From NCBI GenBank assembly GCA_001972305.1, contig BDDD01000561.1:165974-229973 (forward strand): DNA of 64,000 bases, read 5' to 3'. Source of the DNA: Cephalotus follicularis. Lineage: Eukaryota; Streptophyta; Magnoliopsida; Oxalidales; Cephalotaceae. The notes beneath the pieces were generated by a model, which had not been told where the DNA came from, made no database searches, and saw only the letters and a program-made list of their open reading frames with translations. Within the stretch, counting starts at the first letter, position 1; each line of letters starts with the position of its first letter. The position numbers and the translations under genes were made by a program. This document shows positions 1 through 64,000 of this stretch, piece by piece.

Positions 1-249
1 TCAAGTTTCCATGTTCGGAAATACGTACCCGACCCATCTCACATATTGAGCTACGACCCTGGATTCATCAGTGATAACTTATATTATGAAGAGAGGCCGA
101 CGTGGATTGTGGATCGAATGGAGAAAGTACTGAGGAATAAGACTATTCCTATGGTAAAGGTATTGTGGCGATTTCACGGGGTCGAAGAGGTGACCTGGGA
201 ACGTGAAACTGATATGATGAAAACATTCCCTCACTTGTTTGGAATGTAA
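1..249 (+). CDS. 3' end of Ty3/gypsy pol: integrase C-terminus with chromodomain (partial)
   Basis: The frame is open from base 1 and stops at 247-249, so the start lies outside the window. The translation begins in the integrase C-terminal region that contains HVRKYVPDPSH, followed by a chromodomain-like tail with VKVLWRF, EEVTWERE and a terminal FPHLF. This order (integrase, then chromodomain, then stop just before a polypurine tract) is characteristic of plant chromoviruses. In the family the chromodomain binds modified histone tails and steers integration into heterochromatin. The copy at 60202-60405 on the minus strand is a close relative. The 83 visible codons are intact, but nothing can be said of the rest of the element. 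Confidence 0.9.
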   Translation, partial: SSFHVRKYVPDPSHILSYDPGFISDNLYYEERPTWIVDRMEKVLRNKTIPMVKVLWRFHGVEEVTWERETDMMKTFPHLFGM

Positions 250-277
250 AAGCTAAATTCGGGGACGAATTTGCTTT

Positions 278-290
278 AAGGAGGGGGGAA
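278..290 (+). other. Polypurine tract of the left-edge element
   Basis: A purine run (AAGGAGGGGGGAA) directly abuts the TG of the LTR at 291. It sits about 30 bp after the pol stop, next to the phrase GGGGACGAAT that often precedes this site in plant gypsy elements. Its role is to prime plus-strand cDNA synthesis. Confidence 0.85.
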
Positions 291-2842
291 TGTAATAACT
301 GCAAATTTCAATTAATGTATATTGTACACAATGATGAATAAAATATGCATTATATTGAGATTTAATGTCCAATTACTATATAAATTGGGGTTGTGGAATT
401 GTTGGGTTTGATCAGAAATGCAAATGTGGTGAAATACACTTAACAAACCAAAACTAGCCTCAAACAGCCGACTGTCGCAGGGTAATAGCCGACTGTTTTG
501 GTTCAGGGGGTGACAGTAGACTGTCACAGGGCAACATTCGACTGGCCTAGCTCAGACAGGTGTCTGTGCATGGCGTGTGAAAGAGGGCAGAAGCGTGGCA
601 ATTGATTTAACACGTGTACAGGGACGTGTTAGCCATGCAAAGGAATTTTCGCCAGCTGTTAGCAATGCAGACTAAGTGCCTTGCATGTATTCTCCATCTC
701 TGCACACCTGCAAACACTGCAGAAAGAAACAAAAGAAAGAAATGTGCATGTAAGGGAGAGAGAGAGAAAGGATAAGGCTTAATTAATGGGATCTGACGAG
801 TTCTAAGGTTTTTAAAACCTCTATATCAGCTGTGAGAGTTGAATGTGAATGTTAGAAATCACTAAGAAAATAGAGGAACTCTTGCTGAAGGAATTCTTGG
901 AGTGCATGTTGAAGGCTTGAGTTCAAAGAGATTTTGAAGCTTTGATTTCCTGGTAAGTCACCAATCCGAGTTATACTGATATTGAGGTTGTTAGTGGATT
1001 AAACATAATGATGTTATTTGTATATATATATATATATATATATTCACTGTTAACATGATTTAGAATAACAAAGCCAGGAATTGAAATGCTCATGATGATT
1101 AAGGCTTAGAGATCACTATTAAGATTATTGAGTAATTTCGGTATTGGTTATAGTTAATCAAACCTATACAGCTACTGATTTCGTTCTGTTAACATGTAAA
1201 CCTAGACTGAATTCCTGGAACTCGAAATTGTTGGAGATTGTTGGAGTTGGACACTAAAGAGGGAAATCAACTCAATTTGATTTCGAGATAGCATTTGAGG
1301 TAGGGGTATTGACATGTTTTAGAAGATATGATATGTATAGCATGTCTGGATAATTTCTCTATGATTGCATGTTATTATTTTGGTTTGAATTGGAAGTCGA
1401 ACATGCATACTCTGTTTTGGTTAAACCACTGCCTGGCGTTTATGGACAAAAATAGTCGACTGTCGAACCTAACAGTCGACTGCTCAATGTAAACAGCCGA
1501 CAGCTTAATGAAAACAGTCGGCTATTCTTATGAACAACCGATTGTTAAGAGACAAATTACAGATATTAGCTGCTGTTAGGCTTTAACTTGTATGAAATTA
1601 CCCTGGCCTCCACATGGGATGATTTTAACAGTCAATCCTAGCCTTATGTAGTTGCATTCCAGAAAGTAAACAACTTATGCACTCCTTGTGAGAGTTGTGC
1701 AAGAATGACTAGGGTATACTAACATCTTGTTTGAACCCTTGAATTGTGATTGTTCCGTTGTTGTTTAATGATGCTGTTATAGATACTGTATATCTATTAA
1801 GTGTTCATAAATACTATTGTTACACTTAATATTAATGATTGAACCAACTAGTGCTATAAGCACAAATATGGATTTTCTTCTTATTGTTTTCAAAATGAAA
1901 ACTTATTGTCAAATGATTTACTGATTTTCCTCCCACGAGAGGCACAACTACTATATTAAATACCGTTTCCTCCAAAAGAGAGGCACAGTCACTGAACTGT
2001 TAAACGTTTCTAAAAAAGAACAACTATTATATTGCATATTATAGATATATGTAATATTGCTATCGAATTGATTGAATTGTTTGTCTATGTTATTGCCGTT
2101 AGTCGAGTGATAGGAGACATCACTGGCTACGGGGTGGTCCTATGTGCCAGGAGTTGGCTAGAGCTTCCACCAAACTTATCTGCAATGCAGATCCTGATTG
2201 TTACCTGCCCGCTAAATGCCGGCAGAATTGTTACCTGATCTATCATCTTCAGAGTGTAGGGTGATAGTTAGGTGGTGCGTAGTTGGTGCTAGGAGTTAGC
2301 GACATGTGACACCCAAACCACTGTATTGATTGATTTTACCCTTGTGCGGTATTCCTGAATTGTATTGTCTATGGACACTTGGCATGTTTGCTCATAATTA
2401 TTGGAATACTTATTTATATATGTTATTCAAATTAACTGTCATACATGATTACATTTATATATTCTTTCTCATGCTTTACTCCTACTTAGCCGAATGAGGA
2501 CAAAGGCTAACCCCTACAATTTCAGATTGACGAAGGTGTTGGTCAAGTGCTGCTGAAGCTTTATTGGAGACCTTCTACCTTGTTTAAGGTTGTTATTTAC
2601 TATGTCTTGTATTGTAATAACGATCATACTCCGTTGGTTATTTTCACATTTCCAATATGTACAAGATAACTGGTTTTGTATTGTGTAAGCACGTAGTATG
2701 GACTGCGTGCGGATAATTTTTATAATCCGGCAATGAAATGCTTCCGCTTATGTTAATAAATGTTGAATTATGTTGAATGCTGGATTATTATTATAACTGA
2801 TATCTCCATGTATGTTATCTTTTTGGAAAACGGGGTGTGACA
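291..2842 (+). mobile_element. 3' LTR of a Ty3/gypsy chromovirus (family D), inserted in satellite
   Basis: The LTR starts TGTAATAACTGC after the polypurine tract and ends GGGGTGTGACA, 2552 bp. Satellite resumes at 2843; the expected right target copy is TAAAG (2843-2847), but the left copy is outside the window. Inside are palindrome cluster 1 (463-547), a TATA-like CTATATC near 822, a hairpin with 8-bp arms (1263-1270 with 1277-1284), a donor-like AG|GTAGGGG with GT at 1300, palindrome cluster 2 (1450-1545), a TA microsatellite (about 1020-1041) and an acceptor-like CAG ending at 2525. The first part matches the LTR at 53662-60160 (minus) closely in layout and sequence, so both belong to one family. 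No coding capacity is seen. Confidence 0.9.
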
Positions 2843-5800
2843 TAAAGGCATTATCGTAAGATATTTTCCGTGATTATGGGGTAAAATTCGCGTTCCGAGA
2901 TAGTTTAGTGGGTCAACTTTTCCTTCTTATAATTTTAGGGGCATGATTATAAATTTTGAAAAGTTATGAAGTAAGTTGTTTCAGGGCTTCCTTTTGCCGA
3001 CAACATAAATGAATTTTTGTAAGCCTTTTGGCATGATTTTTGTGTCAAAATCGCGTTTCGAGATCGTTTAGTGGGTAAATTTATCGTTCTTATATTTCTA
3101 GTGGCGTAATTGCAAATTTCAAAAAGTTATGTTTAGAGTCGTTTCGTGGTTTCTTTTTGCAGACAACATAAATGCATCATCGTAAGTTTTTTGCAGTGAT
3201 TTTTGGGTCAAATTCTCATTTTGAGATCTTTTAGTGGGTCAATTTATCGTTCTTATATTTCTAGTGGTGTAATTGTAAATTTTGAAAAGTTCTGTTTTAA
3301 GTCGTTTCAGGGTTTCTTTTTGTAGACAACATAAATGCATCGACAAAAGTTGTTTGCCGTGATTTTGGAGTCAAATTGGCGTTCCGAGATTGTTTAGTGG
3401 GTTAATTTATCGTTCTTGTATTTCTAGGGGCGTAATTGTAAATTTTAAAAAGTTATGTTTTAGGTCGTTTTAGGTCGTTTCAGGGTTTCTTTTTGCAGAA
3501 AACATAAATGCATCGTTGGAAGTTGTTTGTCATGATTTTGGGGTCAAATTCACGTTCTGAGATCGTTTAGTGGGCAAGTTTATTGTTTTTATATTTCTAA
3601 GGGTGTAATTGAAAATTTCCAAAAGTTATGTTTTAAGTCGTTTCAGGGTTTCTTTTGGCAGACAACATGAATACATCATCGTAAGTTGTTTGCCGTTATT
3701 TTGGGGTCAAATTCACGTTCCGAGATCGTATAGTGGGTCAATTTATCGTTCTTATATTTTTAGGGTCATAATTGTAAGTTTTAATAAAGTTATGTTTTAA
3801 GTCCTTTCAAGGATTCCTTTTGCAGACAACATAAATGCAATGTCGTAACTTGTTCGCCGTGATTTTGGTGTCAAATTCACGTTCCGAGATCTTTTATGGG
3901 TCACTTTATCGTTCTTATATTTCTAGGACCGTAATTATAAATTTTGAAAAGTTAAGTTTTAATTCGTTTCAGGGTTTCTTTTTACAAACAACATAAATGC
4001 ATCGTCGTAAATGGTTCGCCGTGATTTTGGTGTCAAATTCGCGTTCCGAGATTGTTTAGTGGGTCAATTTATTGTTCTTGTATTTCTATGGGCGTAATTA
4101 TAAATTTCAAAAAGTTATGTTTTAAGTCATTTCGGTGTTTTTTTTTTTGCAGAAAACATAAATGCATCGTTGGAAGTTGTTTGTCATGATTTTGGGGTCA
4201 AATTCTCGTTCCGAGATCGTTTAATGGGTCAATTTATCGTTCTTATATTTCTAGGGGCGTAATTATAAATTTTAAAAAGTTATGTTTCAAGTCGTTTCTA
4301 GGTTTCTTTTTACAGATAACATAAATGAAACATCTTAAAGTTTTTGCCATGATTTTAAGGTCAAATTCGTGTTTCGAGATAGTTTAGTGGATCAATTTAT
4401 CGTTCTTATTGTAAATTTTGAAAAGTTATGTTTTACGTCATTTCAAGGTTTCTTTTTGCAGACAACATATATGCATCGTCGTAAGTCGTTTGGCGTGATT
4501 TTGGTGTAAAATTAGAGTTTCAAGATCGTTTAGTGTGTCAATTTATTGTTGTTTTATTTCCAGGGGTTTTATTGAAAATTTTGAAATGTTATGTTTTAAG
4601 TCGTTTCAGAGTATCTTTTTGCAAACAACATAAATGTATCGTCGTAAGATTTTTGTCAAGATTTTACGGTCAAATTCGTGTTCCGAGACCGTTTAGTAGG
4701 TCAATTTATCGTTCTTATATTTTTAGGGGCGTAATTGTAAATTTTTAAAAGTTATGATTTAGTCGTTTCACGGTTTCTTTTTGCAGATAAAATAAATGAA
4801 TTGTCGTGAGTTATTTGTCTTGGTTTTGGGGTCAAAGTCACGTTCCGAGATCATTTAGTGGGTCAATTTATCGTTCTTATATTTTCAGGGGCGTAATTAT
4901 AAATTTTGAAAAGTTATGTTTTAAGTCATTTCAGGGTTTCTTTTTCAGACAACATATATGCATCGTCGTAAGTTATTTACCGTGATTTTGGGTTCAAATT
5001 CGAGTTCCGAGATCGTTTAGTGGGTAGATTTATTGTTCATATGTTTCTAGGGGCGTAATTATAAATTTTGAATTATGATTTAATTCGTTTCAGGGTTTCT
5101 TTTTGCAGGCAACATAAATGCATCGTCTTAAGATGTTTGCCATGATTATGGGGTTAAATTCGCGTTCTGAGATCGTTTAGTGGGTCAGTTTATCGTTTTT
5201 ATATGTTTAGGGGTGTAATTGAAAATTTTTAAAAGTGAAATTTTGAGTCCTTTCAGGGTTTCTTTTTACAGACAACACAAAGGCATCGTTGTAAGTTGTT
5301 TGTCATTATTTTAAGCTCAAATTCGCGTTCCGATATCGTTTAGTGGGTCAATTTATAGTTCTTATATTTTTAGGGGCGTAATTGTAAATTTTAAAAAGTT
5401 ATGATTTTAGTCGTTTCAGGGTTTCTTTTTGCAGACAATATAAATCATCATCGTAAGTTATTTGCCGTGATTTTGGAGTCAAATTCGCGTTCCGAGATCG
5501 TTTAGTGAGTCAGTTTATCACTTTTATGTTTCTAGGAGTGTAATTGTAAATTTCTAAAAGTTATGTTTTACTTCGTTTCAGGGTTTCTTTTTACATACAA
5601 TATAAATGCATTGTCGTAAGTTGTTTGCCGGGATTCTGGTGAAAAATTCGCGTTCCGAGATCGTTTAGTGAGTCACTTTATCGTTCTTATATTTTTAGGG
5701 GCGTAATTATTAAATTTCAAAAGTTATGAATTAAGTCGTTTCAAGGTTTCTGTTTGCAAAAATCATAATTGCACCGTCGTGAGTTGTTTGCCGTGATTTT

Positions 5801-8800
5801 GGGGTCAAATTCGTGTTCCGAGATCATTTACTGGATCAATTTATCGTTCTTATATTTCTAGGGGCGTAATTGTAAATTTTGAAAAGTTAATGTTTACGTC
5901 ATTTCAGTGTATATTTTTGCAGACAATATAAATGCATCGTCGCGAGTTGTTGGCTATTACTTTGGGGTCAAATTCGTCCTCCAGAATCGTTTAATGGGTC
6001 AATTAATCGTTCTTATATTTTTAGGGGCGTAGTAGTAAATTTTTAAAAGTTATGTTTTAACTCATTTCAGGGTTTTTTTTGCTGACGACGTAAATGAATC
6101 GTCGTGAGACGTTTGCCATGATTTTTGCGCCAAATTCCCGTTCCGAAATCGTTTAGTGGGTCAATTTATCGTTCTTATATTTCTAATGCTGTAATTGTAA
6201 ATTTTGAAAAGTTATGTTTTAAGTCATTTCAGGGTTTCTTTTTACAGACCACATAAATGCTTCGTTGTAAGTTATTTGCCGTTATTTTGGGGTGAAATTC
6301 GCGTTCCGAGATCGTTTAGTGGGTCAATTTATCGTTCTTATAATTTTATGGTCGTAATTGTAGATTTTGAAAAGTTATGAATTAAGTTTCAGGGTTTCAT
6401 TTTGTAGACAGTATAAATGCATCGTTGTGAGTTGTTTGTTGTGATTTTGGTGTCAAATTCGCGTTCCGAGATCGTTTAGTGGGTCTGTTTATCGTTTTTA
6501 TATTTTTAGGGGTGTAATTACAAATTTTGAAAATTTAAGTTTTAAGTCGTTTCAAGGTTTCTTTTTACAAACAACATAAATGCATCGTTGTGAGTTATTT
6601 GCTGTGATTTTGGAGTCAAATTCGCGTTCCGAGATCGTTTAATCGGTCAATTTCTCGTTCCTATATTTCTAGTTGTGTAATTGTAAATTTTGAAAAGTTG
6701 TGTTTTAAGTCCTTTTAGGGTTTCTTTTTACAGACATCATCAATGCATCATCGTAAGTTCTTCGACGTGATTTTTGTGTCAAATTCTCATTCCGAGATAG
6801 TTTAGTGAGTCAATTTGTTGTTCTTATATTTCTAGGGGCCTAATTGTAAATTTTGAAAACGTAAGTTTTAAGTCGTTTCAGGATTTCTTTTTGTAGACAA
6901 CATAAATGCATCGTCGTAAGTTCTTCGCTGTGATTTTACTGTCAAATTCGCGTTCCGAGATCGATTAGTGGGTCAATTTATCGTTCTTATATTTTTTGGG
7001 GCGTCATTGTAAATTTTAAAAAGTTTTTATTTAAGTCATTTCAGGGTTTCTTTTTCAGACAACATAAATGCATCGTCGTAAGTTGTTTGCCGTGATTTTG
7101 CGGACAAATTCGCGTTCCGAGATGCTTTAGTGGGTGTATTTATCGTTCATATATTTCTAGGGGTGTAATTATAAATTTTGAAAAGTTATGTTTCAAGTCG
7201 TTTCAGTGTTTCTTTGGGTAGACAACATAAAAGCAACGTCGTAAGTTGCTTGATGTGATTTTGGGATCAAATTCGCGTTCCGAGATCGTTTAGTAAGTAA
7301 ATTTATCGTTCTTATATTTCTGGTGGCGTAATTGCAAATTTCAAAAAGTTATGTTTATAGTCGTTTCAGGGTTTCTTTTTACATACAACATAAATTGATC
7401 TTCGTAAGATTTTTGCCGTGATTTTGAGGTCAAATTCGCGTTCCGTGATCGTTCAGTGGCTCAATTTATCGTTCTTATATTTCTAGGAGCGTAATTAGAA
7501 ATTTCAAAATGTTATGTTTGAAGTCGTTTCAGGGTTTCTTGCTGCATACAATATAAAATCATCAACGTAAGTTGTTTGCCATGATTTTGTGGTCAAATTT
7601 GAGGTTTCAAGATCATTTAATGGGTCAGTTTATCGTTGTTATATTTCTAGGGGTGTTATTGAGAATTTCTAAAAGTTATGTTTTTTGTCGTTTCAGGGTA
7701 TCTTTTTAATGACAAAATAAATGCATCGTCGTAAGATTTTTGCCATGATTTTACGGTCAAATTCACGTTCTGAGACCGTTTGGTGTGTCAATTTATCGTT
7801 CTTATATTTCTAGGGGCGTAATTATAAATTTTTAAAGGTTATGATTTTAGTCGTTTCAAGGTTCTTTTGCTTACATCATAAATGAATCGTTGTGAGTTGT
7901 TTGCCATGAATTTGGGGTCAAATTCACGTTTCGAGATCGTTTAGTGGTTCAATTTATAGTTCTTATATTTATAGGGGCGTAATTGTAAATTTTAAAAAGT
8001 TATGTTTTAGGTCGTTTCAGGATTTTTTTTTTGCAGACAACATAAAAGCATTGTCGTAAGTTCTTTGCCGTGATTTTGGGGGTCAAATTCGCGTTCCGAG
8101 ACCGTTTAGTGGGTCAATTTATTGTTTTTATATTTCTAGGGGCATAATTATAAATTTTGAAAAGTTATGTTATAAGTCATTTCGAGGTTTCTTTTTCAGA
8201 CAACATATATGCATCGTCGTAAGTTATTTTCCATGATTTTGGGTTCAAATTCGTGTTCCGAGATCGATTAGTGGGTCAATTTATCGTTCTTGTATTTTTT
8301 GGGGCGTAATTGTAAATTTTAAAAAGTTTTTATTTAAGTTGTTTCAGGGTTTCTTTTTCAGACAACATAAATGCATCGTCGTAAGTTGTTTGCCGTGATT
8401 TTGTGGACAAATTCGCGTTCCGAGATGCTTTAGTGGGTCTATTTATCGTTCATATATTTCTAGGGGTGAAATTATAAATTTTGAAAAGTTATGTTTCAAG
8501 TCGTTTCAGTGTTTCTTTGGGTGGACAACATAAAAGCAACGTCGTAAGTTGCTTGATGTGATTTTGGGATCAAATTCGCGTTCCGAGATCGTTTAGTGAG
8601 TAAATTTATTGTTCTTATATTTCTATTGGCGTAATTGCAAAGTTCTAAAAGTTATGTTTATAGTTGTTTCAGGGTTTCTTTTTGCATACAACATAAATTG
8701 ATCTTCGTAAGATTTTTGCCGTCATTTTGAGGTCAAATTCGCGTTCCGTGATCGTTTAGTGGCTCAATTTATCGTTCTTATATTTCTAGGGGCGTAATTA

Positions 8801-9082
8801 AAAATTTCAAAAAGTTATGTCTGAAGTCGTTTCAGGGTTTCTTGTTGCATACAATATAAAATCATCAACGTAAGTTGTTTGCCGTGATTTTGTGGTCAAA
8901 TTCGAGGTTTCGAGATCATTTAATGGGTCACGTTTATCGTTGTTATATTTCTAGGGGTGTTATTGAGAATTTCTAAAAGTTATGTTTTTGGTCGTTTCAG
9001 GGTATCTTTTTACTGACAAAATAAATGCATCGTCATAAGATTTTTGCCATGATTTTACGGTCAAATTCGCGTTCCGAGACCG
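2843..9082. repeat. Satellite array block 1, about 163-bp monomer (about 38 copies)
   Basis: Head-to-tail monomers carry recurring blocks such as CGTTCCGAGATCGTTTAGTG, TTATCGTTCTTATATTTCTA and GTTTCAGGGTTTCTTTTTG. Equivalent blocks recur at about 162-164 bp (for example 2892, 3054 and 3217). Monomers are AT-rich and differ from one another by many substitutions and 1-10 bp indels, including a local 10-bp duplication near 3463-3482. The length is typical of plant centromeric or heterochromatic satellites, which is an inference from length, arrangement and chromovirus content. Short reading frames in it (such as 3609-3800 and 4533-4748) are by-products of the repeat, not genes. Positions 9078-9082 (GACCG) are the left target copy of the next element. 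Confidence 0.95.
7050..9082. repeat. Higher-order repeat of the satellite, about 1.3 kb (8 monomers)
   Basis: Distinctive monomer variants recur in the same order at about 1303 bp spacing. A GGACAAATTCG variant lies at 7101 and 8404, a CTTTGGGT(A/G)GACAAC variant follows in each, and a GGTATCTTTTTA variant lies near 7699 and 9002. The second copy continues beyond the inserted LTR into 13054-13590. Diverged versions of the same order appear near 4500-5050 and 20570-21240. Eight 163-bp monomers give 1304 bp, matching the observed offset. Confidence 0.75.
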
Positions 9083-9827
9083 TGTCGCACCCCGAACCGC
9101 GAGAGTAAACCTCCACGATCTGACGCGCGAGAAACATTCCCTTCAGTCCATCTATATCATATAATTCATACTCCAAAAAGTGCCTCAAATTTAAAACTTT
9201 AAATCCAAGTCATATAAGCGGAAGAATCATATATACATCAACGGAATAATCAAATCAAATAAAAACTAACTCTTAAAATCTCCCGAAATTTCGGCATGAA
9301 GTATTCGTTTATAGGACTAAACCCCCTGTAAAGAAAAACTCAATTTATGTATCAACACTCACGAAGGAGGAATCAGCAGTTTATGAATATACACGGGCTC
9401 AGCCCTCAGCAATCACACTCCCGAAGGAGGAAACAGCAGTTTATCACAATAGGGAGGTCCTGTCTATATCTTTTACATCAACACCCATATCATAAGCACT
9501 ACCACATGTCGGCAGGTCGATAGCTGAAATAAAACATCTCTAATATATCTTTAGATCTGTCTCTTATACATAACAAGTCTAACATATAAGTACAGTTCAT
9601 TTATAACTCGAGGCCCTTTTTATACAACTCTTATATGCAACCCATATAAGCAAATCCAAATACAAGCAACTCCATATGCAATTGGCTAACAAAAGTTGTT
9701 ATAGAAAACCTGTCCTTCTCAGCTTACCTTGTTGCAATCCATCACCTGTGCCTGAGCATGACCCATTCCGCACACAGGGGAAATGGGTCAGCGACATAAT
9801 GTCGTGTAGGTATATTATGCTATGCAT

Positions 9828-10125
9828 GAAACAGTATAATTGTGATATGCGTGTAACAATATATATCAATGTATGTCATGTTGTGCATCAGCATAATGGA
9901 GCTATGCATGCAACAGTATATCAATGTATGTCATGTAGTGCATCAGAAAAATGGAGATATGTGTGCAACAATATATATCAATGTATGTCATGTAGTGCAT
10001 CAGCATAATGGAGATATGCGTGCAACAGTATAATGTATATATGTATGGTATGTCATGTAGTGCATCAGCATAATGGAGATATGCGTGCAACAGTATAGTA
10101 TATATGTATTGTATGTCATGTGTAC
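9828..10125. repeat. Tandem repeat, unit about 55-65 bp, in LTR A
   Basis: Four to five imperfect copies of a unit containing GTGCATCAGCATAATGGAG and ATGTATGTCATGT occur. The GCATCAG anchor recurs near 9885, 9940, 9997 and 10062. Spacing varies through short AT expansions. The repeat explains the open frames seen here on both strands. Confidence 0.85.
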
Positions 10126-10369
10126 AAATGACAATTGCGGACGGCGTCAGTATACCAACTGTCCCTAAGCAGTGTTATACTGGGCTGGTCCTAATCACAT
10201 AAAAGCCATAGGCCTGCAGACAATCCATATAACAATCCATATCAATCATAGGGACAATCAGTCCATAGGGTCCATCCCACCCTCGACGCACTTTTGGTGT
10301 CGTGGAGGTGTGAGGAATGAGATAACACTGACCACGTCATTTATTTCATAATTCATATTGGTCTTCTCA

Positions 10370-10640
10370 CAACGTGGGGTAAACTCTTTTGTATGGTCCA
10401 CACCACGATGTGAGATAGTCCTGTACATAATGGTCCGCAATCACAATGTGAGGTAAACTCTTTTGTATGGTCCGCAATCACAATGTGAGGTAAGCACTGT
10501 ACATAATGGTCCGCAATCACAATGTGAGGTAAACTCTTTTGTATGGTCCGCAATCACAATGTGAGGTAAGCACTGTACATAATAGTCAACCACAAGGTGA
10601 GGTAAGCTCTTTTGTATGGTCCGCGATCACAATGTGGTAT
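10370..10640. repeat. Tandem repeat, unit about 38 bp, in LTR A
   Basis: Units contain GGTCCGCAATCACAATGTGA followed alternately by GGTAAACTCTTTTGTA or GGTAAGCACTGTACATAA, giving a near 76-bp two-part periodicity. About seven units are visible, the first and last more diverged. No coding or structural role is evident. Confidence 0.8.
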
Positions 10641-13053
10641 AAACTGTGGTCTAACGTTCATGACATTCATGACGGAAATGAAAGTCAGGAATGGTTTATC
10701 TCGTTAGTCTCATACAATACAATCAATAATCCATCCCAGAGTTGTGACCCAAAATCATGTGTGTTTTAAATAACAGGGACCATTTTGTAAAGGATCTCAT
10801 GGGATCCACATCCGTCAAAACATGTAATATCATTTCTGTAATCATGAGTCATTTTGTTTCATATTCAATGGCCATTTTTGTGTCCATAATCCATTTTGTA
10901 ATCAATTTTTCATATATCATTTGGTTGGTCCCTATCGAAGTTATAACGAATGGAAAGGGAGTCCGAATGGGAGTATCCGCGCCCAGATGTCCCAATGGAA
11001 GCACTAGACCATTCTAAAATCCATAAAACAATGGAGAGGAAGTCCAAATAAGATATCTGCGTCTCGATATCCCAATGGAACTATCCTGACCATTTTGAAA
11101 ACCATTTAGAAACCATTTGCGTAAAACTCTTTTATTGAGTACTTTCCTTAAAACTTCACTTGACCATCGATTTAGAAATCAAATGCGATACATAAGGATT
11201 TCCATAGGTTACAAAGCCTTAGGGAGGCTTTCTATGGAATCCGGTTGAAGATAAAACCATTTTGGATGGAAAACCATGTAAAACGGTGTGTTTGGGCTGA
11301 ATAGGGCACTAAGCGTCGTTGCATAGCCCCGGGCGTCAACAGTTTTAAAAGGCACAAGTATAGAGTGTCAACAGTTTGTTTTAAAGCATAACGCGTCGAC
11401 TGTTTGGTTTAACTCGTAAAAGCGTCGACTGTAAGTTTAACACATAAAAGCGTCGACAGGTTTAGTTTGAAAGCATAAAGCGTCGACAGTTTTGATAGAA
11501 AATGTAGTTTGTGAAAGAGTTCGTAAACCAATGGAACTATGTCCAAAACTGTTCAAAGCTTTTAAGATTCATCCCATAGCCCGTGAATTAAGAGAATGCA
11601 AGAACTCATCTCCTCTTAATTCAATATCGAACCCTTATATCATATGCCATATGCAGTATATATATCCATCCGTATGCTCGTACATATATATATACACAAT
11701 CATGAATCCACACAAATACAATTCGTACACATCAATCCATATAATTATTTAGAATGCATGAATGTAATGCAAGCAATAGTATAACCTACCTCTTAGCAAC
11801 TGAGCTCGTAAGGCTTAGAAATCCTCTATCCTTGATCGTTTTGCTTATCCTTGATCGTTTCCTTTATCCTGCATGTACAACACATTTCCGTGACACTGTA
11901 CGCACGGAAACCAAGAACAGCCGTCATCGGAGCTTCGGCCAGTTTCTAACCATTTCATTTAGCTCCGGCAAAACCCAAAATCAGGTTCCAGATTGGACGA
12001 TATGTTCAAAACCATCAGAGGCTCACCATGACTCGTCGTGAAACGCGTTGTCACGGCCGGCAGTGAGTAAACTCACTGAGTCAACTCGCCGGTCAACCAC
12101 AGCCTCGGTCACCACCCAAAAGCACCACACAATCATCAATTCTACGCGTCACTGCCAGAGACTCGCCGTGACTCACCGTGAAACGCGCTGTCACGGCCGG
12201 CCAGTGAGTTCAACTCACTGAGTTGACTCTCCGGTCGTCCTCAGCTCCGGCTACCACCATAAAACGCATCACAACCATCATACAAACGCACCACTAGCCT
12301 TAACTCGCCAAGACTTGGCGCCAAAAGTACGGTCAAAGGCGGCAGCGGGTCAACTTGCTGAGTCGACCCGTCAGTTCAAATTCGGCCATTTCCGGCCGAA
12401 TGACGCCAAACTAGTCACTGAAATAGGTGTATCCGACCTCCTAGGTGAAGAACAGACCTTCCCGCGATGCTAACCGGCGGTGGAACGCACGACAGCGGCG
12501 TGACAGTGGCGACATCAGGGAGAAGAAAATGGGCAGAAAAAGAAGAAGAAAAGAGAATAAGAGGAAAGGAGGCATACCGTCGGGGGTGGAGGCTCTGACC
12601 GGTGAGCTCCTGGTCCGGTGCCGTCGTCTTCTCCGGCACCGAGCGGCCCTCTCTCCATTTCTCTCCCACTGCTCTCTCCCGATATCTCTCTCTCTCGTCT
12701 GCCTTCTTCTAACACGCACGGGCGCCTTATGCGCCCGTGTGTTCTCTTTTTTTTTTTTAACCTTTTTGCATCTTCTTTAGTATTTACCAGCCAAAATACT
12801 AAGGCACGGGTCCCGTTTAATCCGCAAACGGCAATATTAATTATCCGAACGGGTACCAAAATAATCGCAATAAAAATGCGAGCATAGGGCCTTATTGTCG
12901 CGCATTAAAAATGGGCTTTATTAATCATTTCGGGCCTTACAATTTGCGGCTCCAATACGCGATACTTTTTATCGATTCGGGATCCATCGGCTCAATACAG
13001 CTATACACTGTGCCAATATTAAAATAAATATTTATAAAATTTGGGGCCTTACA

Positions 13054-14214
13054 GACCGTTTGGTATGTCAATTTATCGTTCTTATATTTCTAGGGGCGTA
13101 ATTATAAATTTTTAAAGGTTATGATTTTAGTCGTTTCAAGGTTCTTTTCGCTGACATCATAAATGAATCATCGGGAGTTGTTTGCCGTGATTTTGGGGTC
13201 AAATTCACGTTCCGAGATTGTTTAGTGGGCCAATTTATAGTTCTTATATTTCTAGGGGCGTAATTGTAAATTTTAAAAAGTTATGTTTTAGGTCGTTTCA
13301 GGATTTCTTTTTGCAGACAACATAAAAGCAATGTCGTAAGTTCTTTGCCGTGATTTTGGGGGTCAAATTCGCATTTCGAGACCGTTTAGTGGGTCAATTT
13401 ATCGTTCTTATATTTCTAGGGGCATAATTATAAATTTTGAAAAGTTATGTTTTAAGTCGTTTCAAGGTTTCTTTTTCAGACAACATATATGCATCGTCGT
13501 AAGTTATTTTCTGTGATTTTGGGTTCAAATTCGCGTTCTGATATCGTTTAGTGGGTCAATTTATCGTTCTTATATTTCTAGGGGCGCAATTGTAAATTTT
13601 AAAAAGTTATTATTTAATTCGTTTCAGGGATTCTTTTTATAGACAACATAAATGCATCATCGTAAGTTGTTTTTTGTGATTTTAGGGTCAAATTCGCGTT
13701 CCGAGATCATTTAGTGGGTCGATTTATCTTTCTTATATTTCCAAGGGCGTAATTGTAAATTTTGGAAAGTTATGTTTTAAGTCGTTTCAGTGTTTCTTTT
13801 TGCATATCACATAAATGCATCGTAGTAACTTGTTGGCCGATATTTTGGGGTCAAATTCGCGTTCCAAGATCGTTTAGTTTGTCAATTTATCGTCCTTATA
13901 TTTTTAGGGTTGCAATTGTAGATTTTGAAAAGTCATGAATTAAGTCGTTTCAATGTTTCATTTTGCAAGGAACATAAATGCATTATCGTGAGTTGTTTGC
14001 CGTGATTTTGGAGTCAAATTCGTGTTCTGGGATCGTTTATCGAGTCAAGTTACCGTTCTTATATTTCTATGGGCATAATTGTAAATTTAAAAAAAAATAT
14101 GATTTAAGACGTTTCAGGGTTTCTTTTTACAAACAACATAAATACATCGTCGTAAGTTGTTTGCCGTGATTTTGAGGTCAAATTCTTGTTCCGAGATCGT
14201 TTAGTAGGTCAATT
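13054..14214. repeat. Satellite array block 2
   Basis: This continues the 163-bp array interrupted at 9083. Its first monomers pair with 7791-8350 in the higher-order register, including the CAACATATATGCATCGTCG variant near 13483 that matches about 8203. The block ends at the CAATT target copy (14210-14214) of the next element. Confidence 0.93.
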
Positions 14215-14875
14215 TGTAACCCCCTAAACGCCAAGGGTCAAACCGCAAGGTTTGACGCGCTATCAACGGCATCATTCAATAAATTTCGTAAAATTAAAAA
14301 CATTTAATCAATATAATAATGTTCATACAACATTATTTAAATGGTAGCTCTGCCACATCCCGGCAGGTCATATTACAATCACACCATAAACTTCAAGGTC
14401 ATCGAACTACAACTTGGAGGAGGAGACTTACCCTGGTTCAGTCTTCGGCTTGCTGCGAAGCTCCACTTGTACCTGACCCATTACATTAAAATGCAATGGG
14501 TCAGCAACCACTGGTTGTGTAGGAACCCCTACCCATGTATATGTGGAGTGCAATGCATCAGATATAATATGTATGCTATGTGAGATGCAGTAAGAACAGC
14601 GCAATACATTCAGTACAATTATTCATTCCATAACAATCATTAGCAGTCAAAACAGTCCATATAAATCCTTCTGCGGCATTCTCTACTTAAGGAGGAGTGG
14701 TAACGCACTCCAGACGTTGAAGGCAAAGAAACCGGGAGGAATAAACATTACAATTTAGGCAGACCAGTTCCTCAGGTCCTCGGCTTCAAGAAGAGCAATA
14801 TTCGCGCTCTAGGCGTTATAGGCAGAGGAGAGGAACATAAACATTCATTAAATAGTATCAGTTGTTCAATTAATG

Positions 14876-15060
14876 TGGCTCATCTCGGTCGGTGATCCAC
14901 TGGCTCATCTCGGTCGGTGATCCACTGGCTCATCTCGGTCGGTGATCCATTGGCTCATCTCAATCGATGATCCATTGGGCTATCTCGGTGACCCACCTGG
15001 TTCAGCTCAATTTGGTGACCCATTAGGTCATCTCGGAAATAGCCATACTGCCTCATCTCG
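14876..15060. repeat. About 25-bp tandem repeat in LTR F1
   Basis: A unit with GGCTCATCTCGGTCGGTGAT and a short tail repeats three times nearly perfectly, then continues in degraded form. The same repeat, more diverged, is in F2 at 22440-22640. Confidence 0.85.
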
Positions 15061-15399
15061 GTTGGTGATCCCCGTAGGGCTTATCTTAGTGATGATCCAG
15101 TCCATTTCATTACACTAACATTATTATTACATTAACATTTTACCATAAGGTCTACCTTTATTACTACATTAAACCACGTTCCTTGCCAAAGTCATAATAT
15201 ACTATATTAATATAATCTCAATGTTGCACTTCATCCATTTATTCACACTAACCAGGCCCAAGCTCATAACGCATGCATAAATTGGGAGAGCCCGGGCACT
15301 GAGTACACGTTATGAATGGCCCAGTATTCGTCACGTGGTAAGTTGGGCGCTAGATTCATCTTCATCGTGTATTCTCTCTGTAAAGCACACGAGGCAGCC

Positions 15400-16090
15400 T
15401 ATTGGGATAAAGGCAGGGGACAATACACGCTAGAAATGCATGCTCGGCTCATGGCTGCCTGCGTGGGACGCATATCAGTGGATGACACATGATTGGGAGA
15501 CATGGTCGTCTCATGAGCGCATGCATGGGGTGCAGGGTGGAGGACAACTCTATGTATGCATGGTAACCCAGGTGCCATGCTCTGGCGCGTACTCGGTGTA
15601 TTGCAGAGGACAACAATGGCGCTCTTCACCTGCGCATCCTCGGACGCATGGTAGAGGAGGGCTCTGGCGTCTTGGATGAGCGGTGTATAGCTCCTCGGTA
15701 CATGGTGCTGGTGCGACACTTGTCCTCGGTGAAGGCACTGGTGCATCCCCAGCGCCATGGTACTGGATGTGATGCATGGCAGAGGACGATGGTGTCCTCC
15801 GCTCAAGGTGTCCTCGGGCATTTACAATGGTCATGACGCATGCAAAGGACAACGGCGTCCTCTGGACTTGGCGTCCCCGGGCATCACGGTGGTATGTATC
15901 GCATGCAGAGGACAATGGAGCCCTCTACATTTGGTATCCTGGGGTGTTTTGCCTCGGGTGTTTTTCTGTGGATGGTGAAGAGCTCAGCACTTTGTGTCCT
16001 CGATGCCTTGGCATGCACAGGATGCATGTAGTGGACAATGGTGTCCTCGGTGCCTGGTCACCTTGACATGGCTCCATGGGCGTTTTCGCA
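15400..16090. repeat. Cluster of GAGGAC-N6-GTCCTC inverted repeats in LTR F1
   Basis: Short inverted repeats recur at irregular spacing: GAGGACGATGGTGTCCTC at 15782-15799, AGGACAACGGCGTCCT near 15846, GAGGACAATGGAGCCCTC near 15909 and a TGGACAATGGTGTCCT variant near 16033. Each is usually preceded by GCATG(C/G)(C/A)AGA. Because the units are palindromic, both strands give long overlapping frames, which should not be read as genes. The matching region in F2 is 23130-23990. Confidence 0.8.
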
Positions 16091-16396
16091 CCTCAGGCGA
16101 TGCGTGTTCAGACGCATGAAACAGGGGAAAAATTGGCCACTTAATCGTTACACTTAGATGGACATTTTGCATAGGTCACATGCCATGCAAGTTCAGGCGC
16201 ATGACAAAAGAAGTACGACATGTGACGTTCCTAGAGGATAATTTACACTCATTTTATCCTAGCATTTCCTAATGCATTCATAGGCAATTATTTTATACTA
16301 ACAGTAGCACATCCACATATCAATTGAAATTAATAGGAAGTGCTGGTAGGAGATCCTACCTCAGTTCCTCTGGAGTCAAAATGCTTTCCTTTGCTC

Positions 16397-18897
16397 TGTA
16401 ACACCCGAAAATTCAATTTCATGTATTATTGTAATCCTCGATGTAATCTTTACCTTGGATTAATAAAAGGCAAATTTCCTGGTTGATATCTTGAATTCAA
16501 GATTAACTTAGAGCATTTGGAAGTGTGATTCTAAGTATAATTGTGGGGATTTTTGGCCTGGACAGCCGACTGGTGCAATATACCAGCCGACTGTTGGACT
16601 AAAGTGGGAGGCAGTCGACTGGCGTGAGGAACCAGTCGACTAGCCAGCTATCGTGACATTTGGTAACAGGCTGCCAGGCGAGGCAGCCAACTGCCAGGGA
16701 AAGGCAGCCGACTGGATCGTGACCTGTTTTTTTTGCATGTGACGAGATCACGTGCAGCCCTTGATAAGATAACTTGCAGGCACCATCTGATCATAAATAG
16801 AATATGTTGGGCATGCACCATCACGTCAGGACCTGCAAAGACAGAGAGGAAGAGAAAGGGGGACATGTGGGTGAGCATGCATGTGATATTGAGAGGAATG
16901 GGCTTTTATGCCATGCAAAGGGGTTGAAGGAGAGAAGACTGCATAAAATGCTTCCTGCCTTCGTCTCTCTCACCCTACAATCTAATATTAATGAACCAGA
17001 GAGATTGAGAGCAAAGACAGTGAGAATTTGAGTGAGAAATAGTGAGGAAGTGAGAGGATCCTCCATTGTTAAAGCTTGGAGCTTGGATTGAAGCTGCTGG
17101 ACTGTTCTTGGAGCTAGTGGGAAGCTCAAGGATTCTGGAAAGGAGACACAAAGGGGTGGACTTTTGATTTCTAACTTGAAGTCAAAGGTAGGGGTAGTTG
17201 TAGAGAGTTTTATGCATGCACTTTGAGTTTAAGGACAATGATATTATAAATGAATGGTACAGTTGTTTTGGCTGTGGATTCCAGTAGTGTTGATGTTATG
17301 GTTATTGTTGATAGATAATCTAGCATGCTTACTGAATTTTGAATGGAGAATTGGAATGGTTTTCATGCAATGCCATATTTGGGTGTCATTTGAATTATGA
17401 TAAAAACAGTGAATAATGCATGAATTGAGTTGTATTTCAGACCAATGTATGATCATGGATGATATTCTGAGGTTTGAATACATGTGAATAAGTTCAGTTG
17501 CTTGATTGGATGAATTAACAGTGAGTTGTTGTGACTGTCCAACCCAGAACAGCCGACTGCTCAATTAAAGCAGTCGACTGGCATGTAATACCAGTCGACT
17601 ACGCATGCAATGTTACCCAGAACAGTCGACTGTCGAAGGAAGGCAGTCGACTGCCTGGTACTCGTGATGAACAAGTCGACTGCTTGGGAAGAGCAGTCGA
17701 CTGACTCAAGGATCCAGCCGACTGTTATGGAAAAACAGTTGACTGTTACAGTAGAAATGGGACTTTTAGAGAAGGAGACAAGCCTAGGTTAATTACCAAC
17801 AACCCTAGGTGCATTCTGAGCATATGTTTGCATTATTACTGTGAATTGCAGTATGGTTGATTTCTAAAAAGTGTTAACCATTTTGAAAAGATTGCATGAT
17901 TATTATAATCATTATTGTACGAAAATATATATATTTGTCAAACATATGATATTTTCGAAATGGCTGGGGAAGTATCCCCAAATACAGAGAAATGTTTTAA
18001 AGGATTGACTATGCAATCCAAATGTATTGTTTTAAGTTTTATAACTTATTTCAACTTGTGAACGGAGTAATATATTTTAAACAAATATATTTGATCAAGT
18101 GATTATACTTTATTGCTTGAATTGTGCTGTGCAATACTTGTGACTGTTGGGTTAGCCATCGTGCTAAATAACATACGGAGGACTTGCTCCTAACCGTTCG
18201 CAAACGGGATAGGGTAAGAGTGCATGACGTTGGGGCCAGGACGTGGCAACGGTTATGATGACTTGTTTGTCTGGTTCCTTTTGGGACATACTTATTGCTT
18301 GTGTTGATACAACTTACGGAGTTATTCTTGTACGGTGAACATGCATATATTTTTATATGTACATACGGAGAAATATTTATTGTGAAAATTACATGACATG
18401 CTGCATCACTATGCATTCATTCATGATACGCATTACCTTGACCTTAATCTGTATTCATAAACTTATCTACTTAGCCGAGTGAGGACAAAGGCTAACCCCT
18501 ACTGTAACAGATTGATGGAGTGGTTTGTGAGATGGAGCATGCTTGGAGACTTAAAGAGAAGACTTTGTAGTTTCTCTTATTTTATGTACTGGATTATGGA
18601 ACAATGATTATGTAATTTGGATTTTGTAACTTGGGTTATTTTGTTATTATCTCGTACTGTATTATTATTTCACGCTCCGTTTATGGGCGATCGACACTAA
18701 TGTTGGGATTTGTTATAACTTATTGGGCATCACGTAGTATGGGATGCGTGATGCGTATTTAGATTCGGCTCATTTATGTTATTGCTTCCGCTATCGAAGG
18801 TTTTTATTATTGGTAAATTGCATGAGCTGGATTTTTTTATGTTGATTGCCTTACCACTTTATATGTTGTCTATAAATTGGGGAACGGGGGCGTGACA
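16397..18897 (+). mobile_element. LTR (family G), nested in F1; probable solo LTR
   Basis: Starts TGTAACACCCG and ends GGGCGTGACA, 2501 bp, with no coding region. It has the common LTR plan: palindrome cluster 1 (16561-16712), TATA-like GCATAAAAT near 16941, a hairpin GATTTC/GAAGTC (17166-17183), donor-like AAAG|GTAGGGG (GT at 17188), palindrome cluster 2 (17548-17752) and acceptor-like CTAACCCCTAC...CAG ending at 18510. The left flank is TGCTC (16392-16396), but the next TGCTC on the right is at 18913-18917, after a 15-bp filler. A clean target duplication is therefore missing. Confidence 0.78.
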
Positions 18898-19463
18898 CAC
18901 AATTTCTTCAATTGCTCCTGGTTTGCACTGGCTTCTTTCTCCCCTGGATCTTCCTTTTCTTTCAAGAATGGAAATGGTAGGGATTATATGAGAGAGGAGA
19001 AAGGGAGACAAGAATTTTCCAGATTTCTTCCTCCCTTTGTCTCTTTCTCCTCCTTTTTAACAGTAGTCGTCCCCACCATTTCACTCTTCCTTTTATAGCC
19101 TTTATGGAATTCTCTAGAAGTCCATGGATATTGGCTGCCAATTCTCCATGTCGTGGGCTGAGGATTAAAAGAATTTGGGCCAGCTTCTCTCTTATTTCTT
19201 TGGACCCAAAGTCTCCTTTTTCTCCCTCAAAACCATTTCAGGCCCAATTTCCATTATTTCATTAATTCAATTACAAGTCGGGCTATAACATTCCCAAGCC
19301 CAATTACAATTTAGTCCACTACCATACAATTTCGTTCAAGACCCAAAAGCCATAATTTCAATTCCAGTCCAATAACAATATATTTTAGGCCTGAAATACC
19401 GTTCCTTAAAATACTATACATTTATACATATATATTCAATTTATAAAAATTCCGGATATTACA

Positions 19464-21650
19464 CAATTTATCGTTCTTACATTTCTAGGGGCGTAATTGT
19501 AAATTTTGAAAAATTATGTTTTAAGTCGTTTATGAGTTTCATTTTGCAGACAACATAAAATGCATCGTCGTAAGTTGTTTACCATGATTTTGGGGTCAAA
19601 TTCATGTTCCGATATTGTTTAGTGGATCAATTTATCGTTCTTATGTTTCTAGGGGCGTAATTTTAAATTTTAAAAAGTTATGTTTTAAGTCGTTTTCGAG
19701 TTTCCTTTAAAAGACAACATAAATGCATCTTCGTAAGTTTTTTGCCGTGATATTGGGGTCAAATTCGTGTTCCGAGATCGTTTAGTGTGTCAATTTATCG
19801 TTCTTATATTTGTAGGAGCGTAATTGTAAATTTTAAAAAGTTAAGTTTTAAGTCGTTTCAGTGTTTCCATTTGCAAACAACATAAATGCTTCGTCGTGAG
19901 TTGTTTGCCGCTATTTTGAGGTCAAATTCGCGTTCCGAGATCGTTTAGTGGGTCAATTTACTGTTCTTATATTTTTTTGGGCATAACTGTAAATTTTGAA
20001 AAGTTATGTTTTAAGTCGTTTCCGGGTTTCTTTTTACAGACAACATAAATGCATCGTCGTAAGTTTTTTGCCATGATTTTGCGGTCAAATTTCCGTTCTG
20101 TGATCCTTTAGTGGGTCAATTTATCGTTCTTCTATTTCTATGGGCATAATTGTAAATTTTGAAAAGTTTTGATTGAAGTCGTTTCAGGATTTCTTTTTTG
20201 GACAACAGAAATGCATCGTCGTGTGATGCTTGCCGTGATTTTGGAATCAAATTCGCGTTCCAAGATCATTTTGTGGGTCAATTTATCGTTATTATATTTT
20301 TAGGGGTGTAATTATAAATTTCCAAAAGTTATGTTTTAGGTCGTTGCAGGGTTTCTTTTTGCATACAACATAAATGCATCTTCGTAAGTTTTTTGCTGTG
20401 ATTTTGGGATAAAATTCACGTTCAGAGATCATTTAGTGGGTCAGTTTATCGCTTTTATGTTTCGAGGGGCGTAATTTCAAATTTCTAAAAGTTATGTTTT
20501 AAGTCGTTTCTGGATTTCTTTTTGCAGACAACATATATGCATCATCGTAAGTTGTTTGACGTGATTTTGGTGTCAAATTAGTGTTTCGAGATCGTTTAGT
20601 GGGTTAATTTATCTTTGTTATATTTTTAGGGCTGTTATTGAAAATTTCTAAAACTTATGTTTTAGGTTGTTTCAGTGTATCTTTTTGTATACAACATAAA
20701 TGCATCGTCGTAATATTTTTGCCATGATTTGACGGTCAAATTCGCATTCCGAGACCATTCAGTGCGTCAATTTATCGTACATATATTTGTAGGGGCATAA
20801 TTGTAAATTTCAAACAGTGATGAGTTTAGTTGTTTTAGGGTTTCTTTTTGCTAACAACATAAATGAATCGATGTGAGTTGTTTGCCATGATTTTGGGGTC
20901 AAATTCACGTTCCGAGATCGTTTAGTGGATCAATTTATCGTTCTTATATTTCTATGGGCATAATTGTAAATTTTGAAAAGTTATGTTTTAGGTCGTTTCA
21001 ACGTATCTTTTTGCAGACAACATAAAAGCATCATCGTACGTTGTTTGCCGTGATTTTGGGGTCAAATTCGCGTTCCGAGATCGTTATGTGAGTCAGTTAA
21101 TATTTCTTGGGGTGTAATTGTAAATTTTGAAAAGTTATGTTTTAAGTTGTATCAGGGTTTCTTTTTCAGACAACATTTATGCATCATCGTAAGTTGTTTT
21201 CCGTGATTTTGGGTTCAAATTCGCATTCTGAGATCGTTTAGTTGATCAATTTATCGTTCTTATAGTTCTAGGGGCGTAATTATAAATTTTGAAAAGTTAT
21301 CATTTAATTCGTTTTAGGGTTTCTTTTTACAGACAACATAAATGTATCGCCGTTAGTTGTTTGTTGTAATTTTGGGGTGAAATTCCCGTTCCGAGATAGT
21401 TTAGCGGGTCAATTTATCATTCTTATATTTTTAGGGGCGTAATTGTAAATTATGAAAGGTTATTTTTAAGTCGTTTCAGTGTTTCTTTTTGTATATCACA
21501 TAAATGAATCGTCATAAGTTGTTTGCATTTATTTTGGGGTCAAATTCGCGATCCAAGATCGTTTAGTGGGTCAATTTATCGTTTTTATATTTTTAGGGTC
21601 GTAATTGTAGATTTTGAAAAGTCATAAATTAAGTCGTTTCAGGGTTTCTT
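19464..21650. repeat. Satellite array block 3
   Basis: The same 163-bp monomer, about 13 copies, continues after the CAATT target copy of F1. Variant order at 20570-21240 (a GTGTATCTTTTT monomer, an ACGGTCAAATT-like monomer, then an ACATTTATGCATC monomer) parallels the higher-order register of block 1, with more divergence. The block ends with the TTCTT target copy (21646-21650). Confidence 0.93.
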
Positions 21651-24600
21651 TGTAACACCCCAAACCCCAAGGGTCAACCCCCAAGGTTTGACGCGCAACT
21701 AACAGTATCATTCATTATCCAATATTCAGCGAAAATTTAAAACTTTTAACAATGTAATAATGCATGCGGAATAAATCAAATTAAATATCATATGCGTGGA
21801 TAAACCCTGTGTTATACATTACTATTTACAAAAGCTCTGCCACAAGTCGGCAGGTCATAAAACAAAAGTACAATATAATTATACTCCTACGTCGTCGAAC
21901 TGCAATAAGAGGGAGGAGACTCACCCAGGGCTTCAATCTTCAGCTTGCTTGCGAAGCTCCACCTGTACCTGACCCATTACATCAAAATGCAATGGGTCAG
22001 TGACCACTGGTCGTGTAGGAACTACAACCCACTCATGCATGTAGATGGAGATGTTGCAGTGAGTATGCAATGCAATGAGATGCAATAATAACCGTACAGT
22101 ATAACACTTAATTCATTCGTTACTAGCAGTCAATAACAGTACGATCCATTCCGTATCATTCTTTAATAGTCATTCACAATCATTAACCGTCATAATGAAT
22201 CCTTCTTCGGCATCCCCTACTAAAGGAGGAGCAATAACGCACTCCAGACGTTAAGGCAGAGGAGCTGGGACAGGAATAATCATTACATTTTAGGCAGATC
22301 GGTTCCTCAGGTTCCTCGGCTGTAGGAAGAGCAATATACGTGCTCTAGGCGTTTTAAGCAGAGGAGAGGAACATAAACATTATACAGTAACAGTAACAGT
22401 CATTCAGTACACTATACAGTAATAATAACAGTAACAGTAATAGTCAGTGTGGCTCATCTCGATCGGTGATCAGTCGGCTCATCTCAATTGGTGATCAGAC
22501 GGCTCATATCGGTCGGTGATCCGTTGGCTATCTCGGTGATCCTCCAGGCTCATCTCAAAGATAGCCTTGCCGGCTCATCTCAATCGTTGATCTGACGGCT
22601 CATCTCAGTCGGTGAGCAGTTAGCTCATCTCAATTGGTGATCAGGCACAGTACAGTACATTGACATTACATTAACAGTACATTACACTACATTTACTACG
22701 TTGACATTTATAACATTACCTTAAAATTTATCATAGGGTCTGCCTTTATCATTTAATTACAGTACATTTACCAATTTTTCTCTAAAATTATTATCACTAT
22801 AATCACTACACTTTTCATTTATATTTCTCTGCACTTATCACTAATTCACTTATCTCTCACTTCACTCATATGCACTTATCATTCTATTATATAATTCTCT
22901 TCACTGTTGCCGTCATTTCAATATACTCATTTCTATCATGCATTCACTATGATTATTCATAGGCATCTAAGGTCGGGCGTATAACTGCATGTGCAGGACA
23001 CATGCTATGGCATGCACAGTCCATAATGCGTGCACTGGTCGCTCGTTCAAGAATGCATGCGGCAAGTAACTGGGTACTACACTAAAGTGCCTGCAACAGG
23101 TAGCGCATGCATTGAAGGTGCTCGGCGCCGTGGCGTGATGGGCGTAAGCATTGGACGCCGCTCAGTATCATAGCGCACGCTCGGTATACATGTATGACGT
23201 ACCTGAGCATCATCTGGCATACACATGCGTTATAGCAGAGGACGAGCTCGGCAGTGCTCATGGCAGAGGACGATGGTGTCCTCAGGCGCTACGATGGTGC
23301 GTGACGCGCGCAGAGGACAATGGCGTCCTCTGCACCCTGACACCTCGGCACACTCCTAGAGCAGGCATGGCGCACCTCGGCACTAGACACCTCGACGTGT
23401 ATCCTCGGCGCCTATCATTGGACGCATGGCAGAGAAACCCACGGTTGGCTCCTCAACACGTACAACATTGGTGCGTCCTCGGCCTCGTCTATCGAGAACT
23501 CAGGTGAGTTACCGGAAACACACAACAGAGGAGAGCTCTCATCCTCTGCACTTGGCGCAATGGGCATATCGGGACATAGGTTCCTCTGCACAATCGTCAT
23601 CTCGGCTCATAGTGGAGGATGTCATGCTCCAATGTGTGGCAGAGGATGGTTTAGCGTATACTACTATTGGACGCATGGCAGAGAAGAGCCATACGCGAGT
23701 GGAGAGCTCTGGCGGTCGACTTTGCATGCTGATAACACATGCAGACAGGGGAGAGCTCGACATGTACGGTGTTAATGGCAGAGGGGAGTGCTTCGGCGCC
23801 GTGTCATGCTCGGGAAGCATGCAGAGGAGAACGCGGCACCGTGGCATGACGTACTAGGGTGCATGGCACCTCAGTTGCGTGTCCTCAGACCCCAAGATGT
23901 ACGACACTGGCATCCTCTGTATAATAGCTCCTCTACACAATGGTTTCCTCTGCGCATACGTTCGAAAGCTTAGGACGCATGCACAGGGCGCACGCATTGG
24001 GGAAGCTTGGACATATACATGCTACATTTTGAATACCTGCTCCTGGTGCTAAGGTGCGTGTGTAAAGTACTAGAGGATGTCATATTTTCTTTAAGGATAA
24101 ATATTCACTATGTGTAACAACCATGACTCACAGAGGACCATTAAATCCATCATAGTCAGTTTGCCCCGTATCCTCTATCTAATTCTAACCTAAGCATTCA
24201 TCATTACTATTTATAATAGTACACAGTAGAAGAGAAGACACTGAGTAGGAGTAGTTCCTACCTGGAATTGATGAACTCCAGTACACTTTATTTACCTTCA
24301 CTTCTCCCTCTTAGCTCATTCACTTCACTGGTAGCTCTCCCTGTCTCATTCTCTCCAAAACAGCAGTAGCCAACAACTCACTCTCCTATTCCTTTAAATA
24401 GCCAATCCATGGGAGGCTCTGGAACCAGCCACACAATTACAACACTTCCTTTACAAAATGGACTGAGGACCAAGGAGTTGGCCCAATTCACTTTTTCCTC
24501 TTTTAAATCCAATTCCAGCCCAAAAGATATTAATATATTAACATATGTTAAACCCAAATACCATTTATCCATTTCTTCATTCATTTATCATAATTTGGCC

Positions 24601-24771
24601 CAAATACCATAAGGCCCAATTCCGAGTCCAAAACATCATTTCTTCATTTCAATCTAATAATAGTATTCCATTTCGGGTCCAATTCCATCCTTTAATATTT
24701 ATAAAATTCCGGGTATTACATTTTGGGCCCAATTTCCACTCCTCAATTATATATAAATTTCGGGTATTACA
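21651..24771 (-). mobile_element. Solo LTR, family F (copy F2)
   Basis: Starts TGTAACACCCC, ends TCGGGTATTACA, with TTCTT on both sides (21646-21650 and 24772-24776); 3121 bp and no gag or pol. It aligns along its length with F1. Read on minus it shows a TATA-like TATTTAAAGG near 24398, a TGGAGTT...AATTCCA hairpin (24263-24280) touching CAG|GTAGGA, the GAGGAC..GTCCTC cluster (23130-23990), about 25-bp repeats (22440-22640) and an inverted repeat with TGACCCATT arms (21970-21999). The last 51 bp (24721-24771) repeat the terminal motif, so two GGGTATTACA ends lie in tandem; only the outer one abuts the target copy. Confidence 0.85.
23130..23990. repeat. Cluster of GAGGAC-N6-GTCCTC inverted repeats in LTR F2
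   Basis: Perfect 18-bp examples are at 23266-23283 and 23312-23329. Many partial ones contain GGCAGAGGA and CCTC(G/A)GC. This is the F2 equivalent of 15400-16090 and again creates spurious frames on both strands. Confidence 0.75.
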
Positions 24772-25499
24772 TTCTTTTTGCAGGCAACAAAATGCGTCGT
24801 CGTGAGTTGTTTGCCGTGATTTTAGGGTCAAATTCGCGTTCCGATACCGTTTATTCGGTCAATTTATAGTTCTTATATTTTTAGGGGCGTAATTATAAAT
24901 TTTAAACAGTTATGTTTTAAGTCGTTTCTGGGTTTCTTTTTGCAGACAACATCATTGTATCGTCGTAAATTTTTTGCCATGATTTTGGGGTAAAATTCGC
25001 GTTCTGAGATCCTTTTGTGGGTCAATTAATCGTTCTTATATTTGTAGGGGCGCTATTGTAAATTTAAAAAATTTATGTTTTAAGTTTTTTAAGAGTTTCT
25101 TTTTGCAGACAAAATAAATGCATCGCCGTGAGTTGTTTGTCATTATTGCGGGGTCAAATTCGTATTCCAAGATAGTTTAATGGGTCAATTTATCATTCTT
25201 ATATTTTTATGGGCGTAATTGTAAATTTCAAAAAGTTATGTTTTAAGTCGTTTCTGGTTTTCTTTTTATAGACAACATAAATCCCTCGCATGAGTTATTC
25301 GCCGTGATTTTGGTGTCAAATTTGGGTTCCGATATCGTCCAGTGGGTCAACTTATCGTTCTTATATTTGTAGGGGCCTAATTGTAATTTTTTAAAAGTTA
25401 AGTTTTAAGTCGTTTCAGGGTTTCTTTTTGCATACAACATAAATGTATCGTCGTAAATTGTTTGCCGTTATTTTGGTGTCAAATTCAAGGTTTCGAGAT
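24772..25499. repeat. Satellite array block 4
   Basis: About 4.5 monomers of the 163-bp satellite lie between F2 and T1. The block begins with target copy TTCTT (24772-24776) and ends with target copy GAGAT (25495-25499). Confidence 0.93.
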
Positions 25500-25852
25500 T
25501 GTAACGCCCGGGATTTTCATTTATGTGTAATATTGCTTTTCCCAATGTAATTTTACTCCTTATGCTAATGAGAATCGTGTTTTCCCTCTTTCCCGTGTTG
25601 AAATGTTGCAAGAAAGTGTGTTGTTGTGTGTTTTGTGCAGGGGCAGCCGACTGCCACAGGGAGGCAGCCGACTGGACCCTTGCTGGGGCGTGGCAGCCAG
25701 CTGCTGTGAGGAGGCAGCCGACTGGTGGGAGTGTCGGCAGAAACAGCCGACTACCATGCGCCAGACAGCCCACATGCTATCTGCCTTAAGTGACAAAAGG
25801 GAGAGTGTTTTGGTATTATTACAAATTGCAGAGGAGGGGCCGGGGGTTTCTC

Positions 25853-25859
25853 CATAAAA
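25853..25859 (+). promoter_or_regulatory. TATA-like box of T1 LTR
   Basis: CATAAAA follows a GC-rich stretch and precedes a pyrimidine-rich region (CTTTTCTCTTCTC), a usual setting for plant transcription starts. Boxes of the same type lie at the equivalent place in LTRs G (about 16941), H (about 35968) and C (about 40226). The start site itself is inferred. Confidence 0.6.
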
Positions 25860-26277
25860 CACAGCTTTTCTCTTCTCTTTCTCCATCATTCTCTGTGTTT
25901 TCCAAGAGATTTCTTGTGAGTTGAGAGTGGAAGTGTGTGTGTGTTGAGGCTACGGAACTTGTGTGTTGAAACCGTGAAGCTTGGAGGCTTGACAGTGGGA
26001 GTCCGGACCAGTGAAGGTTGCTGGACGTGTTGGGGTTGCAAGAGCTTCGGATTTAGACATAAAGAGGTGGATTGCAACTCCTAACTTGGAGTTCTAAGGT
26101 AGGGGGAAGTCGTTTTTGCAACATAATTTCAATTGAAAATGTTTTGATGAAATAAAATGCATGTTTATGTTATATTGTGAGCTTGGAACGTGTATGTGCA
26201 TAAATATGTCATTTTGGGTTGTGTTGGGTGTGTGATTGTGGCTGTTTTAGCAGCTGGTTTTTACACCTGCTGCAGAA

Positions 26278-26575
26278 TCCAGCCGACTGTCCACCTTGGG
26301 CAGTGGACTGCCTGAGGGTCCAGCCGACTGGTCTTGGGAGGCCAGTCGACTACCCAAGCTCGTTTCCAGAAAATGTTTGCAGGGGTTGTGTAGTCGAATG
26401 TTGTAGGTCAACAGCCGACTGTGGGGGTGTGGACAGCCGACTGTCCTGAGGGCCAGCCGACTGTCGAGAGTGGACAGCCGACTGTCAGTGTAGACAGCCG
26501 ACTGCCTGGTTGTCTAGCCGACTACTTTGAGGGGGACAGCCAACTGCCAGTGGTAGGCAGCCGACTGTTGGAGGC
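26278..26575. repeat. Palindrome cluster 2 in T1 5' LTR (CAGYCGACTG units)
   Basis: About a dozen copies of a 10-bp unit, CAGCCGACTG or the perfect palindrome form CAGTCGACTG, occur at irregular 15-30 bp spacing, some degraded (CAGCCAACTG, TAGTCGAATG). The unit contains (G/A)(C/T)CGAC, the core bound by plant DREB/CBF factors; that link is inference. The 3' LTR counterpart (33315-33640) has one extra 21-bp unit. Confidence 0.85.
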
Positions 26576-27772
26576 CTGTTTACTCGTGAACATATGTATG
26601 CATCAAGTATTGTGATGTTTTGCTTCGTGAAGCTTTATAAACTGCTTTGGGTATTGTGATCATTGAGTTTGAACTGTTATAACATATTTCTAGAAGTGAG
26701 TTGTAGTTAATGAAAAATCATTACTTTACACGAAATTATATGTTTTGAGAAATACTTTCGAACCGTGAAAATGACTTCCAAAAACACCGTGAACTGAGTT
26801 TTGTGATATTGAGAACCTAGTACCGTGACATCGTGAAAATGAGTTTGTTTTCAGGTATTTTGTTTTATAAACTACTTAGAAAACTGTTTTGAGCATCGAG
26901 ATGATTGCGATTGTGATTGAGCTTGACTGTGATTGCTGATTGTGATTTTGATTGTGGCCGTACTAGTTACGGGGCGGAGATGCCAGCGATGACTAGTGGT
27001 TTGGTCGATTCAGGGGCCAGGAGTTGGCTGGGTGACTTACTGTATTGTGACCTGCTTCGTGCCGTCCGGAGTCGGCGCCGATGTCGGGATGTACGACGTC
27101 GGGGCCAGGAGTTGGCGACGCTCTTCGTACCCACCGTGTACTGTGAACCGTGAACCGAGTTTTGTGTAGTCCTTTGGACTTGTTTGAGACCGTGTACAGT
27201 GATATTGTGACACCGTGGTTTCGGTGATATCGTGACATCGTGTTTTGGCATATGCATATCTATATATATATGTATGCATCGAGATATAGTATGTACTGCA
27301 TCATGCTGCTTTCATACTTTGGTTTTATTGATATTGTGTTGTTTTTATGACTTCGGCCGAGTGAGGACAAAGGCTAACCCCCTACTGTTGCAGATTGATG
27401 CTGCGTTTGGATATCGCCGGGCATGGCCGTATCGGACAGTGATGTGTCAGAGTTTTATGCTTTAAGTGCTTCGTTAAGCAGTGTAGCGAACATGTTGTAC
27501 TTTGGTTTATGTACTAATGTTTTGCTATTATTGTTGTAACAACTTTGGATCATGCTCCGCTTGCGGGCTTTTTAACTATGTTTTACCGTGGATGTTGTGG
27601 GAATCGTGCGGTATGGGACGCATGGTTCCATTTGTTTTCGGCTTATATTATAAATGCTTCCGCAAGATGATGTCTGTTTAAAAGTTTTAAATTTTATCGT
27701 TCTTTGTATAAGCTGGATATCTGTTAATTTGCCATGTTGTATGTTGTTTTTACAAGCGGGGTGTGACAGCAG

Positions 27773-27784
27773 TGGTATCAGCGC
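27773..27784 (+). other. T1 primer-binding site (tRNA-Met type)
   Basis: TGGTATCAGCGC lies four bases after the LTR end. It matches the initiator-Met primer site TGGTATCAGAGC except for one base (C for A). Minus-strand cDNA would start here. Confidence 0.88.
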
Positions 27785-27876
27785 ATATATCCATTTATAT
27801 GCTTACCTTGGATACTATCCTTGGCAATTAACATGTTTCCTCAAGAGGACTAATGACATCTTTCTTATAGGAACCT

Positions 27877-28980
27877 ATGGATGGTCGTAGAAGGCGCGGA
27901 AGGCGTAGGCCTGTGAATGAGGATGTCCCAGAGGATGTGAATGTTGGAGGAGATCATAATGCTCCACCGGAGGCAGTGCCGAATGTGAGAGACCCCATGG
28001 ACCGCATCGCCGACTATATCCAGCAGCAGATAGCTGCCAACCAGCAACAGATGGCCGCTAATGCAGCCAACATGGAGGAGATGCGGAGGTTATATGTTCA
28101 GGCTCAGTTGATGGCTCCAGCTCAGGGTGCACATGATGATGGTAGCCGGTTTGGTAGAAACCTAGAGAGATTTATGAGACAGAATCCACCCAGTTTCAGG
28201 GGAGAGTTGGATGCTACCGCCGCTGAGAGATGGCTTCAGGACCTTGAGAATATTTTCGAGGTGATGGAGTGTTTTGATAGGCAGAAATTGAGGTTTGCCG
28301 TATACCGTTTATGGGGAGAGGCCACTCACTGGTGGGAGATGGTCAGTGCTAAGTGGGAGGACACTGGAGTTGTAGGCACCTGGGAGGGGTTCTAGGAGGA
28401 GTTTCTGGCAGCGTATGTGCCGCGCATTGAGCGTGAACGGAGAGAGACAGAGTTCTTGGAGCTACGCCAGGGAGAGATGACCGTGGCCGAGTACCAGGCC
28501 AGGTTTGTTGAGCTTGCCAGACATTCAGCCTACTTGGTAGCAGATGAGGAGAAGAAGGTCCGGAGGTTTTTGAGGGGCTTGCGACCGGATCTTCGGTCAC
28601 GGATCAGAGTGATGGAGCTTGGTACCTTTGTGGAGGTCACCCAGAAAGAAAGGTTTTTGGAAAGTGTGTTGAATGAGGATAGGGCAGAGATGGCCCGGGC
28701 ACAGCAGAGCAGACAGACACAGAGTCAGTCTAGACCAGCATCGTCCAAGTGGCAGGGCAGTGGTTCCCCGACAAAGTCCCCGAGGAACAGGACACAGTAG
28801 ACAGCATCACAGGGTGCTCCTAGTCAGGGGAGTGATGCTAGGACTGGGGTTTGTTACCACTGTGGTCGTGCAGGTCATCAGCAGAAGGAATGTTGGCTGA
28901 AGAAAGGGTTGTGTTTGCGGTGCGGCACAGCGGGGCATTCCGTGAGGGATTGCCCGAAGGCGACAGCGACAGCGCCCACT
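27877..28980 (+). pseudogene. T1 gag (nonsense-mutated): capsid region and two zinc knuckles
   Basis: The ATG at 27877 opens a frame with an arginine-rich start, then a retrotransposon Gag domain with FMRQNPPSFRGELDATA, EATHWWEM, ELRQGEMTVAEYQARF and FLRGLRPDLRSR. Two CX2CX4HX4C zinc knuckles follow at 28852-28893 and 28912-28953. Gag forms the cytoplasmic particle and its knuckles bind element RNA. The frame stays the same throughout but is cut by TAG at 28393-28395 and 28798-28800; in both cases relatives have a glutamine or similar codon, consistent with CAG to TAG. No frameshift separates gag from protease, so gag and pol were one frame, as is usual in chromoviruses. Confidence 0.9.
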
Positions 28981-30884
28981 GGGCCAGCTGGTGGTAGTGC
29001 TTCCGCAGTAGGACCGTCACAGCGCAGAGATACTGGCAAAGGCATAGTGAAAGGTAGAGTTTTCGTTCTCACTCAGACAGAGGTTCCAAAGTCTACTTCT
29101 GTTGTGGGAGGTACTGTATATGTTTATGATTTCTCTGCTAGAGCTTTGATGGATTCAGGAGCGTCACATTCTTTCATTGCTTCCTGTTTTGCATTATGCT
29201 TGGATGTGTCTCCTGTTTATATGCCTTTTGTTCTTGATGTGAGCACACCTTCTGGAGGTTCTATATGTGCTGACTCGGTGTACCGAGGTTGTGAGCTCTC
29301 TGTTGCAGGTGTTTTGTTGAGTGCAGATTTGATCGTGCTACCCCTTTGTGACTTTGATGTTATGTGGGTATGGACTGGTTGTCAGCCTACCGTGCACAGC
29401 TGGACTGTTACAATAAGGTGGTGGATCTTTGCTTGCCTGATGGGACTACTTTTCAGTTCCAGGGAGACCAAGGCTTCGCGCTGCCGATTATATCCTTTAT
29501 TCGTGCATCGAGGTATCTGGAAAAAGGGTACGAGGGGTTCCTTGCGCATGTAGTTGACACAGGGAAGGAGAAGGGGAAAAGTCTGGAAGAGGTTCCTGTT
29601 GCAAGTGAGTTTCTGGATGTGTTTCCTCCAGATCTAGTGTCCTTACCACCGAGGGGGAGTATGGAGTTTGTGATCGATCTGGTCCCGGGTACGGCTCCTG
29701 TTTCTAAGGCGCCTTACCGTATGGCTCCTGCTGAGTTGCGAGAGTTGAAGTTGCAGTTGCAAGACTTGATCGATAAGGGTTTTGTGCGACCCAGTGTTTC
29801 TCCTTGGGGTGCGCCCGTGCTTTTTGTGAAGAAGAAGGATGGGTCGATGAGGCTTTGCATCGACTACAGGATGTTGAACAAGGTGACTATCAAGAACAAA
29901 TATCCTCTTCCACACATCGAGGATCTGTTTGACCAGTTGCAAGGGTCGAGTGTGTTCTCTAAACTCGATCTGAAGTCGGGTTATCACCAGCTAAGGGTGA
30001 AGGAAGGAGATGTAGAGAAGACTGCTTTCCGAATGAGGTATGGTCACTATGAGTTCTTGGTTATGCCTTTCGGTGTTACCAACGCACCAGCAGCGTTCAT
30101 GTCCCTGATGAATGATGTGTTCCGACCGTATTTGGATCAGTTTGTGGTGGTGTTTATAGATGACATACTGGTGTTCTCAAGGAGTGACGAAGAGCATGTC
30201 TATCATCTGAAGCTAGTTTTGCAGACTCTCCGAGAGCATAAGTTGTATGCTAAGTTTGGCAAGTGCGAGTTCTGGCTCGACCATGTGATCTTCTTGGGTC
30301 ACATCGTGTCTGGAGAGGATTTGGCGGTGGATCCGTCAAAGACAGAGGTGGTGCGAGATTGGCCACGTCCGAGAAATGTGACAGAGGTACGCAGTTTCCT
30401 TGGCTTGGTGGGATACTACCGGAGGTTCATCCAGAACTTTTTGAGGATAGCAGTACCTTTGACAAGGTTGACTCAGAAGAAAACCTTGTTTGTTTGGGAT
30501 GATGACTGTGAAACCAGTTTCTGTGATCTGAAGGATCGGCTGATCTCTGCTCCTGTTCTGGCATTACCTGAGGGTAATGAGGGCTTTACCGTGTACAGTG
30601 ATGCTTCGGGCAAGGGCCTGGGTTGCGTGTTGATGCAACGAGGCAGGGTGATCGCTTATGCTTCGCGAAAGCTGAAGCCATATGAGGAGAACTATCCGAC
30701 TCATGATCTCAAGCTAGTAGCTATCGTTTTTGCTCTTCAGAAATGGAGGCATTACTTGTATGGGACACAGTTTGAGATCTTTACCGATCACAAGAGCCTG
30801 AGGTACTTGTTCAGTCAGGATGATTTGAATATGAGGCAGCGTTGTTGGGTTGAGTTCTTTAATGACTACAACTGCAGTATTTAG
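28981..30884 (+). pseudogene. T1 protease, reverse transcriptase and RNase H (frameshifted)
   Basis: The aspartic protease motif [10 protein letters not shown] is at about 29146-29175. Near 29360 a single base is missing relative to sister elements (which read [11 protein letters not shown]), shifting the frame; pol continues from 29364. RT shows [32 protein letters not shown] and the catalytic FIDD (codons from 30153). RNase H shows [11 protein letters not shown] (about 30587) and DHKSLRYL (about 30787). A TAG at 30882-30884 interrupts the link to integrase where the frame otherwise continues. These enzymes would copy the RNA into cDNA inside the particle. Catalytic RT residues are present. 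Confidence 0.9.
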
Positions 30885-32472
30885 TACCATCCAGGAAAGG
30901 CGAACGTTGTCGCGGATGCCCTAAGTCGTAAGGCCACGGTTGCCGATGCCATGGTGTCTCAGTGGAAGTTGTTGGAGGACTTCCAGGAATGGTCTCCATT
31001 CAATCAGTCACCGGGGATCTTTCTAGCCGACATGCGGGTAGAGCCAGTGTTACTGCATCACATCAAAGATGCACAACCTCGTGATCCGGAGTTGCAACGG
31101 ATTCGAGAGAATCTGGATTCGGAGTCTGATTTCAGGGTACATGATGATGGTATCATGAGATATCGGGGACGAGTGTGTCTTCCGAATGAACCGAGACTGA
31201 AGGATGACCTACTCCGTGGGGCTCATAAATCTCTGTATAGTATACATCCTGGTAATACCAAGATGTATCAAGACATGAAGAAGTGTTACTGGTGGCCTGG
31301 CATGAAGCGGGAGATCGCTGAGTATGTGGCAAGGTGTTTGACTTGCCAGACAGTTAAGCCCGAGCATCAGAGACCGGCAGGTTTGCTACAGCCCCTACCG
31401 ATTCCAGAGTGGAAATGGGAGCATGTTACGATGGGTTTTGTTTCGGGTTTTCCTTTGACTCGGAACCGCCAGAATGCAGTGTGGGTTATCTTGGAACGAC
31501 TTACGAAGTCAGCTCACTTTTTGCCTACTCATGTTTCTGACTCTGCGAGCAAGTTGGCTCGGTTGTATGTGAAGGAGATCGTGAGGCTACACGGTGTTCC
31601 TGTGAGTATAGTCTGTGACAGAGACTCGATCTTCACTTCCAACTTTTGGAGGAGGTTTCAGTCAGTTATTTGGGACGAAGCTGAATTTAAGTACAGCTTT
31701 CTACCCACAGACGGATGGCCAGTCAGATCGTACTATCCAGACCTTGGAGGATATGCTCCGAGCTTGTATTATTGATTTTGCTGGTACCTGGGAGGACCAT
31801 ATTCCCTTGATAGAGTTTTCTTATAATAACAGCTATCATTCCAGTATCGGCATGACACCGTTTGAGGCTTTGTATGGGAGGAAGTGTAGGTCCCCTGTGT
31901 GTTGGGACGAGGTTGGTGAGCGACCTTTGTTGGGCTCAGACTTGGTGGAGGAGACTTCTGAGAAAGTCAGGTTCATAAAGGAGAAGCTGCTTGCTGATCA
32001 GAGCCGGCAGAAGAGTTATGTTGACAGTGTAAAGAGAAGACCTTTAACCTTCAATGTCGGTGATCATGTGTTCTTGAAGGTTTCACCGTGGAAAGGCGTT
32101 CAGAGGTTTGGGAAAAAGGGCAAGTTAGCTCCACGCTACATCGGTCCCTTTGAGGTTCTAGACAGAGTTGGGGAGGTGGCTTACCAGCTTGCTCTACCTC
32201 CTGCACTGTCAAGTGTGCATGATGTCTTTCATGTATCCATGTTGCGGGGATATGTCCGAGATCCTTCGCATGTCCTGGACTTTGCTTCAGTTTCGGTGCG
32301 AGATGACCTATCTTGCGAGGAGTTACCTGTGCGGATCCTGGATTGGAAGACGCAGGTGCTAAGGAACCGAACCATTCCTATGGTAAAGGTTCAGTGGCAG
32401 TTTCACTGTCCTGAAGAGGCAACTTGGGAACGTGAAGAGGAGATGAGGGAGCGTTACTCTCACTTGTTCTAG
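30885..32472 (+). pseudogene. T1 integrase with chromodomain (frameshifted, catalytic residues changed)
   Basis: The HHCC zinc-binding part (LYSIHPGN...CLTCQ) lies at about 31220-31345. In the core, the first catalytic aspartate is glycine (GGT at 31434-31436; E has MDFVSG here), the second is kept in CDRD (about 31615), and the usual glutamate in SERTIQ is aspartate (GAT at 31726-31728). A frameshift lies at about 31668-31690, moving the frame to the one open from 31615 to 32472. The C-terminus has GPFEVLDRVGEVAYQLALP and a chromodomain with VKVQWQF and EEATWERE. Two changed active-site positions mean this copy could not integrate by itself. Confidence 0.88.
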
Positions 32473-32503
32473 TACCACCCTTATTTCAGGGATGAAATTC
32501 CTT

Positions 32504-32517
32504 GAAGGAGGGGTGGA
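32504..32517 (+). other. T1 polypurine tract
   Basis: GAAGGAGGGGTGGA directly precedes the 3' LTR start at 32518. It primes plus-strand synthesis. The same tract, reversed, borders E's LTR at 46615-46631. Confidence 0.88.
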
Positions 32518-34831
32518 TGTAACGCCCGGGATTTTAATTTATGTGTAATATTGCTTTTCCCAATGTAATATTACACCTTCTGCTAATGAGAATCGTGTTT
32601 TCCCTCTTTCCCGTGTTGAAATGTTGCAAGAAAGTGTGTTGTTGTGTGTTTTGTGCAGGGGCAGCCGACTGCCACAGGGAGGCAGCCGACTGGACCCTTG
32701 CTGGGGCGTGGCAGCCAGCTGCTGTGAGGAGGCAGCCGGCTGGTGGGAGTGTCGGCAGAAACAGCCGACTGCCAGGCCAAGGCAGTCGACTGCCATGCGC
32801 CAGACAGCCCACGTGCTGTCTGCCTTAAGTGAGAAAAGGGAGAGTGTTTTGGTATTATTGTGAATGGCAGAGGAGGGGCCGGGGGTTTCTCCATAAAACA
32901 CAACTTTTCTCTTCCCTTTCTCCATCATTCTCTGTGTTTTTCAAGAGATTTCTTGTGAGTTAAGAGTGGAAGTGTGTGTGTGTGAGGCTACGGAACTTGT
33001 GTGTTGAAACCATGAAGCTTGGAGGCTTGACAGTGGGAGTCCGGACCAGTGAAGGTTGCTGTACGTGTTGGGGTTGCAAGAGCTTCGGATTTAGACATAA
33101 AGAGGTGGATTGCAACTCCTAACTTGGAGTTCTAAGGTAGGGGGAAGTCATTTTTGCAACATAATTTCAATTGAAAATGTTTTGATGAAATAAAATGCAT
33201 GTTTATGTTATATTGTGAGCTTGGAACATGTATGTGCATAAATATATCATTTTGGGTTGTGTTGGGTGTGTGATTGTGGCTGTTTTAGCAGCTGGTTTTT
33301 ACACCTACTACAGAATCCAGCCGACTGCCCACCTTGGGCAGTCGACTGCCTGAGGGTCCAGCCGACTGGTCCTGGGAGGCCAGTCGACTACCCAAGCTCG
33401 TTTCCAAAAAATGTCTGCAGGGTTTGTTTAGTCGACTGTTGTAGGTCAACAGCCGACTGTGGGGGTGTGGACAACCGACTGTCCTGAGGGCCAGCCGACT
33501 GTCGAGAGTGAACAGCCGACTGTCTGTGTAGACAGCCGACTGCCTGGTTGTCTAGCCGACTGCCTGGGCAGGGCAGCCGACTACTTTGAGGGGGACAGCC
33601 GACTGCCACTGGTAGGCAGCCGACTGTTGGGGACCTGTTTTACCCGTGAACATATGTATGCATCAGGTATTGTGATGTTTTGCTTCGTGAAGCTTTATAA
33701 ACTGTTTTGGGTATTGTGATGATTGAGTTTGAACTGTTATAACATATTTCTGGAAGTGCATTGTAGTTAATGTAAAATCATTACTTTACATGAAATTATA
33801 TGTTTTGAGAAATATATACTTTCGAACCGTGAAAATGACTTCCAAAAACACCGTGAACTGAGTTTTGTGATATTGAGAACCTAGTACCGTGACATCGTGA
33901 AAATGAGTTTGTTTTCAGGTATTTTGTTTTATAAACTACTTAGAAAACTGTTTTGAGCATCGAGATGATTGCGATTGTGATTGAGCTTGACTGTGATTGC
34001 TGATTGTGATTTTGATTGTGGCCGTACTAGTTACGGGGCGGAGATGCCAGCGATGACTAGTGGTTTGGTCGATTCAGGGGCCAGGAGTTGGCTGGGTGAC
34101 TTACTGTATTGTGACCTGCTTCGTGCCGTCCGGAGTCGGCGCCGATGTCGGGATGTACGACGTCGGGGCCAGGAGTTGGCGACGCTCTTCGTACCCACCG
34201 TGTACTGTGAACCGTGAACCGAGTTTTGTGTAGTCCTTTGGACTTGTTTGAGACCGTGTACAGTGATATTGTGACACCGTGGTTTCGGTGATATCGTGAC
34301 ATCGTGTTTTGGCATATGCATATCTATATATATATGTATGCATCGAGATATAGTATGTACTGCATCATGCTGCTTTCATACTTTGGTTTTATTGATATTG
34401 TGTTGTTTTTATGACTTCGGCCGAGTGAGGACAAAGGCTAACCCCCTACTGTTGCAGATTGATGCTGCGTTTGGATATCGCCGGGCATGGCCGTATCGGA
34501 CAGTGATGTGTCGGAGTTTTATGCTTTAAGTGCTTCGTTAAGCAGTGTAGAGAACATGTTGTACTTTGGTTTATGTACTAATGTTTTGCTATTATTGTTG
34601 TAACAACTTTGGATCATGCTCCGCTTGCGGGCTTTTTAACTATGTTTTACCGTGGATGTTGTGGGAATCGCGCGGTATGGGACGCATGGTTCCGTTTGTT
34701 TTCGGCTTATATTATAAATGCTTCCCAAGATGATGTCTGTTTAAAAGTTTTAAATTTTATCGTTCTCTGTATAAGCTAGATATCTGTTAATTTGCCATGT
34801 TGTATGTTGTTTTTACAAGCGGGGTGTGACA
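32518..34831 (+). mobile_element. T1 3' LTR
   Basis: The same ends as the 5' LTR, 2314 bp. Two extra 21-bp units carry palindrome motifs (one near 32768-32789 in cluster 1, one near 33550-33580 in cluster 2), and a 4-bp insertion lies near 33815. Donor-like GT is at 33137 and the acceptor-like CAG ends at 34457. The stretch to about 34512 is identical to 26755-27448. Confidence 0.93.
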
Positions 34832-35579
34832 GAGATCGTTTAGTGGGTCAGTTTATTATTCTTATATTTCTGGGGGCGTAATTATAAATTTTGAAAAGTT
34901 ATGTTGTAGGTCGTTTCAGAGTTTCTTTCTGCAGACAACGTAAAAACATTGTCATAAGTTGTTTGTCATGATTTTGGGGTCAAATTTGCCTTCCGAGATC
35001 ATTTAGTGGGTCAATTTATCGTTCTTATATTTCTAGAGGCATAATTAATTCATTTCAGGGTTTCTTTTTACAGACAACATAAATGCATCGTCGTAAGTTG
35101 TTTGTTGTTATTTTGGGGTCAAATTCTCCTTTTGAGACCGTTTAGTAGGTCAATTTATCGTTATTATATTTCTAGAAGTATAATTGTAAATTTCTAAAAG
35201 TTATGATTTTAGTCTTTTCAAGGTTTGTTTTTACAGACAACATAAATGCATCATCATAAGTTGTTTGTTGTGATTCGGGGGTCAAATTCACTTTCTGAGA
35301 TCGTTTAGTGGGTCAATTTATCGTTCTTATATTTCTAGGGCCGTAATTATAAATTTTAAAAAGTTATGTTTTCAGTCATTTCAGGGTTTCTTTTTCAGAC
35401 AACATAAATGAATCGTCGTGAGTTTTTTGCCGTGATTTTGGGATCAAATTCGCGTTCTGAGATCGTTTAGTGGGTCAATTTATCGTTCTTATTTTTTTAG
35501 GGGTGTAATTATAAATTTCAAAAAGTTATGATTTAATTCGTTGCAGGTTTTCTTTTTACAGACAACATAAATGTCATCG
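34832..35579. repeat. Satellite array block 5
   Basis: About 4.5 satellite monomers with a few short internal deletions (one near 35040) lie between target copies GAGAT (34832-34836) and CATCG (35575-35579). Confidence 0.93.
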
Positions 35580-37864
35580 TGTTACGCCCGGGATTTTCGT
35601 AAAGTGTAAGGTTGTTTTTACAATGTAATTTATGCATTGAATTAATGAGAATTATGGCTTTTCCCTATTTGTAATGTTAAACTTGGGCAAAAGTTGAAGT
35701 GTGGAAGTGCAGGTACAGGGTGGGCAGCCGACTGCCCATGAGGGGCAGTCGACTGGACCCTGTGGGAAGGAACCAGCTGCCGGTTGCATGAAACAGCCGG
35801 CTTGATAGTGTCGGCAGAGACAGCCGACTGCCAAGGCAAGGAAGTCGACTGCCAAGGGACAGGTCAGTTAAAAACGTGTTGGCAGTCTGTTCTTGGCAGA
35901 GAGAAAGGGGAGAGAAGACAAAAATGAATTGATCGTGTCGGCTTGTGAGGATGAGGCACAAAAATGCCCATAAAAATACACGCTTCCTCTTCTCTTCTAA
36001 TCAGCAAATGTAAAGACATAGAGAGTTATGAAGAGGGAGAGGCGGTGGAGAGAGAGTGAGAGAGAGAGGTGTATCTCTCCAACATTGGCTTGGAATCTGG
36101 TCTTGGAGCTCAAACCGGACCTGTTGGAATTGCGGGACGAATACGGAGGCTTGGAAACTTGGATTGGAACTCAAAGAGGTGGATTGAAATTCCTAACTTG
36201 GAATTCTAAGGTAGGGGTAAATCTCATAATTGTGGTTTAAGTTTTGTTATGATGGACGTTAATGGGTGAAATGCATGCTATGGACTATGTTATGAGCATA
36301 AACGTGTGTTATTCCTGTTGAATACTCGTTTTGGGTTGGATTGAATGGAGAAAGACATGCATTTTTCTGCCCTTTTGCCTGCTGGTGTGAATCCAGTCGA
36401 CTGCCGAGGCAGGCAGCCGACTGGTGGGCTAGAACAGCCGGCTGTTCAGTGTGAACAGCCGGCTACTCAATAGGGAACCGCCGACTGGATGCAAGAACCA
36501 GTCGACTGTTCATACGTTAAGTAGAATATATCTGCAGAAGGTTGTGTAGTCGACTGCCATGTGAGGGCAGCCGACTGGACGAGATAGGCAGTCGACTGTC
36601 TGGAGGAGACAGCCGACTGTTAGGGGACGCAGCTGACTGCCAGACTCAGGACAGCCGACTATTGAAGGAAAACAGCCGACTGTCAAGCGACACAGCCGAC
36701 TGGATAGGGACTGACCCGCATACTCGAGCATATCTTTGCATTGTATTTTGATATGGAATGGATTGTTGACTGAATGTGATTGAGTTCTAAAGTGTTTTAT
36801 CATTTTAGAAGTGCATACATGATTTTATACAATCATTATTTGAAACGAAAACATATATTTTGATAAACGTGTGTTTTCAAGGGATCGAAACATGGTTTTT
36901 AAGGATGGACTACATTTTGAATAAATGTAATACTTCTAGTATTTTATAACCTATAAACTACTTGGAAATGGTTGATTTTGGATTGACCTTGGATTGATTG
37001 ATTGATTTTTGTGTTTGGATTGATGCTGCGCTAGTTCCGTGACGGAGGTGTCATGAGGACTAGGGGCAGGATTGTGTGCCTAGGGGCCAGGAGTTGGCTA
37101 GGGACACCCACACTGATCAGATTGATGCTGCGCTAGTTCCGTGACAAAGGTGTCATGAGGACTAGGGGGGATTGTGCGCCTAGGGGCCAGGAGATGGCTA
37201 GGGACACCCACAAACACTGTTTGCTTTTCCTTTGTGCAAGAAATAGCGGATTGATTGGATTGGCTGGATTGATTGGATTGGTCCTTCGGGATGTGACTAT
37301 TGGGTTGGTAATTGTGGCCACTTGGCATGGCTGTGCCTTTGGTATAGATACGTATACATACGTATATATGTATTATGGTATATTATGTTTTGCATCATGT
37401 GTGCATTCATTTCATGACATTCATTATCACTAACCTTGAATTACACTCATGGTTTAGCCGAGTGAGGACAAAGGCTATCCCCCTACTATTGCAGATTGAT
37501 TTCAGGTTGATGCGGCGGATTGATACCGTTGAGCTCCGTGAAGCGGATGGAGTTTTATATTGTTTTATTTGCTTAAGATAAATGTTGAACGATGTATTAA
37601 GACATGTTTTATTTGGTTTACTGTTTAATGTATTAATCAACCTCGATCATGCTCCATTTGTGGGCAATTGACAATGGCTTGTGATGTTAAAATGTGGGAA
37701 TCATGTGGTATGGGACACATGACTCGTTTGTTTATCCAGCTTATTATTCAAGTGCTTCCGCAAATGTCAATGGAATCGAAGTTTTAAATTTTATCGTATT
37801 TTGTAAGCTGAATAATTGTGTTAAATTGCCATGACTTATGTTGTTAACGAAGCGGGGTGTGACA
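35580..37864 (+). mobile_element. Solo LTR, family H (related to T1 LTR)
   Basis: Starts TGTTACGCCCGGG, ends GGGGTGTGACA; CATCG flanks both sides (35575-35579 and 37865-37869). It is 2285 bp without gag or pol. The layout follows T1: palindrome clusters (35724-35855 and 36390-36706), TATA-like CATAAAAATA near 35968, hairpin AATTCC/GGAATT (36188-36205), donor-like AAG|GTAGGGG (GT at 36211) and an acceptor-like CAG ending at 37494. About 100 bp containing GCCAGGAGTTGGCTAGGGAC is duplicated in tandem (about 37018-37210). Confidence 0.9.
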
Positions 37865-37970
37865 CATCGTAAGTTGTTCGCCATGATTTTGGTGTCAAAT
37901 TCGCGTTCCGAGATTGTTTAGTGGGCTTATATTTCTAGGGGCGTAATTATAAATTTCTAAAAGTTATGAT
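37865..37970. repeat. Satellite array block 6 (last remnant)
   Basis: Less than one monomer remains after the CATCG target copy, with a short internal deletion, before the junction with the element at 37971. No satellite is seen further right. Confidence 0.88.
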
Positions 37971-38472
37971 AGTAACAACCCGATCCTTAACCACAAGATA
38001 AATTGTCACCTTTTGTCCCACGCAGAACATACAGTGGCCATACATCTGCGTTTCCATGTGGGCCATCATGGTTTTGACCTAATTGATGGTTTGGTCAGGC
38101 TTCCCAGGAGGTCACCCATCCTGGTGCCCTGAGCGCAGCACGCTTAACCTTAGAGTTTCCACTAACTCCTTAACCAATCCATCAAAAGGCTCCTCATATG
38201 ATTATGTTCTAGGATCATTTCAAATATAACACAGCCATACTTTTCCCCATTTCGGTGGATCCGGTTCATTCCTATCACAAGGGCGGTTTCTTGGCATGGA
38301 GAGCTCTTTCCTCAAGATGGCTTCATCTAGCTCTTTCCTTAGGATGGCTTCATCTCATGGAGAGCTCTGTCTCCTTGCCCACTCTTAAACGGAGTATCAC
38401 AAGCCTACCAGCTTCCGTCTGGTTCGTCCCCGAACAACATCTACTGGAGGGGGTCCGTCTCTGATACCAAGC
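37971..38472 (-). mobile_element. Internal segment of a family-A element with a 5S-rRNA-like stretch
   Basis: Read on minus, LTR A (ending at 38473) is followed after two bases by a tRNA-Met primer site (TTGGTATCAGAGAC, 38457-38470), so this is internal element DNA. At 38098-38165 the minus strand resembles plant 5S rRNA: GGTTAAGCGTGCT (box-A region) and AGGATGGGTGACCTCCTGGG (box-C region), but the gap between them is about 14 bases instead of about 17. The LTR retroelement Cassandra is known to carry 5S sequence; a Cassandra-like origin is possible but both its LTRs are not seen. No protein frame is convincing. The left end meets satellite without a visible LTR end, so it is truncated or rearranged. 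Confidence 0.6.
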
Positions 38473-38859
38473 TGTCACGCCCCGAACCGCGAGAGAAAAC
38501 CCCCATGATCCGACGCGTGAGATACCATCCCTTCAGTCCATTCACACAATAATCATACTCCAATAAGTGTTATATCTATAAAGCTTTAAACAATCAAACA
38601 ACATCAGCGAAATAATCAATTCAAATAAAAACTAACTCTTGAAATCTCCCAAAAATCGAGCATGAAGTATTCGTTTATCGGACTCAACCCCCTGTAAAGA
38701 AAAACTCAATTTATATTTTTTCACACTCCCGAAGGAGGAATAAGCAGTTTATGTATATATATGGGCTCAGCCCTTATTAACCACAACTAAACCAGTATCA
38801 TATCCTTCTAATGCCTCAAATGATGGGTCTGTCCTTGTATAATACATCAACACACATAT
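38473..38859 (-). mobile_element. Family-A 5' LTR fragment, interrupted by element B
   Basis: TGTCACGCCCCGAACCGCGAG matches the ends of the solo LTRs at 9083 and 55747. Homology runs to 38859, where B begins. The equivalent uninterrupted sequence is at about 56090-56105, and CATAT (38855-38859) would be B's left target copy. The remainder must lie beyond the window. Confidence 0.85.
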
Positions 38860-41800
38860 TGTAATGACCGCAATTTCATTTCGATGTATGTTGTATAATT
38901 CATGAATAAAATTATACATTGATCTGAGATTCATTGCTAATTGTCCTTTTAATTAGCTTACTGTTGTGGATATTGAAGGAAGATACGTCTAAGTGTTGAA
39001 TGAATAAAATTATGTATTGACCTCGATGCCAAGTAACATTGAAATGCGCTTAAGGCTTTTGCCTTAAGGCGTTGATGCCATGCGAGGATGTTAACGTCCA
39101 TTGCTGGTGAATTGAATGGGGATAGGCGTTAATGCGGCTAAGGAGATCTTGTTAATGCCAAGGCACGAAGTCAACACGTCGATGCCCTGCATTGACGTTG
39201 ATGCCTAAACTGTCGACAGAATACGTTAAAGGAAGGACATAAGACGCGTGAGGGACAAAAGTGCAAGATTTTGCACTTCCCCAAGCTCTGCACTGACAAA
39301 AATAAAGGAGAAAAGTGATTGATGGAGGTTTTGTCACCTGCCATGAGGAAGGAGAGGGAGGAGTGACTCCATTAAAGCTCCTCTCCTCTCCTCCGAACCT
39401 GACACCTGTGAAAGTGAGAGTGAGTGAGACCATTGTTGTTCCACCATTTTGTGTCGGGAGAAGAAGTTGAGAACCAGAGCTTGGAACCTGGACGTGGAGT
39501 GTTGAATCGGATCTTGAAGCTTGGAGAAGCTAAGGATCAGAATAAAGCTTAAAGAAGTGGACTTTCGATTCCTATCTTGGAATCAGAGGTAGGTTGTAAC
39601 GCCCGGTATTTCCATTTTTGTAATATTTCGATTTAAGATGTAATCGTATGCTTGGATTAATGAAAATGTTGGAGATTTCGCCTCAATAATGTTAGCGAAC
39701 CCTAGTTATTGCTTTGGGAGGAAGGAGCGTGTGTGTTTAAACCAAAACGGTGCAGTTTTGGGATAAACGCGTCGATGTCTTTGGAAAGACGTCGACGCCT
39801 ATGGCAGCAAAGGCGTACGTGAATGCATGTGTACATGCACGTCGATGTAGGCAAAGGCATCGACCCTCACGTATAAAAAGGGGAAAAGACATCGACGTCT
39901 ATGGAAGACGTCAATGTCTTTGAAATGAATATCAGTCAGGTTACTCTACTGACAAATAACGTGCAAGGGGGAGCTTTTTAGGGCCTTTTGCAGGTGCCTT
40001 GGGACGTGGATGATACGTGTTGAGCATGCTAGCATGATACTAGGCATGCAGGTGCTAGATTGGAAGGAAGGGCATGACACTTGGGTGTGCATGCAGGCTG
40101 TGTGCCACCTTCGATGCCTTCTCCTGCAAAAGAGGTGAGGCAGAACTGGGAAAGAGAAAAGAATGGGAAATGGAGCCTGTGAGATGCATGCAACGGGCCA
40201 GAGAGGGAAGAGGGATGTTAGACCTGCATAAAATGCCTCCTCTCTTCATCCCTGGTTCGGCTAAACACCAGTGTAAGAAAACAGAGAGTGAAAGAGGGCC
40301 ATTATTAAACTTGGTTGGAGCTTAGAGCTTGGAACTGGTGGCTTGCAGCAACAGGAGGGACCTAGAAGCTGCAGTGACGAGTTTGGAACACAAAGAGGTG
40401 GACTTTCTAGTTCCTAACATGGAACAAAAGGTAGGGGAAGCCATAACTGTAACCTTGCGATTTATATTCATGCATGGTCTATGGTTTTGGTGTATGAAAT
40501 GCATGATTACTGAGTTGATTTTAATCACTGGATTGATGCCATAATATGCTAGATATGTGATGTGTATCTGCATGTGGGTTTACTGCCTTGATTTCATGTT
40601 AATTTGCATGTATATGGTTTGTTATGGCTACTGTTTGTTATGTTGTGAGGTAGAAGACGACTGTTACTCGATACACGTCGACGCCTTTTTATGATATCGA
40701 CGTCTTTTGATCATTTTCTGGGTTACTGATGTGAAACGGATCGACGTCTTTGGAAGGACATCGATGCCTTAGGATACCTGTCTGGGTTTTGACGTGTTAC
40801 ACATCGACGTCTAAGGTTCCCACCTTAACACGTCGATGTTGTAAGCAATACGCTGTCGTTTTAAGGTTCCAGACCTTGAGCGTCGATGCGTATGATGGAC
40901 ATCGACATCTTTAGACAGTAGAACGCGCTGACACTAAGGACTTGGACATCGACGTTAATGGACAAAGACATCGATGCCTTTTGGATAGACATCGACCTCT
41001 TTTGGTACTGTTTGGATGTTTCTTCATCTAACGATACGAAACGATCCCGATTCCTGTTAGGGTGGATTTGAGCATTTGTATGCATTGCACATACACAATT
41101 TACTGCCTGATTGTGTACTGTTTGTAAATTGTTTATGATTTCTAAAGATATGATATTTAGAAATGCATATGTGAACTCGGAATGTGCTATTTTGAGTATG
41201 AAAATATGTATTTGATGAATAACGTATTTTCAAGCAAACTGATAAACGATTTACACTACTGAATTGTTCAAAGGTATTCAACTACTGAAAATACATTTTC
41301 AAATATTATCACTTTTAAATATTTGAAACGAGAACTGCCTGTTGTCGATCTGAACGATCACCACTGTACTGCTACTGCACTGTTTACTGCCTGAATTCAC
41401 TGTTTGCTCTGTGAATTGTTAAGTGTTTGTGCTTGAGCCATTGGTTGCATGGCGGAGGCTGCCAGCGTCGGCTAGTGGTAGGGTTGACCTAGGGGCCAGG
41501 AGTATGGCTGGGAAAGTCACTGTACTGTTGTCTCGCTCAGTTGCCTGGAGCAGGGACCGGAGTGGGAGTGTAGCGTGGGGCCAGGAGTTGGCGGTGCTAC
41601 GCATACTGCCTGTTGTTGTGCTCCTATGTGGACATCCTGTACTGCCTGTTGGTCCTTCTCGAACATTACTGTGCTTGTTGATGTAGCCCTGGCCGGGTTA
41701 CTACCGTATTGTTCCTGCATACATATATTTTCTTATATATGTACCCACTGCTATCTTTACTGTACTACAAAATATATATATTTCATATATATATATATAT

Positions 41801-44032
41801 AAACTGGTATTTCCTGCACTGCATCATTTATGCATACATTACATGACATGCATTTAATGTTGATCCCGAGCTACCTTTATGACTTAGCCGAGTGAGGACA
41901 AAGGCTAACCCCTACTTTACAGATTGATGCAGTGGACCGGTTGGACTAGCATGGGCGAAGGACAAGATGTTATGATGTTCTGTTCTTGGTTTTACTTATT
42001 CTCCTGTTTTGTAATAATTTGGGTTTTGTTTAAGGACTGAGGATGTATCGTTCTTATGTTTTGTTAACGATGGGATTTAATCTTGTAATGTAATCACGCT
42101 CTGTTTTTGTGGGCTCTTAGCATGATGGACTTGTTTTGGTAGCGTGCAGTATGGGATGCACGTTACATGTGTTTCAGCTTATGTATCTTATGCTTTCCCA
42201 ACTGATATCTGTTTAAAGGTTTAAATTTTATGGTTTTGCATAAGCTGGATTTATATGTTAATTACCTTTATCACCTTTATGTGTGTCTACCGACAAACGG
42301 GGTGTGACATAGGTAGTAGGGTTTATGACATGTTTTTGAAAATATGGCATGTATATTGTGTTATGGTGACAATGAGTGCTTGCATGTTGATTCCAAGTGT
42401 TAAATCCATGCTTGATTGAAATGATTGTTAACTGATTGTCTCTCTGCGTTCGATTCACGTTGACGCCTAAATGATTGACGTTAACACCTTAACTGGAATA
42501 GGCGGTATTTTGTACAGATAGGTTGGTTTTCGTCAGTGCCTAAATGGTTGACGTTAATGCCATAGCTGGAATTAGTTGATATTTCGTACGGTTAGGATGA
42601 TTTACGTCGACGCCTAAGTACACGTTGATGCATAAAACCTACTGGTTTCCAGGACATCAACGCCTAAAAGGACGACGTTGACGCTTAAGGTTCCTACCTT
42701 AACGCGTCGACGCCAATGTTGAACATTGACACCTAAGGTCCTTCCTTAATGCGTTAACACCCATTTTGAATATTGACGCGTAAATGACGTTAACGCCTAA
42801 GATACACATTGACGCATGAGTGCTCGTTGACGCCTAAGATACACGTCGACGCCAATAGTGACTGTTTTATATTCTGAGCATATGTTTGCTTGCATTTATG
42901 TGGTTGATTCCTAGAACCACAAATGATTGTATTGATTGAGTGATTGCATATTATTGAAAGTGATATGTTGTTATAGATATTACATATCTATCAAGGGATT
43001 TCAAGTGATTTACCTATTGATGCTATATGCATAGTCAACGTTTTCTATTACTGCTTTTGAAAGAAAACTAAGTGTATTGTTTTGTTTCCTCAAAAGGGAA
43101 ACCTAGTGAAGTGTTTTACTATTTCCTCCAAGTGAGGCATAGTCAGTGAAGTGTTTTATCATTTCCTCAAAAGAGGTTTTAAGTGCAAGTGATTACCATT
43201 TTCTCAAAGAAAACTAGTGTTATTTTACATACTATATATATGTAATTTCAGTGATTGATTGTGATTGAAGTGTTTCCGATAGTCTAGTTGCATGGAGTAT
43301 GCCACAGACTACGGAGGTGAGTGGATGTGCCAAGAGTTGGCTCTAGCTTATTCACCAAAATTTATCTGCATTGCACACAGTGAGTGTTATATTGCCCGTC
43401 AAGTGCCGGCAATAAGTGTTTACCTAGTCTATCACATCCGAGTGCATGGTGGTAGTTAGGTGGTGTATCGGTTGAGCTAGGAGGTAGCACCAGATGACAC
43501 CCACCAAGTGTAGTGATTGATTATACCCTTGTGCGGTATTCATGATCAAGTGATTGATTGTAGCCATTTGGAATGATTGCTTATGTATATTCAATATATA
43601 TATACTTAGTGTTTAATGATATAATTTCCATGCATGATTACATTCACATGTTCATTGTCATGCATATTTCCTACTTAGCCAAGTGAGGACAACGGCTAAC
43701 ACCTACAATTACAGATTGAAGTGAAGGATTCCACGAGCTGCTGAAGCTACAGTTGGAGGCTTCTTATCTCAAGGTTGTTTAAGTTGTAATGTTATCGAAT
43801 ATCGAATGTTGTAATAAGTCATACTCTGTTACGTTATATTTACATTCCTGATGTGTAATGTATCACTCGTATCGTAGTGAGTAAGCATGTAGTATGGGCT
43901 GCATGTGAATACTTTTATATAATCCAGTATTATCGATTGCTTCCGCTAAAGTTTAAATTTATTGGATTTTATAAATGCTGGATTAACTGATAGCCATGTC
44001 TAATTAATGGAAATTGGGAACAGGGTGTGACA
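38860..44032 (+). mobile_element. Element B 5' LTR (holding solo LTR C)
   Basis: Starts TGTAATGACCGC, ends AGGGTGTGACA, followed by a primer site; about 2.45 kb once C is removed. Palindrome-like motifs here are of the CGTTGATGCC/CGTCGACGCC type: cluster 1 at 39055-39220, cluster 2 at 42450-42860. A hairpin GATTCC/GGAATC (39567-39584) stands before a donor-like GAG|GTAGG (GT at 39589), where C inserted. The acceptor-like CTAACACCTAC...CAG ends at 43714. Confidence 0.9.
39595..42309 (+). mobile_element. Solo LTR C, nested in LTR B
   Basis: Starts TGTAACGCCCGG, ends GGGGTGTGACA; TAGGT on both sides (39590-39594 and 42310-42314); 2715 bp with no coding region. Palindrome clusters of GACGTCGATGTC type are at 39768-39930 and 40672-41010. 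TATA-like GCATAAAAT is near 40226, hairpin GTTCC/GGAAC at 40410-40425, donor-like AAAG|GTAGGGG GT at 40431, and acceptor-like CAG ends at 41922. The 5' LTR of E uses the same palindrome variant, so C and E look related. Confidence 0.9.
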
Positions 44033-44036
44033 GACG

Positions 44037-44048
44037 TGGTATCAGAGC
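44037..44048 (+). other. Element B primer-binding site
   Basis: TGGTATCAGAGC, a perfect initiator tRNA-Met primer site, five bases after the LTR end at 44032. Confidence 0.9.
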
Positions 44049-44136
44049 TTATTTTAAATAAGCTATCGCTGGGATACTATCCTCGGTGATTTAATGAATT
44101 GTTCCTAATGATTAACTCATTTCGTATAAGGACAAA

Positions 44137-44789
44137 ATGGATCGTCGGAGAGGTTGGCGGGGAAGGCAGAGGGTTGAAGAGGAAGTTAATGCCCTACCAG
44201 TGCACGAAAATGTTCCGCAAATGAATGAAGGAGGGGATATTCCACAGATGAATGAAGAAGTAAATGTTCCACCAGTGCAAGATGAAAGGAGTAATTTCGA
44301 CCGTATGGCTGATCTTTTTCAACAGAAGATACATGCCAATGCAGTGAATATGGAACAGTTGCGACAGATGTATGAAGCGAATCAAGGGTACCATAATGCA
44401 CCTGAAGTTAATCAAGCTGGTGTTTTTGGGAGAGATCTGGAGAGGTTCATGAGGCAGAATCCTCTGATATTTAAAGGTGAACTTGATGCCACCATAGCGG
44501 AACAGTGGATGAGGGACATGGAGAAAATCTTTGCTGCTTTGGAGTGCATGGATGAGCAAAAGTTGAACTTTGCAGTGTACCGGTTATGCGGAGAAGCTAC
44601 CCATTGGTGGGAGTTAATTGAAGCGAAGTGGGAATCTCTTGATCTTTGCAGAAGTTGGGATAGATTTCAGTATGAGTTCAGGGATGCTTATGTTCCACAG
44701 ATGGAGCGTGATCGATGGGAGACTGAATTGCTGGAGCTGCGTCAAGGAGACATGACGGTAGCTCAATATCAGACCAGATTCATTGAGCT
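44137..44789 (+). pseudogene. Element B gag, 5' part (split by element D)
   Basis: The ATG at 44137 starts MDRRRGWRGRQR, followed by a Gag domain with DLERFMRQNPLIFKGELDAT, EATHWWEL, ELRQGDMTVAQYQTRF. After codon 217 the frame runs into D's LTR; the remaining gag resumes, in frame, at 62707. The visible 5' part has no stop, so B's gag was probably intact here when D arrived. Its role is particle formation and RNA packaging. Confidence 0.9.
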
Positions 44790-45004
44790 TGTCACACCCC
44801 GTTTTCCATTGAGACAACATATATGGTGATATCAATTATAAATAATAATCCAGCATTCAAAATTAAACAAAACTCGTTATACAAATAGCGGAAGCATTTA
44901 AATCCGGATTATAAAAATTATCCGCACGCAGCCCATACTACGTGCTTATACAATAGCAACAATTATCCTTTTACATATTGGAAATGTACAACAACAACAA
45001 CGGA
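44790..45004 (-). mobile_element. Element D: terminal LTR fragment (last about 215 bp)
   Basis: Matches 53662-53876 at about 95% by eye, starting TGTCACACCCC on +. It breaks off at AACAACGGA and is followed by a 13-bp duplicated RT sequence (GATCCGAGAAGGT twice, 45009-45034), which looks like filler at an end-joining site. Confidence 0.88.
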
Positions 45005-46177
45005 ACCTTCTCGGATCACCTTCTCGGATCCTCAACTGATGATAACCGGTTCTCAGGTCAAGTTTGGAGAATACAGTTGAGCCTTGAAATTGGTCAAACA
45101 ACTCCTCAATATGTGGCAGAGGATACTTGTTCTTCATAGTTACCTGATTCAGCAGCCTGTAATCGATGCATAGCCGCATCGATCCATCCTTCTTTTTCAC
45201 AAACAGAACCGGTGCTCCCCACGGTGACACACTCGGCATGATGAAGCCCTTATCAAGATAATCCTGCAATTGAGTTTTCAACTCCTTCAGTTTGGTAGGA
45301 GCCATTCGGTATGGAGCTTTGGATATAGGAGCAGTCCCAGGCATTAGTTCAATGCTGAACTCTACATCCCCCTCCGGTGGCAACGAAGTAAGATCATCCG
45401 GAAATACGTCAGGAAAATCACATACAATAGGAACTTGCTCAATACTAGGTGTACCTTTCGCATGATCAATCACGTACGCCAAATAGCCTTCGCATCCTTG
45501 TTTGAGGTACTTCTGTGCTCGAGTATACGAAATGATCGGAGAAGAAACATTCTTTTCTCCGATAAACTTGCACTCAGTCCCATCTTGAAGGTAAAAGGTC
45601 AACATCCTGTTATAGCAATCAACACAAGCATGATGAGCATACAGCCGGTCCATCCCCAAGATTACATCGAAATCTCGGATAGGCAACACCATCAAGTCAG
45701 CAGATAACTAAATCCCGGCTACCATGATCTCACAATTTTTCATTATAGTATCAGACAGAAGACAAGTACCAGTTGGAGTACTCACTTCCAACACATAAGG
45801 TAAACTAGAAGTCACATCATGCAGGTTGCAAGCAAAATCAGATGCAATGAATGAATGTGTAGCACCACGATCAATCAATACATGAGCTAGTATGCCAGAT
45901 ATAAAAATGGTACCTCCCACAACAGTAGTAGATTCTGGCACATCATCTCTAGATAAGGTATAGACCCTACCTTTCACAATCCCTTTTCCAGTATCCCTTC
46001 GCGGTTGTGCAGCTGCAACACTACCACTAGCACCAGCAGTTCCCTGTTGTCCGTGTGCTTGATCTCTCATCATTGAACAACTATTCAGCATATGTTCTTG
46101 TGAGCCACACCTCAAGCATTTCCCCATATTTTTCCTGCACTCAGTCTCATCATGGTTCTGGCGACCACAAAAAGTAC
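45005..46177 (-). pseudogene. Element D zinc knuckle, protease and N-terminal RT (broken)
   Basis: On minus, reading from E's insertion point: the rest of a zinc knuckle, a second knuckle (CLRCGSQEHMLNSC), a protease whose active-site motif is LIDRGA instead of DSGA, a TAG at 45708-45710, then the protease-RT linker and RT up to [16 protein letters not shown]. The RT fingers part is kept ([21 protein letters not shown]), but the catalytic FIDD region is absent because the sequence breaks into an LTR fragment. The first knuckle is split by E, with its other half at 52592 onward. Confidence 0.85.
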
Positions 46178-46614
46178 TGTCACACCCCGTTCAAGAGAAA
46201 CGTAACATTAAAGCAGTAAAGGCAATTTACATAAAGCACAGCTCATGCAAAACCATAAAATTTAAAACTTTTCGAAGGTACAACAGTTACGGAAGCATAA
46301 CAAAACATAAGTTGTAAACTCGTAACGTGCATCCCATACTGCACGCTACTCAAATACAAGTCATCATAGTTAATCGCCCATAAAACGGAGCGTGAATTAC
46401 AGTACGAGATTAAAATCCTTCAGTAACAAAACCATAACAACGGTACATCCGAAAACCATAACCAACATAGGTTTAATACAAAGGAGGAGAATAAGCAAAA
46501 TCAAGAACATAACAACTTGCACTAAATTCGGAAAATTCATCCTTTTATTAATTTCACAATTCAAAAGTACAATACATTGTGAAATTACAATACATGAAAA
46601 TCTCGGGCGTTACA
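46178..46614 (-). mobile_element. Element E 3' LTR with about 0.86-kb internal deletion
   Basis: Both ends match the 5' LTR, but sequence equivalent to about 51631-52491 is missing. The join reads ACAACTTG then CACTAAATTCGG. The lost part includes the palindrome cluster and the acceptor-like box, so this LTR lacks most of its promoter region. Confidence 0.85.
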
Positions 46615-46659
46615 TCCACCCCTCCTTCAAGCAATTTCGTCCTCGAAATTAAAACAAAT

Positions 46660-48289
46660 CTAGAACAAGTGCGGGTAGCGTTCTCGGACATCCTCCTCAC
46701 GCTCCCAAGTTGCTTCATCAGGTTTGTGAAACTGCCATTGAACCTTGACCATGGAGATGGTTCGGTTCCTCAAAATCTGCGTCTTCCGATCAAGAATCTG
46801 CACAGGCAATTCCTCACAGGACAGATCATCTCGCATCGGAACAGTATCATGATCCAGGACATGTGATGGGTCCGGGACATATCTCCTCATCATAGATACA
46901 TGGAAGACGTCATGCACGTTCGATAGTGCAGGAGGTAAGGCAAGCTGGTAGGCTACCTCCCCAACTCTCTCCAGAATCTCGAAAGGACCAATGTAGCGAG
47001 CAGCTAATTTGCCCTTTCTTCCAAACCGTTTCACGCCCTTCCATGGTGAAACCTTCAAAAACACGTGATCACCCACACTGAAGGTCAAAGGTCTCCTTTT
47101 TACATTGTCCGTATAGCTCTTCTGCCGACTCTGAGCAGAAAGCAGCTTCTTCTTGATCGTCCTGATCTTTTCTGAGTTTCCTCCACCAGCTCAGTCCCGA
47201 GTAAAGGTCGCTCCCCGACCTCATCCCAATACACAGGAGATCTACACTTCCTCCCATACAGTGCCTCAAACGGTGCCATACCGCTACTGGAGTGATAGTT
47301 GTTATTGTAAGAGAACTCTATCAGAGGGATGTGATCCTCCCAAGTACCAGCAAAATCAATAATGGAAGCCCGTAGCATATCCTCCAAGGTCTGGATGGTA
47401 CGCTCAGACTGCCCATCGCTCTGAGGGTGGAAAGCAGTACTCAGGTTCAGCTTTGTCCCGAAAGCTGTCTGAAATCTCTTCCAGAAGTTGGAAGTGAAGA
47501 TGGCATCTCTGTCGCATACGATACTGACTGGAACACCGTGTAATCTCACTATCTCCTTCACATACAAACGAGCTAGCTTGCTCGCAGGATCAGTAACATG
47601 TGTAGCCAGAAAGTGTGCTAATTTGGTGAGTCTAACCACGATGACCCACACGGCATTATGATGGTTCCGAGTCAGAGGAAAACCCGAAACAAAATCCATC
47701 GTAACATGTTCCCACTTCCACTCTGGAATGGGCAAAGGTTGCAGCAAACCTGCTGGTCTCTGGTGCTCGGCCTTAACTGTCTGGCAAGTCAAACACCTTG
47801 CCACATACTCAGCGATCTCCCGCTTCATGCCAGGGCACCAGTAACACTTCTTCAAGTCTTGATACATCTTCGTCCTGCCAGGATGAATACTGTACAGGGA
47901 TATATGAGCTCCACGAAGTAGTTCATCCTTCAGTCTTGGTTCATTCGGAAGACACACACATCCCCGATACCTCAAAATACCATCAGCATGCACTCGAAAG
48001 TCGGATCCCGAGTCCAGGTTCTCTCGAATCCGCCGCAACTCCGGACATGTGGTTGTGCATCTCTTATGTGGTCTAGTAACACAGGCTGTACCCGCATGTC
48101 AGCTAGAAAGATCCCCGGTGACTGATTGAAAGAAGACCATTCTTGGAAGTCTTCCAACATCTTCCATTGTGACACCATCGCACGGGCAAGCATAGCCTTG
48201 CGTCTCAAGGCATCAGTGACCACATTCGCCTTCCCCGGGTGATACTGGACACAGCAATCATAGTCATTGAAGAATTCTACCCACCTGCA
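46660..48289 (-). pseudogene. Element E integrase and chromodomain (frameshifted)
   Basis: After the TAG at 48290-48292, the same frame continues through the linker (about 48223-48050), shifts near 48045, runs as integrase (48038-47100) and shifts again near 47175 to the C-terminal frame (47088-46660). The zinc-binding part has LYSIHPGRT and CLTCQTVK; the core keeps MDFVSG, CDRDAIFTSNF and SERTIQ, so all three catalytic acids are present, unlike T1. The tail is a chromodomain (VKVQWQF, DEATWERE). Without the shifts it would be a complete integrase. Confidence 0.87.
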
Positions 48290-50395
48290 CTATCTCATGT
48301 TCAGTGTATCTTGACAAAACAGATACCTCAAGATTTTATGATCAGTAAAGATTTCAAACTGCGCCCCATAAAGGTAGTGCCTCCACTTCTGAAGGGAAAA
48401 GATAATAGCCGCAAGCTCAAGGTCATGAGTCAGGTAGTTTTCTTCATACGGTTTCGGCTTCCTCGAGGCATATGCAATCACTCTGCCTCGCTGCATCAAT
48501 ACACAGCCCAAACCCCTACCTGATACATCACTATACACTGCAAAGCCTTCATTACCATCAGGTAATGCCAAGATAGGAGCGGAAACTAACCGGTCCTTCA
48601 GCTCACAAAAACTAGCCTCACAGTCTTCGTCCCAGAGAAAAACAGTCTTCTTCTGGGTCAGTCTGGTCAAGGGTTCGGCTATCCTTGAAAAATTCTGGAT
48701 AAACCTTCTGTAATATCCCGCCAAACCAAGGAAACTGCACACTTCCGTCACATTCTTCGGTTGTGGCCAGTCTCTCACTACTTCAGTCTTTGACGGATCC
48801 ACCGTCAAGCCTTCTCCAGATACTATGTGACCGAGAAAGATCACATGGTCAAGCCAGAACTCACCCTTGCCAAACTTGGCGTACAATCGGTGTTCTCTGA
48901 GAACCTGCAACACTAGCCTCAGATGATGAGCGTGCTCCTCCTCGCTCCTCGAATATACCAGTATGTCATCAATAAATACCATAACAAATTGGTCCAGATA
49001 TGGTCGGAATACGTCATTCATCAATGACATAAAAGTTGCCGGTGCATTGGTAACGCCAAACGGCATCACCAAGAACTCGTAGTGACCATACCGTGTTCGG
49101 AAGGCAGTCTTCTCAATGTCTCCTTCCCTTAATCTTAACTGGTGGTAACCCGATCTCAAATCAAGCTTGGAAAACACCCTCGATCCTTGCAACTGATCAA
49201 ACAAATCCTTAATGTGGGGTAAAGGATATTTATTCTTGATAGTTTCTTTGTTTAACATTCGGTAGTCGATACAGAGCCTCATCAACCCATCCTTCTTCTT
49301 GACGAACAGTACAGGTGCACCCCATGGAGAAACACTGGGTCTAACAAAACCCTTATCAATCAGGTCTTGTAACTGTAGCTTCAGCTCTTGTAACTCAACC
49401 GGAGCCATCCGATAGGGTGATTTAGAGATAGGAGCCATTCTAGGAACAAGATCAATAATGAACTCCATACTCCTCTTAGGTGGTAAGGATCCCAAGTCAG
49501 CAGGGAACACGTCTGGAAATGCACACACAACAGGAATTTCCTCCAAGCTCGCTCCTTTCTCCTTCCTTCGATCAATAACATAGGCCAGATATCCCTTGCA
49601 TCCCTTCTCTAGGTATCTCGAAGCACGAATAAATGATATGATCGGTGTCGAGAACCCTTTGTCTCCCTTGAACTGAAAAGTCGTTCCGTCGGGCAGACAA
49701 AAATCCACAGTCTTATGGTAGCAATCCATACGAGCATGGTGTGCCGATAGCCAATCCATCCCCAGTATAACATCGAAGTCACGGATAGGCAGCACTATCA
49801 AATCTGCATACAAAGGAATGCTTTCCATAGACATCTCACAACCTCTATATACCGAGTCAGTATACATAGAAGTCCCAATCGGTGTGCTCACATCAAGTAT
49901 AAAAGACATGCAGTCAGGGGTGACATCTAAGCAAGATGCAAAATGTGCAGATATAAAGGAATGCGATGCTCCAGAATCCATCAGTACTCTAGCATAATAA
50001 TCATATATATACAGAGTACCTCCAACAATAGAAGTCGACTCTGGAACCTCAGTCTGAGCAAGTACAAAAATTCTACCTTTTGCGACGCCCTTGCTAGTGT
50101 CCCTCCTCTGTGACGGTCCCGCAGTCGCACCACTACTGCTCCTCGGCCCAGTAGGCGCTGTAGCAGAACTCTTTCGGCAGTCCTTCACTGAATGACCCGG
50201 TGCCCCGCACCTCAAACACCAGCCATTGAACTTCCAGCAATCTTTCTGTTGGTGGCCGGTACGACCACAGTAAAAGCATCCTCCAGATCTAGCATTACTC
50301 CCCTGGCTGGGAGTACCCTGTGAAGCTGTCTGCTGAGACTTGTTCTTCGACGACTTCGTCAGAGAACCACCATATTGCCACTTTGACGATGCTGG
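48290..50395 (-). pseudogene. Element E zinc knuckles, protease, RT and RNase H
   Basis: A long frame on minus: zinc knuckles ([14 protein letters not shown] and [14 protein letters not shown], about 50290-50170), protease [10 protein letters not shown] (about 49970), RT with [41 protein letters not shown], and RNase H with [11 protein letters not shown] and DHKILRYL. It ends at TAG 48290-48292, where T1 has CAG in MRQR. Upstream it is separated from gag by TGA at 50396-50398, where T1 has arginine. This is the longest intact pol stretch in the window (641 codons from 50215). Confidence 0.9.
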
Positions 50396-51174
50396 TCAGG
50401 ACTGTGTAGGACTCTGTTTACTCTCTTTTGCGCGAGCTCTCTCAGCCCGGTCCTCACTGGATATCGTCTCCAATAGTCTAGCTTTCTGAGAAACCTCCAC
50501 ATAAGTCCTCAGATCCATGGCTCTAATCCTTGGCCGAAGATCCGGTCGTAACCCTCTCAGGAACCTCTGTATCTTTTTCGCTTCGTCAGCCACCAGATAA
50601 GGTGAATGTCTGGCCAACTCCATGAATCTTGCTTGATATTCAGCTACAGTCATCTCTCCCTGTCGTAACTCCAAGAGCTCAGTCTCTCGTCGCTCTTGCT
50701 CAATATACGGAACATAAGCCTCCAAGAACTCAGTCTGGAATCTGTCCCAAGTACTGTCTAGTCCCTGTGTCTCCCATTTTGCCCTAACCATTTCCCACCA
50801 ATGAGTGGCCTCACCCCATAGGCGGTACACATCAAATTTCAGCTTCTGAGCATCAGTACAGCTCATCACATCGAAGATCTTCTCCAAGTCTTGCAACCAT
50901 CTTTCAGCGATAGTAGCATCAAGTTCTCCCTTAAAGCTGGGTGGATTCAGCCTCATGAACTTCTCAATATCTCCACAAAAACCATCCTCTCCCGGGCAGT
51001 GGTCAGGAGCCCTATGTTGCGGTTGAGCTTGCGCGTGGTACTGGCGCATCTCCTCCGCATTAGTACTATATCTCTGTCATCTAGGGGAATATTCATCCCT
51101 TGTGGAACATTAGCTTCCTCCGGGGCATTAGCTCCAATGGCACTAGCCCTAGCACGAGTTCTCCTTCGGTCCAT
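50396..51174 (-). pseudogene. Element E gag (frameshifted)
   Basis: The ATG at 51172-51174 gives MDRRRTRARASA, frameshifted near 51060. The main Gag domain continues at 51049-50396 with KFMRLNPPSFKGELDAT, EATHWWEM, ELRQGEMTVAEYQARF and FLRGLRPDLRPR, ending at TGA 50396-50398. The order and length match T1 gag. Confidence 0.88.
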
Positions 51175-51283
51175 TTCCTATAAGAAGGTAGACGATCAGT
51201 CACGACTTTAGGAAAGCAATTCATTAATTTCCAAGGAAAGTATCCTAGCTAAGCATATATGGAATATGTTCTGATACCACTGT

Positions 51284-52586
51284 TGTCACACCCCGTTCAA
51301 GAGAAACGTAACATTAAAGCAGTAAAGGCAATTAACATAAAGTACAGCTCATGCAAAACCATAAAATTTAAAACTTTTCCAAGGTACAACAGCTGCGGAA
51401 GCATAACAAAACATAAGCTGTAAACTCATAACGTGAATCCCATACTGCACGCTACTCAAATACAAGTCATCATAGTTAATCGCCCATAAAACGGAGCGTG
51501 AATTACAGTACGAGATTAAAATCCTTCAGTAACAAAACCATAACAACGGTACATCCAAAAACCATAACCAACATAGGTTTAATACAAAGCAGGAGAATAA
51601 GCAAAATCAAGAACATAACAACTTGATCTTCATCCATGTCAGTCCAACCGGTCCACTGCATCAATCTGTAAAGTAGGGGGTTAGCCTTTGTCCTCACTCG
51701 GCTAAGTCATAAAAGCAGTTCNNNNNNNNNNNNNNNNNNNNNNNNNNNNNNNNNNNNNNNNNNNNNNNNNNNNNNNNNNNNNNNNNNNNNNNNNNNNNNN
51801 NNNNNNNNNNNNNNNNNNNNNNNNNNNNNNNNNNNNNNNNNNNNNNNNNNNNNNNNNNNNNNNNNNNNNNNNNNNNNNNNNNNNNNNNNNNNNNNNNNNN
51901 NNNNNNNNNNNNNNNNNNNNNNNNNNCAGGTCACATGTGTCTAGGATACACCCCCACCTCTACATGCAGCAGCTGGTCTCGTTTCTCCGTCCTTCTCTCA
52001 GCCTTCATGCCAGACAGTGCCACATTCATTCTCACAATCCATTCCCAGCACACATGTCCCTTTTCTTCATGCACTTGTTGCATGCACCCACCCATGCCAC
52101 ACTTGTCCTCACAACCTCAGTTATGCAGGTTAGGGAGGCATGTGCATGACCAACACGTCCCAATGCATGCCTCAAGGCACCTGCAAAAGGCTCTAACCAG
52201 ATTCCCTTCGCACGTTATTTTTCAGTAGAGTAACGTGTCTGGAATTCGAAGTTAATATGTCGACGTCTTTCCAAAGACGTCGATGTCATTCATCAGTTTA
52301 CACGAGGACGTCGATGTCCTCCTCCGGATCGATGTGCATGTGCATGCAGCTACGTGCACCCTTTTGCCACAAAGACGTCGATGTCTTTCTAAGGGTGTCG
52401 ATGTGTTTCTCCCAGAACAGCGTCGTTTTAGGCTTTTAACATTCTTTTAGCATATACTCTAAAATTCAACATGATAGAGATGGTAAAACATCACTAAATT
52501 CGGAAAATTCATCCTTTTATTAATTTCACAATTCAAAAGTACAATACATTGTGAAATTACAATACATGAAAATCTCGGGCGTTACA
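51284..52586 (-). mobile_element. Element E 5' LTR (contains an assembly gap)
   Basis: TGTCACACCCC...GGGCGTTACA on +, 1303 positions of which 205 are N. On minus it starts TGTAACGCCCGAG. It holds a GACGTCGATGTC palindrome cluster (52258-52430) like that of LTR C, and an acceptor-like box (GGCTAACCCCCTAC...CAG on minus, 51657-51700). The true length is unknown because of the gap; the donor-like site probably lies in or near it. Confidence 0.88.
51722..51926. other. Assembly gap (205 N)
   Basis: A run of N within E's 5' LTR. Any reading frame across it is meaningless. The paired 3' LTR lacks the same region, so it cannot fill in the missing sequence. Confidence 1.
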
Positions 52587-52591
52587 AGTAC

Positions 52592-53556
52592 ATCCACCCG
52601 AATTCTGTTGACCTCTGCGGTTAGGAGTTCTTGATCATGAATTTCTGCGTCGAGAACCTGCTTTGCCCTTGTTGTCGGACCTTGTCAACATATCAGGGTT
52701 ATTACTCCCTTGTCCTTGTGATTGTGTGGGCCTCAATTGATTTATACGAGACCGCTCCTCCCTTCTCTCATTCGCATCGGCTTCCAGAATCATCGACCTT
52801 TCAGCAATATCTACAAAAGAAGTTAGTTGTAGCAATAACAGTTTAGACCTAATGTCAGGCCGAAGGCCTTTTAGAAACCTCCGGATCATTTGCGACTTGC
52901 CCTCCACCAGATAGGGGGTATGCCTTGCCAATTCCACAAATCTAGTCTGGTACTGAGCTACCGTCATATCCCCTTGACGTAACTCCATCAGCTCAGTCTC
53001 CCTCCGATCACGCTCTATATGTGGAACATAAGCTGCAAGGAACTCAGACTGAAATCTGTCCCAAATCCTGTCAAGTCTATGAGATACCCACTTTGCTTCA
53101 ATCCTTTTTCACCAATATGTAGCCTCGCCCCATAAGCGGTATACAGCAAAGTTGAGTTGCTACTCATCAGTGCACTCCACGGCAGCAAATATTTTCTCCA
53201 GGTCTCTTATCCATCGCTCTGCCACAGTAGCATTCAACTCACCATTAAATATCGGGGGATTCTGTCTCATGAACCGCTCCAAATCTCTGCCAAAACCACC
53301 AGTATGAAAAGCTTCAGGAGCATGCTGATAGGCTCGGTTAGCCTCGTACATCTGCCAAATCTGCTCAATGTTCGCCGTATTGACTAGAATCTGCTGCTGG
53401 AAGAGGTCATCCATATGGTCAAAATTACTCCTCTCTTCTTGCACTGGAGGAATATTCGCTCCTTCATTCGCTGGCGGATCATGTTCATGCACTGGCGGTG
53501 CATTGACTCCTTCGTCGGCTCTACGCCTTCCCCTCCTACCTCTTTATAGGTCCATT
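52592..53556 (-). pseudogene. Element D gag (heavily mutated)
   Basis: On minus, an ATG-led start near 53556 hits a stop within a few codons (TAA about 53547). The frame then gives a Gag domain with DLERFMRQNPPIFNGEL, EATYW and ELRQGDMTVAQYQTRF, interrupted by TAG 53160-53162, a TGA near 53112 and TGA 52635-52637. It leads into the first half of a zinc knuckle, cut by E at 52591. Similarity to B gag is high, so B and D are sister families. Confidence 0.87.
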
Positions 53557-55746
53557 TGGTGTCGTATATGGAATGACATTATCATTAGGAAACAATTCAC
53601 TTAATTACCGAGAAACTTATCCCAGCGATAGCTTATTTAAAAATAAGCCCTGATACCATGCTGTCACACCCCGTTTTCCATTGAGACAACATATATGGTG
53701 ATATCAATTATAAATAATAATCTAGTATTCAACATTAAATGAAACTCGTTAAACAAATAGCGGAAGCATTTAAAGCCGGATTATAAAAAGTATCCGCACG
53801 CAGCCCATACTACGTGCTTATACAATAACAACAATTATCCTTTTACATATTGGAAATGTAAAACAACAACAACGGAGTATGATCGTTTATTTCAATACTA
53901 CATAGTGAATAACAACCTTAACAAAATAGAAGCTCTCCAATAAAGCTTCAGCAGCACTTCCCGAACGCCTTAACTTAATCTGAAATTGTAGGGGGTTAGC
54001 CGTTGTCCTCACTTGGCTAAGTAGGAATAATGCATGAAAAAGAATATATAATTGTAACATGCATGTCAGTTATTTTGAAATAACATAAATATAAGTGTTT
54101 CAATATATATAAGCAATCGAGCCAAGTGGCCATAGACAATACAATTCAAGAATACCGCACAAGGGTAAAATCAATCAATACAGTGGTATGGGTGTCACAT
54201 GTCGCTAACTCCTAGCACCCACTGCGCACCACCTAACTATCACCCTACACTCCGAAGATGATAGATCAAGTCAGTTCTACCGGCATTTAACGGGCAGGTA
54301 ACAATCAGGATCTGTCTTACAGATAAGTGTGGTGGATGCTCTAGCCAACTCCTGGCACATAGGACCACCCCGTAGCCAGTGATGTCTCCTATCACTCGAC
54401 TAACGGCAATAACATAGACAAACAGTTCAATCAATTCAACAACAATATTACATATATCTATAATATGTAATATAGTAGTAGTTTTCTTTTGAAACATTTA
54501 ACAATTCAGTAACCGTACCTCTCATTGGAGGAAACGGTATTCAATAGAGTAGTTGTGCCTCTCGATAGAGGAAAATCAGTAAATTATTTGAAAATAAGTT
54601 TTCATTTTGGAAACAATAAGGAAAACCCATAATTGCGCTTATAGCACTAGTTGGTTCACTCATTAATATTAAGTGTAACAATACTATTTCTGAACACTTA
54701 ATAGCTGTACAGTATGTATAACAGAATCGTTAAACAGCAGCGGAACAATCGCAATTCAAGGTTCACAAGATGTTATCATACCCTAGTCATTTTTGCGCAA
54801 CTCTCACAAGGAGTGCATACGTTGTTTACTTTTGTAATATAACTACCTAAGGCCAGGATTGACTGTTACAAGCATCCCATCTGGAGGCCAGGTTGATTAC
54901 ACACAATTTAAAGCCTAACAACAGCTAATATCAGTAATTTTGTCACTTAACAATCGGCTGTTCATAAGAATAGCCGGCTATTTTCATTAGGCAGTCGACT
55001 GTTTGTCCTAAACAGTCGACTGTTTACATTGAGCAGTCAACTGTTGGGATTAAACAATCGACTGTTTTTGTCCAGAATTGTCAGGCAGTAGTTTAATAAA
55101 ACAGAGTATGCATGCTCACAATCAAATTCCAACCAATCAATAACATGCAATCATACATAAATCATCCAGGCATGATATACATATCATATCTTCTAAAACA
55201 TGTCAATACCCCTACCTCAATCGCTATCCCAGAATCAAATTTGGATTGATTCTTCTCTTTGAGTTCCAACTTCACTCAACACCAATAATCCAGAAGTTTA
55301 ATGCTATAGGTGCATGTTAACAGGTATATGCAACGAAATCAGTAACCGAATATGGTTGACTAACTACCTTTTCAACACTGAATTAAACCAGTAACTTACC
55401 AGGGATTCCTAAGCGTCAAACTTTCTTTTGAGTTCCAACCTTATATCCACTCCACTCCAATTCCAGCAATTAACTATATGTGTGTTAACAAAATATTTAT
55501 ATAGTACACAATCAATACACATATACCTATTGGACGATTATAACATATCTGAAATCATGCAGAAGCTTACCTCTTAAATTCAAGCTTCTAACTTCACTTG
55601 GAACCCCAAATCAACATGTAAGCTCTAGCAATTCCTCCAGTAATTTGTTCAGATCGTTTCTCTATCTCTCAGTGTTTTCTAACACTCAATCAGCTCATGT
55701 ATCAGCTGATATAAGGCTCAATTCGTGTCATTAATTCCAAATTTTA

Positions 55747-57005
55747 TGTCACGCCCCAAACCGCGAAGGCGAACCCCCACGATCCGACGCGTGAGATACC
55801 ATCCATTCAGTCCGTTCAATCAAATATAATTCATACTCCATATCATTTATCAATCATATCTCAAAGTACTATACATATAAAACTTTAAATCAAAGTTATA
55901 CAAGCGGAAGAGTCATTTTATAACATCAACGGAATAATCAATCCAAATAAAAACTAACTCTTAAAATCTGCATGAAGTATTCGTTTATCGGACTAAACTC
56001 CCTGTAAAGAAAAACACATTTTTATATATTCACACTCCCGAAGGACGAATCAACAATATATCACAATATATGGACCCTTCCATGTCCTTTACATCAACAC
56101 ACATATTAAACAAGCACTGCCACAAGTCGGCAGGTCAATAGCTGAATATAAACATATCTCTATATCATCTTTACATTTGTCTCCTATACAATAACTATAA
56201 ATACATCCATATTCAATATCTGTCCTTTCACAATATCACATTTATACAAAGTAGGTCGGAGGAGAGGTAAATCCTTACCCTGTGATTTAACCCGGCTGGT
56301 CACTGCTGCGTGTCACCTGGACCTGAACCTGACCCATTACATTACAATATAATGCAATGGGTCAGTAACCCGAAGGTTGTGTAGGATACATATATGCAAG
56401 GTGCATATAGGAGTGCAGCAGATAAGTATGCCATATGAGAGATGTATGTACAACATGAGAGATGTGCGCATGACTATCGTTATAAACCCTGCTATGAAAT
56501 CTAGCATTTAGAAGCATGCCGTTTTCCATTGTAGTCACCGTTTGAAAAAAAAACATATCCATACTATTCCAACAAAATTCCATTATCATTCGTTATCCAT
56601 ATCATTCCAAGGTCCTTTCAAAGCATATATAAGCTCTTCTCGTCCTTCCTTGCCGGGGTAACAAACTAGGCGCTTTTGGCATTCTAGGCAAAGGTCCTTA
56701 TTCCACTGGCAGACTAGAGTAGCATTCCTAAGTAGAACAGAGATGAGAAGAGGGACCTTCTCTAACGCTGGACTCTCTAGCTACACCCACCATCACTATC
56801 CATACACCATCACGATCCATAATGATATGATCCGTAACCATATCGTTCTCGTTCCATAACCACACTATTCGTAACCATACTGTCCGTATAGCGAACGGCT
56901 ATACTATATACCATGCATGCAACAATATAAAGATATGCCATGCATGCCACAGGGACTAAGGTGCTATGCATGCATCCAGTGTAATTATAAGTCATGTGGT
57001 GAACA

Positions 57006-57054
<49 letters not shown>

Positions 57055-59641
57055 AATATGCCATGTGATGTCATGTGTATAAATGGCAATCGTAGACAGC
57101 TTTGTGTGTGTATCAATATGCCATGTGATGTCATGTGTATAAATGGCAATCGTGGACAGCTTCAATATACCAGCCGTCCCTAAGCGGGGTATATTTGGCT
57201 AGTCCTAATTACATCAAAGGCCATAGGCCTGCAGACAATCCATATAACAATCCATATCAATCATAGGGACAATCAGTTCATAGGGTCCATCCCACCCTCG
57301 ACGCACTTTTGGTGACGTGGAGGAGTGAGGAATGAGATAACACTAACCACGTCGTTTATTTCTTGATTTGTAGGGGTCCACCCATGTGCGGGGTCCGCGT
57401 AATGTATATGGATCCACCCAATGTGTGGGGGCCACGCAATGTATATGGTCTATCGTTCCTGAGATTCACGACAGAAATGAAGGTCAGGAACGGGTTATCT
57501 CTATAGTCTCATACGACACAATCAACAATGTATCCCGTAGTTATAACCCAAAATCATGTATGCTTTTAAATAATAGGGACCGTTTTGTAAAGGATCTCTT
57601 GGATCCACGTCCGTCAATCAAGTAAAGATCATTTTGTAGTCATAAATCATTTTTCATATTCAATGGCCATTTTCATTTCCATAATCCATTTTGTAATCAA
57701 TTTTCATATATCATTTGATTGGTCCCTATCGAAGTTATAATGAATAGAAAGGGAGTCCAAATGGGAGAATCCGCGTCCAGATGTCCCAATGGAACTATCC
57801 TAACCATTTTTTGAAAACCATTTGTATAAAATCCCCTTTTTATGAAACTTCCTTTAAAGATTTATTTTGCAGGTTGATCCGTAGTTTAAAAATGTCACAA
57901 GAGGATTTTCATCGGCTTCAAGGCCTTAGGGAGGCTTCCTATGAAATCCATTTGTATAGAAATCCATTTCGGATCAAAACCATATAAAACAGTTGAGTTT
58001 AACTAAAACAGGGCACTAAGCGTCGATGCTTAGCCCTAGGCGTCGACAGTTTTAAAAAGCATAAGTATAAAGCATCAACGGTTTGTTCGAAAGCATAAGG
58101 CGTCGACTGTTTGATTTAACACATAAAAGCGTCGACAGTTAAGAAGAAAGCGTCGACGGTTTTGGAAGAAATATTGTTTTGCAAAACAGTTCAGAATTCG
58201 GTGAAAATCATATCTAAAACAGTTCAAAGCCCTTTTTGATTCATCCCATAGCTCATGAATCTAGAGAAGGCAAGAACTCATCTCCTCTCAAATCAATATC
58301 TAACCCTCATGCGATATGCACATCCATTCGTATATTCGTATGTATGTATATATATATACAATCATGCATCCATAATTCGTATGTATATATATATATACAA
58401 TCATGCATCCATACAATTACAATTCGTGCATATATAAATCCATATAACCATTTAGAATGCATGAATGAAAGTAAAACAGTGAAACCTACTTTAGTGATCT
58501 ACCATTCGTATACCACCGTCCCATAACGACGTATATGAATGGGATCAAGTCTATATTCATCTGGAGCACGTACCATCGGAACATATGTATACCTACATGT
58601 TAACGGTTGAGCTTGCGAGTCGGGAGGACTTGCAGCAGAATCCACGAACTGCCACCACCTCTAAGCTTCACTCGCTGTCACGAGCACAGGTCCATCTTTT
58701 GTCAACGAAGTTCTCTTTCTCTCCTCGTATCACTGCAATAACCATCACACATCCTGTTAAAACTTACACAAATGTAGCAATTACACATTGTCGTCACCGG
58801 AGTTCCGCCCAATTTCCGGCCAACACATCGAAACTCCAGCCACGCCATCAACAGGCTCCAAATTGGCCAATCTATGCATTGATAGTCCTGACTCGCCATG
58901 AATCGCACAGTCACAGCTGGCAGTGAGTCAACTCAATGAGTCAACTCGCCGGTCAACCACAATTTCGGTCACCACCCGAAATCTCCACACAATCATCAAT
59001 TCTAAGCGTCACTGCCAGAGACTCGCCGTGACTCACCGAAGAACACGCTGTCACGACCGGCTAGTGAGTTCAACTCACTGAGTTGACTCACCGGTCGTCC
59101 ACAACTCTGGCTACCACCATAAAACGCATCACGAGAACCAGCCAAACACATCTATGCCCCTAACTCACCGAGATTCGGTGCTAAATGTGCGGTCAAAGGC
59201 GACAGCGAGTCGGTTCGCTGAGTTAACTCGTCAGTTTGAATCCGGCCGTTTCTGATCGAATGGTGCCTCAAAAGTGGTTGAAGCGGGAAGAGCTAGCCTT
59301 CTAGACAAAGACCAGTACCATCCGTGACACTAACCGGAGGCAGAACGCACGGCAGTGCATGGCAGAGGCGGTATGGCGAAGAAGAAGGAAAGATAATGGA
59401 GGAAGAGAGAGTTACCGTCGGTTGAGGTGAGCACCGCACATCCTCCGGCCGTCGTCGCTTCGCCCAGCGTCGTTCCTTCTCTCCAGTGCCATCTCTCCCG
59501 CTCTCTCTCGCTTTCTCTCCCACACCCTGTCTTCTCTTTCTTCTTAGTGCAAGTGATGCGCCCAACGCATAACACACTTGTGTTATTCGCCTGATGGCTT
59601 TTTTTTTAAATATATATATATTTATATATTGAGGGCTTACA
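55747..59641 (-). mobile_element. Solo LTR, family A, nested in D's central LTR
   Basis: TGTCACGCCCC...GGGCTTACA, 3895 bp, flanked by TTTTA (55742-55746 and 59642-59646). No gag or pol. It follows 9083-13053 along its length, including the GCGTCGAC cluster (58015-58170), the TGACCCATT inverted repeat (56330-56364) and the GC-rich promoter-side region (58920-59560). An exact 60-bp-spaced duplication occurs at 57061 and 57121. Confidence 0.9.
57005..57053. repeat. (TA)n(GT)n microsatellite
   Basis: A short TA run passes into about 16 GT units within solo LTR A. The copy at 9083-13053 has no comparable expansion, so this grew after the copies separated. Confidence 0.95.
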
Positions 59642-60160
59642 TTTTAGCCTTTTGCTCTTTCTCTCTCTCACATGCATGTTTCTTCCTCTTTTCCTTTTTC
59701 CCACATCTGTTTTGCAAGCTGCAGGTTTGCAAGTCTACAGGAGGAATAGAGAACATGCAAGCCATCAACCTTACACGTTGTTATAGCTGGTGGCATGCAT
59801 ACAACACCTGTCCATTGCATGCCACACCTCTGCTCTGTCTCGCGCCATGCACAGACACTTATCCTATGCCTTACTAGTCGACTGTATTTTCTTGGCAGTC
59901 GACTGTTTGATCTGTCCACTTCCATGAATCAAACAGTCGACTGTTCCCCTGTGACAGTCAGCTGTTCCTCCATAACTAGGCAGTCGACTGTTACCCTGTG
60001 ACAGTCGGCTGTGGTGGCTGATTTTTGGTTACTTAAGTTTATTCCCTTAATGAAACCATAATCACCAATTCATATAACCATTGGACATTAAAATTCAATG
60101 TAATGCATATTCTATTCATCACGACTACAATATACATTGATTGAAATTGTGGTTATTACA

Positions 60161-62290
60161 TTCCCCCTTCCTAAAAGAAAATTTGTCCATGAATTTAGCC
60201 TTTACATTCCGAACAAGTGAGGAAATGTTTCCATCATCTCAGCTTCACATTCCCAGGTTGCTTCCTCAGCTCTGTGAAAACGCCACAGTACTTTTACCAT
60301 AGGAATAGTCTTATTCCTCAGTACTCTCTCCGTTCGATCCACAATCCTTGCCGGCCTTTCTTCATAAGACAATCTATTACTGATGAATCCCGGGTCGTAG
60401 CTCAATATGTGAGATGGGTCGGGTACGTATTTTCGTTACATGGAAACATGAATTACGTTATGCACACCCGACAAACAAGGCGGTAGTGCAATCTGATATG
60501 CCACTTCCCTCACTCTCTCCAGTATCTCATAGGGTCCAATATACCTTGGAGCCAACTTTCCTTCGAGGCCAAAACGGTGTATCCCTTTCGAATGCGAGAT
60601 CTTCAGAAAAACATGATCTCCCTTCTCGAATTCTAGCTTCCCCCTCTTTATGTCGGCGTAACTCTTCTGCCTACTCTGTGCAGCTAGCAGCCTCTTCTTG
60701 ATCAATTCCACTTTATCGGTAGTCTCTTGTACCAAGTCTGGTCCCAGCAGTTGTCTCTTACCCTCTTCATCCTAACAAATAGGCGATTTGCACTTTCTCT
60801 CATACAAGGCTTCATAGGGAGCCATTCCAATGCTGGTGTGATAGTTGTTGTTATAAGAGAACTCAATCAGTGAAAGATGATCCTCCCAACTCAAAGCGAA
60901 ATTAATCATACAAGCCTACAGCATATCTTCAAGGGTCTAAATGGTATGCTCAGACAGTCCATCGGTCAGTGGGTGGAATGCAGTACTGAAGTTCAAGGTT
61001 GTTCCCATAGCTGCTTGGAACTTCTTCCAGAACCTCGAAGTGAATCTAGCATCACGGTCACAAGCAATACTGAAGAGCACCCCATGCAATCTCACTATCT
61101 CCCAGATGTACAATAGAGCCAACTTCTTGATAGAATATGTCATGTTCATTGGAAGAAAGTGAGAAGACTTAGTGAGTCTGTCCACTACAACAAACACTAC
61201 TTAGTGTTGATTCCGTGACCTCGGTAATCCAAACACGAAGTCCATGGTCACATGTTCCCATTTACACTCAACTAATGGTAACGATTGTAGCAGTCCCGCA
61301 GGTTTCTGATGTTCAGCCTTCACTCTATGAAAGGTCAAACAACTTGCTACAAATTAAGAAATCTCTCTTTTCATACCACTCCACCAGTAGTTCTTTTACA
61401 GGTCATGCCACATCTTGGAACTTACAGGGTGAACACTATATTTTGACATGTGGGCTTGCTGCAGTAGTTCATTCCTGATGCTCTCATCATCAGGAATGCA
61501 TATCCTTCCTCAGAACTTTAGTATGCCATCAATATGAATGGAGAACTCAGAATCAGTGACTAGGTTCTCACGAATGCTCCATAACTCAGTGTCACTGTAC
61601 TGAGCAGTCAGAATACGCTCCAGAAGTTCAGGTTGTGCTCTAAGATTTGCCACAATAAGTCCTCGGGAAACCATGAACGGATTCCATCTCTGAAACTCCT
61701 CCAATAGCTTCCACAATGAAACCATTGCTCCAGCAATCATTGCCATGTGACTCAGCGCATCCGCCACTACATTTACCTTTCATGGGTGGTATTGAATGTT
61801 GCAGTTATAATCATTAAAGAACTCCACCCATCGTCTTTGTCTCATGTTGAGTTCCTTCTGGGAAGATAGATACTTTAAACTTTTGTGGTCAGTGAAGATC
61901 TCAAATTAAGCACCATACAGATAGTGTCTCCATTTCTGCAAGGCGAACACTATGGCTGCCAACTCAAGATCGTGTATGGGATAATTTTCTTCGTACGGCT
62001 TCAAGTTTCTCGATGCGTATGCAATCACCCTACCATGTTGCATAAGAACGCATCCCAATCCTTTCCCAGAAGCATCAGTGTAGACAGTATAACCCTCATT
62101 ACCCTCCGGTAATGCCAACACTGGAGCCGAAATCAACCAACTCTTCAACTCTTGGAAACTTGCCTCACAAGAATCCTCCCACACAAAACTTGACTTCTTC
62201 TGAGTCAACCGTGTCAATAGTGTAGGAAGCTTCGAAAACCCCTTGATGAACCTTCGGTAGTAGCCAGCCAACCCCAAGTAGCTACGAACC
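60161..62290 (-). pseudogene. Element D RNase H, integrase and chromodomain (broken)
   Basis: On minus the coding starts abruptly in the RT-RNase H connection ([10 protein letters not shown], about 62280). RNase H follows ([14 protein letters not shown] at 61906-61908), then a linker (61767-61510), integrase (61197-60937: DRLTKSSHFLP, CDRDARFTSRFW, a TDGLSEHTI variant of the glutamate motif), C-terminal part (60735-60436) and chromodomain (60405-60202: VKVLWRF, EEATWECE). Many stops and shifts separate these pieces. The tail is closely similar to 1-249. Upstream RT is absent; an LTR fragment is joined instead at 62291. Confidence 0.87.
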
Positions 62291-62706
62291 TGCAGGAGGA
62301 ATAGAGAACATGCAAGGCATCACCCTTGCATGTTGTTACAGCTGGTGGCATGCATACAACACCTGTCCATTGCATGCCACACCTCCGCTCTGTCTTGCGC
62401 CATGCACAGACACTTGTCATGTGCCTTACCAGTTGACTGCATTTTCTTGGCAGTCGACTGTCCACATCCATGAATCAAACAGTCAATTGTTCCCCTGTGA
62501 TAGTCGGTTGTTCCTCCATAACTAGGCAGTCGACTGTTACCATGTGACAGTCGGCTGTGGTGGTTGATTTTTGGTTACTTAAGTTTATTTCCTCAATGAA
62601 ACCATAATCACCGATTCATATAACCATTGGTCATTAAAATTCAATGTAATGCATATTCTATTAATCACAAGTACAATATACATTGATTGAAATTGCGGTT
62701 ATTACA
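62291..62706 (-). mobile_element. Element D: terminal LTR fragment (first 416 bp)
   Basis: Matches 59731-60160 at about 95% by eye, including the palindrome cluster. It ends GGTTATTACA next to target copy GAGCT (62707-62711). At 62291 LTR sequence (CAGGAGGAATAGAG) joins pol sequence with a few bases of shared sequence. Confidence 0.9.
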
Positions 62707-62878
62707 GAGCTGGCTAGACACACGGCTTATCTAGTGGAGGGAGAGTTAAGGAAGATAAGGAGATTCTTGAAGAGTTTGAGCCCAGACATCTGGTCCAAGC
62801 TGGTGGTACTATAGTTGACTTCCTTTGTTGATGTTATAGAGAAAGCAAGGACTCCGGAGGCAGATGAAAATGAGAGAA
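62707..62878 (+). pseudogene. Element B gag, continuation
   Basis: Begins with the duplicated GAGCT and continues gag in the frame of 44137-44789: ELARHTAYLVEG, RRFLKSLSPD. An in-frame TAG is at 62812-62814, where the related gag of D has glutamine. At 62878 the frame is cut again by an A-family LTR. Confidence 0.88.
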
Positions 62879-64000
62879 TGTAAGGCCCCAAATTTTATAA
62901 ATAATTATTTTAATATTGGTACAGTGTATGGCCGTATTGAGCCGATAGATCCCGAATTGATAAAAAGTATCGCGTATAGGTGCCGCAAATCATAAGGCCC
63001 AAAATGATTAATAAAGCCCATTTTTAATATGTGACAATAATCCCCTATGTTCGCATTATTATTGCGATTATTTTGGTACCCTTTCGGATAATTAATATTC
63101 CCGTTTGCGGATTAAACGGGACCCAGGCCTTTGTATTTTGGCCAGCAAATACCAAGAAGGGAAGCAAAACTTAAAACAAAGAAGAAAAGGAGACACAGGG
63201 GTGCATAAGGCGCCCGTGTCTGTTAAAGAAGGCAGACGAGAGAGAGAGATTGGGAGAGAGCAGTGGGAGAGAAAGGGAGAGAGGGAGAGCTCGACGCCGC
63301 CAGACCAGGAGCTCACCGGTCAGAGCCTCCACCCCTGACGGTATGCCTTCCTTCTTCTCTTCTCTTTTCTTCTTCTTTTCTGCCCGTTTTCTTCTCCCCG
63401 ATGTCGCCCCTGCCGCGCGCTACCGTGCGTTTCCCGACGCCGTTAGCATCGCGGATGGCATGGGATGTGGTGTAGGAGGCCGGCTACACATATTTCAATG
63501 ACCTGTTTGGTGTCAATCGGCGGAAAACGGTCGGATTTAAACTGGCGGGTCGACTCAGCGAGTTGACCCGCTGCCGCCTTGGACCGCGCTAATGCGCACC
63601 GAGTCCCGGCGATTTAATGGCATAGGTGTGTTGATATGGTGGTTGTGGTGCATTTTATGGCGTTGGCCGGAGCTGAGGACGACCGGCGAGTCAACTCAGT
63701 GAGTTGAACTCACTGGCTGGCCGTGACACAGCGAGTCACGGCGAGTCTGTGGCAGTGACGCGTAGAACTGATGGTTGTGAGGCGATTTTGGGTTGTGACC
63801 GAGGCTGCGGTTGACCGGCGAGTTGACTCAGTGAGTTGACTTGTTGCCGACCGTGACAGCGCGTTTCGCGACGAGTCACGATGAGCCTCTGATGGATTTG
63901 AACATATCGCCCAATGTGGAACCTGTTTTTGGGTTTCGCCGGAGCTAAATGAATTGGCCGGAAACTGGCCGAAGCTCCGATAGCGGATGTTCTTGGTTTC
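62879..64000 (+). mobile_element. Family-A LTR start in + orientation (continues beyond window)
   Basis: TGTAAGGCCCC matches the reverse complement of 13053 leftwards. The preceding GAGAA (62874-62878) would be its target copy. It contains CT/GA-rich promoter-side sequence (63170-63420), a likely noncoding GC-rich part, and three repeats with GGCGAGT(T/C)(G/A)ACTCAGTGAGT (about 63548, 63687 and 63817). Whether it is a solo LTR or a full element cannot be seen. Confidence 0.88.

Follow-up and report, generated by a model that had tools for sequence, protein, structure and literature searches.

Within the window, the 64,000-nucleotide stretch of a Cephalotus follicularis contig analysed here, an LTR retrotransposon (element D) carries the two halves of its internal region swapped around a middle LTR, and this layout is genuine. 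On balance, D is probably what is left of a three-LTR complex that was inserted in one integrase-mediated event and later lost two segments by end joining. We take D to belong to the Ty3/gypsy group on account of its domain order; the Pfam matches on its pieces are Retrotrans_gag, RVP_2, RVT_1 and RT_RNaseH_2. The features referred to below are as follows, with positions of the window.

44137..44789, plus strand: left part of the gag of the host element, an open reading frame with GAGCT (44785-44789) at its end
44790-62706, minus strand: element D, with one GAGCT target duplication, within related gag
44790..45004, minus strand: outer LTR end piece, 215 bp, matching 53662-53876 at 95.3%
45005..45014, minus strand: junction 2, with a 10-bp filler that copies adjacent pol
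45015..46177, minus strand: protease and N-terminal part of reverse transcriptase (RT) of D (Pfam RVP_2 and RVT_1; matches the copies L002-L008)
46178..52586, minus strand: nested LTR element N1 in D, from LTR matches, a reading of its termini and its domains
51722..51926: assembly gap (205 N) in N1's right LTR, within D
52592..53661, minus strand: gag and primer-binding-site region of D (Pfam Retrotrans_gag; primer site read by eye)
53662..60160, minus strand: central LTR with both of its ends, interrupted by N2
about 55747..59610: N2, an insertion nested within the central LTR, with approximate limits
60161..62291, minus strand: pol half of D with RNase H, integrase, putative chromodomain and purine tract
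62290..62291: junction 1, a 2-bp overlap of LTR piece and pol
62290..62706, minus strand: outer LTR start piece, about 416 bp, matching 59735-60160
62707..62880, plus strand: GAGCT (62707-62711) and the onward host gag

D is a single insertion, since one pair of GAGCT copies (44785-44789 and 62707-62711) flanks it in register with the gag of its host. The host flanks 44566-44780 and 62711-62878 were each aligned separately to the gag of D; the left one stops at gag position 362 (window 44780) and the right one begins at position 371 (window 62711). When the left side is extended by count from 44780 to 44789, the two host sides have exactly 5 bp in common, and the gag is in register across D. 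Between the target copies the minus-strand order is LTR start, RNase H-integrase-chromodomain half, full LTR, gag-protease-RT N-half and LTR end. An earlier note on this DNA had given the same target copies and the same order, and had explained them by a one-LTR circle captured in a broken LTR of its own family. In a search of the 1.58-Gb genome allowing up to three mismatches, each of the two odd junctions occurs once, and the left boundary of D is also found once; the idea of D as a repeated or mobile chimera was rejected on these single occurrences.

A primer site and a purine tract, both recognised by eye, border the middle LTR at its two ends, and this LTR is contiguous both with the gag/primer-site side and with the integrase/purine-tract side. 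The gag adjoins the LTR end in other copies too, which supports the assignment of 52592..53661. In the protease-RT piece the RVT_1 match covers profile positions 1-86 of 205. In the other pol half, RNase H is identified by Pfam, and the remainder because its DNA resembles that of N1 and of other copies; the putative chromodomain DNA is 66.9% like a stretch of N1, where the Chromo match reaches 23 bits against a cut-off of 25.1.

The internal region of D is present in two pieces with no part present twice, so that a second internal region is not demonstrated. When the two pol pieces are compared with six of the seven copies L002-L008 (L005 was omitted, its RNase H part being absent), they do not overlap and about 373 bp (about 124 codons) are absent between them, in agreement with the roughly 125 missing codons reported before; the gap is 373 bp against four of the six copies, and 372 and 375 bp against the remaining two. 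The short overlap reported near 62291 amounts to 2 bp in five of the six comparisons, with none against L004. At the other junction the 13-bp duplication described in the earlier note is present; its best reading is a 10-bp filler (45005-45014) templated by the adjacent pol. Both odd joints are of end-joining type, and the proposal that filler and short overlap are compatible with end joining holds; deletions inside a tandem would give joints of the same appearance.

The length of the LTR must be known before pieces of it can be called complementary. From match coordinates, the LTR is 2,604, 2,609 and 2,612 bp long in three other copies (C632, C817 and C1877, respectively), and element A of the window, at about 291-2842, is in line with an LTR of about 2.6 kb. 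The outer LTRs of D retain 416 + 215 of 2,609 bp, with no common stretch for comparison, and 1,978 of 2,609 bp (76%) are absent. The two outer pieces therefore do not abut. The earlier description of them as complementary parts of a single LTR is right in that they do not overlap (overlap, which was looked for between the outer LTR pieces as well as between the pol pieces, was found in neither case), but they do not add up to one LTR. Loss at a break could account for the shortfall. As the outer LTRs are incomplete and share no stretch, D is termed here a deleted derivative and not an intact three-LTR complex.

These lengths bear on a reading in which D was re-captured at its own locus, which we regard as rather unlikely. 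Recombination between the two LTRs of an insertion would have freed a one-LTR circle, with a solo LTR remaining at the site; the circle, opened in RT, would have returned in permuted form by being end-joined into a break in the solo LTR or its sister chromatid. In the process 1,978 bp of LTR and 373 bp of pol would have been lost, and the outcome would be a permuted element within the original target duplication. The content of a single element would suffice for this, the non-overlap of LTR and pol pieces follows by construction, and the one homologous and two non-homologous joins required are equal in number to those of the tandem model. Filler and microhomology at the joints agree with it, and one-LTR circles (PMC12786077, in the sections cited here) could supply the permuted single-LTR copy that it needs. 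However, the circle must come back in its former orientation to its source locus, the outer LTR pieces leave a wide gap in the LTR, and the sequence could not retain any direct trace of a circle. The integrase-independent tandem insertions treated in the same sections are due to homologous recombination or single-strand annealing, whereas the two odd joints of D are non-homologous. If this is what happened, D would be a fossil record of the excision of an LTR element and its re-capture at its own locus. Non-overlapping pieces by themselves are no proof of a circle.

The kinship of the LTR pieces disfavours a circle from another copy. In each genome search 40 matches were scored, out of thousands of candidates (5,328 at first look for the LTR start). 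Among these, self-matches aside, the outer LTR start scores highest with the central LTR of D (596 bits, next 535), and the same is true of the outer LTR end (343 against 326 bits); the reverse searches from the central LTR, again with 40 scored matches each, agree (start 596 against 544, end 343 against 340 bits). In a tree of 31 rows the outer and central LTR starts pair with support of 100/100, and they do so again in a tree of 37 rows, while the LTR ends pair with 98/94 in a 31-row tree of their own. Trees pairing the central LTR start with its next nearest copy are rejected (AU p 0.009). Trees that place L041 with either LTR-end piece of D are not rejected (AU p 0.16 and 0.14), and this copy (C2420/L041) is about as near to the central LTR end as the outer piece is (10/213 against 10/215 differences). 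The pair of LTR starts has six private shared bases, the highest number of any pair among the 37 rows; the pair of LTR ends has one, and other pairs have up to four. Judged from these comparisons, a common origin of outer and central LTR is firm for the LTR start and less firm for the LTR end, where L041 is about as near. Outer and central LTR starts differ at 30 of 415 sites, and the ends at 10 of 215, which is not a significant difference (Fisher p 0.23); two pairs, each on a single contig and taken as LTRs of one element (in C806 and C817), show 17/417 at the start and 10/215 at the end. C2420/L041, the second-best copy for the LTR end, was also considered as a possible duplicate of D and rejected, because it resembles D by only 90.8% in the adjoining LTR stretch, a value within the range of other copies.

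The circle of the earlier note, a one-LTR circle of another family copy captured in a pre-existing solo LTR, is made very improbable by this pairing. It accounts for pieces without overlap and for end-joining junctions, and in Arabidopsis epigenetic mutants EVD circles are numerous, 52% of them truncated (PMC10462705, in the sections cited); the nearness of L041 to the central LTR end also speaks in its favour. However, no match among the 40 scored for each outer piece beats the central LTR of D, and the LTR-start pair has full support; a random donor would be expected to be no nearer than other copies are. A circle from another family member is thus disfavoured, although a nearer donor may have escaped, as 40 of thousands of candidates were scored. 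A circle may still have come from this very insertion, or from a direct sister of it that has otherwise been lost, and the tree pairing is compatible with re-capture at the own locus.

In the deleted tandem that we favour, a Ty3/gypsy element would have been present, at or soon after insertion, as LTR-internal-LTR-internal-LTR with a common middle LTR. Such an array could be due to unequal exchange on sister or homologous chromatids, involving the LTRs of one and the same insertion, or to template switching prior to integration. Two separate end-joining deletions would then have followed. One, of about 4.8 kb, would have begun near LTR position 416 and reached the boundary between RT and RNase H; the other, of about 4.9 kb, would have begun in the middle of RT and stopped 215 bp short of the end of the last LTR. 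N1 and N2 also inserted into D. We infer both the former presence of two internal regions and this order of events. What counts against the tandem is that two independent deletions must leave pieces that do not overlap, as happens in 25% of uniform draws, and a small pol gap as well (non-overlap plus a gap of at most 373 bp, 3.8%). Of the draws without LTR overlap, 5.9% lose 1,978 bp of LTR or more. The earlier objection that a tandem needs coincident breakpoints is weak, with 76% of the outer LTR gone and the draws giving these frequencies. Gene conversion between LTRs of one element has been reported as common (PMC7251063, in the sections cited), and could later have made the LTR pieces of D look sister-like.

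Three-LTR complexes flanked by target site duplications (TSDs) are known. Sabot and Schulman (2007, PMC1950507) describe two of them from about 7 Mb of Triticeae sequence, and Table 1 of their survey has 400 LTR-retrotransposon insertions and 20 recombinant complexes. TSD-flanked complexes are rare: 4,704 candidates from rice and maize yielded two new ones, and Arabidopsis none. The majority of published complexes come from two insertions and are without TSDs (PMC1950507). Like the TSD-flanked ones, D has one pair of 5-bp target copies and a middle LTR between internal sequences. They differ in that their two cores are complete and their outer LTRs closely alike, whereas in D both outer units are deleted and no part of the core occurs twice. 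Among 2,263 Arabidopsis elements, ten three-LTR complexes and 11, 19 and 13 complexes without one or both outer LTRs are given in the sections cited of PMC5379124. The fragmented types there (IN-LTR-IN, LTR-IN-LTR-IN) resemble D in having internal sequence on both sides of a middle LTR, but D keeps both outer LTR tips and its target duplication, so its two losses are internal. D fits a known though rare kind, the TSD-flanked three-LTR complex of one origin, with two segments lost; if the favoured reading is right, it adds another decayed example to that rarer kind.

The intact tips would also suit a rearrangement before integration, which we consider improbable. Here, cDNA pieces of one reverse-transcription pool, namely LTR-tipped ends and an internal or circular piece, would have been joined in the particle or nucleus, and integrase would have inserted the product by its intact LTR tips. 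Integrase insertion needs only LTR tips, and the tips of D are intact and its 5-bp target duplication is clean; LTR pieces that were identical at the start would be consistent with the similar divergence of the two LTR pairs. Truncated new insertions have been reported, two of them with clear target duplications (PMC10462705), but all of those described in the sections cited have two LTRs, and none has both outer LTRs internally broken.

An assembly error, in which unrelated pieces of one family were misjoined in the contig, seems highly unlikely. The family is abundant and there is a gap of 205 N within D, but the gap is inside N1, flanked on both sides by AGTAC duplications and a 95-bp identical LTR tail, and both junctions of D, each a single occurrence in the genome, are more than 6 kb from it; the register of host gag and GAGCT across D also argues against a misjoin. 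The AGTAC target copies of N1 are at 46173-46177 and 52587-52591, and its left LTR is internally deleted. N2 is placed from LTR homology to seven other copies, which ends at about 59641 and restarts at about 55714-55699. The run of N and the split of the central LTR by N2 were both absent from the earlier note.

Element D, a rearranged remnant of a Ty3/gypsy LTR retrotransposon, lies on the minus strand at 44790-62706, nested in gag sequence that belongs to a related element on the plus strand, and has a GAGCT target duplication on either side. When the two host flanks were aligned separately to the gag of D, the left alignment ran as far as position 362 of gag (window 44780), and that of the right flank started from position 371 (window 62711); exactly five bases, counting on from 44780 to 44789, are common to both. 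These five bases, together with the GAGCT on both flanks, indicate that both outer ends of D come from one insertion. The layout recorded in the earlier note was borne out as a real observation, well read from the raw sequence, except for the length of the LTR.

Parts of D in element order, followed by the insertions nested in it
62706 to 62290, minus: LTR start (outer), first
62291 to 60161, minus: RNase H-integrase half, second
60160 to 53662, minus: central LTR, third
53661 to 45015, minus: gag-protease-RT half, fourth
between gag-protease-RT half and LTR end, minus: filler of 10 bp, fifth
45004 to 44790, minus: LTR end (outer), last
46178-52586: N1, within the gag-protease region of D; target duplication AGTAC, read in sequence
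about 55747-59610: N2, splits the central LTR of D

A run of 205 N bases (51722-51926) falls within the right LTR of N1. This is a weak spot of the assembly, yet the duplications of N1 and its LTR pieces on either side (one stretch of 342 bp at 97% identity and another of 95 bp at 100%) support the join. The left LTR of N1 (46178-46614) is missing about 866 bp of internal sequence, a figure that includes the gap, which the right one (51284-52586) retains.

Judged from coordinates, the LTR measures 2,604, 2,609 and 2,612 bp in three other genomic copies (C632, C817 and C1877), and about 2.55 kb in element A within the window. Element A, a plus-strand copy of a related family at 1-2842, ends about where a satellite array starts, and its LTR (about 291-2842) is an example of the long LTR of this group. 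The outer LTR pieces of D were described as complementary parts of one LTR; they do not overlap, but they retain only 631 of 2,609 bp, and 1,978 bp are absent. An apparent internal deletion between the start and end parts of the LTR in another family copy, L048 (C817), shows that such loss is not peculiar to D. The pol halves are near-complementary, as noted, with 373 bp absent relative to four of the six copies compared (372 and 375 bp for the other two).

Genome searches with the LTR pieces gave 40 scored matches each, out of 2,956 to 5,328 first-look candidates. Among these 40, the best non-self match of both outer pieces was the central LTR of D, with 596 bits against 535 for the next match in the case of the LTR start (596 against 544 in the reverse search), and 343 against 326 in the case of the LTR end (reverse 343 against 340). 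Maximum-likelihood trees of 31 rows (28 loci from 38 other matches, element A and two D pieces) unite the outer and central pieces with support of 100/100 for the LTR start and 98/94 for the LTR end. A larger LTR-start tree, with 37 rows after 12 of 49 were removed as repeats, again gives 100/100; a topology that instead pairs the central LTR with the copy next closest to it in raw distance is rejected (p 0.009). At the LTR end the apparent pairing is not firm: L041 (C2420) differs from the central LTR at 10/213 positions and the outer piece at 10/215, the D pair has one private shared base where other pairs have up to four, and trees uniting L041 with either D piece stay unrejected (AU p 0.16 and 0.14). 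Divergence between outer and central pieces is 7.2% at the LTR start and 4.7% at the LTR end, which is not a significant difference (Fisher p 0.23). The simplest reading of these sequences is that all three LTR pieces started as one sequence at this locus, and this kinship makes it unlikely that a circle from an unrelated family copy was captured here. Passages of PMC7251063 describe the LTRs of a single element as commonly undergoing gene conversion with each other, which could have produced sister-like pieces in D.

The remaining circle reading, in which a one-LTR circle was released from D's own locus and end-joined back there, and the tandem reading both require a single homologous step between LTRs and, in addition, two joints of the non-homologous kind. 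For the circle, non-overlap of the pieces follows without extra assumption. When two independent deletions with uniform break points were simulated, 25% of draws gave non-overlapping pieces and 3.8% also a pol gap of at most 373 bp; LTR loss as large as observed occurred in 5.9% of draws without LTR overlap. By these figures geometry weighs in favour of the circle, roughly 4-fold to 26-fold. The earlier claims that a single captured circle explains the layout, and that a tandem origin needs coincidence, were not established. Against the circle, re-capture is far less common, in our judgement, than tandems and internal deletions, and we judge that geometry does not outweigh their commonness. 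Published plant examples include three-LTR complexes as well as tandem LTR elements (PMC1950507; passages of PMC5379124 and PMC12786077), those with flanking target duplications being the rare sort (PMC1950507). A third possibility is that the cDNA was rearranged before integration. The description that suits D best is a three-LTR complex that had a single origin, is flanked by a TSD and would then have undergone two internal deletions.

Junction 1, between the outer LTR start and the RNase H-integrase half, has a 2-bp overlap in five of the six copies compared. At junction 2, between the RT half and the outer LTR end, the 10-bp filler is identical to the adjoining pol sequence, and this copying accounts for the 13-bp tandem repeat seen earlier. 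The filler looks like the product of templated end joining, a process linked to polymerase theta. Each junction occurs once in the genome with up to three mismatches allowed.

Elsewhere in the window, arrays of a 163-bp satellite lie at 2840-9079 (about 38 copies), 13067-14215 (about 7), 19464-21651 (about 13), 24772-25486 (about 4) and 35050-35580 (about 3), and are perhaps one array split by retroelements. Such arrays, together with the size of the genome and the type of element, suggest a plant genome. A direct repeat of 2.3 kb with 95.6% identity (25500-27769 and 32518-34832) is probably the LTR pair of a further element; the interior of that element (28165-32549) matches N1 at 78% in the opposite orientation.
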